Shown: positions 1-64,000 of the stretch, piece after piece
Layout of the letters: the number at the start of each line of letters is the position of its first letter
Numbering within the stretch: the first letter of the stretch is position 1
Source of the DNA: Labrys wisconsinensis
GTDB taxonomy: Bacteria; Pseudomonadota; Alphaproteobacteria; Rhizobiales; Labraceae
Length of the DNA stretch: 64,000 nt
Reading direction: 5' to 3'
NCBI RefSeq assembly: GCF_030814995.1
Contig: NZ_JAUSVX010000003.1
Coordinates: 434,001 to 498,000 of the forward strand
The notes under the pieces: generated by a model
Seen by the model: the letters and a program-made list of their open reading frames with translations, nothing else
Database searches by the model: none
What the model was told of the DNA's origin: nothing
Translations under genes and position numbers: made by a program

Positions 1-1
1 G

Positions 2-1600
2 ATCATCAACCGCGCCGTGCCCGAGGCGCTGCGCACGCTCGGCTATCGCGAGCACGAGATCGCCGAGATGGAGGCCTATGCGGTCGGCCATGCCTCGCTG
101 CGCCAGGCGCCCGTCATCAACCACACCTCGCTCAAGGCGCGCGGCTTCACCGACGAGAAGCTCGAGGCCCTGGAGAAGGCGCTGGCCGCGGCCTTCGACA
201 TCAAGTTCGTGTTCAACAAGTGGACGCTGGGCGAGGACTTCCTCACCGGCACGCTGAAGGTGCCGGCCGAGAAGCTGAACGACCCGAGCTTCGATCTGCT
301 CGTGCATCTCGGCTTCTCCAAGTCGGACATCGAGAAGGCGAACGTGCATGTCTGCGGCGCCATGACGCTGGAAGGCGCGCCCTTCCTCAAGGCCGAGCAC
401 TATCCGGTGTTCGACTGCGCCAATCCCTGCGGCCGGCTCGGCAAGCGCTACCTCTCGGTGGAGAGCCATATCCGCATGATGGCGGCGGCGCAGCCCTTCA
501 TATCAGGCGCCATCTCCAAGACCATCAACATGCCGAACGAGGCGACGGTCGAGGACTGCAAGGCCTCCTACCTCCTGTCCTGGCGCCTGGCGCTGAAGGC
601 CAACGCGCTCTATCGCGACGGCTCGAAGCTGTCGCAGCCGCTCAACTCGCAGCTGATCGCCGACGAGGACGCCGAGGAGGCCGTGGACGACCTCCTGGAG
701 CGTCCCCTGCCCGCCCGCGCCGCGCAGGTGGCCGAGCGCATCGTCGAACGCATCATCGAGCGGGTGGAAGTCTCGCGCGAGCGGGCCAAGCTCCCCGACC
801 GCCGCAAGGGCTATACCCAGAAGGCGATCGTCGGCGGCCACAAGGTGTATCTGCGAACCGGCGAGTACGACGACGGCAGCCTGGGCGAGATCTTCATCGA
901 CATGCACAAGGAGGGCGCGGCCTTCCGGGCGATGATGAACAATTTCGCCATCGCCATCTCGCTCGGCCTGCAATATGGCGTGCCGCTGGAGGAATATGTC
1001 GAGGCCTTCACCTTCACCCGCTTCGAGCCGGCGGGCTTCGTGCAGGGCAACGACTCGATCAAGAACGCGACCTCGATCCTCGACTACATCTTCCGCGAGC
1101 TCGCCATCTCCTATCTCGGCCGCTACGACCTGGCGCATGTCGTGCCGGAGGACGGCGACCGCACGGGCCTGGGCGAGCCGGAGAAGAAGGCTGCGGCGAT
1201 GGCCGTGCCGGTGTCGAAGGGCCTGGTGCGCTCCAAGACCGAGCGCTTCATGGTGATGCCGGGCGGGGTGACCTCGACGACCCTGGCGCCGGTGGCGCCC
1301 GAGGCCAAGAGCGCCATCACCGCCCTTACCTCGGCGGTGACGACCGCCCGCGGCAGCGTGGTGGCCGGACCGGGCGCAGCGGTGGGCGCCACTCTCGGCG
1401 CCACGGCGCTGAAGGCCGAGCCCGCGATCGACGCCCTGCCCTGGCAGGCCCCGGCCAAGCCCGCTTCCGAGCGGCGCAAGGAAGCCAAGCTCAGGGGGTA
1501 TGAGGGCGAAGCCTGCCCGGAATGCGCCAATTTCACGATGGTGCGCAACGGGACGTGTTTGAAGTGCGACACGTGTGGCAGCACGACGGGGTGCAGCTGA
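2..1600 (+). CDS. nrdJ: Adenosylcobalamin-dependent (class II) ribonucleoside-diphosphate reductase, C-terminal part
   Basis: Reduces ribonucleotides to deoxyribonucleotides using coenzyme B12, so no oxygen and no separate radical subunit are needed. The reading frame is open from base 2, so the 5' part lies outside the window; an internal GTG at 17 is not the start. About 532 residues are present, roughly the last two fifths of the usual alphaproteobacterial enzyme of about 1200 residues. The end carries the typical cysteine-rich tail (CPEC, then CLKCDTCG, ending TGCS), which supplies the C-terminal redox cysteines and a zinc-ribbon-like fold. A perfect 9-bp hairpin follows 50 bp after the stop. 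Odd: a decayed second copy of the last ~35 codons lies at about 4290-4407, suggesting that something inserted at the end of this gene. Confidence 0.95.
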
Positions 1601-1650
1601 GGCGGGGCTGGAGATTCGCGGCTGACGGATCGGCCCTCGGAAATATCAAA

Positions 1651-1676
1651 GCCACCGCCGGAAGGCGGTGGCCTTT
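1651..1676 (+). terminator. Rho-independent terminator of nrdJ
   Basis: A perfect 9-bp stem, GCCACCGCC at 1651-1659 and GGCGGTGGC at 1664-1672, with a GGAA tetraloop, followed by CTTTCG. The T tract is short but the stem is very stable. It lies 50 bp after the nrdJ stop on the same strand. Confidence 0.8.
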
Positions 1677-1756
1677 CGTGAATGAGCTGGTGGAGCACCG
1701 ATCAATTTGAAAGGATCGCCGCGACGGGCAGGCCGTCTCAGCACACTGATCGAATA

Positions 1757-1787
1757 CCTCCGGGCGAACGCCCACGCCGCCCGGAGG
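1757..1787 (-). terminator. Inverted repeat, probable terminator of the 677-residue gene
   Basis: CCTCCGGGCG at 1757-1766 pairs perfectly with CGCCCGGAGG at 1778-1787 around an 11-base loop. It begins 16 bp beyond the stop of the minus-strand gene that ends at 1803. A clear T run is lacking, so termination is inferred from position and stem strength. Confidence 0.5.
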
Positions 1788-1802
1788 TCGACATAGCAAA
1801 GG

Positions 1803-3836
1803 CTAGACCGCCTCTGCGTCGTCTGCACGATCCCATTCGCTCGCCAGATCACTTTCGGCTTCAGCGCTGGATTCGTCCTCGCCTTCGTCACGGCGGCGAG
1901 TGCTTACCCCCTTGGTCCGCTGATGAATCTTACTCCAGAAGACAAGTTCGTCGTCGATTGAGCCGATCAGTTCGCGCCACGTGGCACAGGCGCGGTGATC
2001 AACGCCATTCACCTCGACGATAGGCCGACCGTCGTCCCCATCAACCACCTTGAGCGCCTCGAACGCGCGGCTCAGCTCATCCATCGCACCGGCAAGCACA
2101 TTGACCGCGTTGTGATACCTATCGGTTACGCTCTGACCTGGGCGGCGAGCACGGGCTTTGCCGAGCGGCGGGAACTCTCCCCGCAGATAGATGTCGCTCA
2201 CCGTTCGCTCGCCTTCGCCGCCAGAAAGCGAGAGCACAACCCCTTCCTCATCGACGGCGCGAATATTTTCACCGGCGGCAAAGTCACGGAGTGCTTGCGC
2301 CAACTGGTGAATGCCTTGCGGCGTCTGCCGCAAAACTTCCAAAACCTCACCAGGGCGGCGGCGATCTGGCTGCTCGTTATTGGCGGTGCCCCGGTCGCCA
2401 GAAAGGCGTCCCGACACGATCAGCGGATAGGCGGCACGAACAGCAAGCTCCAGGGATGCCGGGCCAGGATCGTCAAGAGTGCCGCTCGCAATCGCCTGGC
2501 GCACTTCCATCATGGCAGTGGCCGCGAGCGTCTCAGTATCGCGGTTCGTACCTTCCCATGGGCGCTGGTGTACCGATTTCCCGAAGGCGTGACGAAGATA
2601 TCGACGAACCTGGTCCAAATCCGCCGTCGACGGCTCATCAACGGCCCGCAACACTAACGCTGTGGCGAGTGAGTTCAACAACTTTGGTCCAATCCGCTTG
2701 CGAGTTGACTGACTAGTCACTGCAATACGGATCGCATTGCGATAGCGCTCGTCCTGTTTGGTGAGCAACGCAACGATCGATGCTGACCTGACCGCTGGAT
2801 CATCGGAAAGGTGCGCGGATCTGGCTTCGGCCTTCGTGCAGGCCCCCGCATAATAGTCACGCTCGGTCGCAGAAATCAGGCCGCGCCGATAAAGCTCGTC
2901 CAACACCTCGTCCGCGAGAGCCTCATTCTCCGGGCCTTCGCCCCACGGGGTCGGCGGATCAACGTGCTTAAGTGCGACGAGAGAGCGGACTGCCGTAGGG
3001 AAGCAGGTGGAGCCGCCTTCATGCGGCACAAAACCGACGATGACGAGCGCTGGCACTCGTTCACCACGAAGGGCAATCAGGTCACTTTCCTCCGGCCCCT
3101 TCGCAAACATCTCGTTTAGTCGGCGGATGTAGTTCCGGAGTTTGGAATCGGCATCATCGTAAGGCACATCGGAGGAGCGCACCTCAAGGTTGCTATGTGA
3201 GGCCGTAAGGCGTGAAGATCCATCGATTGATGTTAGCGCCGTAGCGTCAGGGTCACCATTCGCATGGCGGTACGTAGTTGCCACCAGATAGACGGCTTCC
3301 ATCACCCCTTGCGATTGAATGGATTCCCGCCAGTCATTGTTCGTCAAGATGAAGGTGGCGGCTTGCTGCGAGGCCCAATCCAGATGATCACGGCTCTCGA
3401 CATCGACAACGAGTTCCGCGGCGTTCGGGTGCCCTTCCTCAGGAGAGTGTGGTTCGGCAACCGGGCGGAAGCGCGATGCCTCAGCTCCGGTACCGGGGTC
3501 AACAGCGAAGGGATGACGACGTGACGGCAACGTCCGGGGATTGCGGGGATCCGGCATTACACGCCGTGCCCAGACTTGGGTGCGGAATCCCTGAAGAGTT
3601 CCGCCAGGAACCGCAATATGCTCGGCGCCAGGATCGGCAGGGTCGCCGATCAGCTTTCTGACCTCAGACGGATCGACGACGGCATTGGCGACCGCATCCG
3701 CTGACGCGGCCGACATGTTGAAGGCTTCCACCAATTTTGCGGAAAGCGCTTGACGCGACTTCGCGTGGGCATAGTCGGGCAACCGCTCAACAGGCCGCGG
3801 GACGACACGGGTTTCGGGCTGGGTATCGGAAGACAT
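1803..3836 (-). CDS. ParB/DGQHR-like protein of unknown function (677 aa)
   Basis: Not recognised as a named family. Residues about 90-290 look like a ParB/Srx-type or DGQHR-type fold: an RNPR segment near 98-101, a WRESIQSQGV helix near 169-178, then IDGSSRL at 204-210, which fits the DG.RR/DGQHR nucleotide-pocket motif, followed by the strand VPALVIVGF. The remainder (about 300-630) is helical with no motif I know, and the tail is strongly acidic. No signal peptide or membrane segment. The gene stands alone, convergent with nrdJ. Its base composition and codon choice look less GC-rich than its neighbours, and it lies between nrdJ and a decayed copy of the nrdJ 3' end, so it is probably acquired cargo. 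Roles in DNA binding, modification or defence are conceivable but unproven. Confidence 0.75.
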   Translation of the reverse strand: MSSDTQPETRVVPRPVERLPDYAHAKSRQALSAKLVEAFNMSAASADAVANAVVDPSEVRKLIGDPADPGAEHIAVPGGTLQGFRTQVWARRVMPDPRNPRTLPSRRHPFAVDPGTGAEASRFRPVAEPHSPEEGHPNAAELVVDVESRDHLDWASQQAATFILTNNDWRESIQSQGVMEAVYLVATTYRHANGDPDATALTSIDGSSRLTASHSNLEVRSSDVPYDDADSKLRNYIRRLNEMFAKGPEESDLIALRGERVPALVIVGFVPHEGGSTCFPTAVRSLVALKHVDPPTPWGEGPENEALADEVLDELYRRGLISATERDYYAGACTKAEARSAHLSDDPAVRSASIVALLTKQDERYRNAIRIAVTSQSTRKRIGPKLLNSLATALVLRAVDEPSTADLDQVRRYLRHAFGKSVHQRPWEGTNRDTETLAATAMMEVRQAIASGTLDDPGPASLELAVRAAYPLIVSGRLSGDRGTANNEQPDRRRPGEVLEVLRQTPQGIHQLAQALRDFAAGENIRAVDEEGVVLSLSGGEGERTVSDIYLRGEFPPLGKARARRPGQSVTDRYHNAVNVLAGAMDELSRAFEALKVVDGDDGRPIVEVNGVDHRACATWRELIGSIDDELVFWSKIHQRTKGVSTRRRDEGEDESSAEAESDLASEWDRADDAEAV

Positions 3837-4289
3837 GATTCTACACCTCGAATGTGCGACCGTCCGCTCGAAGCTCAGGAGAGCGTCCGTCGCAGGGTTG
3901 CGGGATTTCCGAGGTGGGCTGGGACGTCATACATCCTGGCGCATCCTCCTTCCGCTTACCGGGTCGTCCCGGCGTCACCGAAGGCGGCAACAGCGATGAT
4001 GCACATTCCCAAGACGTACGAGGCGACCGGATCATGTCCGTTGCCCCGCGTTGCCTCCCCCAAACAACAAATGCGGGGTGGTCTGCACGCACCTCTGCGT
4101 CGCGGTACCGCAGAGGTAGCGTGAGCACCGGTTCTCGTCAACCTCGAGAATGCGGCGGCACTCGACTTTATTCAGCGATCGTCAATGTCGCCCCCCGCCC
4201 TCCCGACGGGTGGCATCCCCCTGGCCGGCAAGGGCTATCTCTCATCCAATCGAGTGGAGTGCCAGCGCATCGCCCCCCGGGGGCGGGCG
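3837..4289. other. Intergenic stretch of an inserted island, no gene recognised
   Basis: Several short open frames exist on both strands, but none shows a recognisable domain, a Shine-Dalgarno sequence or a plausible protein composition. The part next to 3836 should hold the promoter of the minus-strand 677-residue gene. I see no integrase or transposase remnant. Confidence 0.4.
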
Positions 4290-4407
4290 GCGGCCAAGCT
4301 CGCCTCGAAGTAGCGCAAGGAGCCAAGCTCCGTAGCGACGACGGCGGAGCCGGAATAGGACGCTTCTGACGTGCGACCCATATGGGAGTATGACGGGCTG
4401 CAGCTGA
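4290..4407 (+). pseudogene. Decayed duplicate of the nrdJ 3' end
   Basis: The final codons read RNRTLLTCDPYGSMTGCS and stop at 4405-4407, against [18 protein letters not shown] in nrdJ. The last 42 bases (4368-4409) match nrdJ at 34 positions without gaps. Upstream, GCCAAGCTCGCC and GCGCAAGGA-GCCAAGCTC match the nrdJ codons for AKPAS and RKEAKL, with small indels and an in-frame stop. The copy is therefore frameshifted and dead. Its orientation is the same as nrdJ, 2.8 kb downstream. The simplest reading is that an element carrying a replacement nrdJ end inserted there and the displaced original end decayed. Confidence 0.8.
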
Positions 4408-4604
4408 GGGGCCATGGGTCCGAAGCCGAGCGGTGCCCGACAGGGTGGCCAGATCGCGCGGAAGTCTGTTTCACCCCTGAATCAGAGGCCGAAAGCGGTC
4501 TTGAGCGCATGTTTTGGGCGTGACTGATCGTTGTGTCATTCAGCATTCCATCCGGCACGGAGCAAGGCGCCATGACCGAGGCAGCTTGAAATCGACCTCG
4601 CCAA
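4408..4604. other. Intergenic, nothing recognised
   Basis: About 200 bp between the nrdJ remnant and the vapBC operator. It probably contains the outer boundary of the inserted island. No gene, hairpin or direct repeat stands out. Confidence 0.3.
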
Positions 4605-4630
4605 CGTGCATATGTTTTTGCATATGCACG
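4605..4630 (+). promoter_or_regulatory. Perfect palindrome upstream of vapBC, candidate autoregulatory operator
   Basis: CGTGCATATG (4605-4614) and CATATGCACG (4621-4630) form a perfect 10-bp inverted repeat around TTTTTG. VapBC complexes usually bind such palindromes over their own promoter, and this one lies about 50-110 bp before the antitoxin coding region. Confidence 0.65.
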
Positions 4631-4715
4631 GGAGGCCGACATACCGCGATTCCGACATCAAGAGCCTGCGCCTCCACGGGAGGCCAAGCTCTTCCGAAAC
4701 AACAAGAGTCAGGCC

Positions 4716-4910
4716 GTGCGTATCCCGGCCGATTTTGAGATGCCCGGCGATCGGGTGATGATCCATCGCGACGGAGATCGGCTGATCATCGAGCCGGTGC
4801 GCCGCAAGAACCTGCTGGAGGTGCTAGCCGGCTTGAAGCCGCTCGAACCGGACGATCAGTTCCCTGAGATCGACGATACCCTGCTGCCGGTGAAGGATAT
4901 CGACCTGTGA
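4716..4910 (+). CDS. vapB: VapB-type antitoxin (AbrB/SpoVT fold), 5' end uncertain
   Basis: Antitoxin that neutralises the VapC toxin encoded next and represses the pair. From the GTG at 4716 the product has 64 residues, but the same frame continues upstream from 4683 with AKLFRNNKSQA, the conserved N-terminal strand of the swapped-hairpin AbrB domain. Thus the usual domain (AKLFRNNKSQAVRIP, then GDRVMIHRDGDRLIIEP) is fully encoded, yet no ATG, GTG or TTG precedes it in a suitable place. An 11-bp direct repeat, CACGGGAGGCC, at 4627-4637 and 4675-4685 suggests a small duplication or insertion displaced the original start, since ATG at 4624 is out of frame. The stop overlaps the start of vapC by four bases. 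It may be 5'-damaged. Confidence 0.7.
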   Translation: MRIPADFEMPGDRVMIHRDGDRLIIEPVRRKNLLEVLAGLKPLEPDDQFPEIDDTLLPVKDIDL

Positions 4911-5311
4911 GCAGGCTCTACATGCTGGACACCAATATCGTGTCCGAGCTTGCGCGCAATCCACAGGGCGTCGTCGCCAGGCGCATTGCAGCGGTTGGAC
5001 CGGACGCAATCTGCGTCAGCATCATCACGGCTGCCGAGTTGCGTTACGGGTGCGCCAAGAAGAAGTCGGCGAAGCTGCTGGCGCAGATCGAAGCCATCCT
5101 GGGAAGTGTGGCGGTGCTCGCGCTCGATGTGCCTGCCGATGCCGAATACGGCGGCATCCGCGCCGAGCTGGAGGCCGCTGGCAAGCCTATCGGCCCCAAC
5201 GACCTGTTCATTGCCGCCCATGCCAATGCGCTGGGCGCGGTGCTGGTGACGGCCAAGTGCGGGGAGTTTGCCCGCATCGGCGCCCTCCGAGTCGAGAACT
5301 GGCTGGACTGA
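4907..5311 (+). CDS. vapC: VapC toxin, PIN-domain ribonuclease
   Basis: Toxin of the type II pair; PIN domains cleave RNA (often tRNA or rRNA) using Mg2+. The 134-residue product has the usual length. Expected acidic ligands are present: D8 in MLDTNI, E44 in TAAELRYG, and D99 in GPNDLFIAAHA. The end VTAKCGEFARI departs from the common T.N..EF pattern, with K-C replacing the usual Asn region, which could weaken metal binding. Translation starts at GTG 4907, overlapping the vapB stop (GTGA), so the two are translationally coupled. Confidence 0.9.
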   Translation: MSRLYMLDTNIVSELARNPQGVVARRIAAVGPDAICVSIITAAELRYGCAKKKSAKLLAQIEAILGSVAVLALDVPADAEYGGIRAELEAAGKPIGPNDLFIAAHANALGAVLVTAKCGEFARIGALRVENWLD

Positions 5312-5352
5312 ACTTCCCGCAGCCGCCCTCGCGAAGCCCGTCTCGTCCGCCC

Positions 5353-8300
5353 CTATCCCAAGCTCTCAGGCGGCTCCACAAGGTCGGCCGCGTCGGAAAC
5401 CCACGCGTCCGCATCGGCGCGATAGGCCATCAGCCCCGCCCTCTCCTCTTCCGTCCAGCCGCGCTTGGTCGCGAGGGCGCCGAGCAGGCCGAGGCCGATG
5501 CGGCGCAGACCCGGCTGCAGCGCTAAGCGCAACGTGCGCTCGATCGCCGGGAGGGCCTCCGAGGGGCGGTTGGCGGTCATGCCGGGCATGGCGTCGAGGG
5601 CAGCGCCGACGGCGCCGGGATGCAGCAGGCCGGCCTCGGCGCAGGTCTTCAGGGTCGCGAGCGCGGCGTCCGGCTCCAGGATCGACAGGGCGAGGCGCAG
5701 CGCCAGCGGTGCGTGCCAGCGGCGGTCGAACAAGATGGCGATCAGCGCCTGCGCCGATGCTTCGAGGCCGGCGGCGCCTCGCTGCCGGCTTTGCCCGTAG
5801 GCGGCGACGATCGCGGCCAGCGCCGGCGGCCGTGTCACGGCGGCGAAGGTGGCGGCGAGCGCTTCGGCGTCGTCGCGGGCGTGGGCGCCGAGCAGGGCGC
5901 GTGCCGCCAGTTGCACGACGTCGCTGTCCGCATCGGCGAGCAGCGCGGCCATCGCAGCGCGCAGGGCCGGGATGTGGCCGCCGAGCGGCATGTCCACGAG
6001 GCGTTGCAGGGTCTCGCGCCGCACCTGGGGGTCGGGATGGCGCAGCAGCAGGGCGAGATGCCGGCCGAGACGGGCGCGCAGGTCGGGCGACAGGCGGTCC
6101 TGCGGGATGCGGATGGTCGCACGCGCCAGGGCGGCGCGCTCGCCGGTGGCCGCGGCTTCGAAATGCGGCCAGACCTCGGGGCGGTCGAGATGGTCCCAGA
6201 AGGCGCGCAGCAGCGCGATCCGGACATCGGGATGCAGGATCGGTTCGTCTGCAACCCGCAGCAGGAAGGCGAAGGCGGGCTCGCCGCCGAGCTCGCCGGC
6301 CAGCCGGACGATTTCCTTGGCCACCGTGACCTTGGTCCTCGGCGCCCGGCCGAGAATGGCGAGCGCCCGGTCCGCCGGCATCAGCATCAGGGCCCGGCGA
6401 AGCGCGTACACCGCGACGCGGCCGCGCGCGTCGTCGAGAGCCTCGATCACGACCGAAATGCCTCGACCGGCATCGGCCCGGCCCAGCGCTTCCAGCGCCT
6501 TGTCGCGCAAGGCGACATCGGCGGCGTCGAGGCGGGCGAGGCCGATCAGAGGCGAGAGGTCGGCCGACGGCATGGCGCCGATGCGCGCCACCGCGGCGGC
6601 AAGCTCCCAGGCATTGCGCTTCTCGCCCGCGAGAAAGCCGGCGAGCGCAGCCGCATACAGCGCCTGCTGGCCGGCGGTCCAGGCGGAGAAGCCGCGGTCG
6701 AAGCCCGGCAGGACGCCGGCGCGGCCGCTGGGAAAGCGCCCGGACAAGACACGCGCCGTGAGGAACGGCGTCAGCAGGTCCTGGCGGTGGCGGTGAAGGT
6801 GCTGCGCGACCTCAGGCACCTGGATCCAGCTCGGGTCATCGGCAACCAGCTTAGGGACAAGGTCGGCGACCATGGCGGTGTGGCGGATGCGCGCCAGCCC
6901 TTCCAGCCCCAGCCGCGCGACCGGGCCGCGGCTGTCGACGGCGATCGCGGCCAGCAGCCGGCCGAACGCCGGCACCGCCAGCGCGCGACGACCGAAGCTC
7001 AGGACCAGCCCTACCGCGACGGCGTGGCGGTTGCGCGCGGTCCAGCTCTCCAGCAGCGGCAGCAGCCTCGGCGCCAGCCGCGCCGCCTGCGCGTCGCTCA
7101 TGCGCTGCTCCAGCGGCATGAGGTTGAGGCTGCCCAGGCGTTCGACCAGCACCGGCAGCTCGTCGACGACGAAGCCGGTATGCGTGACGATCAGGCCGAG
7201 CAGCAGCCGGGCGGCGGTCGCCATGGTGCCGGCAGAGCAGTCGCGCGCCCGCAGGGCTGCGGCGATGACGGCGGCGACCTTCGGCAGGTTGGCGGCCGTC
7301 CAGCGCGTCGGCGGCAGCCCTGCCAGAGCGGACATCATGGCGAGGCGCACCGGATCCTGCTCGTTCTCCCGGGCGAGGCAAAATTCCAGGATGTCGCCGA
7401 GCCGCGACGGCTGATAGCGCCCGCTGCCGACCACGGCCGAGACCGCGGACGCCCTGAGGTCGCCCTCGGGCTGCGACAGGAACGGCCGGGCCAGGGCGAG
7501 CGCCTCGTCGAACGGAAGGCAGGCAAGATAGGGCAGCCGGACCGACGGATTGGCCTGCAGCAGCGGCAGGGTGAAGGCGTGCCGCGCCTCGGCCTCGCGC
7601 GGGCCGGCCGGCAAGGCGCTGACGAGGGCAAGCGGCAGCGCGCCGGTCCTGTCGCGCCAGGCCTGGCCGCCGGCGCGATAGAGCGCCGCCCGCTGGCCGG
7701 GTCGCAGCCTGGCGAAGAGGTGCGGCAGCTCGGGCACGGCGCCGATGTCCGCCAGAGCGCAGAGCGACGCGTCGTCGAGGCGCCGCAGCGCCGGGAGCGG
7801 CAGGGCGCCGCGCAGCGGTCCGGGGTTCGCCCGGACGATCGCCGCAACGCCCTCGGGGTCGTGGGCGGCAAACGCGGCGCAGGGCAGCAGGTACGCCGGC
7901 AGCCGCGTGGCGGCCGTCGCCAGCAGCGGCAGGCCGACCGCCGGGGTGCGCTTGCCCATCTGCTGCAGCGCGGCGACGACGGCCCACCGCACCTGATGCG
8001 ACGGCTCGCCCGGCGCGTCCAATTGCCGGGTGAGCCCATCACGGACGATGCCGGGGAAACGTCGCGTCAGCCGCGACCAGTCGACAGGCGTGAGCCTATC
8101 GGCCATCCCGGCGTCGAGGCACGCCCGCACGAAGCTCTCTGTGGTCGCGGGCAGCAGTCGTGGCTGCTCCCGCGCATCGAGCAGAGCATAGGCGGCATCG
8201 TTGACGCGGCTGCGGCCGGCCTTGGCGCAAGCCCGCGCCAGCCGGTCGCGCCGCTGTCGCGGCATGCCGGGCATCGCAGCGGCCAGCGCCGCGTCCGGCA

Positions 8301-8568
8301 CGAACAGCACGGCGAGACGGATCGCGCCGGCGGCGAGGCTGCCGGATGCGTCGGCGAGAAAGCCCGCAATCGACGTCGCGTCGCCCGATCCCGCCGCGGC
8401 CATCAGGGCGAGATACCGGCGATAGTGCTGCTCGGACGCCGCCAGGCTGGCGATGGCGTCGGCAAGGCTCCGGTCGGTGAGCGAGCGCCGGCCCAAGGCG
8501 ATCATGTGCCGCCAGCGGCGGCTGTGGTCGAGGCCGTCGACGGCATCGAGGATCGCTTGAGGGGTCAT
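5353..8568 (-). CDS. Large HEAT-repeat protein of unknown function (1071 aa)
   Basis: No enzymatic domain is recognised. Almost the whole protein consists of leucine/alanine-rich paired helices of about 35-45 residues typical of HEAT or Armadillo-like solenoids, for example around the segments RRETLQRLVDMPLGGHIPAL and ALRDKALEALGRADAG. Such solenoids serve as protein-binding scaffolds. No signal peptide or membrane segment is seen, so it is probably cytoplasmic. ATG 8568 is preferred over GTG 8574 because AAGG lies 5 bases upstream. The opposite strand is also open over this stretch but its translation is a low-complexity shadow. It is separated by 241 bp from the upstream dehydrogenase gene, so it may be its own unit. 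Confidence 0.8.
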   Translation of the reverse strand: MTPQAILDAVDGLDHSRRWRHMIALGRRSLTDRSLADAIASLAASEQHYRRYLALMAAAGSGDATSIAGFLADASGSLAAGAIRLAVLFVPDAALAAAMPGMPRQRRDRLARACAKAGRSRVNDAAYALLDAREQPRLLPATTESFVRACLDAGMADRLTPVDWSRLTRRFPGIVRDGLTRQLDAPGEPSHQVRWAVVAALQQMGKRTPAVGLPLLATAATRLPAYLLPCAAFAAHDPEGVAAIVRANPGPLRGALPLPALRRLDDASLCALADIGAVPELPHLFARLRPGQRAALYRAGGQAWRDRTGALPLALVSALPAGPREAEARHAFTLPLLQANPSVRLPYLACLPFDEALALARPFLSQPEGDLRASAVSAVVGSGRYQPSRLGDILEFCLARENEQDPVRLAMMSALAGLPPTRWTAANLPKVAAVIAAALRARDCSAGTMATAARLLLGLIVTHTGFVVDELPVLVERLGSLNLMPLEQRMSDAQAARLAPRLLPLLESWTARNRHAVAVGLVLSFGRRALAVPAFGRLLAAIAVDSRGPVARLGLEGLARIRHTAMVADLVPKLVADDPSWIQVPEVAQHLHRHRQDLLTPFLTARVLSGRFPSGRAGVLPGFDRGFSAWTAGQQALYAAALAGFLAGEKRNAWELAAAVARIGAMPSADLSPLIGLARLDAADVALRDKALEALGRADAGRGISVVIEALDDARGRVAVYALRRALMLMPADRALAILGRAPRTKVTVAKEIVRLAGELGGEPAFAFLLRVADEPILHPDVRIALLRAFWDHLDRPEVWPHFEAAATGERAALARATIRIPQDRLSPDLRARLGRHLALLLRHPDPQVRRETLQRLVDMPLGGHIPALRAAMAALLADADSDVVQLAARALLGAHARDDAEALAATFAAVTRPPALAAIVAAYGQSRQRGAAGLEASAQALIAILFDRRWHAPLALRLALSILEPDAALATLKTCAEAGLLHPGAVGAALDAMPGMTANRPSEALPAIERTLRLALQPGLRRIGLGLLGALATKRGWTEEERAGLMAYRADADAWVSDAADLVEPPESLG

Positions 8569-8809
8569 GGCCACCTTCGTTCGGCGAGCGCTGCCGCAAA
8601 TCGACGGACTGTTACCGCGCCTGTTCTCCGCGATACTGCCGCATTTGCCCGAGCGCTGCCATCGTCCGGGCGTCTCATGCCCGCGGAGGGCTGAGCCGCC
8701 TCACCTGCGTGCGGCCATCCTGCAGATGGTTGAAGCCGGCTCGCCCGCGTCCGAGGCCGTCGCAGGTCCGTGCGCCCGCGTGGCGGACCTCTTTCCGACC
8801 GCCCTCACC

Positions 8810-9742
8810 TCACGGCTGACGTCGCTTGAAGTCGACCAGCCTCGCCAGGAAATTGTCGCGCCACCCCTGCCGTGCCGGAATGTCCTCTGTCGGCGTGCGC
8901 TTGCGCAGCGTGCCTTCGATCGCAGCGACCAGCGTGTCCGGCCAGGGGCGCGGATCAGCCTGCTCCTTAGCGAGGCCGTGATACATCGGGCCGAGGTTGC
9001 GGCAATATTCGGCGATGCCCGTCCGGGCGTTGAGGTCGATGGTCTGGAACGGCCCCATGAAGCACCAGCGCAGGCCCAGGCCGTCCGCGATGGCACGGTC
9101 GACCTCGTCGGCGTCCACGATCCCGTCCTCCACCAGGCGGAAGGCCTCGCCGAGCAGCGCGCCCTGCAGGCGGTTGACCACGAACCCGTTGATCTCGCGC
9201 CGCAGCTGGATCGGCGACTGGCCGATGCGCCGCATCAGCGCGGTGGCGCGCTCGACGATGTCGGGGTCCGTCCACGGTGCCGGCACGATCTCCACCAGGG
9301 GGATGAGGTGGGGCGGATTGATCGGGTGGACGACGAGGCAGCGCCGGCGCGTCGCCATTCCCTCGGTGAAGGCGGAAGCGGGCAGGCCCGAGGTCGAGCT
9401 CGCCAGGACGACCTGCGGCCCGGCCAGCGTGTCGAGCATCGCGTAGAGATCGATCTTGACGGCCAGCCGCTCGGGCACGCTCTCCTGGACGTAGTCGACG
9501 CCGGCCAGCGCCTCCTCAATGCTGGCGGCCGGCCGGACCCGCGCGGCGATCGACTCCGCCGGCTCGGGCAAGGCGAGCCCCTGCGCTTCGAGAGCGGCCA
9601 GCGCGGTCCGCACGAAATCCGGCGCCCGTGCGGCGGCGGCGGGATCGGCATCGTGGATCGCCACCTCGAAGCCGGCCCTCGCGAAGACGAGGGACCACGC
9701 GGAGCCGACGACGCCGGCTCCGATCAATGCAACCCGTGTCAT
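8810..9742 (-). CDS. 3-hydroxyacyl-CoA dehydrogenase family NAD-dependent oxidoreductase
   Basis: 310 residues. The N-terminal Rossmann motif ALIGAGVVGSAW binds NAD; the central S-TSGLPAS and VVHPINPPHLIPLVEIV segments are the catalytic region of the HAD/lambda-crystallin family, and the C-terminal helical domain (from about 185) contains the family NGFVVNRLQ. Members near sugar transporters often oxidise a hydroxy-acid such as L-gulonate (EC 1.1.1.45) or a carnitine-like compound, so a sugar-acid substrate is inferred here. It is the last gene of the minus-strand operon starting at 16053, 23 bp after the lactonase gene. The start is the ATG at 9742; a longer frame extends upstream but has no family similarity. 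Confidence 0.85.
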   Translation of the reverse strand: MTRVALIGAGVVGSAWSLVFARAGFEVAIHDADPAAAARAPDFVRTALAALEAQGLALPEPAESIAARVRPAASIEEALAGVDYVQESVPERLAVKIDLYAMLDTLAGPQVVLASSTSGLPASAFTEGMATRRRCLVVHPINPPHLIPLVEIVPAPWTDPDIVERATALMRRIGQSPIQLRREINGFVVNRLQGALLGEAFRLVEDGIVDADEVDRAIADGLGLRWCFMGPFQTIDLNARTGIAEYCRNLGPMYHGLAKEQADPRPWPDTLVAAIEGTLRKRTPTEDIPARQGWRDNFLARLVDFKRRQP

Positions 9743-9765
9743 GGACTGATCCTGGTGAGAAGCGC

Positions 9766-10671
9766 TCAGGGCGTCTGCGCGCCGCGGGTGTTCAGGTGAA
9801 TGGCATAGAGCGAGGTGTGGCCGCAGATGTAGAGGCGGTTGCGCTTCGGCCCGCCGAAGCAGACGTTGGCGACCTTCTCCGGCACGGGGACCTTGCCGAT
9901 GACGTCGCCGCCCGGCGTCACGCAGCACACGCCATCGCCGGAGCTGGTCCACACATTCCCGTCGACATCGACGCGGAAGCCGTCGGGAATGCCCGGTGCG
10001 ATGTCGGCGAGAACGCGGCTGTTGCTCAGCCGCCCGTCCACCACGTCGAAGGCCCGGATGTGGTGGGGCCAGTCGGGATTCGGCCAGAAGCCGGAGTCGG
10101 CGACGTAAAGGGTGTTTTCGTCCGGCGAGAAGGCGAGGCCGTTCGGCCGCTTGAAGTCGTCGACCACGACCCTGAGGCTGCCGTCGCGCGGATCGAAGCG
10201 GTAGACATTGCAGCTGCCGATCTCGCTATCGGCCTTGTTGCCCTCGTATTCGGCGCTGATGCCGTAAGTCGGATCGGTGAACCACACGGTGCCGTCCGAC
10301 TTCACCACGATGTCGTTGGGCGAGTTCAGGCGCTTGCCCTCGTAGCGGTCGGCCAGCACCGTGATGGCGCCGTCATGCTCGGTGCGCGTCACCCGCCGGC
10401 CGCGATGCTCGCAGGTCACCAGCCGGCCTTCGCGGTCGCGGGTGTTGCCATTGGAGAAGTTGGAATCGGCACGGAACACCGAGACCTGCCCGGTCTCCTC
10501 GTCATAGCGCAGGATGCGGTTGTTCGGCAGGTCGCTGAACAGGAGGCAGCGGTGGTCGGCGAAGTAGACCGGCCCCTCCGCCCAGCGCAGGCCCGTATGC
10601 AGCTTCTCCAGGAAGACGATCGGGATCGTGTATTGCGCGAAGCGCTTGTCGTAGACCTCGAACGGGTCCAT
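9766..10671 (-). CDS. SMP-30/gluconolactonase-family sugar lactonase
   Basis: Hydrolyses aldonolactones to aldonic acids using a divalent metal in a six-bladed propeller. Visible family marks are AEGPVYFADHRCLLFSD near residue 31, with the metal-ligand Glu, RLNSPNDIVV (Asn ligand) near 113, RPNGLAFSPDENTLYVADS (Asn) near 170, and DGFRVDVDGNVW (Asp) near 220. The length of 301 residues fits. It lies 13 bp after a sugar ABC permease gene and 23 bp before a dehydrogenase gene, consistent with a pathway that oxidises a sugar to a lactone and then opens it. No export signal, so cytoplasmic. Confidence 0.9.
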   Translation of the reverse strand: MDPFEVYDKRFAQYTIPIVFLEKLHTGLRWAEGPVYFADHRCLLFSDLPNNRILRYDEETGQVSVFRADSNFSNGNTRDREGRLVTCEHRGRRVTRTEHDGAITVLADRYEGKRLNSPNDIVVKSDGTVWFTDPTYGISAEYEGNKADSEIGSCNVYRFDPRDGSLRVVVDDFKRPNGLAFSPDENTLYVADSGFWPNPDWPHHIRAFDVVDGRLSNSRVLADIAPGIPDGFRVDVDGNVWTSSGDGVCCVTPGGDVIGKVPVPEKVANVCFGGPKRNRLYICGHTSLYAIHLNTRGAQTP

Positions 10672-10684
10672 GGGCGTCCTCCTC

Positions 10685-11734
10685 TCAGGCCTTGGACGAA
10701 CGGGCGGCGATGGCGGCGCGCTGGCGTCGCCGCGCGGCGTAGACGGACAGACCGACCGCCACGATCAGGATGCCGCCATTGAAGAAGTACTGGACGTAGA
10801 ACGGGGCGCCGAGCTGCTGGACGCCGGAGAAGGAGAAGGCCAGCACCAGGACCGACAGCAGCGTGCCGATCACGTTCACGCGACCGGGTTTGATGGAGGT
10901 CGCGCCAAGCAGCGTCGCCGCGAAGGCCGGCAGCAGATATTCCGGCCCGACGCTGGGCGTGCCCGTCTGCAGGATGCTGCCGAGCACGATGCCGGCGAAG
11001 CCGCTGAACAGGCCGGAGACGACGAAGGCGCCGATGATGTGGCGGCGGACCTTGATGCCGGTGAGCTCGGCCGCCCGGACGTTGGCGCCGATCACATAGA
11101 GGTTGCGTCCGACGGGCAGGCGCTCCGTCACGATCCACAGCACGACCGAGATGACCGCGACATAGACCGCCGGCAGCGGCACGCCATGGACGATCTGGGT
11201 CAGGTTGGTGAAGCTGTCCGGCAGCCCCATGCCGCTGATCTGCTCGCCGTTGGAATACCAGTTGGTGACGCCGTAGAGCAGCGTCCCGGTCCCCATCGTC
11301 GCGATGAAGGAATCGATATGGAAGACGGTGACGAGCAGGCCGTTGGCAAGGCCGATGAGGATCGACAGCAGGAGGATCAGCGCCGCGGCTTCCGGCCAGC
11401 CCAGGCCCTGGCTCACCTGCAGGCCGACGATCAGCACCTGCGCCATGCCCAGGTGATAGCCGATGGACAGGTCGAACTGCTTGGTGGCGAGCGGCACCAT
11501 TTCCGCCAGCGCCAGCATCGCCGTCACCGACTGGCTGACCAGGATCGTGTTGATGTTGATGGCGCTGAAGAAGCTCGACGGCCTCAGCAGGCCGAAGACC
11601 AGCATGATCAGCAGGAAGACGAAGACGAGGCCGTAGACGGCCACGAGGTTGGACAAGGCGGCCGCCGGCGTCTGGCGCATGGGAGAGGCGCCGCCGCGCC
11701 GGAACGTGGTCTCGGACATGTCCTTCTCCGCCAT
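10685..11734 (-). CDS. Ribose-type ABC transporter permease
   Basis: Membrane-spanning subunit of a CUT2-class sugar importer (RbsC/XylH family). 349 residues with about ten hydrophobic helices; the family segment FDLSIGYHLG replaces the common DLSVG motif, and the stretch GANVRAAELTGIKV is the cytoplasmic loop that contacts the ATPase. The start ATG overlaps the stop of the ATPase gene by one base (TGATG), so translation is coupled. Works with the ATPase at 11734-13251 and binding protein at 13376-14572. Confidence 0.92.
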   Translation of the reverse strand: MAEKDMSETTFRRGGASPMRQTPAAALSNLVAVYGLVFVFLLIMLVFGLLRPSSFFSAININTILVSQSVTAMLALAEMVPLATKQFDLSIGYHLGMAQVLIVGLQVSQGLGWPEAAALILLLSILIGLANGLLVTVFHIDSFIATMGTGTLLYGVTNWYSNGEQISGMGLPDSFTNLTQIVHGVPLPAVYVAVISVVLWIVTERLPVGRNLYVIGANVRAAELTGIKVRRHIIGAFVVSGLFSGFAGIVLGSILQTGTPSVGPEYLLPAFAATLLGATSIKPGRVNVIGTLLSVLVLAFSFSGVQQLGAPFYVQYFFNGGILIVAVGLSVYAARRRQRAAIAARSSKA

Positions 11735-13251
11735 CAATGCACCTGCTCGCCCTGCCCGTCCGGCAGCGAGGACCGGGTGAGGAGCCCCTCCAGCGTCAGG
11801 GCCGGGCCCGCCAGATCGGATGTGATGGCCCCGCGTCCGATGACGAGCGCCCGGTCGCACAGGCCGACGACCTCCTCGAAGTCGGAGGAGACGACGAGCA
11901 CGGCCGCGCCCTCGCCTGCCATGCTGCGCAGCATGCGGTGGATGGTGCCCTTGGCGCCGATGTCGACCCCCGCGGTCGGCTCCTCCATGATGAAGAGCCT
12001 GGCGCCCGTCGCCAGCCAGCGGCCGACGAAGATCTTCTGCTGGTTGCCGCCGCTCAGCCAGTCGATGAGGGCCGCCGCATTGCGGGGGCGAACGTCGAAG
12101 CGCTCGAGCGTCTCCCTGACCGCTTCCACCTCCCGGCCCGTATCGATCGGCTTGAACAGCGCGCCCGAGATGGCCTGGATGTTGGGGAAGAGGTTCTCGC
12201 GCAGCGACATGCCGCCGAGGGCGCTCTCGCGCAGGCGGTCGCCGGCGAGCAGCGCGATGCCCTTGCCGATCCGCGCGCTGATCGGCAGGTCGGCCGGGAT
12301 CACCTCCGACCCCAGCCGGATCGTGCCGGCGGTGTGGGGGTGCGCGCCGAAGATCGCGCGGCCGATCACCTCGTGCCCGGCGCCGCGCAGCCCCACCAGG
12401 CCGACGATCTCGCCCTCGTCCACGGTGAACGACAGCGGCCCCTGGCTGCCTGCGCACAGATCCTCGACGGCGAGGAGCGGCGCCGTCCTGCGGTCCTGCG
12501 CGGCGGGCGGATGGTGGATCTGCAGGTCGCGGCCGAGCATGTCACGGATGATCGCTTCGGTCGTCAGCCCCCCGATCGGGCTCGATCGCACGTGACGGCC
12601 GTCGCGCAGCACCGTGACGCGATCGACCAGGCCGAAAAGTTCGTTCAGCCGGTGGCTGACATAGAGGATGCTCGTGCCCGAGGCGCGCAGGCGCCGCAGC
12701 ACCTCGAACAGGTGCAGGGCATCGGGGCCCGGAAGCGAAGCGGTCGGCTCGTCCAGGACCACGATCCGCGCATTGCGCGAGAGAGCGCGCACGATGCCGA
12801 GGATCGCCTTGCCGGCGGCGCTCAGCGACCCCACCGGCGCACGCGGGTCCGGCGGGTCGATGGCCATTCCGCCATAGATGCGTTCGGCCTGCCGCCACAC
12901 GCCCTTCCAGGAGATCAGCCCCGCGCGGCACGGAAACCCCGCCACCAGCGCGACGTTCTCGCCGATGCTGAGTTCGTCGACCAGGCCGAGGTCCTGATGG
13001 ACGAAGGCGATCGGCACCGGCTCCAGGTAGGGATTGACGCGGCTGCCCGCCACGACGATCTCCCCCTGGTCGGGCTGGAAGATGCCGGCGAGGATCTTGA
13101 TCAGCGTCGACTTGCCGGCCCCGTTCTCGCCGACCAGCGCATGGATCTCGCCTTGTCCGATCGTCAGGTCCACGCCGTCCAGGGCCAGCGTGCCGACGAA
13201 TCGCTTGGTAAGGCCGCGGATCTCGATCGCGGGTGGCGCATCGGTTGCCAT
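11734..13251 (-). CDS. Sugar ABC transporter ATP-binding protein (two nucleotide-binding domains)
   Basis: Energises the CUT2 importer. 505 residues with tandem ABC domains as in RbsA/MglA: the first has Walker A GENGAGKST and signature LSAAGKAIL; the second has a degenerate Walker A (GLRGAGHE) and intact LSGGNQQKI signature, the usual asymmetry of this family. The ATG at 13251 begins MATDAPPAIEIRGLTKRF, matching family N-termini; the open frame extends further upstream but without similarity. It lies 124 bp after the binding-protein gene. Confidence 0.93.
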   Translation of the reverse strand: MATDAPPAIEIRGLTKRFVGTLALDGVDLTIGQGEIHALVGENGAGKSTLIKILAGIFQPDQGEIVVAGSRVNPYLEPVPIAFVHQDLGLVDELSIGENVALVAGFPCRAGLISWKGVWRQAERIYGGMAIDPPDPRAPVGSLSAAGKAILGIVRALSRNARIVVLDEPTASLPGPDALHLFEVLRRLRASGTSILYVSHRLNELFGLVDRVTVLRDGRHVRSSPIGGLTTEAIIRDMLGRDLQIHHPPAAQDRRTAPLLAVEDLCAGSQGPLSFTVDEGEIVGLVGLRGAGHEVIGRAIFGAHPHTAGTIRLGSEVIPADLPISARIGKGIALLAGDRLRESALGGMSLRENLFPNIQAISGALFKPIDTGREVEAVRETLERFDVRPRNAAALIDWLSGGNQQKIFVGRWLATGARLFIMEEPTAGVDIGAKGTIHRMLRSMAGEGAAVLVVSSDFEEVVGLCDRALVIGRGAITSDLAGPALTLEGLLTRSSLPDGQGEQVH

Positions 13252-13375
13252 GGGGTCTCGCCTGAAACTTCGGGAATCCGTCGCCGCCCCCCGGCCGGAA
13301 GGCCTCGCCTGTTGCGGATGCGCCAGGCAGTGGCATGAGGGAGGCTGCATGCCGCCGCCTCCGCCGTCGCGGCCC

Positions 13376-14572
13376 TCACTGGCAGGCCGTGCTGGTGCCT
13401 TTCCAGATGTTGACATAGTGGCAGGCGAAGTTGTTGCTCGGCACGAATTCGTTGTTCTTGCCGCCTTCGCTGTCCACATTGTCCTTCACGATCAGGAACA
13501 CGGGCTGCACGAAGTGCGCCGGCTCCTGCCCGGCCATGGCGCGCACCACGGCGTCCACGGCCATGTAGCCGAAGAGGGAGCTGGGCTCGGGCACGCTCGC
13601 CACCTCGAAGCCGCCCTTGCGGATCATGTCGTAGGCCGAGGGCGGGGCATCGGCGCCGACGAGCTTGATCTTGTCGGTGGAGGCGCCGGCGGCCCTGAGG
13701 GCGGCGGCCACGTTGGTGTAATAGCCGTCGCAGCAGGTGGTCATCCACCAGCTGTCGCCGTAGCGGGCGAGGAGGCCGGACACGGCCGGGTTCATGCGGG
13801 CCGAGGCATCGCCCAGCGGCATGTTGATGGTCTCCAGCATCTTGCAGCCGGGACAGTTGGCGATCGGCGTCGTCGTCGCCTTGGCCTTGAAGCGGGCGAT
13901 GGCGTAGCTGTTGTCCACCATGTGGATGTCCTGACCCTTGCCCTCGGACATGGCGATCACGTAGGCGGCCTCGGTCTGGCCGATCTCGGCCGGGTTCGAG
14001 ACGATGTTGTGATAGAGGCCGAGCTCGGGGCTGGGGCCCGGGAAGGCGGTGGCGTGGATGCCGATCACCGGGATATGGCGGGCCATCGCGTCCTTGATCG
14101 GCTTTTGCAGCGCATTGGCGTCCGCCGGGGTGATGATCGCCGCGGGGTTCGAGGCGAGCGCCTGCTGCATGGCGGCCAGCGTGCCGCTGACGGTGCCCTG
14201 GCCGTTGAACGTCATGACCTTCCAGCCCAGAGCCTTGGCGCCTTCTTCCACGCCTTTGCCCCACAGCACATGCGGCGTGTAGGACTGGTCGGGCGAGACA
14301 TAGGCGATGGTGAAGCTGCCCTCGGGCGCCTTCGGCCCGCTGGTCGGGCCCTTCCATTCGGTCTGCGGCTTGGTGCGCTCGGCAACGATCGCCTTGGCCT
14401 CGTCGACGGAGAGCTTGTCCTGGATGACCGGCTCCGGCCAGGCCGGGAAAGGCTCAGCCCGGGTCTGGGCGAGAGCGGAGCCCGCTGCCAAGGCCGGAAC
14501 CAGGGTGGCGCCGAGCATGGCCGCCCGTACCGAGCCGGCCCCGAAGACGTGTCTGCACAGTCGCTTGAGCAT
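13376..14572 (-). CDS. Periplasmic sugar-binding protein of a CUT2 ABC transporter
   Basis: Captures the sugar in the periplasm for the permease/ATPase encoded next. 398 residues; the first ~35 form a Sec signal peptide (hydrophobic MLGATLVPALAAGSALA, then AQTR). The body is a type I periplasmic-binding fold: FTIAYVSPDQSYTPHVLWGKGVEEGAKALG is the first strand-helix, followed by IITPADANAL. It carries an unusual number of cysteines (NCPGC near 235, TTCCDGYYT near 276, and the C-terminal NFACH and TACQ), which probably form disulfides. The substrate cannot be read from sequence. It follows the SAF oxidoreductase gene after 83 bp. Confidence 0.9.
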   Translation of the reverse strand: MLKRLCRHVFGAGSVRAAMLGATLVPALAAGSALAQTRAEPFPAWPEPVIQDKLSVDEAKAIVAERTKPQTEWKGPTSGPKAPEGSFTIAYVSPDQSYTPHVLWGKGVEEGAKALGWKVMTFNGQGTVSGTLAAMQQALASNPAAIITPADANALQKPIKDAMARHIPVIGIHATAFPGPSPELGLYHNIVSNPAEIGQTEAAYVIAMSEGKGQDIHMVDNSYAIARFKAKATTTPIANCPGCKMLETINMPLGDASARMNPAVSGLLARYGDSWWMTTCCDGYYTNVAAALRAAGASTDKIKLVGADAPPSAYDMIRKGGFEVASVPEPSSLFGYMAVDAVVRAMAGQEPAHFVQPVFLIVKDNVDSEGGKNNEFVPSNNFACHYVNIWKGTSTACQ

Positions 14573-14655
14573 TGGTTTCCTCCTGAACGTTTCTTGATCA
14601 CTTCGTTGGTCGAGTGAGCTGTCGGCCGCGGCGCCGGATCGATCCCGGATTGGAC

Positions 14656-16053
14656 CTATTCCGCCGCAACTCTCTGGGGGCGCCCGGCCGGCCAGGCTTC
14701 CGGCGCGGCTTTCGGCCCGAACGTGCCCGCCGCGCCCGCATCCTGCATGGTGCGCAGGTGATAGAGCGTGGTGGTGTCGATGAGATCGACCATGTCGTAG
14801 GTGATGGGCGCGTCGACCGGCACGTCGCGGCGCAGCTTCGCACCGGTGAGGAGGCCCAGCGGCACGACGTTCTCCGCCTTCGCCGTCTCATAGAGGTCGT
14901 TCAGCGCGTAGACGGTCGAGCCGCCGGCCCCGTCGATGACGGCGCCCGCCTTGAGCGGTCCCTTCGCGGCGGCGAAGACCTCCGTCACCAGCCCGAGTCT
15001 CGGCACGATGGTCGGATGGGTGAACTCCACCGCATTGACGATCGAGAGCGGGATCTCGTTGGTCACGAGATGGTAGGGCGTATACATGTTGTAGTAGCCG
15101 TCCGAGCCCGTCACATCGAGATAGTTCAGGTCCTCGCGCACCTGCGGATGGTCGGTGTAGACGCACAGGAACACGCCGGGCGTGACGCTGCGGTCGAAGT
15201 CGATCGAGCCGTCGGGGTGCTTCAGCGGCCGCGCATAGTCGACGACGCCGCGGCGATCGAGGATCCCGCCTTCGCTCTTGGGGCGGAAGAGCTCGGGGAT
15301 TTCGTTCACTCCGGCCACCGGCCCGTGCATGCCGCGGATGTCGGGCACGAGGCCGGTGTAGTTGGAGATGCACGCCATCTCGATCATGGTCTTGGTGGCA
15401 TCGCGGAAGGTGACGAGGAAATGCGGGTTCACGCCCAGGCGCCTGGCGTCCTCGGCGACGCTGTCGGGGGTGGCGTAGCGGTCGAAGAGGCCGATGCTGG
15501 AAGGCGCCTTGCCCACGGCCACGATCTCGAAGCCGAGGCCGGCATAGCGGTCGTAATACTCCGCGATGAGACCGGGCTCGTCGCCTGACGAGACGGTGTA
15601 GACCACGCCCGCCGCCTGGGCCATCCGGTGGAGGATCGGCCCGACGACGACGTCGGTCTCGACGTTCAGCATCACCACGTGCTTGCGGGCCAGGATCGAG
15701 CGCATCGCCACGCGAGCGCCGATGTCGGGACTGCCGGTCGCCTCGACCACGACGTCGATCTCCAGCTCCGACAGGATCTCCGCATCCTCGGTCGCCACGG
15801 GCCGCCCGGCGCGAATGGCATCGGCGGCGGCCGAGATGCTGTTGGTGACGACCACATCCTCGCGTCGGTGGCCGCAGAGCTCGAAGGCCCGCACGACGCG
15901 CTCGGTGCTGATGTCGGCGATGACGGCGGTGCGGATGCCCTTCATCAGGCCGATCTGGCAGATCGCGCCCGTGCCCATCCGGCCCGCACCGACAAACCCG
16001 ACCTGGATCGGCCTCCCCTGATCCGCCCGGCGGTCCAGCGCCTGCTTGAACAT
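14656..16053 (-). CDS. SAF-domain NAD(P)-dependent oxidoreductase (homoserine-dehydrogenase-like)
   Basis: 465 residues. An N-terminal Rossmann fold (VGFVGAGRMGTGA at about 18-30) and a homoserine-dehydrogenase-like central part (DVVVEATGSPDIGARVA, then VYTVSSGDEPGL) are followed by a C-terminal SAF-type segment with ENVVPLGLLTGAKLRRDVP. Proteins of this architecture are found in many sugar-acid operons and are often mislabelled as homoserine dehydrogenase or flagellar FlgA-like. As first gene of the operon with a sugar importer and lactonase it likely oxidises the imported sugar or a derived acid; the exact reaction is unknown. The upstream AT-rich gap is shared with a divergent GntR gene. 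Confidence 0.82.
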   Translation of the reverse strand: MFKQALDRRADQGRPIQVGFVGAGRMGTGAICQIGLMKGIRTAVIADISTERVVRAFELCGHRREDVVVTNSISAAADAIRAGRPVATEDAEILSELEIDVVVEATGSPDIGARVAMRSILARKHVVMLNVETDVVVGPILHRMAQAAGVVYTVSSGDEPGLIAEYYDRYAGLGFEIVAVGKAPSSIGLFDRYATPDSVAEDARRLGVNPHFLVTFRDATKTMIEMACISNYTGLVPDIRGMHGPVAGVNEIPELFRPKSEGGILDRRGVVDYARPLKHPDGSIDFDRSVTPGVFLCVYTDHPQVREDLNYLDVTGSDGYYNMYTPYHLVTNEIPLSIVNAVEFTHPTIVPRLGLVTEVFAAAKGPLKAGAVIDGAGGSTVYALNDLYETAKAENVVPLGLLTGAKLRRDVPVDAPITYDMVDLIDTTTLYHLRTMQDAGAAGTFGPKAAPEAWPAGRPQRVAAE

Positions 16054-16070
16054 CTCGTCCCTATTCCGTT

Positions 16071-16095
16071 ATTCTGAATGTCTGATATTATGAAT
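16071..16095. promoter_or_regulatory. AT-rich repeat in the divergent promoter, candidate GntR operator
   Basis: ATTCTGAAT (16071-16079, itself a palindrome) recurs as ATTATGAAT at 16087-16095, sixteen bases on, inside the only AT-rich stretch between the operon starting at 16053 and the GntR gene. FadR-type regulators commonly bind such sites beside their own gene. Confidence 0.4.
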
Positions 16096-16296
16096 TACAG
16101 AGAGTGCCGGGTGTCAAGGCGGTTGTTGGGAGGTGTCGAGTGGCGGGGCGTCGACGGCGACGGGCTGCCGAGCCATGTGGCGAGCGCGTCTTCGGGGCCA
16201 TTCGGCAGGTGGCGTCCGATGAGCCGGCCAGAGCGAGCGGGTGGGGTTTGATGACGACGCGTTCGCGCCGTGGCAGATAGGCGCAATGATCTGACG

Positions 16297-17055
16297 ATGG
16301 GGGTGGCACGCTTGGGCCAGGACGGGCTGACGACGGATACGAACATGCTCATCAGGCCGGTGAGCCGCGCAACGCTGCCGCAGGAAATCGTGAAAGCCCT
16401 GACCGACCTGATCATGAAGCGGGTCTGGAAGCCGGGCGATCTCATCCCCTCCGAGAAGGAACTCGCCATCCGCTTTCAGGTGGGGCGCTCCACGATCCGC
16501 GAGGCGGTCAAGAGCCTCGTCGTGCTCGGCGTGCTGGAAGCGCGCGCCGGGGAGGGATCGTTCGTGCGCGAGCCGACCTCGGAGCTTCTATCCGGCGCCT
16601 TCCGCTGGGGCCTGCTGCTGAGCGAAGGCAATCTCGACCATTTCGTCGATGTTCGCGTCCTGATCGAGGTGGAATGCGCCCGCCGCGCCGCCGCCAACCG
16701 CACGGACGATCTGGTGGCCAGGCTGCGCACCTCGATCGACGACATGCGCGCCGAGCCCATGGATCACAATGCCTTCATGGAGGCGGATACCCGCTTCCAC
16801 CTGGCCATCGCCCACGCCGCCAGCAACCCGATCTTCGAGAACATGGGCTCGACGATCCAGTCGATCGTGCGGATCTGGTACCCGAAGACCTATTACATCC
16901 CGGAAACCAAGGGGCGGACGGTGTCGGAACATCAGGCGATCGCCGACGCGATCGCCGACGGCGCCTGCGACGCGGCGGGCGATGCGATGCGGGCCCATCT
17001 GCTCGCTGCCGGCCATCGCCTGCGCACGCTCGTTCCGGCGGTGCAACGCTCGTAG
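16297..17055 (+). CDS. FadR-subfamily GntR transcriptional regulator
   Basis: 252 residues from ATG 16297; ATG 16345 (MLIRPVSRATLPQ) and GTG 16270 are alternatives, and none has a strong Shine-Dalgarno. The N-terminal winged helix reads IVKALTDLI..WKPGDLIPSEKELAIRF then GRSTIREAVKSLVVLGVLEAR, the classic GntR signature. The C-terminal all-helical FCD ligand domain (about 95-240) has the metal-binding Asp/His pattern in ADTRFHLAIAHAASN and SEHQAI. It is divergent from the sugar-acid operon, which it probably represses until an intermediate binds. Confidence 0.9.
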   Translation: MGVARLGQDGLTTDTNMLIRPVSRATLPQEIVKALTDLIMKRVWKPGDLIPSEKELAIRFQVGRSTIREAVKSLVVLGVLEARAGEGSFVREPTSELLSGAFRWGLLLSEGNLDHFVDVRVLIEVECARRAAANRTDDLVARLRTSIDDMRAEPMDHNAFMEADTRFHLAIAHAASNPIFENMGSTIQSIVRIWYPKTYYIPETKGRTVSEHQAIADAIADGACDAAGDAMRAHLLAAGHRLRTLVPAVQRS

Positions 17056-17119
17056 ATCGCAACGGGAGGAGCGGCCAATCAGCCGGTGGTGGAACTCCTG
17101 GCCGGGATGGGCCCAGGAC

Positions 17120-17647
17120 TTATTTCGGCGCCGCCGCTGCAGTCTCCCCCGGTGGCAGGATCCGCATCAGGAACATCGGCACCTTGTCCCCGGGCTTGAA
17201 CGGGCCGGGAACCGCGTTGCTGACCGGGGGCACGCTCTGCAGGAAGGCGGCGATCGCCAGCGCGTCGTCGGTGGTCAGATGCGCGAAGGCGTGCCAGGGC
17301 ATGATCGGCGCCAGGGTGCGGCCGTCCGGCCGCACGCCGCCCTGCAGCGCGGCGACGATCTGCTCCTGGCTCCAAGTGCCGATGCCGGTCTCCTTGTCGG
17401 GCGTGATGTTGCGGCCGGGAAAGGCGCCGAGGCCCGGGATCTCGAAGGCCACCTCCGAGCCGCCGAGGAAGCGCGAGGCATCGGGCTTGCCGAAGAAATA
17501 GCCTGGCGTATGGCAATCGTTGCAGCCGCCGAACGTGACGATATATTTGCCGCGCCCGATCTGGGCGTCGTCGGCCGCAGCCGCAAGCGGCGCCAGCACC
17601 GCGATCGACGCGGCCAGGACGGCAAGGCGAAATCGCTCCAGCACCAT
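17120..17647 (-). CDS. Periplasmic c-type cytochrome (monoheme)
   Basis: 175 residues. A Sec signal peptide (about 1-25, ending LAAAA) precedes a single heme site CNDCH at 42-46; M116 in APIMPWHAF is the likely sixth heme ligand. The pattern with GRNITPDKETGIG and SVPPVSN is that of cytochromes that accept electrons from periplasmic dehydrogenases for sugars or alcohols. It stands alone between a convergent GntR gene and a divergent phospholipid operon. A good ribosome site GGGAGGGA precedes the ATG. Confidence 0.9.
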   Translation of the reverse strand: MVLERFRLAVLAASIAVLAPLAAAADDAQIGRGKYIVTFGGCNDCHTPGYFFGKPDASRFLGGSEVAFEIPGLGAFPGRNITPDKETGIGTWSQEQIVAALQGGVRPDGRTLAPIMPWHAFAHLTTDDALAIAAFLQSVPPVSNAVPGPFKPGDKVPMFLMRILPPGETAAAAPK

Positions 17648-17663
17648 CGTTCCCTCCCAAATC

Positions 17664-17684
17664 TTGTCTTATTGTCCCTTTGTC
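17664..17684 (-). promoter_or_regulatory. Three direct repeats with 8-bp period upstream of the cytochrome c gene
   Basis: TTGTC occurs at 17664, 17672 and 17680, exactly eight bases apart (GACAA on the coding strand of the cytochrome). This lies 17-37 bp before the cytochrome ATG in an AT-rich patch, so it may be a regulator binding site or overlap the promoter. The rest of the 306-bp gap up to 17954 shows no other signal. Confidence 0.35.
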
Positions 17685-17953
17685 GTCGATAAATCGCAAC
17701 GACACTTGGACTTTCGCATCGGAAGGATGCGTTGACCAGCGGCTGCTTACGGAAAGTTTCGACGACAGTTACTGGACGTGGCGAAGCGTCGGGCTGGGGC
17801 TGCACCGCCACACGGGACGATCCACCGCAGCCGATGGCGGGATCGCACCGCGCCTGATCCCCTCCCTCACACCGGACCAGCCCGTCTGCTGCACGGGCTG
17901 CCTCGTCTCCATCGGAACCTTTGTGCTAAGCTCCCGCCCGTCCAGGGGTTTTG

Positions 17954-18586
17954 ATGTCACGACAACAAGAAACGATGACGCGGCGCCCGATCGCGGCGCG
18001 GTCGTCCGCCTGGGCGATCGCTCTCAGCGCGCGGCTGGCGCGATGGGGCGTGACGCCCAACAGCATTTCGGTGCTGTCCGTCCTGTTTGCCGCGATCGGC
18101 GCCTGGCTGATCGGCGCCGTCGATCACTGGCTCGGATGGCTCGTCGCCGCGGCCTGCGTGCAGCTTCGGCTGGTCTGCAACCTGCTCGACGGGATGGTGG
18201 CGATCGAGGGCGGCCGCAAGTCCAAGGTGGGTGCGATCTACAACGAGTTCCCCGACCGTATCGCCGACACGCTGTTCCTCGTGCCGCTCGGCTATGCCGC
18301 CGACGTACCGTGGCTCGGCTGGGCCGCGGCGCTGCTCGCCGCGCTCACGGCCTATGTCCGCGTGTTCGGCGGCGCGCTCGGCCAAGCCCAGGACTTCAGC
18401 GGCATCATGGCCAAGCAGAGGCGGATGGCGGCCCTGACCATCGGCCTTGTCGGGCAGGCCATCGCGTCGCTCGTCCCGGCCGGCCACTGGCCGCTCACGG
18501 TGACGGCCGCCATCATCGCCGTGGGATCGCTGGTGACCTGCGTCACCCGCACGGTGGCGATCGCGCAGGCCCTGGAGCGTTCATGA
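17954..18586 (+). CDS. YnbA-like CDP-alcohol phosphatidyltransferase
   Basis: Integral membrane enzyme of 210 residues that would join a CDP-linked lipid to an alcohol (or alcohol phosphate). The CDP-AP signature is altered in the same way as in E. coli YnbA, as I recall it: CNLLDGMVA at the first two acidic positions (Asn for the first Asp) and VGAIYNEFPDRIAD at the second pair (Asn where the third Asp is expected). About six hydrophobic helices follow. ATG 17954 has AGGGG five bases upstream; a TTG one codon earlier is less likely. Its stop overlaps the next gene (ATGA), linking it to a PlsC-like and a CdsA-like gene. The product lipid is unknown. Confidence 0.88.
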   Translation: MSRQQETMTRRPIAARSSAWAIALSARLARWGVTPNSISVLSVLFAAIGAWLIGAVDHWLGWLVAAACVQLRLVCNLLDGMVAIEGGRKSKVGAIYNEFPDRIADTLFLVPLGYAADVPWLGWAAALLAALTAYVRVFGGALGQAQDFSGIMAKQRRMAALTIGLVGQAIASLVPAGHWPLTVTAAIIAVGSLVTCVTRTVAIAQALERS

Positions 18587-19200
18587 CCGCTCTCGTCAGG
18601 CGCTTCCTGATCGTGCTGGTGCGTCTTCTCGTCGGTGCGCGCAGCGAGTGGCAGGGCTGCAAGCCCGACACCATCCGGCGCATCTATTTCGCCAACCACA
18701 GCAGCCATTTCGACACCATCGCCGTGATGGCGGCGCTGCCCTGGCCGGTACGCCGGCTCACCCATCCGGTGGCGGCGCGCGACTATTGGGGCAAGACCAA
18801 GCTCCGCCGCTTCATCGCCGAGACGGTCCTTCGCGCGGTGCTGATCGATCGCAAGCCCGAGCCGGGCAGCGAGCCGCTGGCGCCGATCGAGCGGCTGCTC
18901 GAGACCGGTCGGTCGATCCTGATCTTTCCCGAGGGGACACGCGCCGAAGGCGACGAGGTCGCGGAGTTCCGCAGCGGCCTCTTCCGGCTGGGGCAGCGGT
19001 TTCCCGACGTCGAGCTGGTGCCGGTCTATCTCGACAATCTGCAGCGCATCCTGCCCAAGGGGAGCATGCTGCCGGTGCCGATCACCTGCACCGCCCGGTT
19101 CGGGGCGTCCCTCCATGTCGAGGAGGGCGAGGACAAGGCGGCCTTCCTGCGGCGGGCTCGCGCCGCCGTGCTCGCGCTCCATGACGGGGTGGCCGCATGA
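18583..19200 (+). CDS. PlsC-like 1-acyl-glycerol-3-phosphate acyltransferase
   Basis: 205 residues. The acyltransferase block I NHSSHFD (NH-x4-D type catalytic motif) is at about 38-44 and the phosphate-binding block FPEGTRAEG near 117-125, so the catalytic machinery is intact. One hydrophobic N-terminal helix probably anchors it to the membrane. It sits between and overlaps (4 bases each side) a CDP-alcohol phosphotransferase and a CDP-diglyceride synthetase homologue, so it likely makes or remodels the phosphatidate precursor for them. Confidence 0.9.
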   Translation: MTALVRRFLIVLVRLLVGARSEWQGCKPDTIRRIYFANHSSHFDTIAVMAALPWPVRRLTHPVAARDYWGKTKLRRFIAETVLRAVLIDRKPEPGSEPLAPIERLLETGRSILIFPEGTRAEGDEVAEFRSGLFRLGQRFPDVELVPVYLDNLQRILPKGSMLPVPITCTARFGASLHVEEGEDKAAFLRRARAAVLALHDGVAA

Positions 19201-20126
19201 ACGAGACCTTGCTCATCGTGCTCGGCGGCATCGTCGCGCTGCTGACGCTGGCCTCGCTCGTCGGCCATATGCTGGAGCGCCGCGCCGCCAAGCCGGAATC
19301 GGTCGCGACCGTGCGTAACCTCAACGCCCGCATCCGCTCGTGGTGGGTGATGGTCGTGGTGGTCGGCGGCGCCATCGCGCTCGGGCGCACGACGACCATC
19401 GTGCTGTTCGCCATCCTGTCCTTCATCGCGCTGCGCGAATTCTGGACCCTGACGCCGTCGCGACGCGGCGATCACCACGCGCTGTTCCTGTCGTTCTTCG
19501 TGGTGCTGCCGGTGCATTACGTCCTGCTCGGCATCGACTGGTACGGCATGTTCGTCATCTTCATCCCGGTCTACGCCTTCCTGATGCTGCCGGCCGTGGC
19601 GACGCTGACCGGCGACACCAAGGAGTTCCTGGCGCGCAGCGCCAAGGTGCAGTGGGGCCTGATGCTGACGGTCTATTCGATCAGCCATGCGCCGGCGCTG
19701 CTGATGCTCGACACCGGCAGGCCCAGCGCTCTGCTGGTCGTCTATCTCGTGATCGTGGTGCAGCTCAGCGACGTGTTCCAGTATGTCTGGGGCAAGCTGA
19801 TCGGCAAGCATCGCTTCTCGCCGAACATCAGCCCGTCGAAGACCGTCGAGGGGCTGGTGGGCGGCGGCCTGTCGGCGATCCTGGTCGGCACGCTGCTCTA
19901 CCGGCTGACGCCGTTCTCGCCGCTGCAGGCGGCCGCGGTGAGCGCGGTCATCGTGATCGCCGGATTCTTCGGCGGCTTCGTGCTGTCGGCGATCAAGCGC
20001 GACCTGAAGGCGAAGGATTGGGGCACTCTCATCGAGGGGCATGGCGGGGTCCTCGACCGCGTCGACTCGCTCACCTTCGCGGCGCCGCTGTTCTTCCACG
20101 TCACGCGCTACTGGTTTACGACCTGA
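19197..20126 (+). CDS. Phosphatidate cytidylyltransferase (CdsA/YnbB-like)
   Basis: Converts phosphatidate plus CTP to CDP-diacylglycerol. 309 residues, about eight membrane helices. The C-terminal signature SAIKRDLKAKDWGTLIEGHGG is the CdsA family pattern (S-x-x-KR-x4-KD-x-G-x3-x-GHGG), followed by DRVDSL. SPSKTVEGLVGG in the preceding loop is also conserved. The start overlaps the acyltransferase stop (ATGA). The gene order CDP-alcohol transferase / acyltransferase / cytidylyltransferase parallels the E. coli ynbAB region, suggesting a dedicated second phospholipid pathway rather than the housekeeping cdsA. Confidence 0.92.
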   Translation: MNETLLIVLGGIVALLTLASLVGHMLERRAAKPESVATVRNLNARIRSWWVMVVVVGGAIALGRTTTIVLFAILSFIALREFWTLTPSRRGDHHALFLSFFVVLPVHYVLLGIDWYGMFVIFIPVYAFLMLPAVATLTGDTKEFLARSAKVQWGLMLTVYSISHAPALLMLDTGRPSALLVVYLVIVVQLSDVFQYVWGKLIGKHRFSPNISPSKTVEGLVGGGLSAILVGTLLYRLTPFSPLQAAAVSAVIVIAGFFGGFVLSAIKRDLKAKDWGTLIEGHGGVLDRVDSLTFAAPLFFHVTRYWFTT

Positions 20127-20160
20127 GCCATCGCGTTCGCGCCGCACCGACAAGGGGACA

Positions 20161-20301
20161 ATGGCGATGCGCTGGGGCAAAGGGTTGATCCTCGCCGCGG
20201 TTCTTGCTGCCCTGTGCGCTCCTCCGGCGCGCGATGCGGCCGAGGCCCGGAAGCATCGTACGATCCGCGTCGCCTATCTCAGGCCGACGAATCCGCCCGG
20301 C
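20161..20301 (+). pseudogene. 5' fragment of an exported-protein gene, truncated
   Basis: A good ribosome site (AAGGGGA) precedes ATG 20161. The frame encodes MAMRWGKGLILAAVLAALCA, a clear signal peptide, then RKHRTIRVAYLRPTNPPG, which resembles the beginning of DUF4344-type secreted putative metallopeptidases (weak, from memory). At about 20301 coherent sequence ends exactly where the convergent PIN-toxin gene ends; beyond that the frame is only the antisense of the toxin. Thus the gene was cut when the TA pair arrived. It is 34 bp downstream of the cdsA-like gene and may have belonged to that operon. Confidence 0.65.
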
Positions 20302-20862
20302 TCATGTCGGGCGATAGAACAGCGCCCGCCCGGTCGGGACGAGCTGAAGCAGCACATCGTAGTCGCCGATATTCGCGGTCAGCACCACGAGGCCGAGCCT
20401 CTGGGCCTGCAGGAACAGCACGCAATCTTGCAGCGCGCGCAGCTTGCCGTCCTTCGCATAGCCCTGGAGGCGGCAGAGGATCCCGGACAGCAGCGCCGCT
20501 CTTCCGAGGATTTCCATGTCGGGCGCGAAGATCCGATGCGGCGGCATCGCCTTGACCTGCCTGCCGATCTCGGCAACGACGGCAGCGGTTCGCGCGTCGG
20601 ACGGGTCGAGCACGCCGACCGTGTGCATCAGCTCCTGGATCGCGACGGTGGAATGGTTGACCTGACGCCGGGCGATCAGATCGTCCAGCACGCGCGGCGA
20701 GCGCCCCTGCATCTGGTCGATATAGACGCAGGTGTCGAGCAGGAGCCCCTGCCCGCCAAGCCGGCTCTCCCTGACGAACGGCAGCTTATCGTCGTCGCGC
20801 CGCGCCAGCGTCCGCTGCGGATCGAACCGCGCCCAGCGCCGCGCCGCGTCGAAATCGAGCAC
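20302..20862 (-). CDS. PIN-domain toxin of a type II TA pair
   Basis: 186 residues, longer than typical VapC because of a ~38-residue N-terminal extension. PIN residues: D43 in LLLDTCVYID, E77 in IQELMHT, D146 in LRALQDCVLF and N164/D167 in TANIGDYD. The GTG start at 20862 lies directly after the antitoxin stop at 20864. Likely an RNase inhibited by the upstream-encoded protein. The 3' end abuts the truncated exported-protein gene. Confidence 0.82.
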   Translation of the reverse strand: MLDFDAARRWARFDPQRTLARRDDDKLPFVRESRLGGQGLLLDTCVYIDQMQGRSPRVLDDLIARRQVNHSTVAIQELMHTVGVLDPSDARTAAVVAEIGRQVKAMPPHRIFAPDMEILGRAALLSGILCRLQGYAKDGKLRALQDCVLFLQAQRLGLVVLTANIGDYDVLLQLVPTGRALFYRPT

Positions 20863-20863
20863 G

Positions 20864-21220
20864 TCAGAAGCCCAGCTTCAGCTCCGGGTCGACCTTGCCC
20901 CGCGCCTCCCTGAACATTTCGGCGAAATTGTCATCGAGCGCGATCGTCGCCAGGGCAAATTCGATCAGGTCCGTGTCCGCCTCGATGCCCGTCTGCCGCT
21001 TGGCCTGCCTCACCAGAGCCGGGCTTACCCTGCCGCCGATGCGGCCGCTCTTCTCGCCGAGGAGGCCCGACCGTTCCGCCGCCTGCATCACGGCCTCGAA
21101 GCGCGCCCTGCCAATGGCGGACCGGCCTGTTGCGTCATCGCGCCGAATGGCCCCAGCGCCGCCTTCGGAAGGGCTGTCGGCCCCTCGGGCCGATGGCTTG
21201 CTCGTCGATGCTTTCGTCAT
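20864..21220 (-). CDS. Antitoxin partner of the PIN toxin
   Basis: 118 residues. The N-terminal ~45 are polar and disordered; the rest (GRIGGRVSPALVRQAKRQTGIEADTDLIEFALATIAL) looks like a small helical or RHH-type DNA-binding unit, followed by a C-terminal tail (REARGKVDPELKLGF) that would thread into the toxin. The ATG at 21220 was chosen over an upstream-extended frame because the extension runs into the neighbouring DUF1989 gene. The adjacency to the toxin and a two-copy repeat upstream support the assignment. Confidence 0.75.
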   Translation of the reverse strand: MTKASTSKPSARGADSPSEGGAGAIRRDDATGRSAIGRARFEAVMQAAERSGLLGEKSGRIGGRVSPALVRQAKRQTGIEADTDLIEFALATIALDDNFAEMFREARGKVDPELKLGF

Positions 21221-21230
21221 GGCGCCCAAT

Positions 21231-21257
21231 GTTGAACAAAATCCAGTTTCGTTGAAC
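21231..21257 (-). promoter_or_regulatory. Direct repeats upstream of the TA pair, candidate operator
   Basis: GTTGAAC occurs at 21231-21237 and 21251-21257, exactly 20 bases apart (two helical turns), 11 bp before the antitoxin ATG at 21220. The spacing suits binding on one DNA face by an antitoxin multimer. It lies in the 40-bp gap after the last DUF1989 gene, so the TA pair may have its own promoter. Confidence 0.45.
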
Positions 21258-21260
21258 GTA

Positions 21261-21950
21261 TCACTCGAACGCGCCAGCTTCAAGGAACCCGCCCCGACCC
21301 GGCACCCACGCCCTGGACACGGGGACATCCGGGAACGCCTCGTCCAGAATCTCGACATGCACGTCGCGCGGCACGTTCGCCTCCCCGCCCTGGATCGGCA
21401 CGATGTCCTGCGGGCAGGCGGAGAAGGCGACGATCGCATCCATCTCGGCGCGCAGGCTGATGCTGTCGCCCGGCCGGCACGGCGTCGGCCCGGTGAGGAG
21501 GCTGCGGCCGTCGGGCTGGACGGCGATGTTCATGAAGATATTGAACGAGGCCAGGATCGATACCGGCGCCGTGAGGCCGATGCCGGCGAGCGCCTCGTGC
21601 ATGTTGTCGAGGCAGTTGCGATGATAGCCGGTGACGCCGAGCAGCCTGTAGCGGTGGCAGTCGCAGGCGGCCATGAAGCCGTCATGGATGCCGGGGGACG
21701 TGTCCGCGACGATGGTCAGGATCGGCCGGCGCCGGGTCGTCACCAGGCTGTCGCCGACCACCGGGTTGAGGCGCTGGCTCCAGACGCGGCTCGCCTCCAT
21801 CGACATGTGCTCGGTGAGATCGCCGGCGTTCCAGGCCCAGCAATCCACCACCTGGGTGCCATGGGTGTTGACGAGGCGCACGATCTGGCCCGCGGCCAGC
21901 CGGAAGGCCCGGCCGTGGCCGGCGGGAACGGTCGCGAGCGGGGCGGTCAC
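21261..21950 (-). CDS. DUF1989 (urea-carboxylase-associated) protein, paralogue A
   Basis: Family of the UAAP proteins; characterised members (CgdA/CgdB) form a carboxyguanidine deiminase that turns carboxyguanidine into allophanate. 229 residues with the complete set of family motifs: NTHGTQVVDCWAWN (29-41), RRRPILTIVADTSPGIHDG (73-91), CDCHRY (96-101), GYHRNC (108-113) and ACPQD (178-182). C96, C98, H99, H110, C113 and C179 are candidate metal or nucleophile residues. It closely resembles paralogue D. GTG start overlaps the stop of paralogue B (GTGA). Last gene of the operon. Confidence 0.85.
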   Translation of the reverse strand: MTAPLATVPAGHGRAFRLAAGQIVRLVNTHGTQVVDCWAWNAGDLTEHMSMEASRVWSQRLNPVVGDSLVTTRRRPILTIVADTSPGIHDGFMAACDCHRYRLLGVTGYHRNCLDNMHEALAGIGLTAPVSILASFNIFMNIAVQPDGRSLLTGPTPCRPGDSISLRAEMDAIVAFSACPQDIVPIQGGEANVPRDVHVEILDEAFPDVPVSRAWVPGRGGFLEAGAFE

Positions 21951-22612
21951 GGGCGTGCTCCATCAGCGGGGATCGATCGGCCGTCTTCGAGCCGGTTGTG
22001 GACGCGGACGCGCAGCACCCCGCGCCCACGGGCGATGCCGAGGTCGCTGGCGCCGGCGGCGACGAGAATGCGGCAATCGATCAGCACCCGGCAGGTCACC
22101 GCGCGGCCCGGGGCCGGCGCGGCGAGCCGGGGCACCAGCCGGCCGGACGGCTCCACCGCCACGTCGAGGAAGAGGTTCACGGGGTCGGGCAGCTTGGGGA
22201 CCGCGAGGCCGTGGCGCGCCAGCGCCGCCGCGGCGATGTCGCGCGGGTCCTCCTCGGCGAGGCCGGCGGCGGCCAGGCCCTCCCGGCTCGCCGCCGGCAG
22301 CAGCAGGTCGTGGCAGGCCCCGCCGTCGCGGCCGAGCACCATGATCGGCCGGCGCCGGTTGGTGACGAGCCGCATGCCGAGCGTCAGCCGGTAGGAATTG
22401 CTGAAGACGCGGGTGTGGTGGGGCGACAGGAACTCGCGCGCATCGGTTCTGGTAAAGGCGAAGAGCTGCGCCGCCCGGTCGCCTCCGACGTCCTCGATCG
22501 TCAAGAGCTGGCCGGCCGCGGCTTCGACCAGGGCCGCGGCACCATGGCCGATCTCGCAGGCGGCCTCCGCGGGATCGGGCCCGGCGGCCGGGATCGTCAT
22601 CAGGAACGGCAC
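21947..22612 (-). CDS. DUF1989 protein, divergent paralogue B lacking the Cys/His motifs
   Basis: 221 residues. It keeps the family scaffold (FAFTRTDAREFLSPHHTRVF, TNRRRPIMVLGRDGGACHD, PVNLFLDVAVEPSG) but the C-x-C-H, H-x-N-C and CPQD segments are gone: the last is replaced by AGASDLG near 193. It may therefore be a non-catalytic partner subunit, as found in other heteromeric enzymes. GTG 22612 is the start because GGAGGTGAC lies just upstream. Coupled to paralogue C (4-bp gap) and A (4-bp overlap). Confidence 0.8.
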   Translation of the reverse strand: MPFLMTIPAAGPDPAEAACEIGHGAAALVEAAAGQLLTIEDVGGDRAAQLFAFTRTDAREFLSPHHTRVFSNSYRLTLGMRLVTNRRRPIMVLGRDGGACHDLLLPAASREGLAAAGLAEEDPRDIAAAALARHGLAVPKLPDPVNLFLDVAVEPSGRLVPRLAAPAPGRAVTCRVLIDCRILVAAGASDLGIARGRGVLRVRVHNRLEDGRSIPADGARP

Positions 22613-22616
22613 GGCG

Positions 22617-23279
22617 TCACCTCCCCGCCCATTGCGGTGCCGCGTCGGAGACGACGACGCGCATGTCGGTCACTTCGAGCCCGTTGCCGGGAATGATGTC
22701 CTGCGGACAGGGCGAGAGGGCACAGACGACGTCCATCAACGCCCGGAGCACGAGATGGTCGCCCGGACGGCTGACCGGGTCCGTCACCATCATCCGTCCG
22801 TCCGGCGTCACCGGCCCGTTCTGGAAGAAGTTGAAGGGCTCTGGCACGTCGAGCACATCGATGCCGTGGGGGGCGAGCGCCTCGAACAGGTTCTCCAGGC
22901 AGTTGCGATGGCCGGGCACGCCGAAATCGACGGCATAGCGGGTGGGATCGCAGGCCGGCACGTTGGAATCATGGATGCCGACCGTGTCGGCGACGACCTC
23001 GAACATCGGCCGGTCCCGGGAGGACCAGAGGCAGTCGCCGATCGCAAAGAACAGCGACATGTTGCGGCGCCGGGTGTGGATCGGCGACAGGACCTCGGCG
23101 AGGTCGTCGCGGTTCAGCGCCACGAAGTCGCCGGCCTGCCGGCCGAAGAGATCGATCAGCGTCAGATATTGCCCGGCCGAGGCTGCGAAGCCGTGGCCGA
23201 AGCCGCCCGGCACGGTCTCGTCGCGGGCGACCGCGGCGAAGGACGGCAGCGGGCAGGCGCAGCGCGAGAGGCGGCTCAT
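22617..23279 (-). CDS. DUF1989 protein, paralogue C
   Basis: 220 residues. Motifs: FGRQAGDFVALN (45-56), LSPIHTRRRN (64-73), VADTVGIHDS (97-105), ACDPTRY (C110; the second Cys and His of C-x-C-H are absent), GHRNC (H124, C127), SPCPQD (C191, D194). The LSPIHTRRRN segment sets it in a different subgroup from paralogues A and D, which have MSME..SR, as expected for the two subunit types of a CgdAB-like heteromer. The ATG overlaps the stop of paralogue D (ATGA). Confidence 0.84.
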   Translation of the reverse strand: MSRLSRCACPLPSFAAVARDETVPGGFGHGFAASAGQYLTLIDLFGRQAGDFVALNRDDLAEVLSPIHTRRRNMSLFFAIGDCLWSSRDRPMFEVVADTVGIHDSNVPACDPTRYAVDFGVPGHRNCLENLFEALAPHGIDVLDVPEPFNFFQNGPVTPDGRMMVTDPVSRPGDHLVLRALMDVVCALSPCPQDIIPGNGLEVTDMRVVVSDAAPQWAGR

Positions 23280-23881
23280 CCCAGCACCGCGAAATGCGCC
23301 TCGGTCGGCGGATGGCCGAGGCCGTTGATCGGCAGGATGTCCTGCGGGCAGGCGGAGAAGGCGATGACGAGGTCCATCTCGGCCTTCAGGGCGACATAGC
23401 TGCCGGGCGTCGACACCGGCGCCTCGAAGGAGATGGTCCGGTCGGGCTTGACCGGTATGTTCATGAACAGGTTCAGCGGGCTCGGCACCTCCGGCGCTGC
23501 CAGGCCGATCTCCTTCATCCCGGCATGGAGGTTGTCGGTGCAATTGTCGTGATAGCCCTCGACGCCGAGGAACTTGTAGCGGTGGCAGTCGCAGGCGGCG
23601 ACGATGGTGTCGTGGATACCGCCCGACGTATCCTCGACGAAGGTGAGGATCGGCCGGCGCCTGTTGGTCAGCATGGTGTCGCCGACCACCGGGATGATCT
23701 TCAGGATGTGAGCGCGGCTGTGCTCCATCGACATGAATTCGGTGAGATCGTCGGCGTTGAAGGCCCAGGTGTCGACCACCTGGTCGCCATGGGTGTTGAT
23801 CACCTTGACGATCTGGCCCTTGCGCACGCGGTGCGCCTTGCCGCGGCGGGCCGGAATCGTCAGCAGCGCCTCGTCGGTCAT
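23276..23881 (-). CDS. DUF1989 (urea-carboxylase-associated) protein, paralogue D
   Basis: 201 residues with all motifs: NTHGDQVVDTWAFN, FMSMEHSR, RRRPILTFVEDTSGGIHD, CDCHRY (C97, C99, H100), GYHDNC (H111, C114) and SACPQD (C178, D181). Start ATG 23881 is chosen because GGAG lies 7 bases upstream; two ATGs 6 and 21 bases earlier are also in frame. It follows the ureohydrolase gene by 20 bp and is coupled to paralogue C. Likely the same subunit type as paralogue A, so the operon may encode two isoenzymes. Confidence 0.85.
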   Translation of the reverse strand: MTDEALLTIPARRGKAHRVRKGQIVKVINTHGDQVVDTWAFNADDLTEFMSMEHSRAHILKIIPVVGDTMLTNRRRPILTFVEDTSGGIHDTIVAACDCHRYKFLGVEGYHDNCTDNLHAGMKEIGLAAPEVPSPLNLFMNIPVKPDRTISFEAPVSTPGSYVALKAEMDLVIAFSACPQDILPINGLGHPPTEAHFAVLG

Positions 23882-23901
23882 GCTCATGCTCCTCGAACTC
23901 A

Positions 23902-24855
23902 TCAGGCTTGGACGGGATGGGCGTCGCGCCAGCGCGGCTGGGCGCAGATCTCGGCGAGGAAGCCGATCACCAGGGTGGCGCCGAGATAGGCGGTGGCCCC
24001 GGTGCCGACGTCCAGCGGCGGGTTGACCTCGACGAGGTCGAAGCCGACGACCTCGCAGCGCGCGGCAACCGTCGCCAGGGCGTCGCGCAGCTCGGGATAG
24101 GTCATGCCGTCGGGCTCGCCCGAGACGCAGCCGGGCACCAGCGACATGTCGAGCGCGTCGATGTCGATCGAGACATAGACCGGTGCGCCTTCCGGCAGCA
24201 GGGCGGCGATGCCGGCCGGCCCGAGCGCCCGCACCTCCGGCATCGGCACCACGCGGTTGCCCCGGGCCTCGATATCCCTGTGCTGCTTGCGCTGGGAGCG
24301 CAGCGAGCGGATGCCGACCTGGGTCAGGCTCAGCGCGGTGTCGAGGCCGGCCATGTGGCGGAAGGCATGGCCGTTGGTGAAGCGCATGCCGTCCTCTTCC
24401 TCGGCATAGTCCATATGCGCATCAAAATGCAGGATGTGCACCGGCCGCTCGAAGGCGCGGAAGATGGGATAGGCGATGGAATGGTCGCCGCCGAGGCCGA
24501 CCGGCAGCGCGCCCCTGGCAAGGATGCCCTTCACCGTGGCGGTGATGTTGGCGAAGCTCTTCTCGACATGGGTCGGCGCGATGTCGACGTCGCCGACATC
24601 GGCGATCATCCGTCCCGCAAGCTCGGGCTTCAGGAGTTCGCGCCGGGTGGCGGGGTCGTAGAGCCCGCCGGTGAAGCGCAGCGAGTGCTCGCGGATGGCG
24701 CGCGGGCCCATGCGGCTGCCGGGCAGGAAGGGCGAGCCCTCGTCGAAAGGCACGCCGTAGACCGCGATCGGCGCCGTCAGCTCCGCCAGGTCCTCGCAGA
24801 TCGGCGCACGCAGGAAGGAAGGGATGCCGACATAGGGGCGGTCGATGCGGGGCAT
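23902..24855 (-). CDS. Ureohydrolase of the agmatinase/arginase family (copy 1)
   Basis: Metal-dependent hydrolase that releases urea from a guanidino compound. All six metal ligands are present: H125 in GGDHS, D145, H147 and D149 in DAHMD, D231 and D233 in SIDIDALD. 317 residues. The family includes agmatinase, guanidinobutyrase, guanidinopropionase and the nickel enzyme guanidine hydrolase, and substrate cannot be told from these motifs. The substrate loop VPGCVSGEPDG departs from common agmatinases as I remember them. It lies between an amino-acid-type ABC transporter and four DUF1989 genes in one operon, so a guanidino substrate taken up by that transporter is inferred. Confidence 0.9.
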   Translation of the reverse strand: MPRIDRPYVGIPSFLRAPICEDLAELTAPIAVYGVPFDEGSPFLPGSRMGPRAIREHSLRFTGGLYDPATRRELLKPELAGRMIADVGDVDIAPTHVEKSFANITATVKGILARGALPVGLGGDHSIAYPIFRAFERPVHILHFDAHMDYAEEEDGMRFTNGHAFRHMAGLDTALSLTQVGIRSLRSQRKQHRDIEARGNRVVPMPEVRALGPAGIAALLPEGAPVYVSIDIDALDMSLVPGCVSGEPDGMTYPELRDALATVAARCEVVGFDLVEVNPPLDVGTGATAYLGATLVIGFLAEICAQPRWRDAHPVQA

Positions 24856-24889
24856 GGGCGAATCTTCCGGGAGGGATGATGGTGCCGCC

Positions 24890-25669
24890 TCAGGCGCGGC
24901 CGGGGCGGACGAGGTCGAGGAAGGCGGCGAGGCGCGGATCGGCCGGGGTGCTCAGCACCGTCTTTGCCGGCCCGTCCTCGAGGATGCGTCCGCCGTCCAT
25001 GAAGGCGACGCGATCCGCGACATGGGCGGCGAAACCGATCTCATGGGTGACGACGATCATGGTCATGCCGGTCGCGGCGAGGTCGCGCAGCAGGGCCAGC
25101 ACTTCGCCGACGCGTTCGGGATCGAGCGCCGAGGTCGGCTCGTCGAACAGCATCAGGGCCGGGTCCATGGCCAGGGCGCGGGCGATGGCGGCGCGCTGCT
25201 TCTGGCCGCCGGAGAGGGCATAGGGAAAGCGGTCGACCAGCGCGCCGAGCCCGAGATCGGCAAGGAGCGTCCGCGCCCGCGCCGTCGCCGCCTCGCGGCT
25301 GCGGCGCAGCACGACGACCTGGGCGCGCACGACGTTCTCCAGCACGGAGAGGTGCGGCCAGAGGTTGAACTGCTGGAACACCATGCCGATACGCGGGCGC
25401 ATGGCGTCGATGGCGCGCCCGCTCTGCCGCCGGATGGTGGCCCCGACCTGCTCGCGGCCGAAGGGACGGCCGTCGATGCGGATCAGGCCGTCGTCGGGCG
25501 GCTCCAGCCAGGTGAGGCAGCGCAGCAAGGTGCTCTTGCCGCAGCCGCTCGGCCCGAGCAGCGCCACGACCTCGCCTTTGGCGACGTCGAGATAGATGTC
25601 GTCGAGGACGCGCGTGCCGCGAAACGCCTTGCGCAGTCCGGAGACGGAGAGCAGCGGGGCGGGCTTCAT
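24890..25669 (-). CDS. Polar amino-acid-type ABC transporter ATP-binding protein
   Basis: 259 residues. Walker A GPSGCGKST (about 39-47), Q-loop VFQQFNLWPHLSV, signature LSGGQKQR, Walker B ALMLFDEPTSALD, and the switch His in VVTHE. FNLWPH and the order of motifs are typical of the GlnQ/HisP family. The ATG at 25669 overlaps the permease stop (ATGA). Works with permeases at 25666 and 26392 and the binding protein at 27080 to import the operon's substrate. Confidence 0.93.
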   Translation of the reverse strand: MKPAPLLSVSGLRKAFRGTRVLDDIYLDVAKGEVVALLGPSGCGKSTLLRCLTWLEPPDDGLIRIDGRPFGREQVGATIRRQSGRAIDAMRPRIGMVFQQFNLWPHLSVLENVVRAQVVVLRRSREAATARARTLLADLGLGALVDRFPYALSGGQKQRAAIARALAMDPALMLFDEPTSALDPERVGEVLALLRDLAATGMTMIVVTHEIGFAAHVADRVAFMDGGRILEDGPAKTVLSTPADPRLAAFLDLVRPGRA

Positions 25670-26388
25670 CGCGCCGGCCTCCGGTCGAGCGACAGGAAGC
25701 TCGCCGCCAGGGCGCTGCGCTCGACGTCCTGGCGCTCGGCCACGCCGGTGCGGGCCTCGAACAGGGCCGCCGCCCGGGCGACCAGGATGGCGATGGCCCA
25801 GTAGATCAATGTCACCGCGGCGAAGGCCTCGAACGGGGCGAAGGTGTTTCCCTGCACGACGAGGCTCTGATAGGTCAGCTCGGCCACGGTGATGGAGCTC
25901 AGCACCGAGGATTCCTTGACCATGGTCAGCGTCATGTTGACCGAGGGCGGCACGAGGCCGCGCAGGATCTGCGGGAAGACGATGTGCCGCATGGCCTGGA
26001 GCGGCGACATGCCGACGACGCGGGCCGATTCGAACTGGCCGCGCGGCAGGGCGACGATCGCCGCCCGCCCGATCTCGGCGTAATAGGCGCTGGCGAACAG
26101 CGACAGCGCCACGGTGCCGGTGACCACGGCGGGGAAGCGGACGCCGGCGAAGGGCAGGCCGTAATAGACCAGGAACAGGATGATGATGAACGGGATGGCC
26201 CGGAGCACCGCGAGATAGACCGCCACCAGCGCCTGCACGATCCGGCTCGGCACCAGCGACAGGAGCGCGACGAGGATGCCGAGGGCATAGCCGACCACGA
26301 AGGCCGTGAGGCAGATGCGGACGGTCAGCCAGGCCCCCTGCAGCAGGATCGGCCAGTACTGGGCGAGGATGCCGATATCGAAGCGCAC
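25666..26388 (-). CDS. Polar amino-acid-type ABC transporter permease (HisMQ family)
   Basis: 240 residues with five membrane helices. The EAA-like loop reads ESARVVGMSPLQAMRHIVFPQILR, which docks with the ATPase, and the N-terminal WLTVRICLTAFVVGYALG is the family hallmark. Second permease gene of the pair, 3 bp after the first. Confidence 0.92.
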   Translation of the reverse strand: MRFDIGILAQYWPILLQGAWLTVRICLTAFVVGYALGILVALLSLVPSRIVQALVAVYLAVLRAIPFIIILFLVYYGLPFAGVRFPAVVTGTVALSLFASAYYAEIGRAAIVALPRGQFESARVVGMSPLQAMRHIVFPQILRGLVPPSVNMTLTMVKESSVLSSITVAELTYQSLVVQGNTFAPFEAFAAVTLIYWAIAILVARAAALFEARTGVAERQDVERSALAASFLSLDRRPAR

Positions 26389-26391
26389 GGC

Positions 26392-27051
26392 TCAGGCCCT
26401 CGCATCCGCCATGCGGCGTTCGAGCAGGCGGCCGGCGGCCATGACCGCGAGATTGATGGCGAGGAAGCACAGGGCCGCGCCGACCAGCGTCTCGAACGGG
26501 CGGTAGCTGGCGCTGGCGATCTGCTGGGCGGTGCGCAGCACGTCCACCACCGTGATGACGGAGAGCAGCGCCGTGCCCTTGACGATGATGGTGACCTCGT
26601 TGACCAGCACCGGCAGGATGCGGCGGAAGAGCTGGGGCAGCACCACGGCGAGCCAGATCGCGCGGCGCGACAGGGCGAGCGCGCTCGCCGCCTCGACCTG
26701 CCCGGGCGGGATGGATTGCAGGCCGGCGCGCATGATCTCGGTGATGAAGATGGCGCTGTTCAGCGAGAGCGCCGCGACGCCGGCGACCTCCGGCCGAAGA
26801 TCGAGGCCGAAGGCCGGCGCGACATAGTAGAAGATGAAGATCTGGATCAAGAGCGGCGTGCCGCGGATGAAGGAGATCATCACGCCGATCAGGCCGTTGA
26901 CCACGCCGATCTTCATGGCTCTCAGGACGGTGAGGCCGGTGCCGCCGAGAACGGCGAGCACCACCACGATCGCGGCGAGGCGCAGGTTGACCAGCGCCGC
27001 CTCGATGAGCGCCGGCAGGACGGACATGAGGGTCGCGACCTGGAAGGACAT
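26392..27051 (-). CDS. Polar amino-acid-type ABC transporter permease (HisMQ family)
   Basis: 219 residues, five membrane helices. EAA loop EAASALALSRRAIWLAVVLPQLFRR; the segment IRGTPLLIQIFIFYY is the classic HisM/GlnP motif. It forms a heterodimer with the adjacent permease. It follows the binding-protein gene by 28 bp. Confidence 0.92.
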   Translation of the reverse strand: MSFQVATLMSVLPALIEAALVNLRLAAIVVVLAVLGGTGLTVLRAMKIGVVNGLIGVMISFIRGTPLLIQIFIFYYVAPAFGLDLRPEVAGVAALSLNSAIFITEIMRAGLQSIPPGQVEAASALALSRRAIWLAVVLPQLFRRILPVLVNEVTIIVKGTALLSVITVVDVLRTAQQIASASYRPFETLVGAALCFLAINLAVMAAGRLLERRMADARA

Positions 27052-27079
27052 GAGGTCCCGCGCTCCCGCCCGGGCCGCG

Positions 27080-27940
27080 TCAGATCGCGTCCGGCGGCAG
27101 GTAGCCGCTGTCGGGGATGGTCATCTTGAAGCCGAACCACTTCTCCTGCAGCGCGCCGAGGCGACCGTCGTCGCGCATGGTGCGGATCACGCCGGAGATG
27201 AAGTCGCGCAGGTCCTTGTCCTCCGGCCGCGTGACCCAGGCGAGATAGGTATAGGGCGAGCCGGCCTTGACCGGCCCCAGGAGCTCGAACGTGTCGGCCT
27301 TCTCCTTGACCAGCACGGCAAGGCTCGGCAGCGACTGGATCACCGCGTCGACCTCGCCGTTGGCCAGCGCCACATAGGCCTCGGTGAAGGCGGTGTAGAG
27401 CTTGAGGTCGGAGAAGCCGCTGCCGCCGGCGGCCTTCAGCTTGGCGTCGAAGTCGCGCGCCACCGGCTCGGTCGAGGAGGCAAGCTGCGTCGCCACGACC
27501 TTGCCGTTGAGGTCGTCGGCGCTCTTCAGCGCGTCGCCCTTGCGCTTCATCGCATAGGGCTCGCCGCTGGCGATCGGCAGCGTGTAGGCGTAGCGCTTGG
27601 CCCGCTCCTCGTTGATGCCGACGGTGGTGGCGACGAAGTCGAACTTGCCGGCCAGCACGCCGGGCAGGATGCCCTGCCAGGGCAGGTCGAGCTGCTCGAG
27701 CGTGACGCCGAGCGCCTTGACCACCTCGACGAGGATGTCGCTGCCATAGCCGACGATCTTGCCGTCCTTGATGAACTCGAAGGGCGGGAAGGCCGCCTCG
27801 GTGCCGACCGTCACCTTGCCGGCGCGGCGGATCTTCTCCAGCGTGGTTTCGGCGAAGGCCGGCCCCGTGGCCCCGAGGGTCGCCAGGGCGACGCCGGTGC
27901 AGAGCATTCCGAAGTGTCGGCGCGAGATGTCATGCGGCAT
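27080..27940 (-). CDS. Periplasmic amino-acid-type substrate-binding protein
   Basis: 286 residues from ATG 27940 (a frame 20 codons longer has no similarity). The N-terminus SRRHFGMLCTGVALATLGA is a twin-arginine-type signal, unusual for this family and suggesting folding before export. The mature part shows KVTVGTEAAFPPFEFIKDGKIVGY, the family signature for alpha-amino-acid ligand binding, then GKFDFVATTVGINEERAKRYAYT. The ligand may be arginine-like or another guanidino compound, judged only from operon context. Confidence 0.9.
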   Translation of the reverse strand: MPHDISRRHFGMLCTGVALATLGATGPAFAETTLEKIRRAGKVTVGTEAAFPPFEFIKDGKIVGYGSDILVEVVKALGVTLEQLDLPWQGILPGVLAGKFDFVATTVGINEERAKRYAYTLPIASGEPYAMKRKGDALKSADDLNGKVVATQLASSTEPVARDFDAKLKAAGGSGFSDLKLYTAFTEAYVALANGEVDAVIQSLPSLAVLVKEKADTFELLGPVKAGSPYTYLAWVTRPEDKDLRDFISGVIRTMRDDGRLGALQEKWFGFKMTIPDSGYLPPDAI

Positions 27941-27968
27941 GGGACGGCTCCTGTGGCGGCGGTGGAGG

Positions 27969-28934
27969 TCAGGCTCGGGGCGGGTCGAAATAGCCGGCAC
28001 GCACGGCGGCGCCGACCAAGTTCACGATCAGGCGGCCGGCGACGATGCTGGTGATGCCGTGCAGATCGGTTGAGGGCGTGATTTCCACGATGTCCATGCC
28101 GAGGACCCGGCCCTTGCGGACCAGGCCGTGGATCAGCTTGCGCACCTGGTGGAAGGTGAGGCCGCCCGGCGCCGGCCCTTCCACGGCCGGCATGACGGAG
28201 GGGTCGAGCCCGTCGGCGTCGATGGTGATGTAGTAGCGCCCGCCGTCGGGGATGCGGTCGATGATCGCGTCGATGCCCTGGTCGTGCACCTCGAAGGCGG
28301 GAATGATGTTGGCGCCATAGGCCTTCGCGGCCTCGACCTCCTCCGGGCGGGCGCTGCCCTGGGAGCGGATGCCGATCTGGAAGATCTCGCCGATATGGTC
28401 CATCTCGGAGGCGCGGCGGATCGGGCTCGACAGGCCGTCATGCACCCCGTTCACGTGCTCGCGCCAGTCGATATGGGCGTCGACCTGGATCAGCGTGACC
28501 GGCCCCTCGCCGTCCAGCGCCCGGAAGATCGGGATCGGGATGCCGTGGTCGCCGCCGATGGTGATCGGCATGGCGCCGGCGGCGAGAATCTTGCGGATCG
28601 CCGCTTCGGCCCGGCCGAAATGGCTGCGATGGTCGTGGATGTCGAAAGGCACGTTGCCGACGTCGACCGCCTTGACCGGCCGGTTGTCGTAGATCGGGCC
28701 GCCGACGTCGAAATCGTAGCGCTCGAGGCCGCGCGACACCCGGTCGGTGACGGCGCGGACCGCGTCGGGCGCCAGGGTCTGGTCGTTGGAGACCGCGCCC
28801 GGCGTGTAGGCATTGCCGAACGGCATGCCGATGAAGGCGATATGTGCGTCGAGCCTGTCGAGATCGGGCGCATAGGGCGCATAGAGGAACGTGGCGTGCC
28901 CGGCATTGGGAGCGATGGTCAAAGGCAAGGACAT
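27969..28934 (-). CDS. Ureohydrolase of the agmatinase/arginase family (copy 2)
   Basis: 321 residues. Metal ligands complete: H130 in GGDHG, D152, H154 and D156 in VDAHID, D239 and D241 in TIDADGLD. It differs strongly from the copy at 23902 (GGDHGIPIPIFRALDG; DWREHVNGVHDG; PAVEGPAPGGLT), so the two are not recent duplicates and probably act on different guanidino substrates or successive steps. ATG 28934 is preferred; an in-frame ATG at 28982 would extend it into the operator. First gene of the ten-gene operon, 28 bp before the binding-protein gene. Confidence 0.9.
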   Translation of the reverse strand: MSLPLTIAPNAGHATFLYAPYAPDLDRLDAHIAFIGMPFGNAYTPGAVSNDQTLAPDAVRAVTDRVSRGLERYDFDVGGPIYDNRPVKAVDVGNVPFDIHDHRSHFGRAEAAIRKILAAGAMPITIGGDHGIPIPIFRALDGEGPVTLIQVDAHIDWREHVNGVHDGLSSPIRRASEMDHIGEIFQIGIRSQGSARPEEVEAAKAYGANIIPAFEVHDQGIDAIIDRIPDGGRYYITIDADGLDPSVMPAVEGPAPGGLTFHQVRKLIHGLVRKGRVLGMDIVEITPSTDLHGITSIVAGRLIVNLVGAAVRAGYFDPPRA

Positions 28935-28974
28935 GGCCGCAAACCGCCTATAAAAGCAACACGATGAACAACGA

Positions 28975-28993
28975 TTGATCATGTACTGATCAA
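28975..28993. promoter_or_regulatory. Perfect palindrome between the guanidino operon and its LysR gene
   Basis: TTGATCA (28975-28981) and TGATCAA (28987-28993) with a 5-bp spacer, lying 41 bp before the ureohydrolase ATG and 86 bp before the LysR gene. Divergent LysR regulators typically bind such a dyad to control both promoters. The nearby TATAA-like stretch at 28949-28954 may be promoter material. Confidence 0.6.
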
Positions 28994-29078
28994 ATCTTGC
29001 TCAGCTCCAAGGATGGTGCGTGTTCATGGCATGTATTTCAATTGCAAAGATCGAAACCATGCTTGTAGGCTCTGCAAC

Positions 29079-29999
29079 ATGAACGCGCACTCAGCCAAGC
29101 CGATCTCTGCGCTGACCGAAAACGACCTTCGGCTGATGCGCATCTTCCGCGTGGTCGCCGAAAGCGGCGGGCTGACCGCGGCCGAGCTGCGGCTCAACAT
29201 GGAACGCTCCACCATCAGCCGGCACATCAAGGCGCTGGAGCATCGGCTGGGCGGGTGCCTGTGCCTGCGCGGGCCGGCCGGCTTCGAGCTGACCGATCTC
29301 GGCGACACCGTGCTGGCGGCCGCCATCGCGGCCTGTGACACGCTGGACACGGTGCGCGACGACCTCAACCGGGCGCGCAACATCCTCACCGGAGACCTGG
29401 TGGTCGGCATCGCCGACAATTGCCTCAGCAATCCGGCATGCCGCGTCGCCGACGCCCTCGCCCGCCTCAGCGCCGAGGCGCCGGCCGTGCGCATTCACCT
29501 CGTCGTGCACCCCCCTGCCGCGCTCGGGCGGGAGCTCCTGGCGCGGCACCTGCATCTGTGCATCAACGGCGCCGTGGCGCAGGAGGAGGACTTCGTGCGC
29601 CATCCCCTGTTCCGCGAGGAATTCCGGCTCTATGCCCGCCGCCTCGACACGGGCCCTCCCCTCGCCTTCGCCGACCTGGCGGAGCGGGCTTACGGCGTCG
29701 TCACCCGGGTCGGCGACCCGCACAGCCAGCGGCTCGCCGCCTTCCTGCCCGACGCCAGCCAGGCCGTGGCGCTGGGGCTCGAAGCCGTCGCCGCGCTGAT
29801 CGCCGGCGGGCGCCATGCCGGCCTGCTGCCGACGCATTACGCCGCGTTGCTGGCGCCGAACTGTGGCCTGGAAGAAGTGCGGGACGCCGACCACGTCCTC
29901 TACGATTCACCGTTCTTCCTGAACTACGAGCGCAGCCGGCCGCTGTCGGCGCCCGGCCGGCGGTTCCGCGACCTGGTCCGAGAGTGCCACGGGCACTGA
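29079..29999 (+). CDS. LysR-family transcriptional regulator
   Basis: 306 residues from ATG 29079; a longer frame from 29013 adds 22 residues with several Cys and no family similarity. Helix-turn-helix: FRVVAESGGLTAAELRLNMERSTISRHIKALEHRLGG, with the usual LysR spacing, then LTDLGD. The C-terminal co-inducer domain starts LVVGIADNCLSN. Divergent from the guanidino-compound operon, hence its probable activator. Confidence 0.9.
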   Translation: MNAHSAKPISALTENDLRLMRIFRVVAESGGLTAAELRLNMERSTISRHIKALEHRLGGCLCLRGPAGFELTDLGDTVLAAAIAACDTLDTVRDDLNRARNILTGDLVVGIADNCLSNPACRVADALARLSAEAPAVRIHLVVHPPAALGRELLARHLHLCINGAVAQEEDFVRHPLFREEFRLYARRLDTGPPLAFADLAERAYGVVTRVGDPHSQRLAAFLPDASQAVALGLEAVAALIAGGRHAGLLPTHYAALLAPNCGLEEVRDADHVLYDSPFFLNYERSRPLSAPGRRFRDLVRECHGH

Positions 30000-30092
30000 T
30001 CCCGGCATCGCCGGCGAACTCCTTTCTCGGCAACGGCAGACGACGACCCGACAAATCGGGAAACCCGCTCGCCATCTTGTTGCATTGACCGG

Positions 30093-30105
30093 TTGTCATA
30101 TGACC
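30093..30105 (+). promoter_or_regulatory. Palindrome upstream of the second sugar ABC operon, candidate GntR site
   Basis: TTGTCATATGACC contains the perfect 10-bp palindrome GTCATATGAC (30095-30104), about 90 bp before the binding-protein ATG. The left half TTGTCAT is identical to the half-sites at 39559 and 46299, so the same FadR-type regulator may bind here, though the spacing of the right half differs. Confidence 0.5.
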
Positions 30106-30194
30106 GGGAATGTGGGAGGCTGCATCGCCTTCGAAGCGGCCCGGCAGAGGCGCGCTCGATCGCGGGAAACCACCCGAAGGAAAGGCACGACACG

Positions 30195-31268
30195 ATGCGT
30201 CCCCTCCTCCCCGCGGCGACACTCGATCGCCGGCGCTTCATCATCGGCGCGACGGGCGCCATGGCGGCCCTGGGGCTGCCGACGCGCGCCTATGCGGCAG
30301 CGCCCACCCTCGTGACCTCGATCCGCTCCTTGTCCAACCCCTATCACGCGGTGTGGAAACAGGGCGCCGAGGCCTTCGCCAAGGCCGCCGGCCTCGATCA
30401 CGTCACGCTGGTCTCCGAGGGCAACAGCGAGAAGGGCATCGCCGACGTCAGGGCCATGCTGGCCAAGACCGGCGGCAACATGATCCTCAACTCGGACCCG
30501 AACGACACGCCGGATGCGCGGCCGATCGTCGAGGCCTGCGTCAAGGCCGGCGCCTATGTGGTGACGCAGTGGAACAAGCCGGCGGACCTGCATCCGGCCG
30601 ACTTCAACCCGAACTATGTCAGCCACATCGAGTTCGACGGCATCTCCAGCGGCAAGACCATCGCCGAGATCCTGTTCAAGACGATCGGCGGCTCCGGCGG
30701 CATCATCGCCCTCGGCGGCATGATCTCGACCACCGCCGCGATCGAGCGCAAGAAAGGGCTCGACCAGGCGCTCGCCGCCACGCCCGGCATCAAGCTCCTC
30801 GACTTCCAGGTGGCGAACTGGAAATCCACCGAGGCCTACGACATCACCGGCGGACTGCTGACGCGCTTCGGCGACCAGATCAAGGGCATCTGGGCGGCGA
30901 ACGACGACATGGGCGTCGGCGCGCTCGAGGCGCTGCGCGGCGAGGGCCTGGCGGGCAAGATTCCGATCGTCGGCGTGGACGGGATCAAGTCGGCCGTCGA
31001 TGCGGTGCGCACCGGCGAGTTCGCCTGCACCGTGACCTCCGATCCCTTCTGGCAGGGCGGGATGGGCCTCTCCATCGGCCTCGCCGCCTCCAGCAAGAGG
31101 ATCGATCCGGCGAAGGAGCCTTCGGAGCACCGCGAGTTCTACGGCAAGGCGGTGCTGATCGCGAAGGACAATGTCGAGGACTATTACAAGACCAATGTCG
31201 AGGCGAAGCCGACGCTCGACTGGAACGATCTGTGGGGACGAGTGGTGGGCCCCATCCGCCAGAGCTGA
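30195..31268 (+). CDS. Periplasmic sugar-binding protein of a CUT2 ABC transporter
   Basis: 357 residues; ATG 30195 follows AAGGAAAGG. The N-terminus DRRRFIIGATGAMAALG is a twin-arginine signal ending near AYAA. The body is a type I periplasmic-binding fold: LVTSIRSLSNPYHAVWKQGAEAFAKAAG, WAANDDMGVGALEALRGEG and IPIVGVDG are the ligand-binding strands and hinge typical of ribose/xylose-type proteins. It is followed, after a 356-bp gap filled mostly by a palindromic repeat, by permease-ATPase-permease genes. Confidence 0.92.
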   Translation: MRPLLPAATLDRRRFIIGATGAMAALGLPTRAYAAAPTLVTSIRSLSNPYHAVWKQGAEAFAKAAGLDHVTLVSEGNSEKGIADVRAMLAKTGGNMILNSDPNDTPDARPIVEACVKAGAYVVTQWNKPADLHPADFNPNYVSHIEFDGISSGKTIAEILFKTIGGSGGIIALGGMISTTAAIERKKGLDQALAATPGIKLLDFQVANWKSTEAYDITGGLLTRFGDQIKGIWAANDDMGVGALEALRGEGLAGKIPIVGVDGIKSAVDAVRTGEFACTVTSDPFWQGGMGLSIGLAASSKRIDPAKEPSEHREFYGKAVLIAKDNVEDYYKTNVEAKPTLDWNDLWGRVVGPIRQS

Positions 31269-31372
31269 GCCGGGCGCCGGAGGACGTGACGGGCGCGAGG
31301 ACTGGAACCGTGTTCCGATCTAAAGAACCCTTGGGACGTCTGTACGAATAAATGCTGCAGATGAGACGTGCA

Positions 31373-31584
31373 GAACCCCTCTCCCGATTGGGAGAGGGGC
31401 AGGGGTGAGGGTCTAAACGACCGACCAGTGAAGCACTCGTCGAGCAATCGGATGCCGAAAATTCACCCCTTTCCGGCGAGGTCTAGTCCCTCACCCCTGC
31501 CCGTCTCCCGCAAGTCGGATGTTTCCGACTTGCTCATTAAAAACCAATCTCGGGAACACCCGAGATTGGTCGGGAGAGGGGTTC
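31373..31584. repeat. Nested palindromic repeat element (REP/MITE-like)
   Basis: 212 bp with no coding capacity. The ends are perfect 15-bp inverted repeats (31373-31387 and 31570-31584). A second perfect 15-bp pair lies inside (31397-31411 and 31488-31502). The right half holds two more perfect hairpins: 10-bp arms 31510-31519/31524-31533 with loop TGTT, and 12-bp arms 31543-31554/31559-31570 with loop AACA. The CCCTCTCCC...GGGAGAGGG and GGGGTGAGGG words are typical of dispersed bacterial intergenic repeats. It splits a binding-protein gene from its transporter genes and could act as an RNA stem that lowers downstream expression. Flanks 31269-31372 and 31585-31624 show nothing else. Confidence 0.8.
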
Positions 31585-31624
31585 CGCGCTCTACATTGAT
31601 TCAGCGGATCCTTAGGACGCAGCA

Positions 31625-32686
31625 GTGACCGAACGGGTGCCGGCGACCTTGAACACGGACCAGCTCGACTCCGCCCCCGCCGTGGAGCGGCTCGGGGGCC
31701 TGCCCTCGCAGCTCGCGGCCCTGCGCCGATGGCTGCCGGACAAGGCGCGAGGACGCTCGCTGGCCCCGCTCTTCGTGCTCATCGGGCTCTGCGCGCTGAT
31801 CGCGCTCGCCAACCCGGCCTTTCTCGAGCTGCGCAATCTCGTGCGCATCGCCAATTCGGCGGCCGTGCCCCTGACGCTCGCCATGGGGCTCACCTTCATC
31901 ATCCTCCTCGGCAGCATCGACCTCTCCATCGAGGGTGCAGTGTCGGTGGCAGCCATGGTGCTGGTGCTGCTGGCGGCCAATGACAGCAACGGCAACGACC
32001 TTGGTTGGATCGCGATGGCCGCGGCCATCGCGGCCAGCACGGCCATGGGCGCGGCGAGCGGCATCGTCCAGACCGGGCTGCGCATCCCCTCCTTCATGGC
32101 GACGCTCGGCATGTGGTTCATCGGGCTCGGCTTCTCCGTCTACATGCTGGGCGGCTCGGCGGTCCGGCTGATGGACCCGGCGCTGCGGGCGCTCGCCCTG
32201 ACGCGGGTGCTCGACCTGCCGCTCGGCGTCTGGATCGCCGCCGGCAGCTTCCTCGTCGCGCTCGTCGTCCAGAACCACACCCTTCTCGGCCGGCACATCG
32301 TGGCGGTCGGCGGAGGCGAGGACATTGCCGAGCTGTCGGGCATCGAGCCCAGCCGGGTCAGGATAGCCGCGTTCGCGCTCGCCGGCTTCTTCTACGGCAT
32401 CGCCGGCGTGCTCGCCGCGGCGCAGCTCGGCCAGTCCAACGCGGTGATCGGCGACGGGCGACTCTTCGCCGCCGTCACGGCCGTGGTGGTCGGCGGCACG
32501 GCGCTCACCGGCGGCGAAGGCGGCGTCGTCAACACGCTGATCGGCGTCCTGATCGTCACGGTCCTGTCCAACGGCATGATCCTCCTCGGCATCTCGCCCT
32601 ATGTGCAGCAGACCGCCCAGGGCCTGATGATCATCGCCGCGGTCGCGCTGTCGCTCGACCGCACCCGCCTTTCCATCGTGAAGTAG
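31625..32686 (+). CDS. Ribose-type ABC transporter permease
   Basis: 353 residues, start GTG 31625. About ten membrane helices; contains the family motif IDLSIEGAVSVAA and the ATPase-contact loop VGGGEDIAELSGIEPSRVR. An extended N-terminal tail of ~45 residues is rich in charged residues. Five bases separate it from the ATPase gene. A second, different permease gene follows the ATPase, so the channel is probably a heterodimer. Confidence 0.92.
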   Translation: MTERVPATLNTDQLDSAPAVERLGGLPSQLAALRRWLPDKARGRSLAPLFVLIGLCALIALANPAFLELRNLVRIANSAAVPLTLAMGLTFIILLGSIDLSIEGAVSVAAMVLVLLAANDSNGNDLGWIAMAAAIAASTAMGAASGIVQTGLRIPSFMATLGMWFIGLGFSVYMLGGSAVRLMDPALRALALTRVLDLPLGVWIAAGSFLVALVVQNHTLLGRHIVAVGGGEDIAELSGIEPSRVRIAAFALAGFFYGIAGVLAAAQLGQSNAVIGDGRLFAAVTAVVVGGTALTGGEGGVVNTLIGVLIVTVLSNGMILLGISPYVQQTAQGLMIIAAVALSLDRTRLSIVK

Positions 32687-32691
32687 CCGCC

Positions 32692-34194
32692 GTGCTGGTC
32701 GCCGAGAACATCACGAAGTCGTTCGGCGGCGTCGCCGCCCTCCGGGACGTCGCCGTCGCGGTGCGGCCGAACGAGGTGGTCGGCCTGATCGGCGAGAACG
32801 GCGCCGGCAAGTCGACGCTGATGCGCATCCTCGCCGGCACGCACCGGCCGGACGGCGGCAGCCTGACGCTGCACGGCGAGACGCTGCGGCTGAGGAATGC
32901 GCGCGATGCGGCGGCGCGCGGCATCGGCATGGTGTTCCAGGAGCAGTCGCTGCTGCTCAACCTCTCCGTCGCCGAGAACATCTATCTCGGCCAGGAGGCG
33001 GCCTTCCGGCGCTTCGGCCTCGTCGACTGGAAGCGGCTCCATGCGGCGGCACGGCGCCAGCTCGCCAAGATCGGCGTCGACATCGACGTCGCCAGGCGCA
33101 CCGCCGAGCTCGGCTTCGCGGCGCGCCAGATGGTCGAGCTGGCCAAGGCGCTGACGCTGGAGGAAACCTGCCCGCACCAGCTGCTCATCCTCCTGGACGA
33201 GCCGACCTCCGTGCTCGGCGCCGCCGACGTCGAGACCCTGTTCTCGCGCGTGCGGGCCCTGAAGAGCCGGGCGAGCTTCGTCTTCGTCTCGCATCGGCTG
33301 GACGAGGTGCTGCGCCTCAGCGACCGGATCTACGTGATGAAGGACGGCGCGGTCGTCGCCGAGCACGAAGCGGCCGCCGCGACGATCGCCGCCCTGCATC
33401 AGGAGATGGTCGGGCGCGGCCTGCAGGCGGAATATTACAAGGAGACGCGGCAGGCCCCGCCCGGTCCGCAGCGCCTCCTGGAAGCGGCGGGGCTCGGCGT
33501 CAGGGGCGCGTTCCGCGGCGTCGATCTTCAGCTGCATGCGGGCGAGGTCGTCGGCATCGCCGGCGTGGTCGGCTCGGGGCGGGAGGAGGTCATGCGCTGC
33601 CTCGGCGGCTTCCTGCCGCAGACCGAGGGGCGCCTCCTCGTCGGCGGCCGGGAGCAGCGCTTCGCCGCGCCGGGCGAAGCCGTGGCGCGCGGCATCGGCA
33701 CGATCCCGCGGGAGCGGCGCGTCGAGGGACTGGTGATGTTCCTGTCGATCGCCGAGAACATCAGCCTGGGAAACCTGCGTTCGGTGATGCGCGGCCGGCT
33801 GATCGACCATCGCCGCGAGCGCCGCCTGGCCGAGGACTGGATCCGCCGCCTCCGGATCAAGGCGCCCGGCGCCGACATCGCCTGCAGCCGCCTCAGCGGC
33901 GGCAACCAGCAGAAGGTGGTGCTGGCGCGCTGGATGACGGCCGGCTCGCGCATCCTGCTGCTCGACCATCCGACGCGCGGGCTCGACGTCGGCGCCAAGG
34001 AGGAGGTCTACGCGCTGGTGCGCGACCTCTGCGGCGAGGGCGCAGCGATCCTGCTGATCTCCGACACGCTGGAGGAGACCATCGGGCTGTCCCACCGGAT
34101 CCTGGTGATGCGGGACGGCGAGGTCACGGCTCGGTTCGACGCGAGGCCCGGCGCCAAGCCGGCCCAGGTCGAGCTGGTGCGCGCCATGGTGTGA
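32692..34194 (+). CDS. Sugar ABC transporter ATP-binding protein (two nucleotide-binding domains)
   Basis: 500 residues from GTG 32692 (VLVAENITKSFGGV). First domain: Walker A GENGAGKST, Walker B LLILLDEPTSVLG; its signature is degenerate (LGFAARQMVELAKAL). Second domain: degenerate Walker A GVVGSGREE, intact LSGGNQQKVVLAR. This asymmetry is normal for CUT2 ATPases. An unusual insert, EETCPHQ, stands just before the first Walker B. Flanked by two permease genes it must serve. Confidence 0.92.
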   Translation: MLVAENITKSFGGVAALRDVAVAVRPNEVVGLIGENGAGKSTLMRILAGTHRPDGGSLTLHGETLRLRNARDAAARGIGMVFQEQSLLLNLSVAENIYLGQEAAFRRFGLVDWKRLHAAARRQLAKIGVDIDVARRTAELGFAARQMVELAKALTLEETCPHQLLILLDEPTSVLGAADVETLFSRVRALKSRASFVFVSHRLDEVLRLSDRIYVMKDGAVVAEHEAAAATIAALHQEMVGRGLQAEYYKETRQAPPGPQRLLEAAGLGVRGAFRGVDLQLHAGEVVGIAGVVGSGREEVMRCLGGFLPQTEGRLLVGGREQRFAAPGEAVARGIGTIPRERRVEGLVMFLSIAENISLGNLRSVMRGRLIDHRRERRLAEDWIRRLRIKAPGADIACSRLSGGNQQKVVLARWMTAGSRILLLDHPTRGLDVGAKEEVYALVRDLCGEGAAILLISDTLEETIGLSHRILVMRDGEVTARFDARPGAKPAQVELVRAMV

Positions 34195-34203
34195 GGGAGA
34201 GCG

Positions 34204-35169
34204 ATGCGGATCCCGGATAGGCTGAATGGCCGCGGCGGACACTGGCTGCGGGCGCTGGCGCCGCCGGCGCTGCTGCTCGTCCTCGTCGCCGTCGTCGAGA
34301 TCGGCGCGCCCGGCTTCGTCACGCCGGAAACCCTGCTCGTCGTCCTCGCCGACACCGCCGTGCTGTTCATCCTCGCCGCCGGCGTCACCTTCGTCATCCT
34401 GCTCGGCGGCATCGATCTCTCGATCCAGGCCGTCGCCTCGCTGGCGAGCGTGATCCTGGCGCAGCTCCTTCCCGTCATCGGCCTCGGCGCCTTCCCGGTC
34501 GCCATCGCCGCCGGCCTCCTCTCGGGGCTCGCCGGCGGCATCGTGCATGTGCGCCTGCGCGTGCCCTCCTTCGTGGCGACGCTGGCGACCGGCGGCGTCA
34601 CGGCGGGCCTCGCCTTGCTCGCCGCGCATGGCCGCGCCATCACCATCGAGGCCGGCGGCCGCGAGACGATCGCCTGGATGAATGCGGCGCCCTTCGGCAT
34701 TCCCATGATCGCGATCATCGCCGCGCTGATCGGCCTCGTCTGCTTCGTCGTGCTGCGCTACACCGCCTTCGGGCGGCACAGCATCGCCATCGGCGCCGGC
34801 GAGCCGGCCGCGCGCGCAGCCGGCGTCGATGTCGGCCGCACCAAGGTGATCGCCTTCACCATGTCCGGGACGCTGGCGGCCCTTGCCGGCGCCATCCTCG
34901 CCTGCCGGCTGTCGAGCGGCTCGCCGACGCTCGCCAACCAGCTCCTGCTGCCGGCCATCGCCGCAGTGATCGTCGGCGGGACGGCGATTACCGGCGGGCT
35001 CGGCGGCATCCTGCGCACGGCCGTCGGCGCCCTGATCATCTCGATCGTGCGTATCGGCATGACCTTTGTCGGCGTCAACATCTTCGCCGAGCAGATGGTG
35101 TTCGGGGCGGTGCTGGTCCTCGCCGTCGCGGTCACGATCGACCGCGGCAAGATCGCCGTGATCAAGTGA
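34204..35169 (+). CDS. Ribose-type ABC transporter permease (second)
   Basis: 321 residues with about ten membrane helices; GGIDLSIQAVASLASV is the family motif and AGEPAARAAGVDVGRTK the ATPase-contact loop. It differs clearly from the permease at 31625, so both halves of the channel are encoded. A ribosome site GAGGGAG precedes ATG 34204. Confidence 0.92.
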   Translation: MRIPDRLNGRGGHWLRALAPPALLLVLVAVVEIGAPGFVTPETLLVVLADTAVLFILAAGVTFVILLGGIDLSIQAVASLASVILAQLLPVIGLGAFPVAIAAGLLSGLAGGIVHVRLRVPSFVATLATGGVTAGLALLAAHGRAITIEAGGRETIAWMNAAPFGIPMIAIIAALIGLVCFVVLRYTAFGRHSIAIGAGEPAARAAGVDVGRTKVIAFTMSGTLAALAGAILACRLSSGSPTLANQLLLPAIAAVIVGGTAITGGLGGILRTAVGALIISIVRIGMTFVGVNIFAEQMVFGAVLVLAVAVTIDRGKIAVIK

Positions 35170-35189
35170 CCGGCGCCGCCCCCGAAGGG

Positions 35190-35612
35190 TCAGGCCTGCC
35201 TCATTGTGTCGAGGCCGATGAGCTCGATCTTGTAGCCGTCGGGATCCTCGACGAAGGCGATATGGGTGGTGCCGTGCTTCATCGGGCCGGGCGGACGGGG
35301 AATCCGGGCGCCCTGCTTCGCCAGGGCGGCGCAGACGGCGTAGATGTCGTGGACGCCGAGCGCGATATGGCCGAAGCCGGTGCCGATCGCATAAGGCTCC
35401 GCCTGGTCCCAGTTGTGGGTCAGCTCGACCACCGCATGGCTCGCCTCCGGGCCATAGCCGACGAAGGCCAGGGTGAAGCGCCCGCCGGGGAAATCCTCGC
35501 GGCGCAGGAGGGTCATGCCGAGGAGCTCGGTGTAGAAGGCGATGGAGCGTTCCAGGTCCAGCACGCGGATCATGGTGTGCATCATGCGAAATCCCGTCGA
35601 AACCTCGCTCAT
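35190..35612 (-). CDS. gloA: Lactoylglutathione lyase (glyoxalase I)
   Basis: Isomerises the methylglyoxal-glutathione adduct to S-lactoylglutathione. 140 residues; all four metal ligands of the enzyme are present: His in MHTMIRV, Glu in AVVELTHNW, His in FGHIALGV and Glu in YKIELIG. It matches E. coli GloA closely except for nine extra N-terminal residues; GGAGA upstream supports the ATG at 35612. It is transcribed divergently from the FAD-oxidase gene across a 125-bp gap that contains a GntR-like site. Confidence 0.93.
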   Translation of the reverse strand: MSEVSTGFRMMHTMIRVLDLERSIAFYTELLGMTLLRREDFPGGRFTLAFVGYGPEASHAVVELTHNWDQAEPYAIGTGFGHIALGVHDIYAVCAALAKQGARIPRPPGPMKHGTTHIAFVEDPDGYKIELIGLDTMRQA

Positions 35613-35668
35613 CCCTGGCTCTCCCTGCTTCTCCGCCCGATGGACCGGCTTGATGTCCGGTTTCCCGG

Positions 35669-35687
35669 TTGTATGATAACATCACAA
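35669..35687. promoter_or_regulatory. Imperfect palindrome between gloA and the FAD-oxidase gene, candidate GntR site
   Basis: TTGTATGAT (35669-35677) faces ATCACAA (35681-35687) around AAC. The outer TTGT/ACAA ends resemble the operators at 39558 and 46294, but the spacing is larger and one arm has an extra base, so this is a weaker candidate. Confidence 0.4.
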
Positions 35688-35737
35688 CGACGGCGCATCT
35701 GTCCAGCCGATCCCGCGCCGCCGGGAGACCAGGGGTG

Positions 35738-37180
35738 ATGAGCACCGCCGCCTTGCCGAACGCGACCCGCCTCTCCGCCCTCGCGGCGATCCTGCCCGAT
35801 GGCGGCCTGCTGACACGGGACGAGGACCTCGAGCGTTACAGCCGGGACTGGTCGGGCGACCATGTCGGCCGGCCGCTGGCGGTGGCGCGCCCGCGCAGCG
35901 TCGAGGACGTCGCCGCCCTGATGCGCTTCTGCAGCGCGGCGGGCATCGCGGTCGTGCCGCAGGGCGGGCTGACCGGCCTCGTCGGCGCCGCGGTGGCGGC
36001 GCCCGGCGGCGAGGAGCTGGTGCTGAGCCTGGAGCGCATGAGCAAGGTCCGGTCGGTGAACCCGATCGACTTTGCCATCGTGGTCGAGGCCGGCTGCATC
36101 CTGGAGGAAGCCAAGCGCGCCGCCGAGGCGCAGGACTGCCTGCTGCCGATCACCTTCGGCGCGCAGGGCAGCTGCCGCATCGGCGGCAACGTCGCCACCA
36201 ATGCCGGCGGGTTCAACGTGCTGCGCTACGGCATGACGCGCGACCTCGTGCTCGGGCTCGAGGTCGTGCTGGCCGACGGGCGGGTGTGGAACGGGCTGAA
36301 GACGCTGCGCAAGGACAATCGCGGCTATGATCTCAAGCAGCTCTTCATCGGCAGCGAGGGCACGCTCGGCATCGTCACGGCAGCGGCGCTGAAGCTGTTT
36401 CCGCGGCCGAGCCGGGTCGAGACGGCGCTGGTGGGCCTGCGGTCGGTCGAGGACGCCATGGCCCTCTATGCCCTGGCGCGCCGGGGCTGCAGCGACCTCC
36501 TGTCGGCCTTCGAGCTGATCCTGCGCGACGGCCTCGAGGTGGCGCTGGCGGCGCGGCCCGACCTCACCGACCCGCTCGCGCGTCCCTACCCCGCCTATGT
36601 CCTGATGGAGGCCTCGGCGGGGGGCGAGATCGACCTGCGCGCCCTGATCGAGAGCTTCCTCGCTTCGGCCGGCGATCTCGTCGAGGACGGCGTCGTCGCA
36701 TCGAGCCGCGCCCAGGCGGAGAGGCTGTGGCTCTACCGGGAGACGATGGTGGAGGCCCAAGGCCGGGGCGGACGCTACCTGCGCACCGACGTCTCGGTGC
36801 CGATCTCGCAGCTGGCGGACTTCGTGGCGCAGGCGCTCGCCGCCGTGCGGCACGCCGCGCCGCAGACGCAGGCGCTCGCCTACGGCCATGTCGGCGACGG
36901 CAACATCCATCTCAACGTGATTCCGCCGCAGGGCCTTGCTCCAGCGGACATCGCACCGCTGCTGCACGGGGCGGAGGAGGCGATCTTCGCCGTGGTCGAT
37001 CGCCTCGGCGGCAGCATCAGCGCCGAGCACGGCATCGGCCGCGTCAAGCAGCGCGCCTTTCTCGAAAGAGTGGACAGCGTCACGCTCGATCTGGCCAAGC
37101 GCGTCAAAACTGCGCTTGATCCCCAGACTATCCTGAGCAGAGGACGCATCCTTCCGCTCGTTCCGTCCGAAGACAGGTGA
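35738..37180 (+). CDS. FAD-linked 2-hydroxyacid oxidase/dehydrogenase (GlcD/D-2-hydroxyglutarate type)
   Basis: 480 residues from ATG 35738, preceded by AGGGG. N-terminal FAD-binding domain: VVPQGGLTGLVGAAV and GAQGSCRIGGNVATNAGG bind the FAD pyrophosphate. C-terminal FAD-oxidase domain ends with GHVGDGNIHLNV and SAEHGIGRVK, containing the metal and substrate His residues of the family (GlcD, Dld2, D2HGDH). It oxidises a D-2-hydroxyacid, passing electrons to the membrane or a flavoprotein. Three bases separate it from a FadR-type regulator gene, so both are one operon. Confidence 0.9.
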   Translation: MSTAALPNATRLSALAAILPDGGLLTRDEDLERYSRDWSGDHVGRPLAVARPRSVEDVAALMRFCSAAGIAVVPQGGLTGLVGAAVAAPGGEELVLSLERMSKVRSVNPIDFAIVVEAGCILEEAKRAAEAQDCLLPITFGAQGSCRIGGNVATNAGGFNVLRYGMTRDLVLGLEVVLADGRVWNGLKTLRKDNRGYDLKQLFIGSEGTLGIVTAAALKLFPRPSRVETALVGLRSVEDAMALYALARRGCSDLLSAFELILRDGLEVALAARPDLTDPLARPYPAYVLMEASAGGEIDLRALIESFLASAGDLVEDGVVASSRAQAERLWLYRETMVEAQGRGGRYLRTDVSVPISQLADFVAQALAAVRHAAPQTQALAYGHVGDGNIHLNVIPPQGLAPADIAPLLHGAEEAIFAVVDRLGGSISAEHGIGRVKQRAFLERVDSVTLDLAKRVKTALDPQTILSRGRILPLVPSEDR

Positions 37181-37183
37181 TGG

Positions 37184-37927
37184 ATGGCGCTGAAACTCGA
37201 GAAGGTGAGCCGCGGACCGCACCTGCCGACGCTGGTTGCGAGCTCGATCTCCCGCGAGATCGCGCAGGGGCGGCTCAAGCCCGGCGACCAGCTGCCGACG
37301 GAACAGGTGCTGGCGACGACGTTCGGCGTGAGCCGCAACGTGGTGCGCGAGGCCATCGCCCGCCTGCGGTCGGAGGGGCGCGTGTGGTCGCACCAGGGCC
37401 GAGGCGCCTTCGTGGCGGACAAGCCCGATGCCGGCATCCTGACCATCGACTACGATCCGCAGCAGGCGGGCGAAGCGTTCCGCAGCCTGTTCGAGATGCG
37501 CGGCGCCCTCGAGGTCGAGGGGGCGGCGCTCGCCGCCGAGCGGCGCACGGCGGCAGACCTCGCCAAGATGCGGGCGGCGCTCGACAGCATGACCGCGGCG
37601 CCCTATGGCAGCGTGCAATGGCTGAAGGCGGATCTCGAATTCCACCTCGCCGTCGTCGGCGCCACGCGCAACGTCTACATGGTGCAGGTGCTCGGCTTCG
37701 TGGCCGAGAAGGTGCGCGAGAGCATCCTCGCCGCCGGCGGCCGCCAGGGCTCGGACGACATGGCGCGCGCGACCGTGGCCGAGCACGAGGCGATCCTGTC
37801 CGCCGTCTCGGCGCGCGATCCAGCGGCCGCGCGCTCGGCCATGGCGCAGCACCTGCGCGGCGCCGCGACCAGGGTCGGCATCGGCGAGACGAAGCAGCGC
37901 AAGCGGCCTGCCACGCCCGGCCCTTAG
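37184..37927 (+). CDS. FadR-subfamily GntR transcriptional regulator
   Basis: 247 residues. Winged helix: REIAQGRLKPGDQLPTEQVLATTFGVSRNVVREAIARLRSEG. FCD domain from about 100: FEMRGALEVEGAALA, DLEFHLAVVGATRN, EHEAILSAV with the conserved Asp and His metal ligands. Encoded directly after the hydroxyacid oxidase; likely controls that operon and perhaps the other units carrying the TTGTCAT-type palindrome. Confidence 0.92.
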   Translation: MALKLEKVSRGPHLPTLVASSISREIAQGRLKPGDQLPTEQVLATTFGVSRNVVREAIARLRSEGRVWSHQGRGAFVADKPDAGILTIDYDPQQAGEAFRSLFEMRGALEVEGAALAAERRTAADLAKMRAALDSMTAAPYGSVQWLKADLEFHLAVVGATRNVYMVQVLGFVAEKVRESILAAGGRQGSDDMARATVAEHEAILSAVSARDPAAARSAMAQHLRGAATRVGIGETKQRKRPATPGP

Positions 37928-37955
37928 CAGGCTGTTGAAATAGCTTTTTTGGAAG

Positions 37956-38264
37956 TCAGCTCTCGCTCAACTCGTTTTCCCAATCGACGCCGCCGTAGAA
38001 GATACGCAGGATCACCACACGCTCGGGCTCGACGATAAAGGCAACGGTCACGCGCTTCCTGAAGCCGATGGCACGCAGCCCCGGCCGCACATCGTCACGC
38101 AGGGTCCCGCGTTCGGAAGCAAGCTCAAGGCGTTCGCAGAAAGCCCGGATGCGTTGTTCGTACCGGGAAGCGGTGACGGGGCTGCTCGCCGCTGCGATGG
38201 TATCGTAAATCCAGTCGAGATCGGCAGCCGCTTCCTCGGTGAAGATGACAGGCCGGCGCTTCAC
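37956..38264 (-). CDS. parE: ParE/RelE-superfamily toxin
   Basis: 102 residues. Family pattern at the N-terminus, VIFTEEAAADLDWIYDTIA, and at the C-terminus, VAFIVEPERVVILRIFYGG. ParE toxins poison DNA gyrase; RelE relatives cut mRNA, and sequence alone cannot separate them, though the partner is ParD-like. Start overlaps the antitoxin stop (ATGA). Confidence 0.9.
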   Translation of the reverse strand: MKRRPVIFTEEAAADLDWIYDTIAAASSPVTASRYEQRIRAFCERLELASERGTLRDDVRPGLRAIGFRKRVTVAFIVEPERVVILRIFYGGVDWENELSES

Positions 38265-38542
38265 ACATCACCCTTCATGCGCGCCGCGTGGCGCTTGCGC
38301 ATCCGCTCGGACATCTCTTCCACGGTGATGCCGCCAGTCGGATCAGCCTTCCAGCGATCATAGGCCGGTGCAACTTCCTCCCGCAGCCAGCGCTCCACGG
38401 CAGCATTGCGCTCTTGCAAGGCGCGCAAGCCGTCGCGGATGACTTCGCTCGCGGTGGCGTAGGTTCCCGACGTCACGAGCTGGTCGATGAAGGCGGACTG
38501 CTCGGCGGGGAGGGTGAAGGTTCGCTTTTCGGTCGCGGCCAT
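38261..38542 (-). CDS. parD: ParD-type antitoxin (RHH)
   Basis: 93 residues. N-terminal ribbon-helix-helix: KRTFTLPAEQSAFIDQLV then YATASEVIRDGLRAL, the ParD/CopG hallmark; C-terminal tail ITVEEMSERMRKRHAARM wraps the toxin. ATG 38542 is chosen; an upstream in-frame start at 38599 would read through the operator palindrome. Confidence 0.9.
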   Translation of the reverse strand: MAATEKRTFTLPAEQSAFIDQLVTSGTYATASEVIRDGLRALQERNAAVERWLREEVAPAYDRWKADPTGGITVEEMSERMRKRHAARMKGDV

Positions 38543-38565
38543 AGGATTTCTCTTCGATGAGCTTG

Positions 38566-38582
38566 GTATGATAATATCATAC
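38566..38582 (-). promoter_or_regulatory. Perfect palindrome upstream of parDE, candidate operator
   Basis: GTATGAT (38566-38572) and ATCATAC (38576-38582) around AAT, 23 bp before the parD ATG. ParD proteins bind such dyads to repress their own operon. Confidence 0.6.
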
Positions 38583-38733
38583 AGCGAGGGCAAAAGCATC
38601 TGGCAGCGACAACCCCAGTCCCGACTTCATGCCCTCAAATTGCCACCCGCTGTGCTCCAGAGGCTCGGTCTGACCGGGCCGCGCTTGCCTCCGGGTATCG
38701 ACGCTGCAATGCTGGCGCCAGGACAGGGACCTG

Positions 38734-39489
38734 ATGACCATCGAGGCTTCGAAACTCTTCGGCGCAATCCGTAAATCGCCCAATCTCGCCAGCGGGCTCG
38801 TCGAATCGTTCGTGGCCCAGATCGAGTCCGGTGAGCTCAGGCCCGGCCAGCGTCTGCCGACCGAGCAGGCGCTCGTCGCCGCGACCGGCGTCAGCCGCAC
38901 CGTCGTGCGCGAGGCCCTGGCGGCGCTGCGCACCCGCGGCCTGGTGACGACGCGCCAGGGGCTGGGCGCCTTCGTCAGCGCCGATCCGGCGCCGGCCGCC
39001 TTCGCGGTCGCCAGCGAGGACCTCGAATCCATCTCCGACGTGCTGCGCCTGCTGGAGCTCAGAATGAGCGTCGAGATCGGCGCGGCCGGGCTGTCGGCGC
39101 AGCGCCGGACCGAGGGCGACCTCGCCCGCATGCACGCGCATCTCGACCGCCTGGAGGACGCCATCACCTCGGCATCGTCGGGCGCGCAGGAGGACTTCGC
39201 CTTCCACCGCGCGGTGCTGCAGTCGACCCAGAACCCCTATTTCGTCCGCTTCCTCGACGCGTTCGGCAGCTCGATCATCCCCCGCCAGCGCCTGCGGCTC
39301 GACGCGATGACGGCGCAGGAGCGGCAAGCCTATCTCCGGCGGATCCAGCGCGAGCACCGGAAGATCCTGGAGGCCATCGCGGCGGGCGACGCCGCCGCCG
39401 CGCAGCGCGCCGCACGCGACCATCTCCTCAAGGCCTATCAGCGCTACGAGGCCCTCGGCCAGCAGGGCGACGCGCACGCCCCGGCCTAG
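38734..39489 (+). CDS. FadR-subfamily GntR transcriptional regulator
   Basis: 251 residues. Winged helix: QIESGELRPGQRLPTEQALVAATGVSRTVVREALAALRTRG. FCD domain: LLELRMSVEIGAAGL, EDFAFHRAVLQSTQNPYFVRFL, REHRKILEAIAAGD. It resembles the regulator at 37184 in layout and may be a distant paralogue. Upstream of an aldo/keto reductase-lactonase operon that carries a near-ideal FadR-type operator. Confidence 0.92.
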   Translation: MTIEASKLFGAIRKSPNLASGLVESFVAQIESGELRPGQRLPTEQALVAATGVSRTVVREALAALRTRGLVTTRQGLGAFVSADPAPAAFAVASEDLESISDVLRLLELRMSVEIGAAGLSAQRRTEGDLARMHAHLDRLEDAITSASSGAQEDFAFHRAVLQSTQNPYFVRFLDAFGSSIIPRQRLRLDAMTAQERQAYLRRIQREHRKILEAIAAGDAAAAQRAARDHLLKAYQRYEALGQQGDAHAPA

Positions 39490-39557
39490 ATCCAAGACCC
39501 CGCCGGTGTCTCGGGTCTTGCGTCGAAGTGTGGCGACCCTATTTGCCATCTCACCCT

Positions 39558-39570
39558 GTTGTCATACAAC
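39558..39570 (+). promoter_or_regulatory. FadR-type operator upstream of the aldo/keto reductase operon
   Basis: GTTGTCATACAAC is a perfect palindrome around CAT and fits the FadR-subfamily consensus TNGTNNNACNA exactly. It lies 135 bp before the aldo/keto reductase ATG and recurs identically at 46297-46309. Confidence 0.7.
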
Positions 39571-39704
39571 ATGATGTTTGCTAGGTACTCCGAAGACGGA
39601 GGCCGCCGGGGCGGGTCACGAGGGCTCGCCGGCACGGCGGGAGAGCGCCTGCCGCGCCCTGCCCGCGGGCATGGCTGACCGCATCACCGGGATAGGAGGA
39701 CGCC

Positions 39705-40691
39705 ATGCAATCGCGCGAATTCGGACGGACCGGACGCAAGGTCAGCGAGATCGGCTTCGGGGCCTGGGCCATCGGCGCGAGCTGGGGCAAGGTCGACGAC
39801 GAGGAAGCCGTCGCGGCCCTGCATGCGGCGCTCGATGCCGGCATCACCTTCCTCGACACGGCCGACGTCTATGGCGACGGGCGCTCGGAAAAGCTGATCG
39901 CCCGGGTGCTCGCCGAGCGCGGCGGGCCCAAGCCTTTCGTCGCCACCAAGGCCGGCAAGCGGCTGCCCAGGCAGACGGTCGAGGGCTACACCTACGAGAA
40001 CCTGCGCGGCTGGGTCGAGCGCAGCCTCGAGAACCTGCGCATGGAGGCGCTCGACCTCGTCCAGCTGCACTGCCCGCTGACCGACCTCTATTACCATCCC
40101 GAGGTCTTCGCCTCGCTCGACCGGCTGGTCCAGGAGGGCAAGATCCGGAACTACGGCGTCAGCGTCGAGCGCATCGAGGAAGCGCTGAAGGCGATCGAAT
40201 ATCCCGGCGTGGTCAGCGTCCAGATCATCTTCAACATCTTCCGCCAGCGCCCGCTCGACTCCTTCCTCGGCATCGCCAAGGCGCGGAACGTCGCCATCAT
40301 CGCCCGCGTGCCGCTGGCGAGCGGCCTGCTCTCCGGCAAGTTCAAGCCGGACACGGCCTTCGAGGACACGGACCATCGCAAGTTCAACCGCCACGGCGAA
40401 GCCTTCGACGTCGGCGAGACCTTTTCCGGCGTGCCCTACGAGACCGGCCTCGCCGCGGTGGAGACAATCAGGCCCCTCGTCGCCGGCAGCGCCACCATGG
40501 CTCAATTCGCGCTGCGCTGGATCCTGATGCACGAGGCCGTGACCGTGGCGATCCCCGGCGCCCGCAACCCGGCCCAGGCGCGCGCCAATGCCGAGGCCGC
40601 CGCGCTGCCCCCGCTCTCGGCCGAGACCATGGCCAAGCTCGAGGCGATCTACGACGCCGACATCCGGCCCCACGTCCACCAGCGCTGGTGA
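39705..40691 (+). CDS. Aldo/keto reductase (aldose 1-dehydrogenase-like)
   Basis: 328 residues, NAD(P)-dependent oxidoreductase with TIM-barrel fold. Catalytic tetrad segments: LDTADVYGDG (Asp and Tyr), VATKAGK (Lys), LDLVQLHCPL (His). The C-terminal IPGARNPAQARANAEAA binds the cofactor phosphate. Subfamilies near lactonases oxidise aldoses such as L-fucose or galactose to lactones. An amidohydrolase-type lactonase gene follows after 7 bp, so aldose oxidation plus lactone opening is inferred. Confidence 0.9.
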   Translation: MQSREFGRTGRKVSEIGFGAWAIGASWGKVDDEEAVAALHAALDAGITFLDTADVYGDGRSEKLIARVLAERGGPKPFVATKAGKRLPRQTVEGYTYENLRGWVERSLENLRMEALDLVQLHCPLTDLYYHPEVFASLDRLVQEGKIRNYGVSVERIEEALKAIEYPGVVSVQIIFNIFRQRPLDSFLGIAKARNVAIIARVPLASGLLSGKFKPDTAFEDTDHRKFNRHGEAFDVGETFSGVPYETGLAAVETIRPLVAGSATMAQFALRWILMHEAVTVAIPGARNPAQARANAEAAALPPLSAETMAKLEAIYDADIRPHVHQRW

Positions 40692-40698
40692 GCCGGCC

Positions 40699-41559
40699 AT
40701 GGCTGCGATCATCGACTCGCATCACCATGTCTGGGACCCGGACAACGGCGACTATGGCTGGCTCGACGGCCCCTTCGCGCCGATCCGCCGCGTCTTCACC
40801 GCTAGGGATCTGCGGCCTTCGCTCGCCGCGAACGGCGTCACCGGCACCGTGCTGGTCCAGACCTGGAACGATCTCGGCGAGACGCGCGACTTCCTGCGCC
40901 TCGCCGAGGCGGTCGACTTCATCCGCGGCGTCGTCGGCTGGGTCGACCTGACCGCGCCCGACGTCGCCGAGACCCTCGCCGCGCTGCGGGCCCTGCCTGA
41001 AGGCCGCTGGCTCGTCGGCGTCAGGCACCTCATCCAGAATGAGGCTGACCCGAACTGGCTGCTGCGGCCGGACGTGCGTCGCGGCCTCGCCGCCGTGGCG
41101 GCGGCCGGCCTCGTCTACGACCTGGTGCCGAACCTGCCGCAGCTGCCCGCCTGCCTGAAGACCGTCGCCGATTTTCCGAACCTGCGCTTCGTGCTCGACC
41201 ACATCGCCAAGCCGGCGATCCGCTCGGGCGAGTTCGAGCCCTGGGCCGAGCTGATGCGCGGCTTCGCGCCTCATCGCGACCACGTCTGGTGCAAGCTGTC
41301 GGGCATGGTCACGGAGGCGGACTGGCAGGCGTGGACGCCGGCCGACCTCGCTCCCTATGTGCGGGAGGCTCTCTCAATCTTCGGCGCCGACCGCTGCCTG
41401 TTCGGCACGGACTGGCCGGTCTGCCTGGTGGCGGCGAGCTACGACGAGGTGGTGGCTGCGCTGCGCGCGTGCGTCCGGGAGGTCGACGCGGTCGACCGCG
41501 ACCGGATCTTCGGGTTGTCCGCGATCGAGGCCTATGGGCTGACACTGGACGCACGCTGA
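40699..41559 (+). CDS. Amidohydrolase-2 family lactonase (L-fuconolactonase-like)
   Basis: 286 residues from ATG 40699. The first metal motif is IDSHHHVWDPD at residues 5-15, and VLDHIAKP and FGTDWPVC supply the further His and Asp residues of the COG3618 family. Characterised members hydrolyse sugar-acid lactones or 2-pyrone-4,6-dicarboxylate; the partnership with an aldose dehydrogenase favours a sugar lactone. Convergent with the liv operon. Confidence 0.9.
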   Translation: MAAIIDSHHHVWDPDNGDYGWLDGPFAPIRRVFTARDLRPSLAANGVTGTVLVQTWNDLGETRDFLRLAEAVDFIRGVVGWVDLTAPDVAETLAALRALPEGRWLVGVRHLIQNEADPNWLLRPDVRRGLAAVAAAGLVYDLVPNLPQLPACLKTVADFPNLRFVLDHIAKPAIRSGEFEPWAELMRGFAPHRDHVWCKLSGMVTEADWQAWTPADLAPYVREALSIFGADRCLFGTDWPVCLVAASYDEVVAALRACVREVDAVDRDRIFGLSAIEAYGLTLDAR

Positions 41560-41566
41560 AGCGGGC

Positions 41567-42300
<734 letters not shown>

Positions 42301-42304
<4 letters not shown>

Positions 42305-43014
42305 GCCGGCGCTCCGAGATAGACCTCCATCACCCGCCGGTCGTTGAGGACCTCCGCCGGCGTTCCCTCGGCGATCTTGGTGCCGAAGTCGAGGACGACG
42401 AGCCGCCGGCAGATCGAGGCGATCAGGTTCATGTCGTGATCGATCAGGCAGATGCCGAGGCCGCGCCCGGGCAGCCCGGTGATGATCTCGGCGAGCTGCG
42501 ACGTCTCGCTGTCGTTGAGGCCGGCCGCCGGCTCGTCGAGCAGGAGAAGCTTCGGCCGGGCCGCCAGCGCCAGGGCGATGCCGAGCCGCCGGAGATTGCC
42601 GAACGGCATCGATCCGGCGATCTCGTCGCCGCGCCCGGCGAGGCCGACGAAGGCGAGCAGGTCGTCCGGCGCCATCAGCGGCGCCACGCCCTCGGCGCCG
42701 TGCTCGCTGGCGATCTTGATGTTCTCGTTCACCGAAAGATCCGGGAAGGACATCGCCTGCTGATAGGTCCGCACCAGGCCCTGGCGGGCGATGCGGTGCG
42801 CCGGCAGGCCGGCGATCTCCTGCCCCAGCCAGGTGATCCGGCCGCCGCTCGGCTTCAGCGCGCCGGCGACCACGTTGAACAGCGTGGTCTTGCCGGAGCC
42901 GTTCGGCCCGACAATGCCGAGGATCTCGCCGAGCTCGGCCGACAGATCCACCCCGTCGAGCGCCACGACGCCGCCGAACGCCTTGCGCAGGCCCCTGATC
43001 TCGAGCGCGCTCAT
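42301..43014 (-). CDS. livG: Branched-chain-amino-acid-type ABC transporter ATP-binding protein (LivG)
   Basis: 237 residues from ATG 43014. Walker A GPNGSGKTT, Walker B LLLLDEPAAGLND, switch His in LIDHDMNLI. The signature is FGNLRRLGIALAL, a looser form of the usual LSxGQ. It lacks the longer helical insert often present in LivG, so it is a little short. One-base overlap with livM (TGATG). Confidence 0.92.
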
Positions 43015-44045
43015 CAGCGGACGATCCTGCGGCGCAGCGCGAGATAGAGGCTCGCGAGCCCCGCCATGACGCCGCCGGGCAGGGCGAGGATCACCACGAT
43101 CAGGCCGACGCCATAGGCGATCCGGGCGTCGATGGGATCGAGGTTGAGCACTTCGGGCAGGAAGCTGACGATGCCGGCGCCGACCAGCGGGCCGAGCAGC
43201 CGCCGCGGCCCGCCCAGCATCACCATCAGCGCGATGTAGACGCTGGGAAAGGCGCCGTAGAGGTCGGGTGAGATGTGCTGCAGGAAGTAGAGCTGCAGGA
43301 TGCCGGCCACGCCGGCGAAGGCGCCGCTGACCATGAAGGCGATGATCTTGTGGAGGCCGGTGTTGATGCCGATGGCCTGCGCCAGCACCTCGTTCTCGCG
43401 GATCGCCCGCAGGGTGCGGCCATAGCGCGAGGCCATGATGAGATGGGTGACGCCCATGCTGGCGAGCATGAAGGCCACGACAAGGAGATAGAGGTTCTGC
43501 AGGCGGCCGAAATTGACGCCGAGGATCGTGCCGATCGGCGAGACGTCGAGCCCGGTCGCCGAACCGGTGAAGGTGCCGCCATTGGTGAGGATGATGGTGA
43601 AGAGGCCGCAGAGCGCGAAGGTGATGATGACGAAATGATGCCCGCCGACGCGCAGCGCAGGCAGGCCGACCAGGCCCGCGACGAGGGCGGAGAAGAGCGC
43701 CGCGGCGGGCAGCGCCGTGAAGAAGCCGAGCCCGGCGTCGCGCGCCAGGATGGCGCCGGCATAGGCGCCGACGCCCATCAGCGCGGCATGGCCGACGGAC
43801 ATGATGCCGGCCTGGCCGAACAGGATGGCGAGGCCGTAGAGCGCCACGACGCTGACGCAGGTCGAGGCGGCGAGCGACAGGATGCGGTAGCCCGGATGCA
43901 ACCAGGGCAGGCCGAACAGGACGACGGCGACGATGACGGGCAGGGCGAGCCGCTCGATCAGCGTGAGGCGCACCGGCGCGGTCCCCACGGCCTCGCCGGC
44001 CTCCCGGGGATGCTGCAGCGTCGATGTCTCGGCCATGGCGTTCAT
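43014..44045 (-). CDS. livM: Branched-chain-amino-acid-type ABC transporter permease (LivM)
   Basis: 343 residues with about nine to ten membrane helices. Conserved HAAT permease segments: FGQAGIMSVGHAALMGVGAY, and RAIRENEVLAQAIGINTGLHKIIAFMVSGAFAGVAG, the cytoplasmic coupling loop. An in-frame ATG three codons later is an alternative start. Confidence 0.92.
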   Translation of the reverse strand: MNAMAETSTLQHPREAGEAVGTAPVRLTLIERLALPVIVAVVLFGLPWLHPGYRILSLAASTCVSVVALYGLAILFGQAGIMSVGHAALMGVGAYAGAILARDAGLGFFTALPAAALFSALVAGLVGLPALRVGGHHFVIITFALCGLFTIILTNGGTFTGSATGLDVSPIGTILGVNFGRLQNLYLLVVAFMLASMGVTHLIMASRYGRTLRAIRENEVLAQAIGINTGLHKIIAFMVSGAFAGVAGILQLYFLQHISPDLYGAFPSVYIALMVMLGGPRRLLGPLVGAGIVSFLPEVLNLDPIDARIAYGVGLIVVILALPGGVMAGLASLYLALRRRIVR

Positions 44046-44060
44046 CTTGGGGCCCGGATC

Positions 44061-44930
44061 TCAGACGGCCCGCGGCCCGGCGGTGCCGCCGAGGAGGCCC
44101 TGCGGCCGCAGCAGGAGGATGAGGATCATCAGGACGAAGGAATAGGCCTCGGTCCATTCCGGCAGGCCGTAGCCGGCGCTGAGGCCGTCCATCAGGCCGA
44201 GCACGAGGCCGGCGACGACGGCGCCGAAGACGTTGCCGAGGCCGCCGATCAGCGCCACCGCGAAGCCGCGGACCACGATGACGCTGCCGATGAAGGGCGT
44301 GATCGGGAACAGGGCGATCATCAGCGCGCCGCCGAGGCCGGCCAGCATGCTGCCGTAGACGAACACGCCGGTGACGTAGCGCCGGACCGGCACGCCCATC
44401 AGCGCCGCCGTGTCCGGGTCGGCGACGCTGGCCCGGAGCGCCAGGCCGTAGCGGCTGCGCGAGATGCCGAAGAAGGTGATGGCGACAATGATCGCCGTGA
44501 CCACCACGACAGCCACCCGCATCTCGATGATGCGCACGCCGCCGACCTCCCAGACGTCCGTGAGCGGCGCAGGGATCGCCTTCTGGTAGGAGTTCCAGAA
44601 GCGGATGACGACGTGCTGCAGCACCACGATCAGCCCGAGCGAGATGATGAAGCCGTTCATCGGGCGGTCGAGCGTCAGGCGGAACAGGCCGCGCTCCAGG
44701 ACGAAGCCGAGGAGGCCGACGCCGAGGACCGCCGCGGCGGCCGCCAGGAGGAAGTTGCCGCCCTGGCCGATGACCAGCCAGGTCAGCATGCCGCCGACCA
44801 TCAGGAACTCGCCATGGGCGAAGTTGATGATGCCGGTCAGGCCGAAGATCAGCGTGATGCCGATGCCGATGAGGATGATGACGCTCGCGACCGACAGGCT
44901 GTTGATCAATTGCTGAAGCAGGATGTCCAT
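44061..44930 (-). CDS. livH: Branched-chain-amino-acid-type ABC transporter permease (LivH)
   Basis: 289 residues, about eight helices. GLTGIINFAHGEFLMVGGM is the LivH hallmark and LRASVADPDTAALMGVPVRR the ATPase contact. It starts 92 bp after livK; an intrinsic terminator lies in that gap. Confidence 0.93.
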   Translation of the reverse strand: MDILLQQLINSLSVASVIILIGIGITLIFGLTGIINFAHGEFLMVGGMLTWLVIGQGGNFLLAAAAAVLGVGLLGFVLERGLFRLTLDRPMNGFIISLGLIVVLQHVVIRFWNSYQKAIPAPLTDVWEVGGVRIIEMRVAVVVVTAIIVAITFFGISRSRYGLALRASVADPDTAALMGVPVRRYVTGVFVYGSMLAGLGGALMIALFPITPFIGSVIVVRGFAVALIGGLGNVFGAVVAGLVLGLMDGLSAGYGLPEWTEAYSFVLMILILLLRPQGLLGGTAGPRAV

Positions 44931-44966
44931 CGCGGCTCCGGGCAGGCGTCCCCCGTCACGGTTCGG

Positions 44967-45009
44967 AAAAAGACGCCGGCCCCGAGGGGGAGGAGGCCCG
45001 GGGCCGGCG
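44967..45009 (-). terminator. Intrinsic terminator/attenuator between livK and livH
   Basis: Perfect 11-bp stem CGCCGGCCCCG (44974-44984) and CGGGGCCGGCG (44999-45009); read on the minus strand it is followed by TCTTTTT. Such a hairpin after the binding-protein gene lets the cell make far more binding protein than membrane parts. Confidence 0.85.
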
Positions 45010-45022
45010 CGGCGGGAGGGGA

Positions 45023-46255
45023 TCAGCCCGCATTGTCACCCGCAGGCGGCTCGGCCGGCGGCTCCTCGACAGCGCATTCGAACTGATCGGACGTGTTCGG
45101 CTTCACCAGGCAGACCTCCGTGGCGAAGGTGACGCGATGGCGCTTGTCGAAATAGAGCGGCACCTTGGAGACGACGCCCTGGTACTTCATGCCCTCGAGC
45201 TGGGCGACGACCTTGTCGGGATCGGTGGTCCCGGCCTCTTCCAGCGCCTTGGCGTACCAGTGGACATAGTCGTAGTAGAGCAGCGAGACCGAGGACTGCA
45301 CGCCCTTGGCGGCGCCGGCGGCGAAATAGCGGTCAAAATAGGCCTTGGCCTCCGGCGAGGGCGGCGCGCCCCAGCACATCGGCACGCAGCTCAGCGTCAC
45401 CGGCGCGGTGGAGACGAGCTTGCGCTCGGCCCAGATGCCGGGATCGACGCCGAACAGGAAATAGCCCTTGGCGACGTTGAGCTGCACCGCCTGCGGGAAG
45501 GCGATCAGCGTGATGTCGCCGTTGTACCAGAAGTGCACTGTGTCGGGATTGAGGCTCTTGGCCCGGGTCAGGAGCGGCGTGAAGTCGGTGGTCGAGGGCG
45601 GATACTTGATCAGCTCGACCTGCTGGCCCTCGGCCTCGAGCGCCTTGACATAGTGGGCGGAGAGATATTGGCCCGTCGCGTCGTCGGCGACGAAGACGAC
45701 GGCCTTCTTCAGCGGCTGGCCGATCTCCTTGCCGAGGAGCTTCAGCACGCCCCGCGCGGTCGAGCCGCTGCGCTGGAACTCGGGCGGCTCGGTCTGGAAG
45801 GTGTAGTGCAGCGGCCCGCCCGGCGCCACGGCCTCCTCGGTCAGGATGGCGCCGAGCGAGGAATTGCCGGTGAACTGCAGCACCTTGGCCGGCCCGGTAA
45901 TCTTGGTCATCGACACGGAGAAGTCATGGGTCTCGGTGCCGTAGATGGCGCTGACGCCGATATCCTCGACGAGCTCGCGCGCCGCGGCGATGGCGACGTT
46001 GACGTCGGTGCGGTTGTCGCGGTTCTGCAGGTCGATCTTGTAGGTCTTGCCGGCGATCTTGATGCCGCCGGCATCGTTGATCTCCTTCGCCGCCAGCGTC
46101 ACCCCGGCGCCGATGGTGTTGCCGGCCGAGACGAACGCACCCGTCTGAGCCGCGTCGACGCCGATCTTGACGGTGTCCTCCTGCCCGAAGGCCGGACCGG
46201 CGAGCGCCGTCAGGCCCGCCACGAGAATCGCAAGTCGTCCAGCGATGGTGACCAT
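45023..46255 (-). CDS. livK: Periplasmic binding protein of the branched-chain-amino-acid-type transporter (LivK)
   Basis: About 410 residues from ATG 46255, which has GGGAGGGA seven bases upstream; a GTG two codons earlier is less likely. Sec signal peptide ends near AFGQ. Family signature VKIGVDAAQTGAFVSAGNTIGAGVTLAAKEINDAGG, then NRDNRTDVNVAIAAARELVEDIGVSAIYG. An unusual Pro/Glu-rich tail with several Cys (SCVPMC, FATEVC, DQFEC) suggests disulfide stabilisation. Substrate unknown. An ideal FadR-type operator lies 39 bp upstream. Confidence 0.92.
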   Translation of the reverse strand: MVTIAGRLAILVAGLTALAGPAFGQEDTVKIGVDAAQTGAFVSAGNTIGAGVTLAAKEINDAGGIKIAGKTYKIDLQNRDNRTDVNVAIAAARELVEDIGVSAIYGTETHDFSVSMTKITGPAKVLQFTGNSSLGAILTEEAVAPGGPLHYTFQTEPPEFQRSGSTARGVLKLLGKEIGQPLKKAVVFVADDATGQYLSAHYVKALEAEGQQVELIKYPPSTTDFTPLLTRAKSLNPDTVHFWYNGDITLIAFPQAVQLNVAKGYFLFGVDPGIWAERKLVSTAPVTLSCVPMCWGAPPSPEAKAYFDRYFAAGAAKGVQSSVSLLYYDYVHWYAKALEEAGTTDPDKVVAQLEGMKYQGVVSKVPLYFDKRHRVTFATEVCLVKPNTSDQFECAVEEPPAEPPAGDNAG

Positions 46256-46293
46256 CGGCACGTCCCTCCCCCTCGTTGTTCTTATGCGCTTCC

Positions 46294-46312
46294 AGGGTTG
46301 TCATACAACCCT
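46294..46312 (-). promoter_or_regulatory. Perfect FadR-type operator upstream of the liv operon
   Basis: AGGGTTGT (46294-46301), CAT, ACAACCCT (46305-46312): a perfect 8-bp-arm palindrome whose core GTTGTCATACAAC equals the site at 39558. It matches TNGTNNNACNA. Confidence 0.75.
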
Positions 46313-46463
46313 GCATCCTGATAAGTTTCCCGGGAATGGTTGTCAAGGCGGATGCGGGCCACGGCACCGCCGCGGTGCGGCGGCGGTCTTCGCGATGCGC
46401 AGAACGCCCGTTCGTAAACGGCCTCTTGGAGAGAAGCCTGGCGGCGGCCGGGGATCGTCGAGC

Positions 46464-46490
46464 TTGAGCGATGGCTTTAGTGTATATAAT
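46464..46490 (+). promoter_or_regulatory. Candidate sigma-70 promoter of the orphan binding-protein gene
   Basis: TTGAGC (46464-46469) and TATAAT (46485-46490) with a 15-bp gap, in the only AT-rich patch of the 312-bp divergent interval. TTGACT at 46503 offers an alternative -35. The spacing is short, so this is tentative. Confidence 0.4.
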
Positions 46491-46567
46491 CTACTTATTT
46501 AATTGACTTTATAGGACGCAGAGTGTCTGTTGCGTCTCCCCACGATCGGACACGCCGGAACAGCCCC

Positions 46568-47590
46568 ATGGACACGTCTTCCTCCGCCCTCCTCGCACGC
46601 CGCTCCGTCCTCAAGATGGGATCGGCCCTGGCCGGCGCACTCGCCTTGGGCGGTGCCGCCTGGGCGGACGATGCGGTGAAGCCTGCCGGCGAGCCGGCGG
46701 CGCCCTCGCTCAAGGGCAAGACCATCGCCATCAGCGTCGCCGGGACCGACCATTTCTTCGACCTCAAGGCCTATCAAGCCCAGATCGAGACGGTGAAGGA
46801 GCTGGGCGGCACGCCGATCGGCCTCGACGGCGGGCGCAACGACAAGCAGATCGTCACCCAGTTGCAGACGCTGCTGACCCAGAAGCCGGATGCGGTGATC
46901 CAGACGCTGGGCACGCTGCCGGTGGTCGATCCCTGGCTGAAGAAGCTGCGCCAGGCGGGCATCCCGGTGTTCTCGGTGGACCTGCCCTCGACCAACGTCA
47001 TCAACACCGCGACCTCGGACAATTTCTCCCTCGGCGCCCAGCTCGCCCTGCAGCTGGTCTCCGATATCGGCGGCAAGGGCAACCTCGTGGTGTTCAACGG
47101 CTTTGCCGGCGTCCCCGTCTGCGAGATCCGCTACACCCAGCTGCGCAACGTCCTGAAATATTATCCGGAGGTGAAGATCCTGCAGCCGGAGCTGCGCGAC
47201 ATCATCCCGAACACAGTGCAGGACGCCTATGCTCAGATCACGGCCCTGCTCAGCAAATATCCGGAGAAGGGCTCGATCTCGGCCGTCTGGTCGGCCTGGG
47301 ACATTCCCCAGCTCGGCGCCACCCAGGCGCTGATCGCCGCCGGCCGCACGGAGATCCTCACCTATGGCGTCGACGGCTCGCCCGAGGTTCTGGCGCTGGT
47401 GAAGGACCCCAAGGCGCCGGCCGGCGCGGTCGCGGCCCAGCAGCCCGCGCTGATCGGGCGGACCGCCGTGCTCAACCTCGCCCGCTACCTCGCCGGGGAC
47501 ACGTCCCTGCCGTCCCAGACCTTCCTGCCGGCGATCATCGCCACCAAGAAGAACGCGGCGGAGGTGCAGAAGCAGCTCGGACAGGCCTGA
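46568..47590 (+). CDS. Orphan periplasmic sugar-type binding protein
   Basis: 340 residues from ATG 46568. The N-terminus ARRSVLKMGSALAGALALGG is a twin-arginine-like signal, cleaved near AWADD. The mature protein has the type I periplasmic-binding fold: IAISVAGTDHFFDLKAYQAQIETVKELGG, DAVIQTLGTLPVVDPWL, VWSAWDIPQLGATQALIAAG. No permease or ATPase is encoded beside it, so it must share a transporter encoded elsewhere. It is followed 92 bp later by a flavin monooxygenase gene, suggesting linkage to an organosulfur or other xenobiotic substrate. Confidence 0.88.
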   Translation: MDTSSSALLARRSVLKMGSALAGALALGGAAWADDAVKPAGEPAAPSLKGKTIAISVAGTDHFFDLKAYQAQIETVKELGGTPIGLDGGRNDKQIVTQLQTLLTQKPDAVIQTLGTLPVVDPWLKKLRQAGIPVFSVDLPSTNVINTATSDNFSLGAQLALQLVSDIGGKGNLVVFNGFAGVPVCEIRYTQLRNVLKYYPEVKILQPELRDIIPNTVQDAYAQITALLSKYPEKGSISAVWSAWDIPQLGATQALIAAGRTEILTYGVDGSPEVLALVKDPKAPAGAVAAQQPALIGRTAVLNLARYLAGDTSLPSQTFLPAIIATKKNAAEVQKQLGQA

Positions 47591-47682
47591 GCCGGCCGAG
47601 CCAGACGCCGACGCGGCCGGGTTCTCCGCGTCGGCCCCCGGTGCGATCCCCCTGCCCGCCGCGAGGCGGCCCGAAATCGTCC

Positions 47683-49041
47683 ATGCCGATCATCCTCAAC
47701 GCCTTCGTGATGAACACGCCGAGCCATCTGTCGCCCGGCCTGTGGCGTCATCCCGACGACAGTTCGACCGCCTATACCAGCCTCGACCACTGGATCGACC
47801 TGGCGCGGCTGCTGGAGCGCGGCCGGTTCTCGGCCATGTTCCTGGCCGATACGCTCGGCACCTACGAGGCCTATGCGGGGTCGATGGCGCCGGCCTTCCG
47901 GCACGGGCTGCACACGCCGATCAACGATCCCCTGCTGCTGGTGCCGGCCATGGCCGCCGCCACGACCGACCTTGCCTTCGGGGTGACCTGCTCGGCGAGC
48001 TACGAGCATCCGTTCAGCCTGGCGCGCCGCTTCTCCACCCTCGACCACCTCACCGGCGGGCGCATCGGCTGGAACATCGTCACCTCGGCGCTCGACAGCG
48101 CCGCGCGCAATTTCGGCCGGCCGCAGCAGCTCGATCACGAGGAGCGCTACGATCGCGCCGAGGAATATCTCGAGGTCTGCTACAAGCTCTGGGAAGGCTC
48201 GTGGGCGGACGACGCCGTGCGGCGCGACAAGGCCGGCGGCCTCTATGCCGAGCCCTCCCGCATCCGGCCCATCGATCATCGCGGGCGGTATTTCGAGGTG
48301 GCCGGGCCGCATCTCGCCGAGCCCTCGCCGCAGCGCACGCCCGTCCTCTACCAGGCCGGCGCCTCGCGCAGAGGCCGGTCCTTCGCCGCGCGCCACGCCG
48401 AGTGCATCTTCGTCGGCGCGCCCTCGCGCGCGGCGCTGCGGCGGACCGTCGACAACCTGCGCACCGCCCTGGCCGAAGCCGGGCGCGACCCGGCCAGCGT
48501 GCCGATCGTCGCCGAGCACACCGTCATCACCGCCCCGAGCGCGGCGGAGGCCGAGGACAAGCGCGCCGACTATGCCGGCTACGCCTCGGAGGACGGCGCC
48601 CTGGCGCTGATGTCGGGCTGGATCGGCGTCGATCTCAGCCGCTATCGCCTGGACGATCCCTTCGAGCACGTCGAGAGCAACGCCATCCAGTCGGCGGTGG
48701 AGGCGATGAGCGCCGCCGATCCCGGCCGGGTCTGGACCATCCGCGAGATCGCCGCCTGGTGCGGCATCGGCGGCCTCAGCCCGGTGACGACGGGCGCGCC
48801 GGAGGCGGTCGCCGACGAATTGGAGGACTGGATCGCCTCCACCGGCATCGACGGCTTCAACCTGTCCTATGCCGTGATGGACGGCGGCTTCCGCGACTTC
48901 GTCGAGCTGGTCGTGCCGGTGCTGGAGAAGAGCGGCCGCCATCCCGCGCGCTATCCGCCCGGCACGTTCCGCGAAAAGCTGTTCGGCGCCGGGCCGCGCC
49001 TGCCGGGCAGCCACCCCGCCGCCGCCTTCCGCTTCCCCTGA
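47683..49041 (+). CDS. Flavin-dependent monooxygenase, NtaA/SnaA/DszA family (luciferase-like)
   Basis: 452 residues from ATG 47683. Class C bacterial-luciferase fold: ILNAFVMNTPSHLSPGLWRHP at the N-terminus, FLADTLGTYEAY, TSASYEHPFSLARRFSTLDHLTGGRIGWNIVTS and YQAGASRRGRSFAARHAECIFVG are all family hallmarks for FMNH2 binding. Members oxidise nitrilotriacetate, dibenzothiophene sulfone, alkanesulfonates or pristinamycin precursors. Thirteen bases separate it from an SfnB-like flavoprotein, a pairing usual in sulfur-scavenging operons. No flavin reductase gene is nearby. Confidence 0.92.
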   Translation: MPIILNAFVMNTPSHLSPGLWRHPDDSSTAYTSLDHWIDLARLLERGRFSAMFLADTLGTYEAYAGSMAPAFRHGLHTPINDPLLLVPAMAAATTDLAFGVTCSASYEHPFSLARRFSTLDHLTGGRIGWNIVTSALDSAARNFGRPQQLDHEERYDRAEEYLEVCYKLWEGSWADDAVRRDKAGGLYAEPSRIRPIDHRGRYFEVAGPHLAEPSPQRTPVLYQAGASRRGRSFAARHAECIFVGAPSRAALRRTVDNLRTALAEAGRDPASVPIVAEHTVITAPSAAEAEDKRADYAGYASEDGALALMSGWIGVDLSRYRLDDPFEHVESNAIQSAVEAMSAADPGRVWTIREIAAWCGIGGLSPVTTGAPEAVADELEDWIASTGIDGFNLSYAVMDGGFRDFVELVVPVLEKSGRHPARYPPGTFREKLFGAGPRLPGSHPAAAFRFP

Positions 49042-49054
49042 CGACGAGACGACC

Positions 49055-50269
49055 ATGCCCGAGATCGATGAGGCCTGGGGCTCCGGCCCGACCCCGCGCT
49101 ACGAAGCGCTCGCCGGGCGCTTCCGCCCGATCTTCGAGCGCATCCGCGCCGGCACCGTCGAGCGGGAGCGCCGGCGAGCCCTGCCGCATGCCGAGATCGG
49201 CTGGCTCAAGCAGGCCGGCTTCACCGCGCTGCGCCTGCCGGAAGCGGCGGGCGGGAGCGGCGCCAGCCTGCCGGAGCTCTTTGCCCTGCTGATCGAGCTT
49301 TCGGCCGCCGATTCCAACCTCACCCAGGCGCTCCGGGCCCATTTCGGCTTCGTCGAGGAGATGCTGCACACCAAGGTGCCCGGCCGGCGCGAGGCCTGGC
49401 TGCCGCGCCTCGCGCGCGGCGAGACCGCCGGCAGCGCCCGCAGCGAGGCGGGCGAGGCGGCACAGGCCGCCTTCGAGACCAAGCTCCACCGCCGCGACGG
49501 CCATTGGCTGATCGAAGGCCGCAAGTTCTACACCACCGGCTCGCTCTATGCCGACTGGGTGCATGTCGCCACCACCCGGGCCGAGGACGGGGGCGCCGTC
49601 ACGGCGGTGGTGCGCCGCGACGCTCCGGGCGTCGCGGTCGTCGACGACTGGGACGGCTTCGGCCAGACCCTGACCGCCAGCGGCACGGCGACCTTCGACG
49701 GCGTGATCGTGCAGGACGCGGACCTGCGGGAGGATGCGTCGATCTTCCCCTATGCCCTGCCCTTCTACCAGATCGTGCATCTGGCGACGCTGGCCGGCAT
49801 CGGCCGGGCCGCGGCGCGGGACGTCGCCGAGGCCGTCGCCCGCCGCAAGCGCGCCTACAGCCACGGCGCCGCAGCCCTGCCGAAGCAGGACCCGCAGGTG
49901 CTGCAGGTGGTCGGGCGGGTGCGCGGCGCCGCCTATGCCGCCGGCGCCATCGTCGCCAAGGTGACCGAGGCGGTGCAGCGCGTCGCCACGGAAGGCGACT
50001 CGCCCGAGCCGCAGGCGCTCGCCGTAGCGGAGATCGAAACGGCCCAGGCCGTCGGCGTGGTCTCCAGCCTCATTCTCGACGCTGCCACCGTCCTGTTCGA
50101 CGCGCTCGGCGCCTCGGCGGTGCTGCGCGAGGCCGGCCTCGACCGGCACTGGCGCAACGCCCGCACGATCACCTCGCACAATCCGCGCATCTACAAGGAG
50201 CGCATCGTCGGCGATTTCGCCGTCAACGGGATCGCCCCGCCGCAGTCCTGGCGGGTCGGGCGGGTATGA
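49055..50269 (+). CDS. SfnB/DszC-like flavoprotein monooxygenase (acyl-CoA dehydrogenase fold)
   Basis: 404 residues with the acyl-CoA dehydrogenase three-domain layout: N-terminal helices (RRRALPHAEIGWLKQAGFTALRLPEAAGG), a beta domain (HWLIEGRKFYTTGSLYADWVHVATT) and a C-terminal helical bundle. The family SfnB/DszC uses reduced flavin to attack sulfur compounds. Encoded with the luciferase-like enzyme it probably forms a two-step desulfurisation route; the substrate is not known. Confidence 0.88.
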   Translation: MPEIDEAWGSGPTPRYEALAGRFRPIFERIRAGTVERERRRALPHAEIGWLKQAGFTALRLPEAAGGSGASLPELFALLIELSAADSNLTQALRAHFGFVEEMLHTKVPGRREAWLPRLARGETAGSARSEAGEAAQAAFETKLHRRDGHWLIEGRKFYTTGSLYADWVHVATTRAEDGGAVTAVVRRDAPGVAVVDDWDGFGQTLTASGTATFDGVIVQDADLREDASIFPYALPFYQIVHLATLAGIGRAAARDVAEAVARRKRAYSHGAAALPKQDPQVLQVVGRVRGAAYAAGAIVAKVTEAVQRVATEGDSPEPQALAVAEIETAQAVGVVSSLILDAATVLFDALGASAVLREAGLDRHWRNARTITSHNPRIYKERIVGDFAVNGIAPPQSWRVGRV

Positions 50270-50448
50270 GGCCTCCGCCGCGCGTTGCGACGATCCGGTT
50301 CCGCCGAGGTCGGCGCTTCCCGTCCGCTCTGTTACGGTAACGGCGCGCCGCCGGGAGCGCGCCCGGGCTGACCTGCGGCCGCGGGCGGGTGGCTGCCGAT
50401 CAACGCTGCCGCGCGTCGATCGATGGAGCACCGTTCGAGGAGGAAGAC

Positions 50449-51000
50449 ATGACCGCATCCGATGCCGGCTCCCCCGCCACCCTGGTGCCGCCGACCTGGC
50501 TGCGCATCCTGCTCGGCCTCGCCTTCGTCGTGGCGGGTGCCTTCGTCCTGGCCGACCTGGCGCTGGCCACGCTCGCCAGCACGCTCGTCATCGGCGGGGC
50601 GGCGATCGCGGTGGGCCTGTTCGAGATCGTGCACGCCTTCTGGAGCAGGGGTTGGGGTGGCTTCCTCTGGCAGATCCTGCTCGGCGCGCTCTACACCGTC
50701 TTCGGCCTGATGATGGTCAGCCAACCGCTGTTCGGCGCGCTGGTGCTGACCTATGTGGTCGGCATCGTGTTCCTGGCGACCGGCATCGTGCGCATCGTCA
50801 TCGCCGTCCGGCACTGGCGCCTCGCCGGCTGGCTGATGCTGCTGTCCGGTGCGTTCGGCATCCTCGCCGGCCTGGTCGTGCTGACGGAATGGCCGATGAG
50901 CGGCGCCTGGGTGCTGGGCCTGCTGCTCGGCATCGACCTCCTCAGCCACGGCGTCGCCTGGCTGACCTTCGCCTGGCTGCCTCTGGTGGGGCGGGCGTAG
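50449..51000 (+). CDS. HdeD-family membrane protein
   Basis: 183 residues, six hydrophobic helices with short loops, composed of three repeated two-helix units (ILLGLAFVVAGAFVLAD; ILLGALYTVFGLMMVSQP; LLSGAFGILAGLVVLTEWP), the HdeD/DUF308 pattern. HdeD relatives are linked to acid stress, but the molecular role is unclear. ATG 50449 has an excellent GAGGAGGAAG ribosome site. Confidence 0.88.
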   Translation: MTASDAGSPATLVPPTWLRILLGLAFVVAGAFVLADLALATLASTLVIGGAAIAVGLFEIVHAFWSRGWGGFLWQILLGALYTVFGLMMVSQPLFGALVLTYVVGIVFLATGIVRIVIAVRHWRLAGWLMLLSGAFGILAGLVVLTEWPMSGAWVLGLLLGIDLLSHGVAWLTFAWLPLVGRA

Positions 51001-51014
51001 GCCGCCCCGAACGC

Positions 51015-51776
51015 TCAGGCGCAGGGCTTGCGGAACAGGGCCGTCGCGGCCAGCGGCTTGCCGGCCTCCAGGAGGCTCTTCAGGCTGGAGAGGATGGCGA
51101 CCCAGCCGGTGCGCGCGGTCGAATCCGACGGCAGCGGCGCGTGCGTGATCTTGAGCTGCACCGAGCCGCCGAACGGCAGGAGCTCGAAGACGACGGTCGA
51201 GGCAGCCGCCTCGGGCTCGGCCGGCTTTCGCCAACTGTAGGAAAGCCGCGTCGGCGGAGCATAGTCGAGGACGGTGCCGGAGATGTCGAAGTCCTCGCTG
51301 TCCTCGATGTAGAAATGCACGGGCGAGCCGACCGTCCAGTCCGAGGCGATGCGCCGGCCCGCCCAGTACTGGCGGGTGAAGGCGCCATCGGTGAGCGCCT
51401 GGAAGATCCGCTCCGGCGCGGCGTCGATGAAGATGGAATAGGCGAAGCTCTCGCCGGTCTCGCTCATGGGTCTTTCCTCCAGCGCGGCTTTCAGGTCGAG
51501 CAATGCCGCGACGCGATGGGTTTCGTATCGGCCGATCCAGCGGCTGTAGATCTCGCCGATCGGCACCGGGTTGAGGTGGTGCAGCTTCTCGCGGCCGCGC
51601 CACACCGTGACGATCAGGTTCGCCGCCTCCAGCTGCGCCAGATGCCGGCTGACGGCCTGGCGCGTCAGCGCCAGACCCGTGCAGAGCTGCCCGAGCGTCA
51701 GCCCGTCGGCCCGGCGCAACCGATCCAGCAACTCGCGACGCCTGGGGTCGGCCAGCGCCTTGAACACCTCGTCCAT
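51015..51776 (-). CDS. ArsR-type regulator fused to an SRPBCC (AHSA1) domain
   Basis: 253 residues from ATG 51776. Residues 1-90 form an ArsR winged helix (MDEVFKALADPRRRELLDRLRRADGLTLGQLCTGLALTRQAVSRHLAQLEAANLI), without the Cys metal boxes of ArsR or SmtB. From about residue 105 an AHSA1-type hydrophobic-pocket domain begins (SIFIDAAPERIFQALTDGAFTRQYW ... FELLPFGGSVQLKITH). The two units are often separate neighbouring genes; here they are one protein, suggesting a regulator that senses a hydrophobic ligand directly. A perfect operator palindrome lies just upstream. Confidence 0.9.
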   Translation of the reverse strand: MDEVFKALADPRRRELLDRLRRADGLTLGQLCTGLALTRQAVSRHLAQLEAANLIVTVWRGREKLHHLNPVPIGEIYSRWIGRYETHRVAALLDLKAALEERPMSETGESFAYSIFIDAAPERIFQALTDGAFTRQYWAGRRIASDWTVGSPVHFYIEDSEDFDISGTVLDYAPPTRLSYSWRKPAEPEAAASTVVFELLPFGGSVQLKITHAPLPSDSTARTGWVAILSSLKSLLEAGKPLAATALFRKPCA

Positions 51777-51785
51777 GACGGCATC

Positions 51786-51805
51786 ATGCAATAAAATCAT
51801 TGCAT
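51786..51805 (-). promoter_or_regulatory. Palindromic operator of the ArsR-SRPBCC gene
   Basis: ATGCAAT (51786-51792) and ATTGCAT (51799-51805) with spacer AAAATC, 10 bp before the ATG at 51776. An earlier in-frame ATG at 51800 lies within this palindrome, which is why the later start was chosen. Confidence 0.65.
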
Positions 51806-51923
51806 GTCAAGACAAGCAAGGATTTCGTTGCATGCCGTCTTCGGCTTATCGGCTCGATCGATGGTGTTCTCTTGTTGTGATTGCCAGTCCACGATATCTT
51901 GATTGCAATTTGGAGATATCAAC

Positions 51924-52169
51924 GTGCCGCTGTTCATCCGCGATGACGACGTGACCACCATGGCCGAGGAACTGACCCGCCTCACCAAGGCGCGCAGCAA
52001 GACCGAGGCCGTTCGCACCGCGCTCCGACATGAGTTGGAGCGCACCCGGGCAAGCCTGCCGGTTCGCGACCGGCTCGCCCGGATTCACGAGAAGGCCGCG
52101 AAGATCGGGCTTCCCAATCCCGATTTCGACATGAAGGCCTATACCGACGAGATGTGGGGCGACGCCTGA
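51924..52169 (+). CDS. vapB: VapB antitoxin, Rv0623/PSK family
   Basis: 81 residues from GTG 51924 (reads MPLFIRDDDV, the conserved start of this family), with GGAG nine bases upstream. AEELTRLTKARSKTEAVRTALRHELER is the DNA-binding helix-turn part; the C-terminal half binds toxin. The stop TGA shares its last base with the ATG of vapC. Confidence 0.92.
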   Translation: MPLFIRDDDVTTMAEELTRLTKARSKTEAVRTALRHELERTRASLPVRDRLARIHEKAAKIGLPNPDFDMKAYTDEMWGDA

Positions 52170-52597
52170 TGTTCATCGATGCCTCCGCGATCGTCGCCGT
52201 CATCAATCAGGAGCCGGGCTGGCAGGAAATCGTCAAGCGCCTGTCGGAGATGCAGGACGGATGCCTGGTCTCGCCGGTCGTGCGATTCGAAGCCGTCCTG
52301 GCAGTTGCCCGCGCGGCCGCGAAAGCCGGTGGCGCCGACGTGAAGCCGACTCCGCACATTCTGGCGATCGCGCGAGAGCTGGTCGACGAGTTGTTCAAGG
52401 AGTTCGAGGCCCGGGAGATCGAGGTTTCCAGGGCAATCGGCGACAAGGCCCTCGACGCGGCCATGACCTACGGCAAAACCATCGGTCACCCCGCTGATCT
52501 CAATTTCGGCGACTGCTTCGCCTATGCCTGCGCCAAGGAGTACAAGACCGGCCTCATCTATAAGGGAGACGACTTCGCGCGAACCGATCTGGCGTAA
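52169..52597 (+). CDS. vapC: VapC toxin, PIN-domain ribonuclease
   Basis: 142 residues. PIN acidic residues: D4 in MFIDASAIVAV, E41 in VVRFEAVLAV, D115 in LNFGDCFAYACA, and D134/D135 in YKGDDFARTD. All are intact, so the toxin is probably active. Coupled to vapB through TGATG. Confidence 0.92.
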   Translation: MFIDASAIVAVINQEPGWQEIVKRLSEMQDGCLVSPVVRFEAVLAVARAAAKAGGADVKPTPHILAIARELVDELFKEFEAREIEVSRAIGDKALDAAMTYGKTIGHPADLNFGDCFAYACAKEYKTGLIYKGDDFARTDLA

Positions 52598-52782
52598 GGC
52601 CCGGCGCCGCCTTGACAGCCATCTCCAGGAGGCGCGAGCGGCCGGCGGCGAGGCCGTCGCGGTGCGGGACGAAATCGACATCGCCCGCCGCCGGAACCGC
52701 GCTCCGATCCACGAACCTGCTCGGCCCGCCGGTGCGCCTCGTGCCGGCGCACGTGGCCGGCCCGACCGGCAGCTTCCACGGC

Positions 52783-53073
52783 TCAGGCCGGCGCCGTCAC
52801 CGCCCGGCCGGCGGCGCGCGCCGCCTCGGCCGCCTCGCGCGGGACGAGGCGGAACAGCTCCAGGCGGAACACGTCGATCTCGCCGGCCACATTGGCATTG
52901 TCGGGCAGCTCTTCCAGCGAAATGCTGTGGGCGTGGACGTAGCGGCGCTCGCGCGTCCAATAGCCCGGCTCGTGCAGCTTGCGGATGGTGTAGATCTCCC
53001 AGAGATAGAGCTCCTCCTCCGGGGCGATGCACTGGACGAGCGTCCCCGGCCTGCAGTCCTCGACCCTCAGCAT
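52783..53073 (-). CDS. Small hypothetical protein (96 aa)
   Basis: Not recognised. Begins MLRVEDCRPGTLVQCIAPEEELYLWEIYTIRKLH, with a balanced amino-acid composition, alternating hydrophobic strands and an Ala/Arg-rich helical tail. ATG 53073 is preceded by GGAGGGATGGC, a fair ribosome site, supporting a real gene. It stands alone between a vapBC pair and a dehydrogenase gene. The 185 bp before it (52598-52782) shows nothing recognisable. Confidence 0.55.
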   Translation of the reverse strand: MLRVEDCRPGTLVQCIAPEEELYLWEIYTIRKLHEPGYWTRERRYVHAHSISLEELPDNANVAGEIDVFRLELFRLVPREAAEAARAAGRAVTAPA

Positions 53074-53322
53074 GCCATCCCTCCTCCGACCGACCGCGGC
53101 CGCTCCAGGCCTCCGCTCTCCATGCACCAGAACAAATGCAGAACATCATCGCTCGCCGCACAGGCCCTGGCAAGGGAGTGGCAGGCTCTCGCGCCGAGGT
53201 ATCCGCTGGCCGGCCGGCGTTACGGTGACACTGCAGTCGATTGCAGGCGGCAACGCGGGCGCCGGGTTCAGTGGAGTGTCACCGGAACATGGGAAGAGCG
53301 GGCGCGGGCGTCCGGCGGCGCG

Positions 53323-54270
53323 CTACATCACCCGGATGGGCGCGCCGTCGAGCCAGGCGAGCAGGTTCTCCACCGTCTCGCCGTAGAACAGCGCGTAGGT
53401 CCGCCGGGTGACGAAGCCGACATGCGGCGTCGCCAGCACGTTGGCCAGCCGGCGGAAGGGGTGCGCCGGCGGCAGCGGCTCCCGGTCGAAGACGTCGAGG
53501 GCGGCGCCGGCGATGGCCCGCCGCTCCAGCGCGTCGACCAGGGCGGCCTCGTCGACCAGCGGCCCGCGCGACGTGTTGATCAGCCAGGCGGAGGGTTTCA
53601 TCAGGGCGAGGTCGCCGGCACCGACGATGCCGCGGCTGCGCTCCGACAGCACGAGGTGGATGGTCAGCCAGTCCGCCTCGCGCAGCAGCGTCGCCTTGTC
53701 GACCAGGACCGCCCCGGCGGCGGCCGCGGCCTCCGCCGTGAGGTTCTGGCTCCAGGCGATGACGGTCATGCCGAAGGCCCGGCCGACCGCGGCGACACGG
53801 CTGCCGATCGCGCCCAGGCCCATGATCGCGAGCGTGCTGCCCGCGAGGTCGGCGCCGACACCGACCTGCCATCCCCCGGCACGCAGCGACGCGGCCTCGG
53901 CCGGAATGTGCCGCGCGGCGGCGTGGATCAGCGCCCAGGTCAGCTCCGGCGCGCCGTTGGCGGCGGAGCGGGTGGCGCTGACGATGATGCCGCGTGCCCG
54001 CGCCGCCGCGAGATCGAGGGAAGCGTTGCGTGTGCCGGTCGAGGCGATGAACCTCAGCCTCGGCAGGCGCTCCAGCACGGCGGCCGGCAACGGCGTGCGC
54101 TCGCGCATCACGCAGACGGCGTCGAAGCCGGCGAGCCGCTGCACCAGCGCCGCGGGGTCGTCGACATGGTCGCGGAACACCGTCACCCCGGCCCGCGCGC
54201 GCACCGCGCTCCAGTCGGCGCTGTCCAGGGCCGCGCCCTGATAATCGTCCAGAACCGCGATCTCGATCAT
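53323..54270 (-). CDS. D-2-hydroxyacid dehydrogenase (NAD-dependent)
   Basis: 315 residues. NAD-binding GLGAIGSR near 150; the catalytic Arg in NTSRGPLVDE, Glu in DREPLPP and His in TPHVGF are all present, the family triad of phosphoglycerate, glycerate and formate dehydrogenases. The catalytic-domain start IEIAVLDDYQ is typical of a common proteobacterial branch with unassigned substrate. Single gene. Confidence 0.92.
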   Translation of the reverse strand: MIEIAVLDDYQGAALDSADWSAVRARAGVTVFRDHVDDPAALVQRLAGFDAVCVMRERTPLPAAVLERLPRLRFIASTGTRNASLDLAAARARGIIVSATRSAANGAPELTWALIHAAARHIPAEAASLRAGGWQVGVGADLAGSTLAIMGLGAIGSRVAAVGRAFGMTVIAWSQNLTAEAAAAAGAVLVDKATLLREADWLTIHLVLSERSRGIVGAGDLALMKPSAWLINTSRGPLVDEAALVDALERRAIAGAALDVFDREPLPPAHPFRRLANVLATPHVGFVTRRTYALFYGETVENLLAWLDGAPIRVM

Positions 54271-54374
54271 GCCGGCACCGGGAGAGGAATGCCGCCGCGG
54301 CGGCGCGGCGGAGGCAGGTATGGGCGTCGGCCCGGCCGCGCGCCGTTCTGCAACGGTGCGGCGCCGGCGAGCCG

Positions 54375-54782
54375 CTAGTCCGTGCCTTCGTCGCGCAGCG
54401 GCGTCGAGGCGCGGTCGATCAGGGCGCGCAGCGTCGACTTGTGCTCGGGCGCCATGCGATAGCCGCGGCCGTACCAGCTCTCGATGGCGATGCCGTGCGG
54501 CGAGAGCTTGTGGCGTATGCGGCAGACATGCACCTTGACGATGCTGTTGTCGGGGGTGTCCCGGCCGTAGCGGCCGGCATAGAGCCCCTGATAGATCTGC
54601 TCGAACGTCGCCATCTCGAAGCGCAGGATCGTCGCCAGGACGATCTCCTCCTGCGGCGAGAAGCGGGCAATGGCCTCAAAGCCCTGGCGTGGCGCCAGAT
54701 TGGCCTTGAGCTGCGCGATCGCCTCGGCCTGCGTTTCCGCCACAGCCTTCAACGCGGCGATGGTATCGGCAAGACTGCTCAC
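54375..54782 (-). CDS. Winged-helix (OmpR/PhoB-type) DNA-binding protein without receiver domain
   Basis: 135 residues from GTG 54782, chosen because a perfect GGAGGT lies 5 bases upstream; the frame is open for 70 more codons but with no convincing protein. Residues 1-45 form a helix, possibly a coiled coil (SLADTIAALKAVAETQAEAIAQLKANL). The rest is a Trans_reg_C winged helix: FSPQEEIVLATILRF, DNSIVKVHVCRIRHKLSPHGI, WYGRGYRM. No phosphorylation domain is present, so activity is probably set by partner proteins or concentration. Confidence 0.8.
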   Translation of the reverse strand: MSSLADTIAALKAVAETQAEAIAQLKANLAPRQGFEAIARFSPQEEIVLATILRFEMATFEQIYQGLYAGRYGRDTPDNSIVKVHVCRIRHKLSPHGIAIESWYGRGYRMAPEHKSTLRALIDRASTPLRDEGTD

Positions 54783-55264
54783 GTATGACCTCCGTCCGTC
54801 TGGCGTGCCTTCGATCGGCTGGCGGTGGAGGCCCTTCACAAGCTCTTGTACGCACTGGTTCTGCTCTTTTCCGAAGACCCTGATCCGATCATCGCGCCTC
54901 ATCGCGGCGAGCGAAAGGCATCGGACCATTTTCGCCTGGAACTTCACAGATTTAATTCGGCTCCACCGCTGCGGTTCCAGGCTCTCGGTCACGGTTTCGC
55001 GAAGAGGAGATTAGCCGGCATTGTTGCGCTGCAAGAATGCGGGTAGTTGTCGCGGGGCAATGGGGCTGCCGCGGGCCGAATCGAGGCGAAGCCGGGGCGT
55101 TTCCGGCGCTTCGCCGTCAACCCTCCCTCAACCCATCTCGCAGGCTCACCGCCGCCATGCGGCCGCAGGGCTGTACAGGCTCGATCGGATGGATCAAATA
55201 TGGCGGTCTGGAGTTGAATCAGTTCCGGCGGCCCGCGCGCGGGTGCGGCCGGATGGAGGTTGTC
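54783..55264. other. 480-bp intergenic interval, no gene recognised
   Basis: Divergent gap between the winged-helix gene and a secreted-protein gene. It includes a somewhat AT-richer patch around 54940-54970 and 55190-55220 that could hold promoters. Short open frames on both strands lack domains and ribosome sites. Confidence 0.35.
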
Positions 55265-55624
55265 ATGTCCGTCAAGACCCTGATGTTCGCGCTCGCCGGC
55301 AGCGCGGCGCTCGCCGCTGCGGCGCCCGCCTCGGCGATGCCGCTGCAGCCCGCCCTCCCCGCCGCCGCCGGCAGCGTGGTGCAGACGGTCGCCTCCGACG
55401 ACACCCAGACCTACCGGCCGCACCACCGCAAGGCCCCGCGCTATGCCCGGCAGGTGCGCCCGGCGCCAGCACCGCCGGTCGACTATTCCTACTCCTACGT
55501 CGCCCCGGCCGCCCGCAGCGGTTTCGGTGGCTTCGGTGGCTTCGGCTTCGGCTACGACTATACGCCGCACGAGCTCTACTACTACGACATCCAGCGCGAG
55601 CAGACGCCGGTGTTCGGCCACTGA
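55265..55624 (+). CDS. Small secreted Gly/Phe/Tyr-rich protein
   Basis: 119 residues with GGAGG before ATG 55265. Signal peptide 1-24 (MFALAGSAALAAAAPASA). The mature part is Pro/Arg-rich in the middle and then FGGFGGFGFGYDYTPHELYYYD, a low-complexity aromatic-glycine tail. No family recognised; possibly a surface or cell-envelope protein. Confidence 0.7.
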   Translation: MSVKTLMFALAGSAALAAAAPASAMPLQPALPAAAGSVVQTVASDDTQTYRPHHRKAPRYARQVRPAPAPPVDYSYSYVAPAARSGFGGFGGFGFGYDYTPHELYYYDIQREQTPVFGH

Positions 55625-55844
55625 GCGGGATTTCGCGGATCGCACACGGCTGCGGTCCGCGCAACTGCGCTGAAACCTCGACAGTCTGCGGTCTCCCCGG
55701 GCCCATGCCTTCAGACGGAGCTCGGAGAGGCCGCCTGCACGCCGTGCACCCCGCCGAAGCGCTGTTCGGCCGCGTGGCCAGACGTCCCCGCCTGCGCTAT
55801 GATGGCGATGGAGCCGCGGCCGCGGCGTCGTTCGGGGTCGATCG

Positions 55845-56696
55845 ATGCTGAATCCCTCGGAGCTGATCGCGGACGAGCTCGGGCGCCAGCTCTCGGCGAC
55901 CTATCGGCGGGCCTTCGGCGGACGCCAGCCGATCTACGCCGAGATCATCGACGAGGCGGCCCGCCTGGTGATCGAGCGCATCGCCTCCAGCGACGCGCTC
56001 TACCACAATGCCGAGCACACCGCCCTGGTGACGCTGGTGATGCAGGACATCCTGCGCGGCTGGCGGGCGCAGCGCGAGGTGACGCCGGCGGACTGGCTGC
56101 ACATGACGCTGGCCGCCCTCACCCACGACATCGGCTATGTCCGCGGCACCTGCCGGGCCGACACCCGGGTCGAATGCGTCATCGACGCAGCCGGCACCAT
56201 GCTGCCCATGCCCCGCGGCTCCTCCGACGCCTACCTGGCGCCCTATCACGTCGAGCGTTCGAAGATCGCCATCCGCGAGCGCTTCGCCGCGCATGCCGTG
56301 ATCGACGCCGACCGCCTGGCCGCAGCGATCGAGCTGACGCGCTTTCCCATCCCCGAGGGCGACGACCACGCCGCCACCAGCACCGAGGCCGGCCTGGTGC
56401 GGGCGGCGGACCTGATCGGCCAGCTCGGCGACCCGCTCTATCTGCGCAAGCTCAACGCCCTGTTCCACGAGTTCTCCGAGATCGGCATGAACGAGGAGCT
56501 CGGCTACGAGACGCCGGCCGACATGGCCGAGCGCTATCCGCTGTTCTTCTGGTCGCGGGTGGAGCCCTATGTGCGCGACGCCATCTCCATCCTGGAGCGC
56601 ACCATGGAGGGGCGGCAATGGGTCGCCAACCTCTACAGCCACGTCTTCGCGATCGAGCACGCGCTGCCGACCATCGGGCCGCACCCCGGCCAGTAG
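55845..56696 (+). CDS. HD-domain metal-dependent phosphohydrolase
   Basis: 283 residues. Metal-site residues: H54 and H58 in YHNAEHT, H94 and D95 in THDIGY, and a distal Asp in RAADLIGQLGD. The fold resembles cyclic-nucleotide phosphodiesterase-type HD proteins, but the substrate is unknown. No membrane segments. A small membrane-protein gene follows after 88 bp. Confidence 0.85.
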   Translation: MLNPSELIADELGRQLSATYRRAFGGRQPIYAEIIDEAARLVIERIASSDALYHNAEHTALVTLVMQDILRGWRAQREVTPADWLHMTLAALTHDIGYVRGTCRADTRVECVIDAAGTMLPMPRGSSDAYLAPYHVERSKIAIRERFAAHAVIDADRLAAAIELTRFPIPEGDDHAATSTEAGLVRAADLIGQLGDPLYLRKLNALFHEFSEIGMNEELGYETPADMAERYPLFFWSRVEPYVRDAISILERTMEGRQWVANLYSHVFAIEHALPTIGPHPGQ

Positions 56697-56784
56697 CGCC
56701 CTCCCCTCATCCTGCCCTCATTCGCAGCCGCTATGCCTTGGCGCGCCGGATGCCGGATGCGCGCCGGCCGCTGCGGAGGAAGCC

Positions 56785-57078
56785 ATGCCGAGCCTGAGCG
56801 AGGGACCGTCACGCGCCGCGCCGTCATCCGGTCTCGGGGCGACGCTGCGTCGCCTGCCCATTGCCCTTGCCGTCGCCGTCGGCGGCTGGGTGACGGTCGA
56901 CCTCCTCGACACGGATGCCGCGGCGGGCGGCGACTACGACACCCTGTTCATGCTGGGCTTCCTGTCCGTGGTGATGCTGCCCTGGATGCTGTCGCCGGCG
57001 ATCGAGGCGCGGCGAGGCTGGATCCGGCGCGCCGTTTCCGCGGCGCGGGACGGCATGGACAGGTCCTCGTCGGACTGA
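56785..57078 (+). CDS. Small membrane protein (97 aa)
   Basis: Not recognised. Two hydrophobic segments, PIALAVAVGGWVTVDLL and TLFMLGFLSVVMLPWML, suggest a two-helix inner-membrane protein with polar ends. GAGGA lies seven bases before ATG 56785. It converges with the zinc ATPase gene 13 bp away. Confidence 0.6.
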   Translation: MPSLSEGPSRAAPSSGLGATLRRLPIALAVAVGGWVTVDLLDTDAAAGGDYDTLFMLGFLSVVMLPWMLSPAIEARRGWIRRAVSAARDGMDRSSSD

Positions 57079-57091
57079 CGCCGCGCCGCAA

Positions 57092-59359
57092 TCAGGCGCG
57101 GCCGAGGCGCAGCAGCCGCATGGCGTTGGCGGTGACCAGCACGGTGGCGCCGGTATCGGCCAGGATCGCCGGCCACAGGCCGGTGATGCCGGCCACCGTC
57201 GTCACCAGGAACACCGCCTTGAGGCCGAGGGCGATGGCGATGTTCTGGTGGATGTTGGCCATGGTCCGCCGCGCCAGATCGAGCATGGCGTCGACGTCGC
57301 CGATGCGCCCGCGCAGCAGCGCCGCGTCGGCGGTCTCGAGCGCCACGTCCGTGCCGCCGCCCATGGCGATGCCGACGTCGGCCGCCGCCAGGGCCGGTGC
57401 GTCGTTGATGCCGTCGCCGACCTTGGCGACGACACGGCCCTGGCGCCGCAGGTCGTCGACGATCCGCAGCTTGTCCTCCGGCAGGAGCTCGGCCCGGGGC
57501 TCGATGCCGAGCGTCCGGCCGATCGCCTCGGCGGTGCGCCTGTTGTCGCCGGTCAGCATGACGAGCCCCATGCCGCGGCGGCGCAGCGCCTGCAGGGCCG
57601 GCAGGGCGTCGGGCCGGGCCTTGTCGGCGAAGGCGATCAGCCCGGCCGGCACGCCATCGGCGAGCAGCACCGACACGGTGTTGCCCTCGGCCTCCAGGCG
57701 CTCCAGCGGCACGGCCACATCAGGCGGCGGGGCCAGCCAGCCCAGGCGCTCGGCCGCGGCCCGCGGCGAGCCGAGGAAGAGGTCGACGCCGTCGAGCCGG
57801 CCGGCGACGCCCTTGCCGCCGACCGCCGCGGCCTCCGCCGCCGGGCGGACGGGAAGGCTGCGTGCCGCCGCCTCCGCCAGAACCGCCTCGGCCAGGGGAT
57901 GGCTGGAGCCGGCTTCGAGCGCGGCGGCGAGCACGAGCACATCCGTCTCGCTGCGGCCGAGCGCCACCAGCCCGGTGAGGCGCGGGCGGCCCGCGGTCAG
58001 CGTGCCGGTCTTGTCGAAGGCGATGTCGGTGACGCGGGCGAGCGTCTCCAGCACCACGCCGCCCTTCATCAGCAGGCCGCGCCGCGCACCGGCCGAGAGG
58101 CCGGAGGCGATGGCCGCCGGCGTCGAGATGACCAGGGCGCAGGGGCAGCCGATGAGCAGCACCGCAAGGCCCTTGTAGATCCAGCCGGCCCAGTCGCCGC
58201 CGGCCAGCAGCGGCGGTAGCACGGCGACCAGAAAGCCGGCGGCAAGCACGCCGGGGGTGTAGAAACGGGCGAAGCGGTCGATGAAACGCTCGGTCGGCGC
58301 CTTGGTCTCCTGCGCTTCCTCCACCAGGCGCACCACCCGGGCGATGGTGTTGTCGGCGGCCGCCGCCGTCACGGCAATGCGCAGCGCTGCCGTGCCGTTG
58401 ACCGTGCCGGCGAAGACCCGGTCGCCCGGCGCCTTGCCCACCGGCGTGCTCTCGCCGGTGACCGGCGCCTCGTCGACGGCGCTCTCGCCGGCCGTGACCT
58501 CGCCGTCCGCGGGAATGCGCTCGCCCGGACGCACCAGCACCACGGCGCCGGGCGCGAGATCCTGCGCCGGCACCTCGCGCAGGACGCCATCCGCCTCGAC
58601 CAGCGCGGTGCGCGGCACCAGGGCGGCGAGCCCGGCGATGCCGGCGCGGGCCTTGCCGGCCGCGACGCCCTCCAGGAGTTCGCCGACCAGGAACAGGAAG
58701 ACCACGGTCGCCGCCTCCTCGCCGGCACCGATGACGACGGCGCCGACGGCCGCGACGGTCATCAGGCTCTCGATGGTGAAGGGTGAGCCGTTGACCGACG
58801 CCATCGCAGCGCGGCGGGCGATCGGCACCAGGCCGACCAGCATGGCGATGGGAAAGGCCCAGGGCGCGACCGCGGGGACGAGCTTGCCGACCGCCCAGGC
58901 CAGCGCCAGCGCTGCGCCGGCGGCGAGCGTCAGGCGCCCCTTGGACGAGGCCCACCAACGCCCATCCGCCGGTACTCCATGGCTATGCAACTCAGGGCCG
59001 GCATGCTCGTGACCGTGATGGTCATGCGCGTGGCCGTCATGGTCGTGATGCTCGTGGTCCCCGTGATCATGGGTATGATCACCATGGTCGTGATGGCCAG
59101 CGTCATGGCCGTGCGCGACGCCGCCCCGGTCGGCGGCGGCAGCGCCGATGACGGTGGCGCGGTAGCCGAGGCTGCCGACCTTGCGGGCGATCGCCTCCGG
59201 CCCGGCCTCGGAGCCGTGGCGCACGCTCATGGTCGCGCCCGCGACGGAGACCGCGACATCCTCGATGCCGGGCAGGCGGCGCAGCGCCGTGTCGATCTTG
59301 GCCGCGCAGGAGGCGCAATCCATGCCCTCGACGCGGAAGCGGGTTTGAACGGCGGTCAT
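57092..59359 (-). CDS. zntA: Zn2+/Cd2+/Pb2+-exporting P1B-type ATPase
   Basis: 755 residues. N-terminal HMA domain with GMDCASC (C15, C18); a His-rich metal loop at 83-128 with more than 20 His; transmembrane CPC at 405-407, the mark of Cu or Zn pumps; phosphatase loop TGES 301-304; phosphorylated Asp in DKTGT at 449; HP at 487-488; TGDN 603 and GDGIND 648. Zn/Cd rather than Cu specificity is supported by the divergent MerR regulator with ZntR/CadR-type cysteines and operator. ATP-driven efflux of toxic divalent metal across the inner membrane. Confidence 0.93.
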   Translation of the reverse strand: MTAVQTRFRVEGMDCASCAAKIDTALRRLPGIEDVAVSVAGATMSVRHGSEAGPEAIARKVGSLGYRATVIGAAAADRGGVAHGHDAGHHDHGDHTHDHGDHEHHDHDGHAHDHHGHEHAGPELHSHGVPADGRWWASSKGRLTLAAGAALALAWAVGKLVPAVAPWAFPIAMLVGLVPIARRAAMASVNGSPFTIESLMTVAAVGAVVIGAGEEAATVVFLFLVGELLEGVAAGKARAGIAGLAALVPRTALVEADGVLREVPAQDLAPGAVVLVRPGERIPADGEVTAGESAVDEAPVTGESTPVGKAPGDRVFAGTVNGTAALRIAVTAAAADNTIARVVRLVEEAQETKAPTERFIDRFARFYTPGVLAAGFLVAVLPPLLAGGDWAGWIYKGLAVLLIGCPCALVISTPAAIASGLSAGARRGLLMKGGVVLETLARVTDIAFDKTGTLTAGRPRLTGLVALGRSETDVLVLAAALEAGSSHPLAEAVLAEAAARSLPVRPAAEAAAVGGKGVAGRLDGVDLFLGSPRAAAERLGWLAPPPDVAVPLERLEAEGNTVSVLLADGVPAGLIAFADKARPDALPALQALRRRGMGLVMLTGDNRRTAEAIGRTLGIEPRAELLPEDKLRIVDDLRRQGRVVAKVGDGINDAPALAAADVGIAMGGGTDVALETADAALLRGRIGDVDAMLDLARRTMANIHQNIAIALGLKAVFLVTTVAGITGLWPAILADTGATVLVTANAMRLLRLGRA

Positions 59360-59397
59360 GGCGATCTCTCGGCAGCCCCTTGCATCGGATCGCCAGG

Positions 59398-59428
59398 ACG
59401 CTACATCCTCTAGCGACTAGAGGAGCAA
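59398..59428 (-). promoter_or_regulatory. MerR-type promoter of zntA with 19-bp spacer
   Basis: CCTCTAG (59407-59413), CGA, CTAGAGG (59417-59423): a perfect dyad. On the zntA strand TTGCTC (59428-59423) and TAGCGT (59403-59398) are separated by exactly 19 bp, the elongated spacing that MerR-family activators twist to start transcription. Confidence 0.8.
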
Positions 59429-59436
59429 GGACGAAA

Positions 59437-59856
59437 ATGAGGGTGCTGCCGATCGGCGAGGTGGCGCGGCGCAGCGGCGTCAAGGTGCCGACCATCCGCT
59501 ATTACGAGGGCATCGGCCTCCTGCCGGTGCCGCCGCGCAGCGACGGCAACCGCCGCCAATATGACGAGGCGGACCTGAGGCGCCTCACCTTCATCCGCCA
59601 TGCCCGCGAGCTCGGCTTCGAGATCGAGGCGATCCGCACGCTGCTGACGCTGCAGGACGACCGCGACCAGTCCTGCGCCGCGGCGGACGCCATCGCCGGC
59701 GCCCGCCTGGCCGAGGTGGAGCAGCGCATCGCCAGCCTCACCGCCCTCAAGGCCGAGCTGCAGCGCATGGTCGAGGGCTGCGCTCATGGCCGGGTGGCGG
59801 AATGCCGGGTGATCGAGATCCTGGCCGACCATGGCCAGTGCCGCCACCACCACTGA
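59437..59856 (+). CDS. MerR-family metal-responsive regulator (ZntR/CadR-like)
   Basis: 139 residues from ATG 59437. N-terminal HTH: MRVLPIGEVARRSGVKVPTIRYYEGIGLLP, the MerR hallmark. Dimerisation helix 80-112. Metal-binding cysteines C80, C115, C123 and C135, plus a His-rich end (HGQCRHHH), fit zinc, cadmium or lead sensing. Divergent from zntA. Confidence 0.92.
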   Translation: MRVLPIGEVARRSGVKVPTIRYYEGIGLLPVPPRSDGNRRQYDEADLRRLTFIRHARELGFEIEAIRTLLTLQDDRDQSCAAADAIAGARLAEVEQRIASLTALKAELQRMVEGCAHGRVAECRVIEILADHGQCRHHH

Positions 59857-59871
59857 CCGGCCGCCGCGGTC

Positions 59872-60846
59872 TCAGGGGATCAGCACCGAGGCGCCGGTGG
59901 TGGCCCGCCCCTCCAGATCCTCGTGCGCCTTGCGCGCGTCCTTCAGCGCATAGCGCTGGTTGATCGGCACGGTGATCGCGCCGGAGGCGACCGCGGCGAA
60001 GAGCTCGTTGGCCGTGGCGACCAGGTCCTCGCGCTTGGCGGTGTAGGTGCCCAGCGTCGGCCGGGTCATGAACAGCGAGCCCTTCTGCATCAGCACCAGC
60101 GGCGACACCGGCTCCACCGGGCCGGAGGCGTTGCCGAAGCTCACCCAATATCCCAGGGGCTTCAGGCAATCGAGCGAGCCGGGATAGGTGTCGCGGCCGA
60201 CGCCGTCATAGACCACATCGCATTTCTCGCCGCCGGTCAGCTCCGCCACCCGCTTCACCCAGTCCTCGGACTTGTAGAGCACGGTGTGGTCGGCGCCGTT
60301 GGCGCGGGCGAGCGCCGCCTTCTCTTCCGAGCCGACCGTGCCGATCACGGTGGCGCCGAGCGCCTTGGCCCACTGGCAGAGCAGGAGCCCGACGCCGCCG
60401 GCGGCCGCCTGCACCAGCACGGTGTGGCCCTTCTCGACCCGGAAGGTGCGGCGCAGCAGATATTGCGCCGTCATGCCCTTGAGCATCATCGCCGCCGCCT
60501 GCTCGTAGGCGATGCCGGCGGGCAGCGTCACCAGCCGCGCGGCGGGGTAGAGCCGCTCCTGCGCATAGCTGCCGATGCTGCCGGCATAGGCGACGCGATC
60601 GCCCGGCAGGACGTTGGTGACGCCCTCGCCGACCGCCAGCACCTCGCCCGCGCCCTCGGCGCCGAGCACGAAGGGCAGCGGTCCGGGGGAATAGAGGCCG
60701 GAGCGGTAATAGGTGTCGATGAAGTTGACGCCGCAGGCATGGTGACGGATCAGAGCCTCGCCCGGGCCGGGCGCCGGCACCTCGACGGTCTCGTAGCTGA
60801 GGACCTCCGGTCCCCCGGTCTTGTGGATGCGGATCGCGCCGGCCAT
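59872..60846 (-). CDS. qor: NADPH:quinone oxidoreductase (zeta-crystallin-like)
   Basis: 324 residues, medium-chain dehydrogenase fold without the zinc ligands. GVNFIDTYYRSGLYS, AAMMLKGMTAQYLLRRTF and VQAAAGGVGLLLCQWAKALGATVIGTVG are typical of Qor; the last binds NADPH. Reduces quinones by single-electron or hydride transfer. Stands alone between zntR-like and terC genes. Confidence 0.92.
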   Translation of the reverse strand: MAGAIRIHKTGGPEVLSYETVEVPAPGPGEALIRHHACGVNFIDTYYRSGLYSPGPLPFVLGAEGAGEVLAVGEGVTNVLPGDRVAYAGSIGSYAQERLYPAARLVTLPAGIAYEQAAAMMLKGMTAQYLLRRTFRVEKGHTVLVQAAAGGVGLLLCQWAKALGATVIGTVGSEEKAALARANGADHTVLYKSEDWVKRVAELTGGEKCDVVYDGVGRDTYPGSLDCLKPLGYWVSFGNASGPVEPVSPLVLMQKGSLFMTRPTLGTYTAKREDLVATANELFAAVASGAITVPINQRYALKDARKAHEDLEGRATTGASVLIP

Positions 60847-60941
60847 GAAGCCCTCCTCCTGTTCTCGAACCCTCGGCCGCGGACGATTCCCCGCCGTCCG
60901 CGTGCCTGCCTAGCCCCGCCCCGCGGCGGAAGCGAGGCGCT

Positions 60942-61697
60942 TCAGCCGCGGACGGGGTCGCCCGACGCCTTGGCCTGAGCCTTCAGCCGCGCCCGCCGCT
61001 TCTTGGCCAGCACGTTGACGGTCTCGACCACGGCCGCGAAGGCCATGGCGAAATAGATGTAGCCGCGCGGGATGTGCATGCCGACGCCGTCGGCGACCAG
61101 CGACACGCCGATGAGCATCAGGAAGGCCAGCGCCAGCATCTTGGTGGTGGGGTGACGCTGGATGAAGCCGCCGATCGGGCCGGAGGAGACCCACATCACG
61201 CCCATGGCGATGACCACCGCGGCGATCATGACGGGCACGTGCTGGGCCATGCCGATGGCGGTGACGATGGAGTCGACGGAGAAGACGATGTCGATCAGCG
61301 CCACCTGCAGGATGACGGCAATGAAGGCCCTGCCGCTGAGATCGGCCGGCACCCCCTCCTCCTCGTCGAATTCCTTGTGGATCTCGTGCGTCGCCTTGAC
61401 CAGGAGGAACAGGCCGCCGGCGATCAGGATGAGATCGCGCCAGGACACGGCCTGCCCGAGCACCGAGAGCACCGGGTCGGTCAGGCCGATCAGCCAGGTC
61501 AGGGCCAGCAGCATGAGGATGCGGAACACCAGCGCGAGCAGCAGGCCGGCCGAGCGGGCGCGCACGGCCTGGGCACGCGGCAGCTTCGACACCAGCACCG
61601 AGATGAACACGATGTTGTCGATGCCCAGGATGATTTCCATGGCCGTGAGCGTGACGAGCGACGCCCAGGCCCCGGGATCGGTCAGAAGTTCGATCAT
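60942..61697 (-). CDS. TerC-family integral membrane protein
   Basis: 251 residues, about seven helices. Family motifs: MEIILGIDNIVFISVLVSKLP and DIVFSVDSIVTAIGMA, whose buried Asp residues are thought to bind metal. TerC relatives export manganese or give tellurite resistance. ATG overlaps the pcs stop (ATGA), an odd pairing with a lipid-synthesis gene. Confidence 0.9.
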   Translation of the reverse strand: MIELLTDPGAWASLVTLTAMEIILGIDNIVFISVLVSKLPRAQAVRARSAGLLLALVFRILMLLALTWLIGLTDPVLSVLGQAVSWRDLILIAGGLFLLVKATHEIHKEFDEEEGVPADLSGRAFIAVILQVALIDIVFSVDSIVTAIGMAQHVPVMIAAVVIAMGVMWVSSGPIGGFIQRHPTTKMLALAFLMLIGVSLVADGVGMHIPRGYIYFAMAFAAVVETVNVLAKKRRARLKAQAKASGDPVRG

Positions 61698-62449
61698 GCA
61701 CCCCCGCGGGAGCCCGCCGCGTCGCTGCCGGGCTTCGTCCTGAAATAACCCAGGACGAGGAAATACACGGCGATCCCCGACAAGGTCCAGACCTCCCAGG
61801 CCTCGGGCCGCATGTCGCGCCAGATGGCGTGCAGCGCCAGCACCGACCAGACCATCAGGAGCGTCAGCGTCACCGCCCGCAGCTTCGCCACGCGGAAGGG
61901 ATGGACGAACACGATCGGCGCGAAGGTCAGCGCCGAGAGCACGGCCACCACCACGAAGGTGGTGACCGCGCCTGGCTCGAGCAGGAAGAAGTAGAACACC
62001 ACCAGGTTCCAGACCGCAGGGAAGCCCTTGAACCAGGCGTCCTCGGTCTTCATCTCGTTGTCGGCGAAATACATCGCGCTGGTGAGGAGGATGAGCGCGG
62101 CCGCGGCGATGTCCCAGCCCGGCGCCAGGCGGCCCCACTCGATCACCGCATAGGCCGGCACCAGCACATAGGTGATGAAGTCGACCACCAGATCGAGCGC
62201 CGCGCCCGACCAGCGCGGCGCGGCGGTGACGATGTCGATGCGCCGGGCGATGGTCCCGTCGATGCCGTCGACGAAGAGCGCGACGGCCAGCCAGAGGAAC
62301 ATGGCCTTGACGTCGCCGCGGGCAATGGCGAGCAGCGCCAGGAAGCCCCAGATGACGCCGGTGGCGGTGAAGATATGGACCCCCAGCGCCAGCGCACGGC
62401 GGCCGGGCGCCGGGGGACACGTCGAAGGCTGGGGGTCAGGGGCGTGCAA
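61694..62449 (-). CDS. pcs: Phosphatidylcholine synthase
   Basis: Condenses choline directly with CDP-diacylglycerol to phosphatidylcholine, a route common in Rhizobiales and relatives. 251 residues, about eight helices. CDP-AP signature of the Pcs type: DGIDGTIARR, then GAALDLVVDF with all Asp residues intact, unlike the YnbA-like enzyme at 17954. Also YFADNEMKTEDAWFKGFPAVWN, a segment particular to Pcs. Confidence 0.94.
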   Translation of the reverse strand: MHAPDPQPSTCPPAPGRRALALGVHIFTATGVIWGFLALLAIARGDVKAMFLWLAVALFVDGIDGTIARRIDIVTAAPRWSGAALDLVVDFITYVLVPAYAVIEWGRLAPGWDIAAAALILLTSAMYFADNEMKTEDAWFKGFPAVWNLVVFYFFLLEPGAVTTFVVVAVLSALTFAPIVFVHPFRVAKLRAVTLTLLMVWSVLALHAIWRDMRPEAWEVWTLSGIAVYFLVLGYFRTKPGSDAAGSRGGA

Positions 62450-62718
62450 GGCAAGCGGGGCGTGGGCATGTCATGGGACCGTCATCATATCGGCCGCCCG
62501 GCCGTCCCGCCAGCCGCCGCCGGGGTTCTCCCCATGGGAAGCGCGGGCCGAGCCCTGGCGCGTCCGGGCGATCCGGACAGCACCGTCGGGGCGAAGCCCT
62601 GTGATGCGGGGAACAGCAAGCCCGGAGCCGGCAGCCCGCCGTCTTGCTGTCGCTACGTAAACATGGTTTGATCGCGGCGAGCCTGGGGAAAGCCTGCCGG
62701 CTCGCGGCGGACCTTCGA

Positions 62719-63924
62719 ATGCCCGACACCACGCACCAGACCTTCCCGGACGAGCCCGCGTCGACCGAGACGCCGGTGCTCGATCTCCTCGGCCTGCTCG
62801 ACTGGCGGAAGGCCGAGGCGGACGAGTCCAGCACCGCCTGGCTGCGCCAGGTTCTGGACCGGGCCCTGCCCGTCCACGGCTCGGCGGCCGCGCCCGCCAC
62901 GGCGGTCCATTGGAGTTCCAACGTCGTCGATGCGCCGATTGCCGACGAATCCCATGGGCCCGCGCTCTGGACGGCCGTCGACTCCGAGCCGGCAGGCAGT
63001 TCAAGCGCCGCGACGGGCGACCAGGCTCTCGTTGCGTCGATCCTGACCGGCCTTCTCGGAAACGGCGCCAGCGACCCAGGGGACGGCGGCAACGGCCCGA
63101 ACGATCCGGGCAACGTCCTCGGCTCGGGCATCCTCGGCAACCACAACGTCGTGTGGGGCACCGGCGGCGACGACACGCTGCACGGCACCACGGCGCGCGA
63201 GACGGTGCTGGGCCTCGCCGGCAACGATCATATCGACGGCGGGGGCGGCGGCGACACGCTGATCGGCGGCACGGGCAACGACACCTATCGGGTCCATGCC
63301 GGCGACACGGTGTCCGAGCTGCCCGGCGGCGGCACTGACACGGTCGAGACCGACCTGCACTATTACAAGCTCGGCGCCAATGTCGAGAACCTCACCGCCA
63401 CCACCGACACGGGCCAGCTTCTCGTCGGCAACCAGCTCGGCAACACCATCACCGGCGGCGCGGGCAACGACGTGCTCAACGGCGGCGCCGGTGCCGACAC
63501 GCTGATCGGCGGGGCCGGCGACGATATCCTCAAGGGCGGCTCCGGCGGCATCGGCCTCGCCGGCCACGGCGACTGGGCGGCGTTCCTCGAGCAGATCGGC
63601 GCCCATCCCGGCAATGGCGGCTCCCGAGTGGACAGGCTCTGGAGCGCCTTCTCCGCGGTGCTGGGAGAGGCGGGCGGCGACACCTTCGTGTTCAAGGCCG
63701 GGTTCGGCCACGACACCATCACCGATTTCACGGCGACCGGCTCCGGTCACGACATCATGCAATTCGATACCAATGTCTTCGCCGATTTCGCCGCCGTGCT
63801 CGATGCGGCCCATCAGGTGGGGACCGACACCGTCATCACCCTCGACGCCGGCAACTCGATCGTCCTCAAGAACGTCGCCTTGACCAACCTTTCGCAGGAC
63901 GACTTCAAGTTCATCGGCTCCTGA
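62719..63924 (+). CDS. RTX-repeat calcium-binding protein, probably type I-secreted
   Basis: 401 residues from ATG 62719. The first ~130 are non-repetitive without signal peptide. Then come RTX nonapeptides: GTGGDDTLHG, GLAGNDHIDGGGGGDTLIGGTGNDTY, and later GGAGNDVLNGGAGADTLIGGAGDDILKGG, which bind Ca2+ as a beta roll. The last part, FKAGFGHDTITDFTATG and IVLKNVALTNLSQDDFKFI, is the C-terminal secretion segment typical of such proteins. No ABC exporter gene is in the window. No enzymatic domain seen; probably a surface or secreted matrix protein. The last 76 bp after it hold nothing recognisable. Confidence 0.85.
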   Translation: MPDTTHQTFPDEPASTETPVLDLLGLLDWRKAEADESSTAWLRQVLDRALPVHGSAAAPATAVHWSSNVVDAPIADESHGPALWTAVDSEPAGSSSAATGDQALVASILTGLLGNGASDPGDGGNGPNDPGNVLGSGILGNHNVVWGTGGDDTLHGTTARETVLGLAGNDHIDGGGGGDTLIGGTGNDTYRVHAGDTVSELPGGGTDTVETDLHYYKLGANVENLTATTDTGQLLVGNQLGNTITGGAGNDVLNGGAGADTLIGGAGDDILKGGSGGIGLAGHGDWAAFLEQIGAHPGNGGSRVDRLWSAFSAVLGEAGGDTFVFKAGFGHDTITDFTATGSGHDIMQFDTNVFADFAAVLDAAHQVGTDTVITLDAGNSIVLKNVALTNLSQDDFKFIGS

Positions 63925-64000
63925 GGGCGATCGGGAGCCGCTCGTGGCCGCCTCCCCATCCACGCCGCGCCTGACGCTGGCGTCGGCGCTCGGCTCGTTT

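Follow-up and report, generated by a model that had tools for sequence, protein, structure and literature searches.

We found that the predicted ten-gene minus-strand operon at 21261-28934 of the window (the whole 64,000-nucleotide stretch of DNA that was analysed, G000:C3:434001-498000) is a composite of two modules that occur apart elsewhere. The gene content, this two-module history, the pairing of a zinc-site-bearing DUF1989 protein (dufB) with a site-less one (dufC) and the non-detection of a guanidine carboxylase are direct outcomes of the computation. As to function, we tentatively hypothesize, with a probability of roughly 40%, that the genes form a LysR-controlled nitrogen-scavenging operon whose substrate would be a guanidino or amidino acid, and in which ureohydrolases would act together with DUF1989 proteins that hydrolyse C=N bonds.

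All ten open reading frames were recovered and each matches its expected Pfam family over the cut-off, which confirms the arrangement of ten genes behind a divergent LysR gene described in the first-pass annotation. The features are as follows.

arg1, 27969..28934, minus strand: ureohydrolase (Arginase family), first gene, module 1 (PF00491, 1e-58)
sbp, 27080..27940, minus strand: family-3 solute-binding protein, module 1 (SBP_bac_3 PF00497, 7.5e-30)
pm1, 26392..27051, minus strand: amino-acid-type ABC permease, module 1 (BPD_transp_1 PF00528; TIGR01726 over cut-off)
pm2, 25666..26388, minus strand: amino-acid-type ABC permease, module 1 (BPD_transp_1 PF00528; TIGR01726 over cut-off)
atp, 24890..25669, minus strand: ABC ATPase, module 1 (ABC_tran PF00005, 2.4e-36)
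arg2, 23902..24855, minus strand: second ureohydrolase, module 1 (PF00491, 4.1e-66)
dufA, 23276..23902, minus strand: DUF1989 protein with complete zinc-site residues, module 1 (PF09347, 8.5e-53)
dufB, 22617..23279, minus strand: DUF1989 protein with complete zinc-site residues, module 2 (PF09347, 1.5e-49)
dufC, 21947..22612, minus strand: DUF1989 protein, zinc site lost, module 2 (PF09347, 1.5e-26)
dufD, 21261..21950, minus strand: DUF1989 protein with complete zinc-site residues, module 2 (PF09347, 1.2e-46)
LysR-type regulator, 29079..29999, plus strand: divergent from arg1 (PF00126 and PF03466)
Conserved LysR/arg1 intergenic block, 29039..29078, no strand: candidate LysR site (alignment of 7 loci)

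With the chosen starts, the gaps from arg1 to dufD are 28, 28, 3, -4, 34, -1, -4, 4 and -4 bp. The longest open reading frames start at 28982 (arg1), 28000 (sbp) and 29013 (LysR), and 28934, the arg1 start given earlier, is still the most likely one. The intergenic block, a candidate LysR site by its conservation, has the motif GTTGC...TACAAGCA.GGTTT...GCAATTG, which is clear in the window, L050, L051 and L158; L130 retains part of it, in L131 it is looser and in L133 weak.

A neighbourhood search across genomes, which the first-pass annotation had proposed, recovered the full gene order in two further genera: all ten genes and the LysR gene stand in identical order in L050 and L051 (Antarcticirhabdus and Aurantimonas), with arg1, arg2 and dufA being 85-91% identical to those of the window. 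Because the same order recurs in two other genera, the arrangement is not a product of chance. Module 1 consists of a divergent LysR gene and arg1-SBP-permease-permease-ATPase-arg2-dufA, and stands alone in Chelatococcus CO-6, Salipiger CCB-MM3 and G217 with dufA as its only DUF1989 gene; Neorhizobium has the same arrangement without any DUF1989. Module 2 consists of dufB-dufC, a third DUF1989 gene, a transporter of its own and an RpiR regulator, and stands alone, with RpiR, in ten loci. It normally lacks ureohydrolases, which we count against our reading of a guanidino-acid operon. Only the window, L050 and L051 have both modules together; there, the module-2 regulator and the second transporter are missing, and dufA and dufB overlap by 4 bp in each case. 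The linkage behind the joint pathway proposed earlier is real, but since the modules usually occur apart, one ten-step route is not implied.

The four DUF1989 proteins dufA to dufD score 178.9, 168.4, 93.5 and 158.9 bits against PF09347 (gathering threshold 27), and dufA matches 3oru at 211 bits. In dufB, residues C110, H124, C127, C191 and D194 are invariant among 12 aligned sequences. Its neighbour dufC, which lies directly 3′ of dufB in 13 of 13 loci, has lost most of these ligands: the first and second Cys are kept in 0/13 sequences, the His in 1/13, the third Cys in 4/13 and the Asp in 13/13. The structure models were of moderate confidence (mean pLDDT 77.7 and 71.8), and fold searches with them ranked DUF1989 structures first but gave no hint of the chemistry. 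The dufC model folds as a DUF1989 protein; given its residue pattern, dufC is likely to be a partner subunit and not itself an enzyme. Used alone as a query, dufC gave no match in a scan of genome contigs, and a dufB alignment gave matches. At class level, a dufC profile run against 385 genomes revealed no additional clear orthologue, and the best other match, L081, retains all zinc-site residues.

Such unlike pairs have parallels in known systems. UAAP1 and UAAP2 (TIGR03425 and TIGR03424) of the carboxyguanidine deiminase CgdAB are likewise DUF1989 subunits encoded together, of which UAAP2 keeps all three zinc Cys (7/7) and UAAP1 has lost two of the three (7/7); dufB, with its zinc site, is similarly encoded beside the site-less dufC. 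In the TMAO demethylase Tdm (PMC12560246), DUF1989 forms the zinc domain, with three Cys and a conserved His and Asp, and is accompanied by a second, DUF1989-like domain that lacks the zinc cysteines, a combination that resembles dufB with dufC.

Next we examined the ureohydrolases. Both match PF00491 and have intact binuclear metal motifs (GGDH, DAHID and IDAD in arg1; GGDH, DAHMD and IDID in arg2), and thus belong to the ureohydrolase superfamily. They share the Arginase family and these motifs with agmatinase, guanidinobutyrase, guanidinopropionase and GdmH, but differ from them at some substrate-site residues and in being paired in one operon, and they fall under the cut-off of every NCBIfam model listed for these enzymes; against agmatinase TIGR01230 the pair scores 138.8 and 135.2 bits, compared to an equivalog cut-off of 174.3. 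The nearest solved structure of arg2 by sequence is the agmatinase 1wog (194 bits). Arg72 of GbuA, a residue that may contact the carboxylate, is replaced by Glu in arg1 and Thr in arg2 (read by hand from alignments), and a guanidino-carboxylate substrate is therefore not clearly supported by the enzymes. The nickel guanidine hydrolase mentioned earlier is not indicated here: neither protein bears a mark of GdmH, Pfam found no nickel-loading accessory gene among the ten operon genes, and no guanidine riboswitch matched at E up to 1 within 20000-34000. The more distant relatives of arg1 (56-68% identity) have mixed neighbours such as RidA, M20 peptidase, MmgE/PrpD and DUF6282, and these neighbourhoods pointed to no substrate. 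The metformin hydrolase MetCaCb similarly has two ureohydrolase genes in one operon, of which only one subunit binds metals (PMC11271267); as both arg1 and arg2 retain their metal motifs, a MetCaCb-like pseudo-subunit is ruled out.

The transport genes encode a polar amino acid ABC transporter, with an SBP_bac_3 protein, HEQRo-type permeases and an ATPase; the N-terminus of sbp looks like a signal peptide by eye. An Asp kept in 8/8 aligned module-2 binding proteins is replaced by Ser in 6/6 aligned binding proteins of the LysR-arg1 type, and the window's sbp has Ser. The composite retains the module-1 binding protein only, though those of module 2 look different, which makes it less certain that dufB, dufC and dufD handle the imported compound.

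To place the operon in a wider context, we surveyed DUF1989 neighbourhoods in the same order. Of 40 sampled loci, 16, one module-1 locus included, have a ureohydrolase at a distance of about 7 kb or less from DUF1989, compared to 0 of 35 control stretches (Fisher p = 7.8e-6), so that the association noted in the window holds elsewhere in the order. The matched segments are no more than 212 bp apart in 10/40 loci; a ureohydrolase is absent nearby in 24/40, which weighs against the guanidino-acid reading. Neither urea carboxylase nor allophanate hydrolase was found near DUF1989 in any of the 40 loci. Given this linkage to ureohydrolases, away from guanidine carboxylase, the DUF1989 proteins here likely act on something other than carboxyguanidine, as the first-pass annotation had proposed; one of the four (dufC) has lost its zinc site. 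In Caballeronia and Pantoea, DUF1989 lies directly 3′ of an M20 hydrolase in an amino-acid ABC operon, the order expected if DUF1989 produced a ureido compound. The ten-gene operon is the largest version of the DUF1989-ureohydrolase set encountered here, and among the matches listed from the open-licence literature, mostly titles and abstract openings, no description of such an operon was found.

The idea that the four proteins are ordinary CgdAB carboxyguanidine deiminases, with the other carboxylase-pathway genes elsewhere, draws on the shared family, on the unlike pair as in UAAP2/UAAP1 and on two allophanate hydrolases that, together with a urease, lie outside the window in its genome. It is nonetheless strongly disfavoured. 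In a midpoint-rooted FastTree phylogeny of 145 domains, all four fall outside the CgdAB clade, with the UAAP side separated at a local support of 1.0, and the window, L050 and L051 cluster together for dufB (0.78), dufC (0.97) and dufD (0.98). The best scores against the UAAP1 and UAAP2 equivalog models are 124.4 compared to 284.7 and 74.9 compared to 205.95 bits. No carboxylase or allophanate hydrolase is found among the ten genes, and no listed genome match lies inside the window, as had been observed earlier; the genome-wide search proposed at the same time bore this out for the carboxylase, none being over the cut-off in the window's genome or the other two composite genomes, but not for the allophanate hydrolase. 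Among 14 genomes, a urea/guanidine carboxylase is over the cut-off in one, which is not a composite, an allophanate hydrolase is present in 12 and missing in two composites, and urease alpha is present in 13, all three composites included. Because the carboxylase is undetected in three composites and the allophanate hydrolase in two, the known guanidine pathway is unlikely there. The operon further differs from CgdAB loci in its amino-acid-type transporter and ureohydrolases, and in having LysR instead of the guanidine riboswitch that is unmatched nearby. Collectively, the tree, the equivalog cut-offs and the genome content rule out CgdAB membership, and the earlier equation of DUF1989 with CgdAB does not hold for a family that also supplies the zinc domain of TMAO demethylase. 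A putative urea carboxylase beside the UAAP1/UAAP2 and dufA locus of G052, a 1211-aa open reading frame, turned out to encode DNA polymerase III alpha.

Three other explanations deserve weight. The modules may do unrelated jobs under a shared LysR promoter, with the ureohydrolases and dufA serving one imported compound and dufB, dufC and dufD another. Each module is indeed found alone and their binding proteins differ at the Asp/Ser position, yet the overlap of dufA and dufB in every composite, the fused operon in three genera and the absence of the module-2 regulator and second transporter make this rather unlikely. We also consider it unlikely that DUF1989 acts on linear or cyclic ureides, as in purine- or hydantoin-like breakdown, instead of guanidines. 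Polysaccharide deacetylase and amidase accompany DUF1989 in 7 of 15 hand-picked annotated regions, all seven on plasmids from Proteobacteria and Actinomycetes and some also carrying a cytosine permease or PucR regulator; this hints at ureide-type substrates, and an M20 hydrolase and a cupin occur at other DUF1989 loci; these loci concern other DUF1989 members, however, and in this order the ureohydrolase link (16/40) is commoner than that to deacetylase (1/40) or amidase (5/40, compared to 2/35 controls). Quite improbable is a Tdm-like role of dufB, dufC and dufD, in which a methyl or similar group would leave an N-oxide or N-methylated guanidino compound as an aldehyde. While the NCBIfam TMAO demethylase model NF053776 matches dufA, dufB and dufD over its DUF1989 part, and Tdm combines zinc and site-less domains, the best score (151.2 bits) is far below the cut-off of 1100, the proteins are short and separate, Pfam detected GCV_T in none of the four, and there is no formaldehyde-handling gene among the ten and no sign of a TMAO link. 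The window's genome holds a separate DUF1989-GCV_T protein.

Under the guanidino- or amidino-acid reading, the family-3 ABC transporter would import such an acid, which probably lacks a free alpha-amino group. Judging by their family, arg1 and arg2 would split guanidino groups into urea and an amine, and the urea would pass to the urease encoded in the genome. In what is the weakest step, the zinc-bearing dufA, dufD and dufB, the last with dufC as partner, might hydrolyse amidine/imine C=N bonds and so deiminate either the imported compound or an intermediate, converting guanidino to ureido groups plus ammonia, in parallel to CgdAB on carboxyguanidine but with a different substrate. TMAO demethylation, the other chemistry assigned to DUF1989, is not a deimination, and we count this against the proposal.

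DUF1989 genes are common and are often annotated as urea-carboxylase-associated, a name that, as our results suggest, is misleading in many cases, within this order at any rate. A broader reading, which we regard as doubtful, is that DUF1989 could be a wide family of zinc enzymes hydrolysing amidine/imine C=N bonds, with carboxyguanidine deiminase and TMAO demethylase as two special cases, that zinc-bearing members may have been paired with site-less ones more than once (CgdAB, Tdm and dufB-dufC), and that DUF1989 with ureohydrolases might form a widespread, undescribed guanidino-acid route in Hyphomicrobiales and relatives. The operon offers a compact gene set for testing what zinc DUF1989 proteins do, why site-less partners keep recurring, and in what way guanidino compounds serve bacteria as a source of nitrogen, and it provides an example of two catabolic gene sets merged behind one regulator.

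The first-pass annotation had described ten head-to-tail genes beside a divergent LysR gene. All ten ORFs are present in the Pfam families it had assigned, and both the tight packing and the divergent LysR gene were confirmed. In transcription order we name the genes arg1, sbp, pm1, pm2, atp, arg2, dufA, dufB, dufC and dufD. The ureohydrolases arg1 and arg2 score 199.5 and 223.7 bits against Pfam, and dufA to dufD score 178.9, 168.4, 93.5 and 158.9 bits as DUF1989. From packing and conservation, we infer that the ten genes probably form one transcript. The operon and its surroundings are as follows:

21261-28934, minus strand: the ten-gene operon
20302-21220, minus strand: two small ORFs directly 3' of dufD, toxin-antitoxin-like by eye, matching no Pfam family
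30093-35169, plus strand: genes for a binding protein, two permeases and an ATPase, together a sugar-type ABC transporter, after the LysR gene

A search for this gene order across genomes, as the first-pass annotation had proposed, recovered the full order at two loci, in Antarcticirhabdus (L050) and Aurantimonas endophytica (L051), but mostly it recovered two modules apart. Scanning genome contigs with a profile of aligned dufB sequences returned 30 loci. The arrangement dufB, then dufC, plus a third DUF1989 gene bearing the zinc site (module 2) occurs at 13 loci (L050-L060, a Palleronia plasmid and the window); in the other 19 of the 30, the dufB relatives are more remote (at most 46%), with no dufC noted. 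In three of the 13 (the composites: window, L050 and L051), arg1, arg2, dufA and LysR are also present in the same order; they are absent from the operon in the remaining ten, each of which brings its own transporter of the amino-acid type and a regulator of the RpiR type. With the Bosea RpiR as tblastn query, the regulator turned up at each of the ten but at neither L050 nor L051; Pfam confirmed it in the three scanned, and the Palleronia annotation agrees. The third DUF1989 of L055-L060, six of these ten loci, falls in a clade other than that of dufD. L055, from Chthonobacter (C. albigriseus is placed in Hyphomicrobiales by NCBI), also carries two genes related more remotely to arg1 and arg2 (36 and 32%), at a distance of about 6 kb.

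The complete module 1 (LysR and arg1 to dufA) occurs without dufBCD in Chelatococcus CO-6, Salipiger CCB-MM3 and genome G217, and Neorhizobium NCHU2750 has a LysR|arg1-type set without any DUF1989. Next to the LysR start, most LysR|arg1-type loci have a 40-bp block in common. At E 1e-100, arg1 had no match in the four same-genus genomes searched, and a dufC match of at least 42% near full length was found in only two of the 396 other genomes of the order (G154 and G281). By these searches the operon's distribution is patchy. Our best reading of the window operon is therefore two modules joined by fusion, which also travel independently of each other; we hold this history with much more confidence than the catabolic account given below.

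The association of DUF1989 with ureohydrolases extends beyond this operon. A dufC search matched 123 of 397 genomes of the order. The survey took one locus each from the 40 top-ranked genomes once that of the window and the two module-2 genomes had been set aside, spanning about 7 kb either side of DUF1989 where the contig allowed; the control was one arbitrary contig-1 stretch per same genome, which existed for 35 of 40. A ureohydrolase lay near DUF1989 at 16/40 loci (one being the module-1 locus of G217) versus 0/35 controls (Fisher p = 7.8e-6), and an amino-acid-type permease at 12/40 versus 1/35 (Fisher p = 0.0019), in a sample where related genomes are not independent, where ranking by dufC similarity introduces a bias, probably against UAAP types (UAAP1/UAAP2, the subunits of carboxyguanidine deiminase CgdAB), and where several stretches are short among cases and controls alike (controls total 453 kb, cases 535 kb). 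SBPs were found at 9/40 loci (controls 0/35), M20 hydrolases at 5/40 (1/35) and amidases at 5/40 (2/35). In ten of the 40 the matched DUF1989 and ureohydrolase segments are at most 212 bp apart, six of them same-strand. Outside the arg1/arg2 type, five of six scanned ureohydrolases from DUF1989 loci passed the NCBIfam agmatinase cut-off, and the sixth scored 173.5 against 174.3; two Chelatococcus arg1/arg2-type proteins fell below it.

Passages of PMC12560246 describe three Cys zinc ligands in the TMAO demethylase Tdm, propose a His and an Asp for a second metal, and report a further DUF1989-like domain that lacks the zinc cysteines. With the Tdm ligands as guide, we mapped these columns onto 145 DUF1989 domains (from 197 in the collected loci, minus duplicates, contained copies and pieces below 140 aa). 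All five residues are kept in dufA, dufB (12/12 aligned sequences) and dufD. Among 13 dufC sequences, the first and second Cys are kept in none, the His in one, the third Cys in four and the Asp in all; the dufC model has a DUF1989-like fold (mean pLDDT 77.7; top PDB match 3siy, E 2.4e-12). The dufB-dufC pairing resembles the zinc and zinc-less domains of Tdm. It also resembles CgdAB, in which UAAP2 keeps all three Cys (7/7) and UAAP1 loses the first two and keeps the third (7/7).

This second likeness raises the carboxyguanidine route, the CgdAB guanidine pathway described in parts of PMC12186494. In the tree (FastTree, midpoint rooting), the UAAP clade (local support 1.0) contains none of the four operon proteins, and dufC and UAAP1 do not group together; the exact position of dufC is uncertain because of its long branch. 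Neither urea carboxylase nor allophanate hydrolase was found near DUF1989 at any survey locus (0/40 each) or in the controls (0/35 each). The first-pass annotation had noted both enzymes as absent from the window; genome-wide this held for the carboxylase, which nowhere reaches the cut-off (the top score, 552 bits against 1303.85, comes from the biotin carboxylase part), but not for allophanate hydrolase, present in two copies. We tested 14 genomes: three composites, nine with module 2 (L052, L053, L054, L057-L060, G154 and G281; Palleronia left out), one with module 1 (G217) and one with a UAAP1/2 + dufA locus (G052). Urea carboxylase passed the cut-off in one (G779, the Devosia MAG of L052) and in no composite, with a partial contig-end match of 896 bits in G785 (the Devosia MAG of L060); allophanate hydrolase passed in 12, the Antarcticirhabdus and Aurantimonas composites being those where it went undetected, absences that are not proof since some assemblies are drafts or MAGs. 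Urease alpha was found in 13/14, including all three composites. No guanidine riboswitch matched in window 20000-34000. We exclude the carboxyguanidine route with far greater confidence than we attach to the catabolic account. In G052, where urea carboxylase was undetected, UAAP1 and UAAP2 share L044 (contig 24) with a transporter of the amino-acid type and a gene of the dufA type; these CgdAB-like proteins may serve a different function there.

Family-3 SBPs bind the carboxylate through an Arg and the alpha-ammonium through an Asp. The Arg is kept in 22/22 aligned SBPs, and the Asp in 8/8 aligned module-2 SBPs (those of L055 and L056 lie outside the alignment); in all six SBPs of the LysR|arg1 type (window, L050, L051, Chelatococcus, Salipiger, Neorhizobium), Ser replaces the Asp, which suggests that the operon transporter carries an acid lacking a free alpha-amino group. 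As for the ureohydrolases, arg2 is nearest to agmatinase 1wog, at 194 bits, against 129 bits for 7esr, the guanidine hydrolase Sll1077 (titled probable agmatinase 2 in the PDB). Part of PMC9772407 indicates that Arg72 of GbuA may contact the carboxylate; at this position arg1 has Glu and arg2 Thr (hand count in alignments). These features of the two enzymes do not settle the substrate.

Other DUF1989 neighbourhoods differ in content. Elsewhere in the window genome, L046 (contig 24) combines DUF1989 with an ABC ATPase, a permease and an arginase-family gene, near a LamB/YcsF (5-oxoprolinase A-like) gene, and L048:7459-9858 (contig 12) is a TMAO-demethylase-like DUF1989-GCV_T fusion. L185, L202, L215 and L216 likewise bring DUF1989 together with ABC and ureohydrolase genes. 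Among 15 hand-picked annotated plasmid regions, whose gene tables are incomplete, seven have an amino-acid-type transporter near DUF1989, seven a polysaccharide deacetylase and amidase, one a GntA-like heme protein and none a listed urea carboxylase or allophanate hydrolase; UAAP-annotated matches do exist in the collection. In Caballeronia and Pantoea, an M20 hydrolase and a cupin accompany DUF1989. The deacetylase-amidase loci (L135, L139, L172, L174, L175, L177 and L178; Proteobacteria and Actinomycetes), sometimes with a cytosine permease or PucR regulator, look like a separate ureide-type pathway. In Sphingomonas and Sphingopyxis (L173:5866-7229, L073:9295-10579), a YqcI/YcgG (GntA-like heme protein) gene directly precedes DUF1989. 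The solved DUF1989 structure 3di4 (SPO0365) is listed, in part of PMC8319176, as unique to genomes making one sulfur-containing aminolipid.

A limited literature search, mostly of titles and abstract openings, found no report of this set of genes, of dufB paired with dufC or of a link between DUF1989 and ureohydrolases. The parts of the operon are known families, and we rate it as a catabolic ABC-enzyme operon. By family membership, the family-3-type transporter would import the substrate, the ureohydrolases would release urea and urease would use it. In our own reading, both reactions assigned to the DUF1989 family can be expressed as addition of water to a carbon-nitrogen double bond. A guanidino-to-ureido deimination, our candidate for the DUF1989 step, would be in keeping with the M20 hydrolase neighbours. 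For this account as a whole, in which import, urea release, urease use and deimination would together make up one route, we put the probability at about 0.38.
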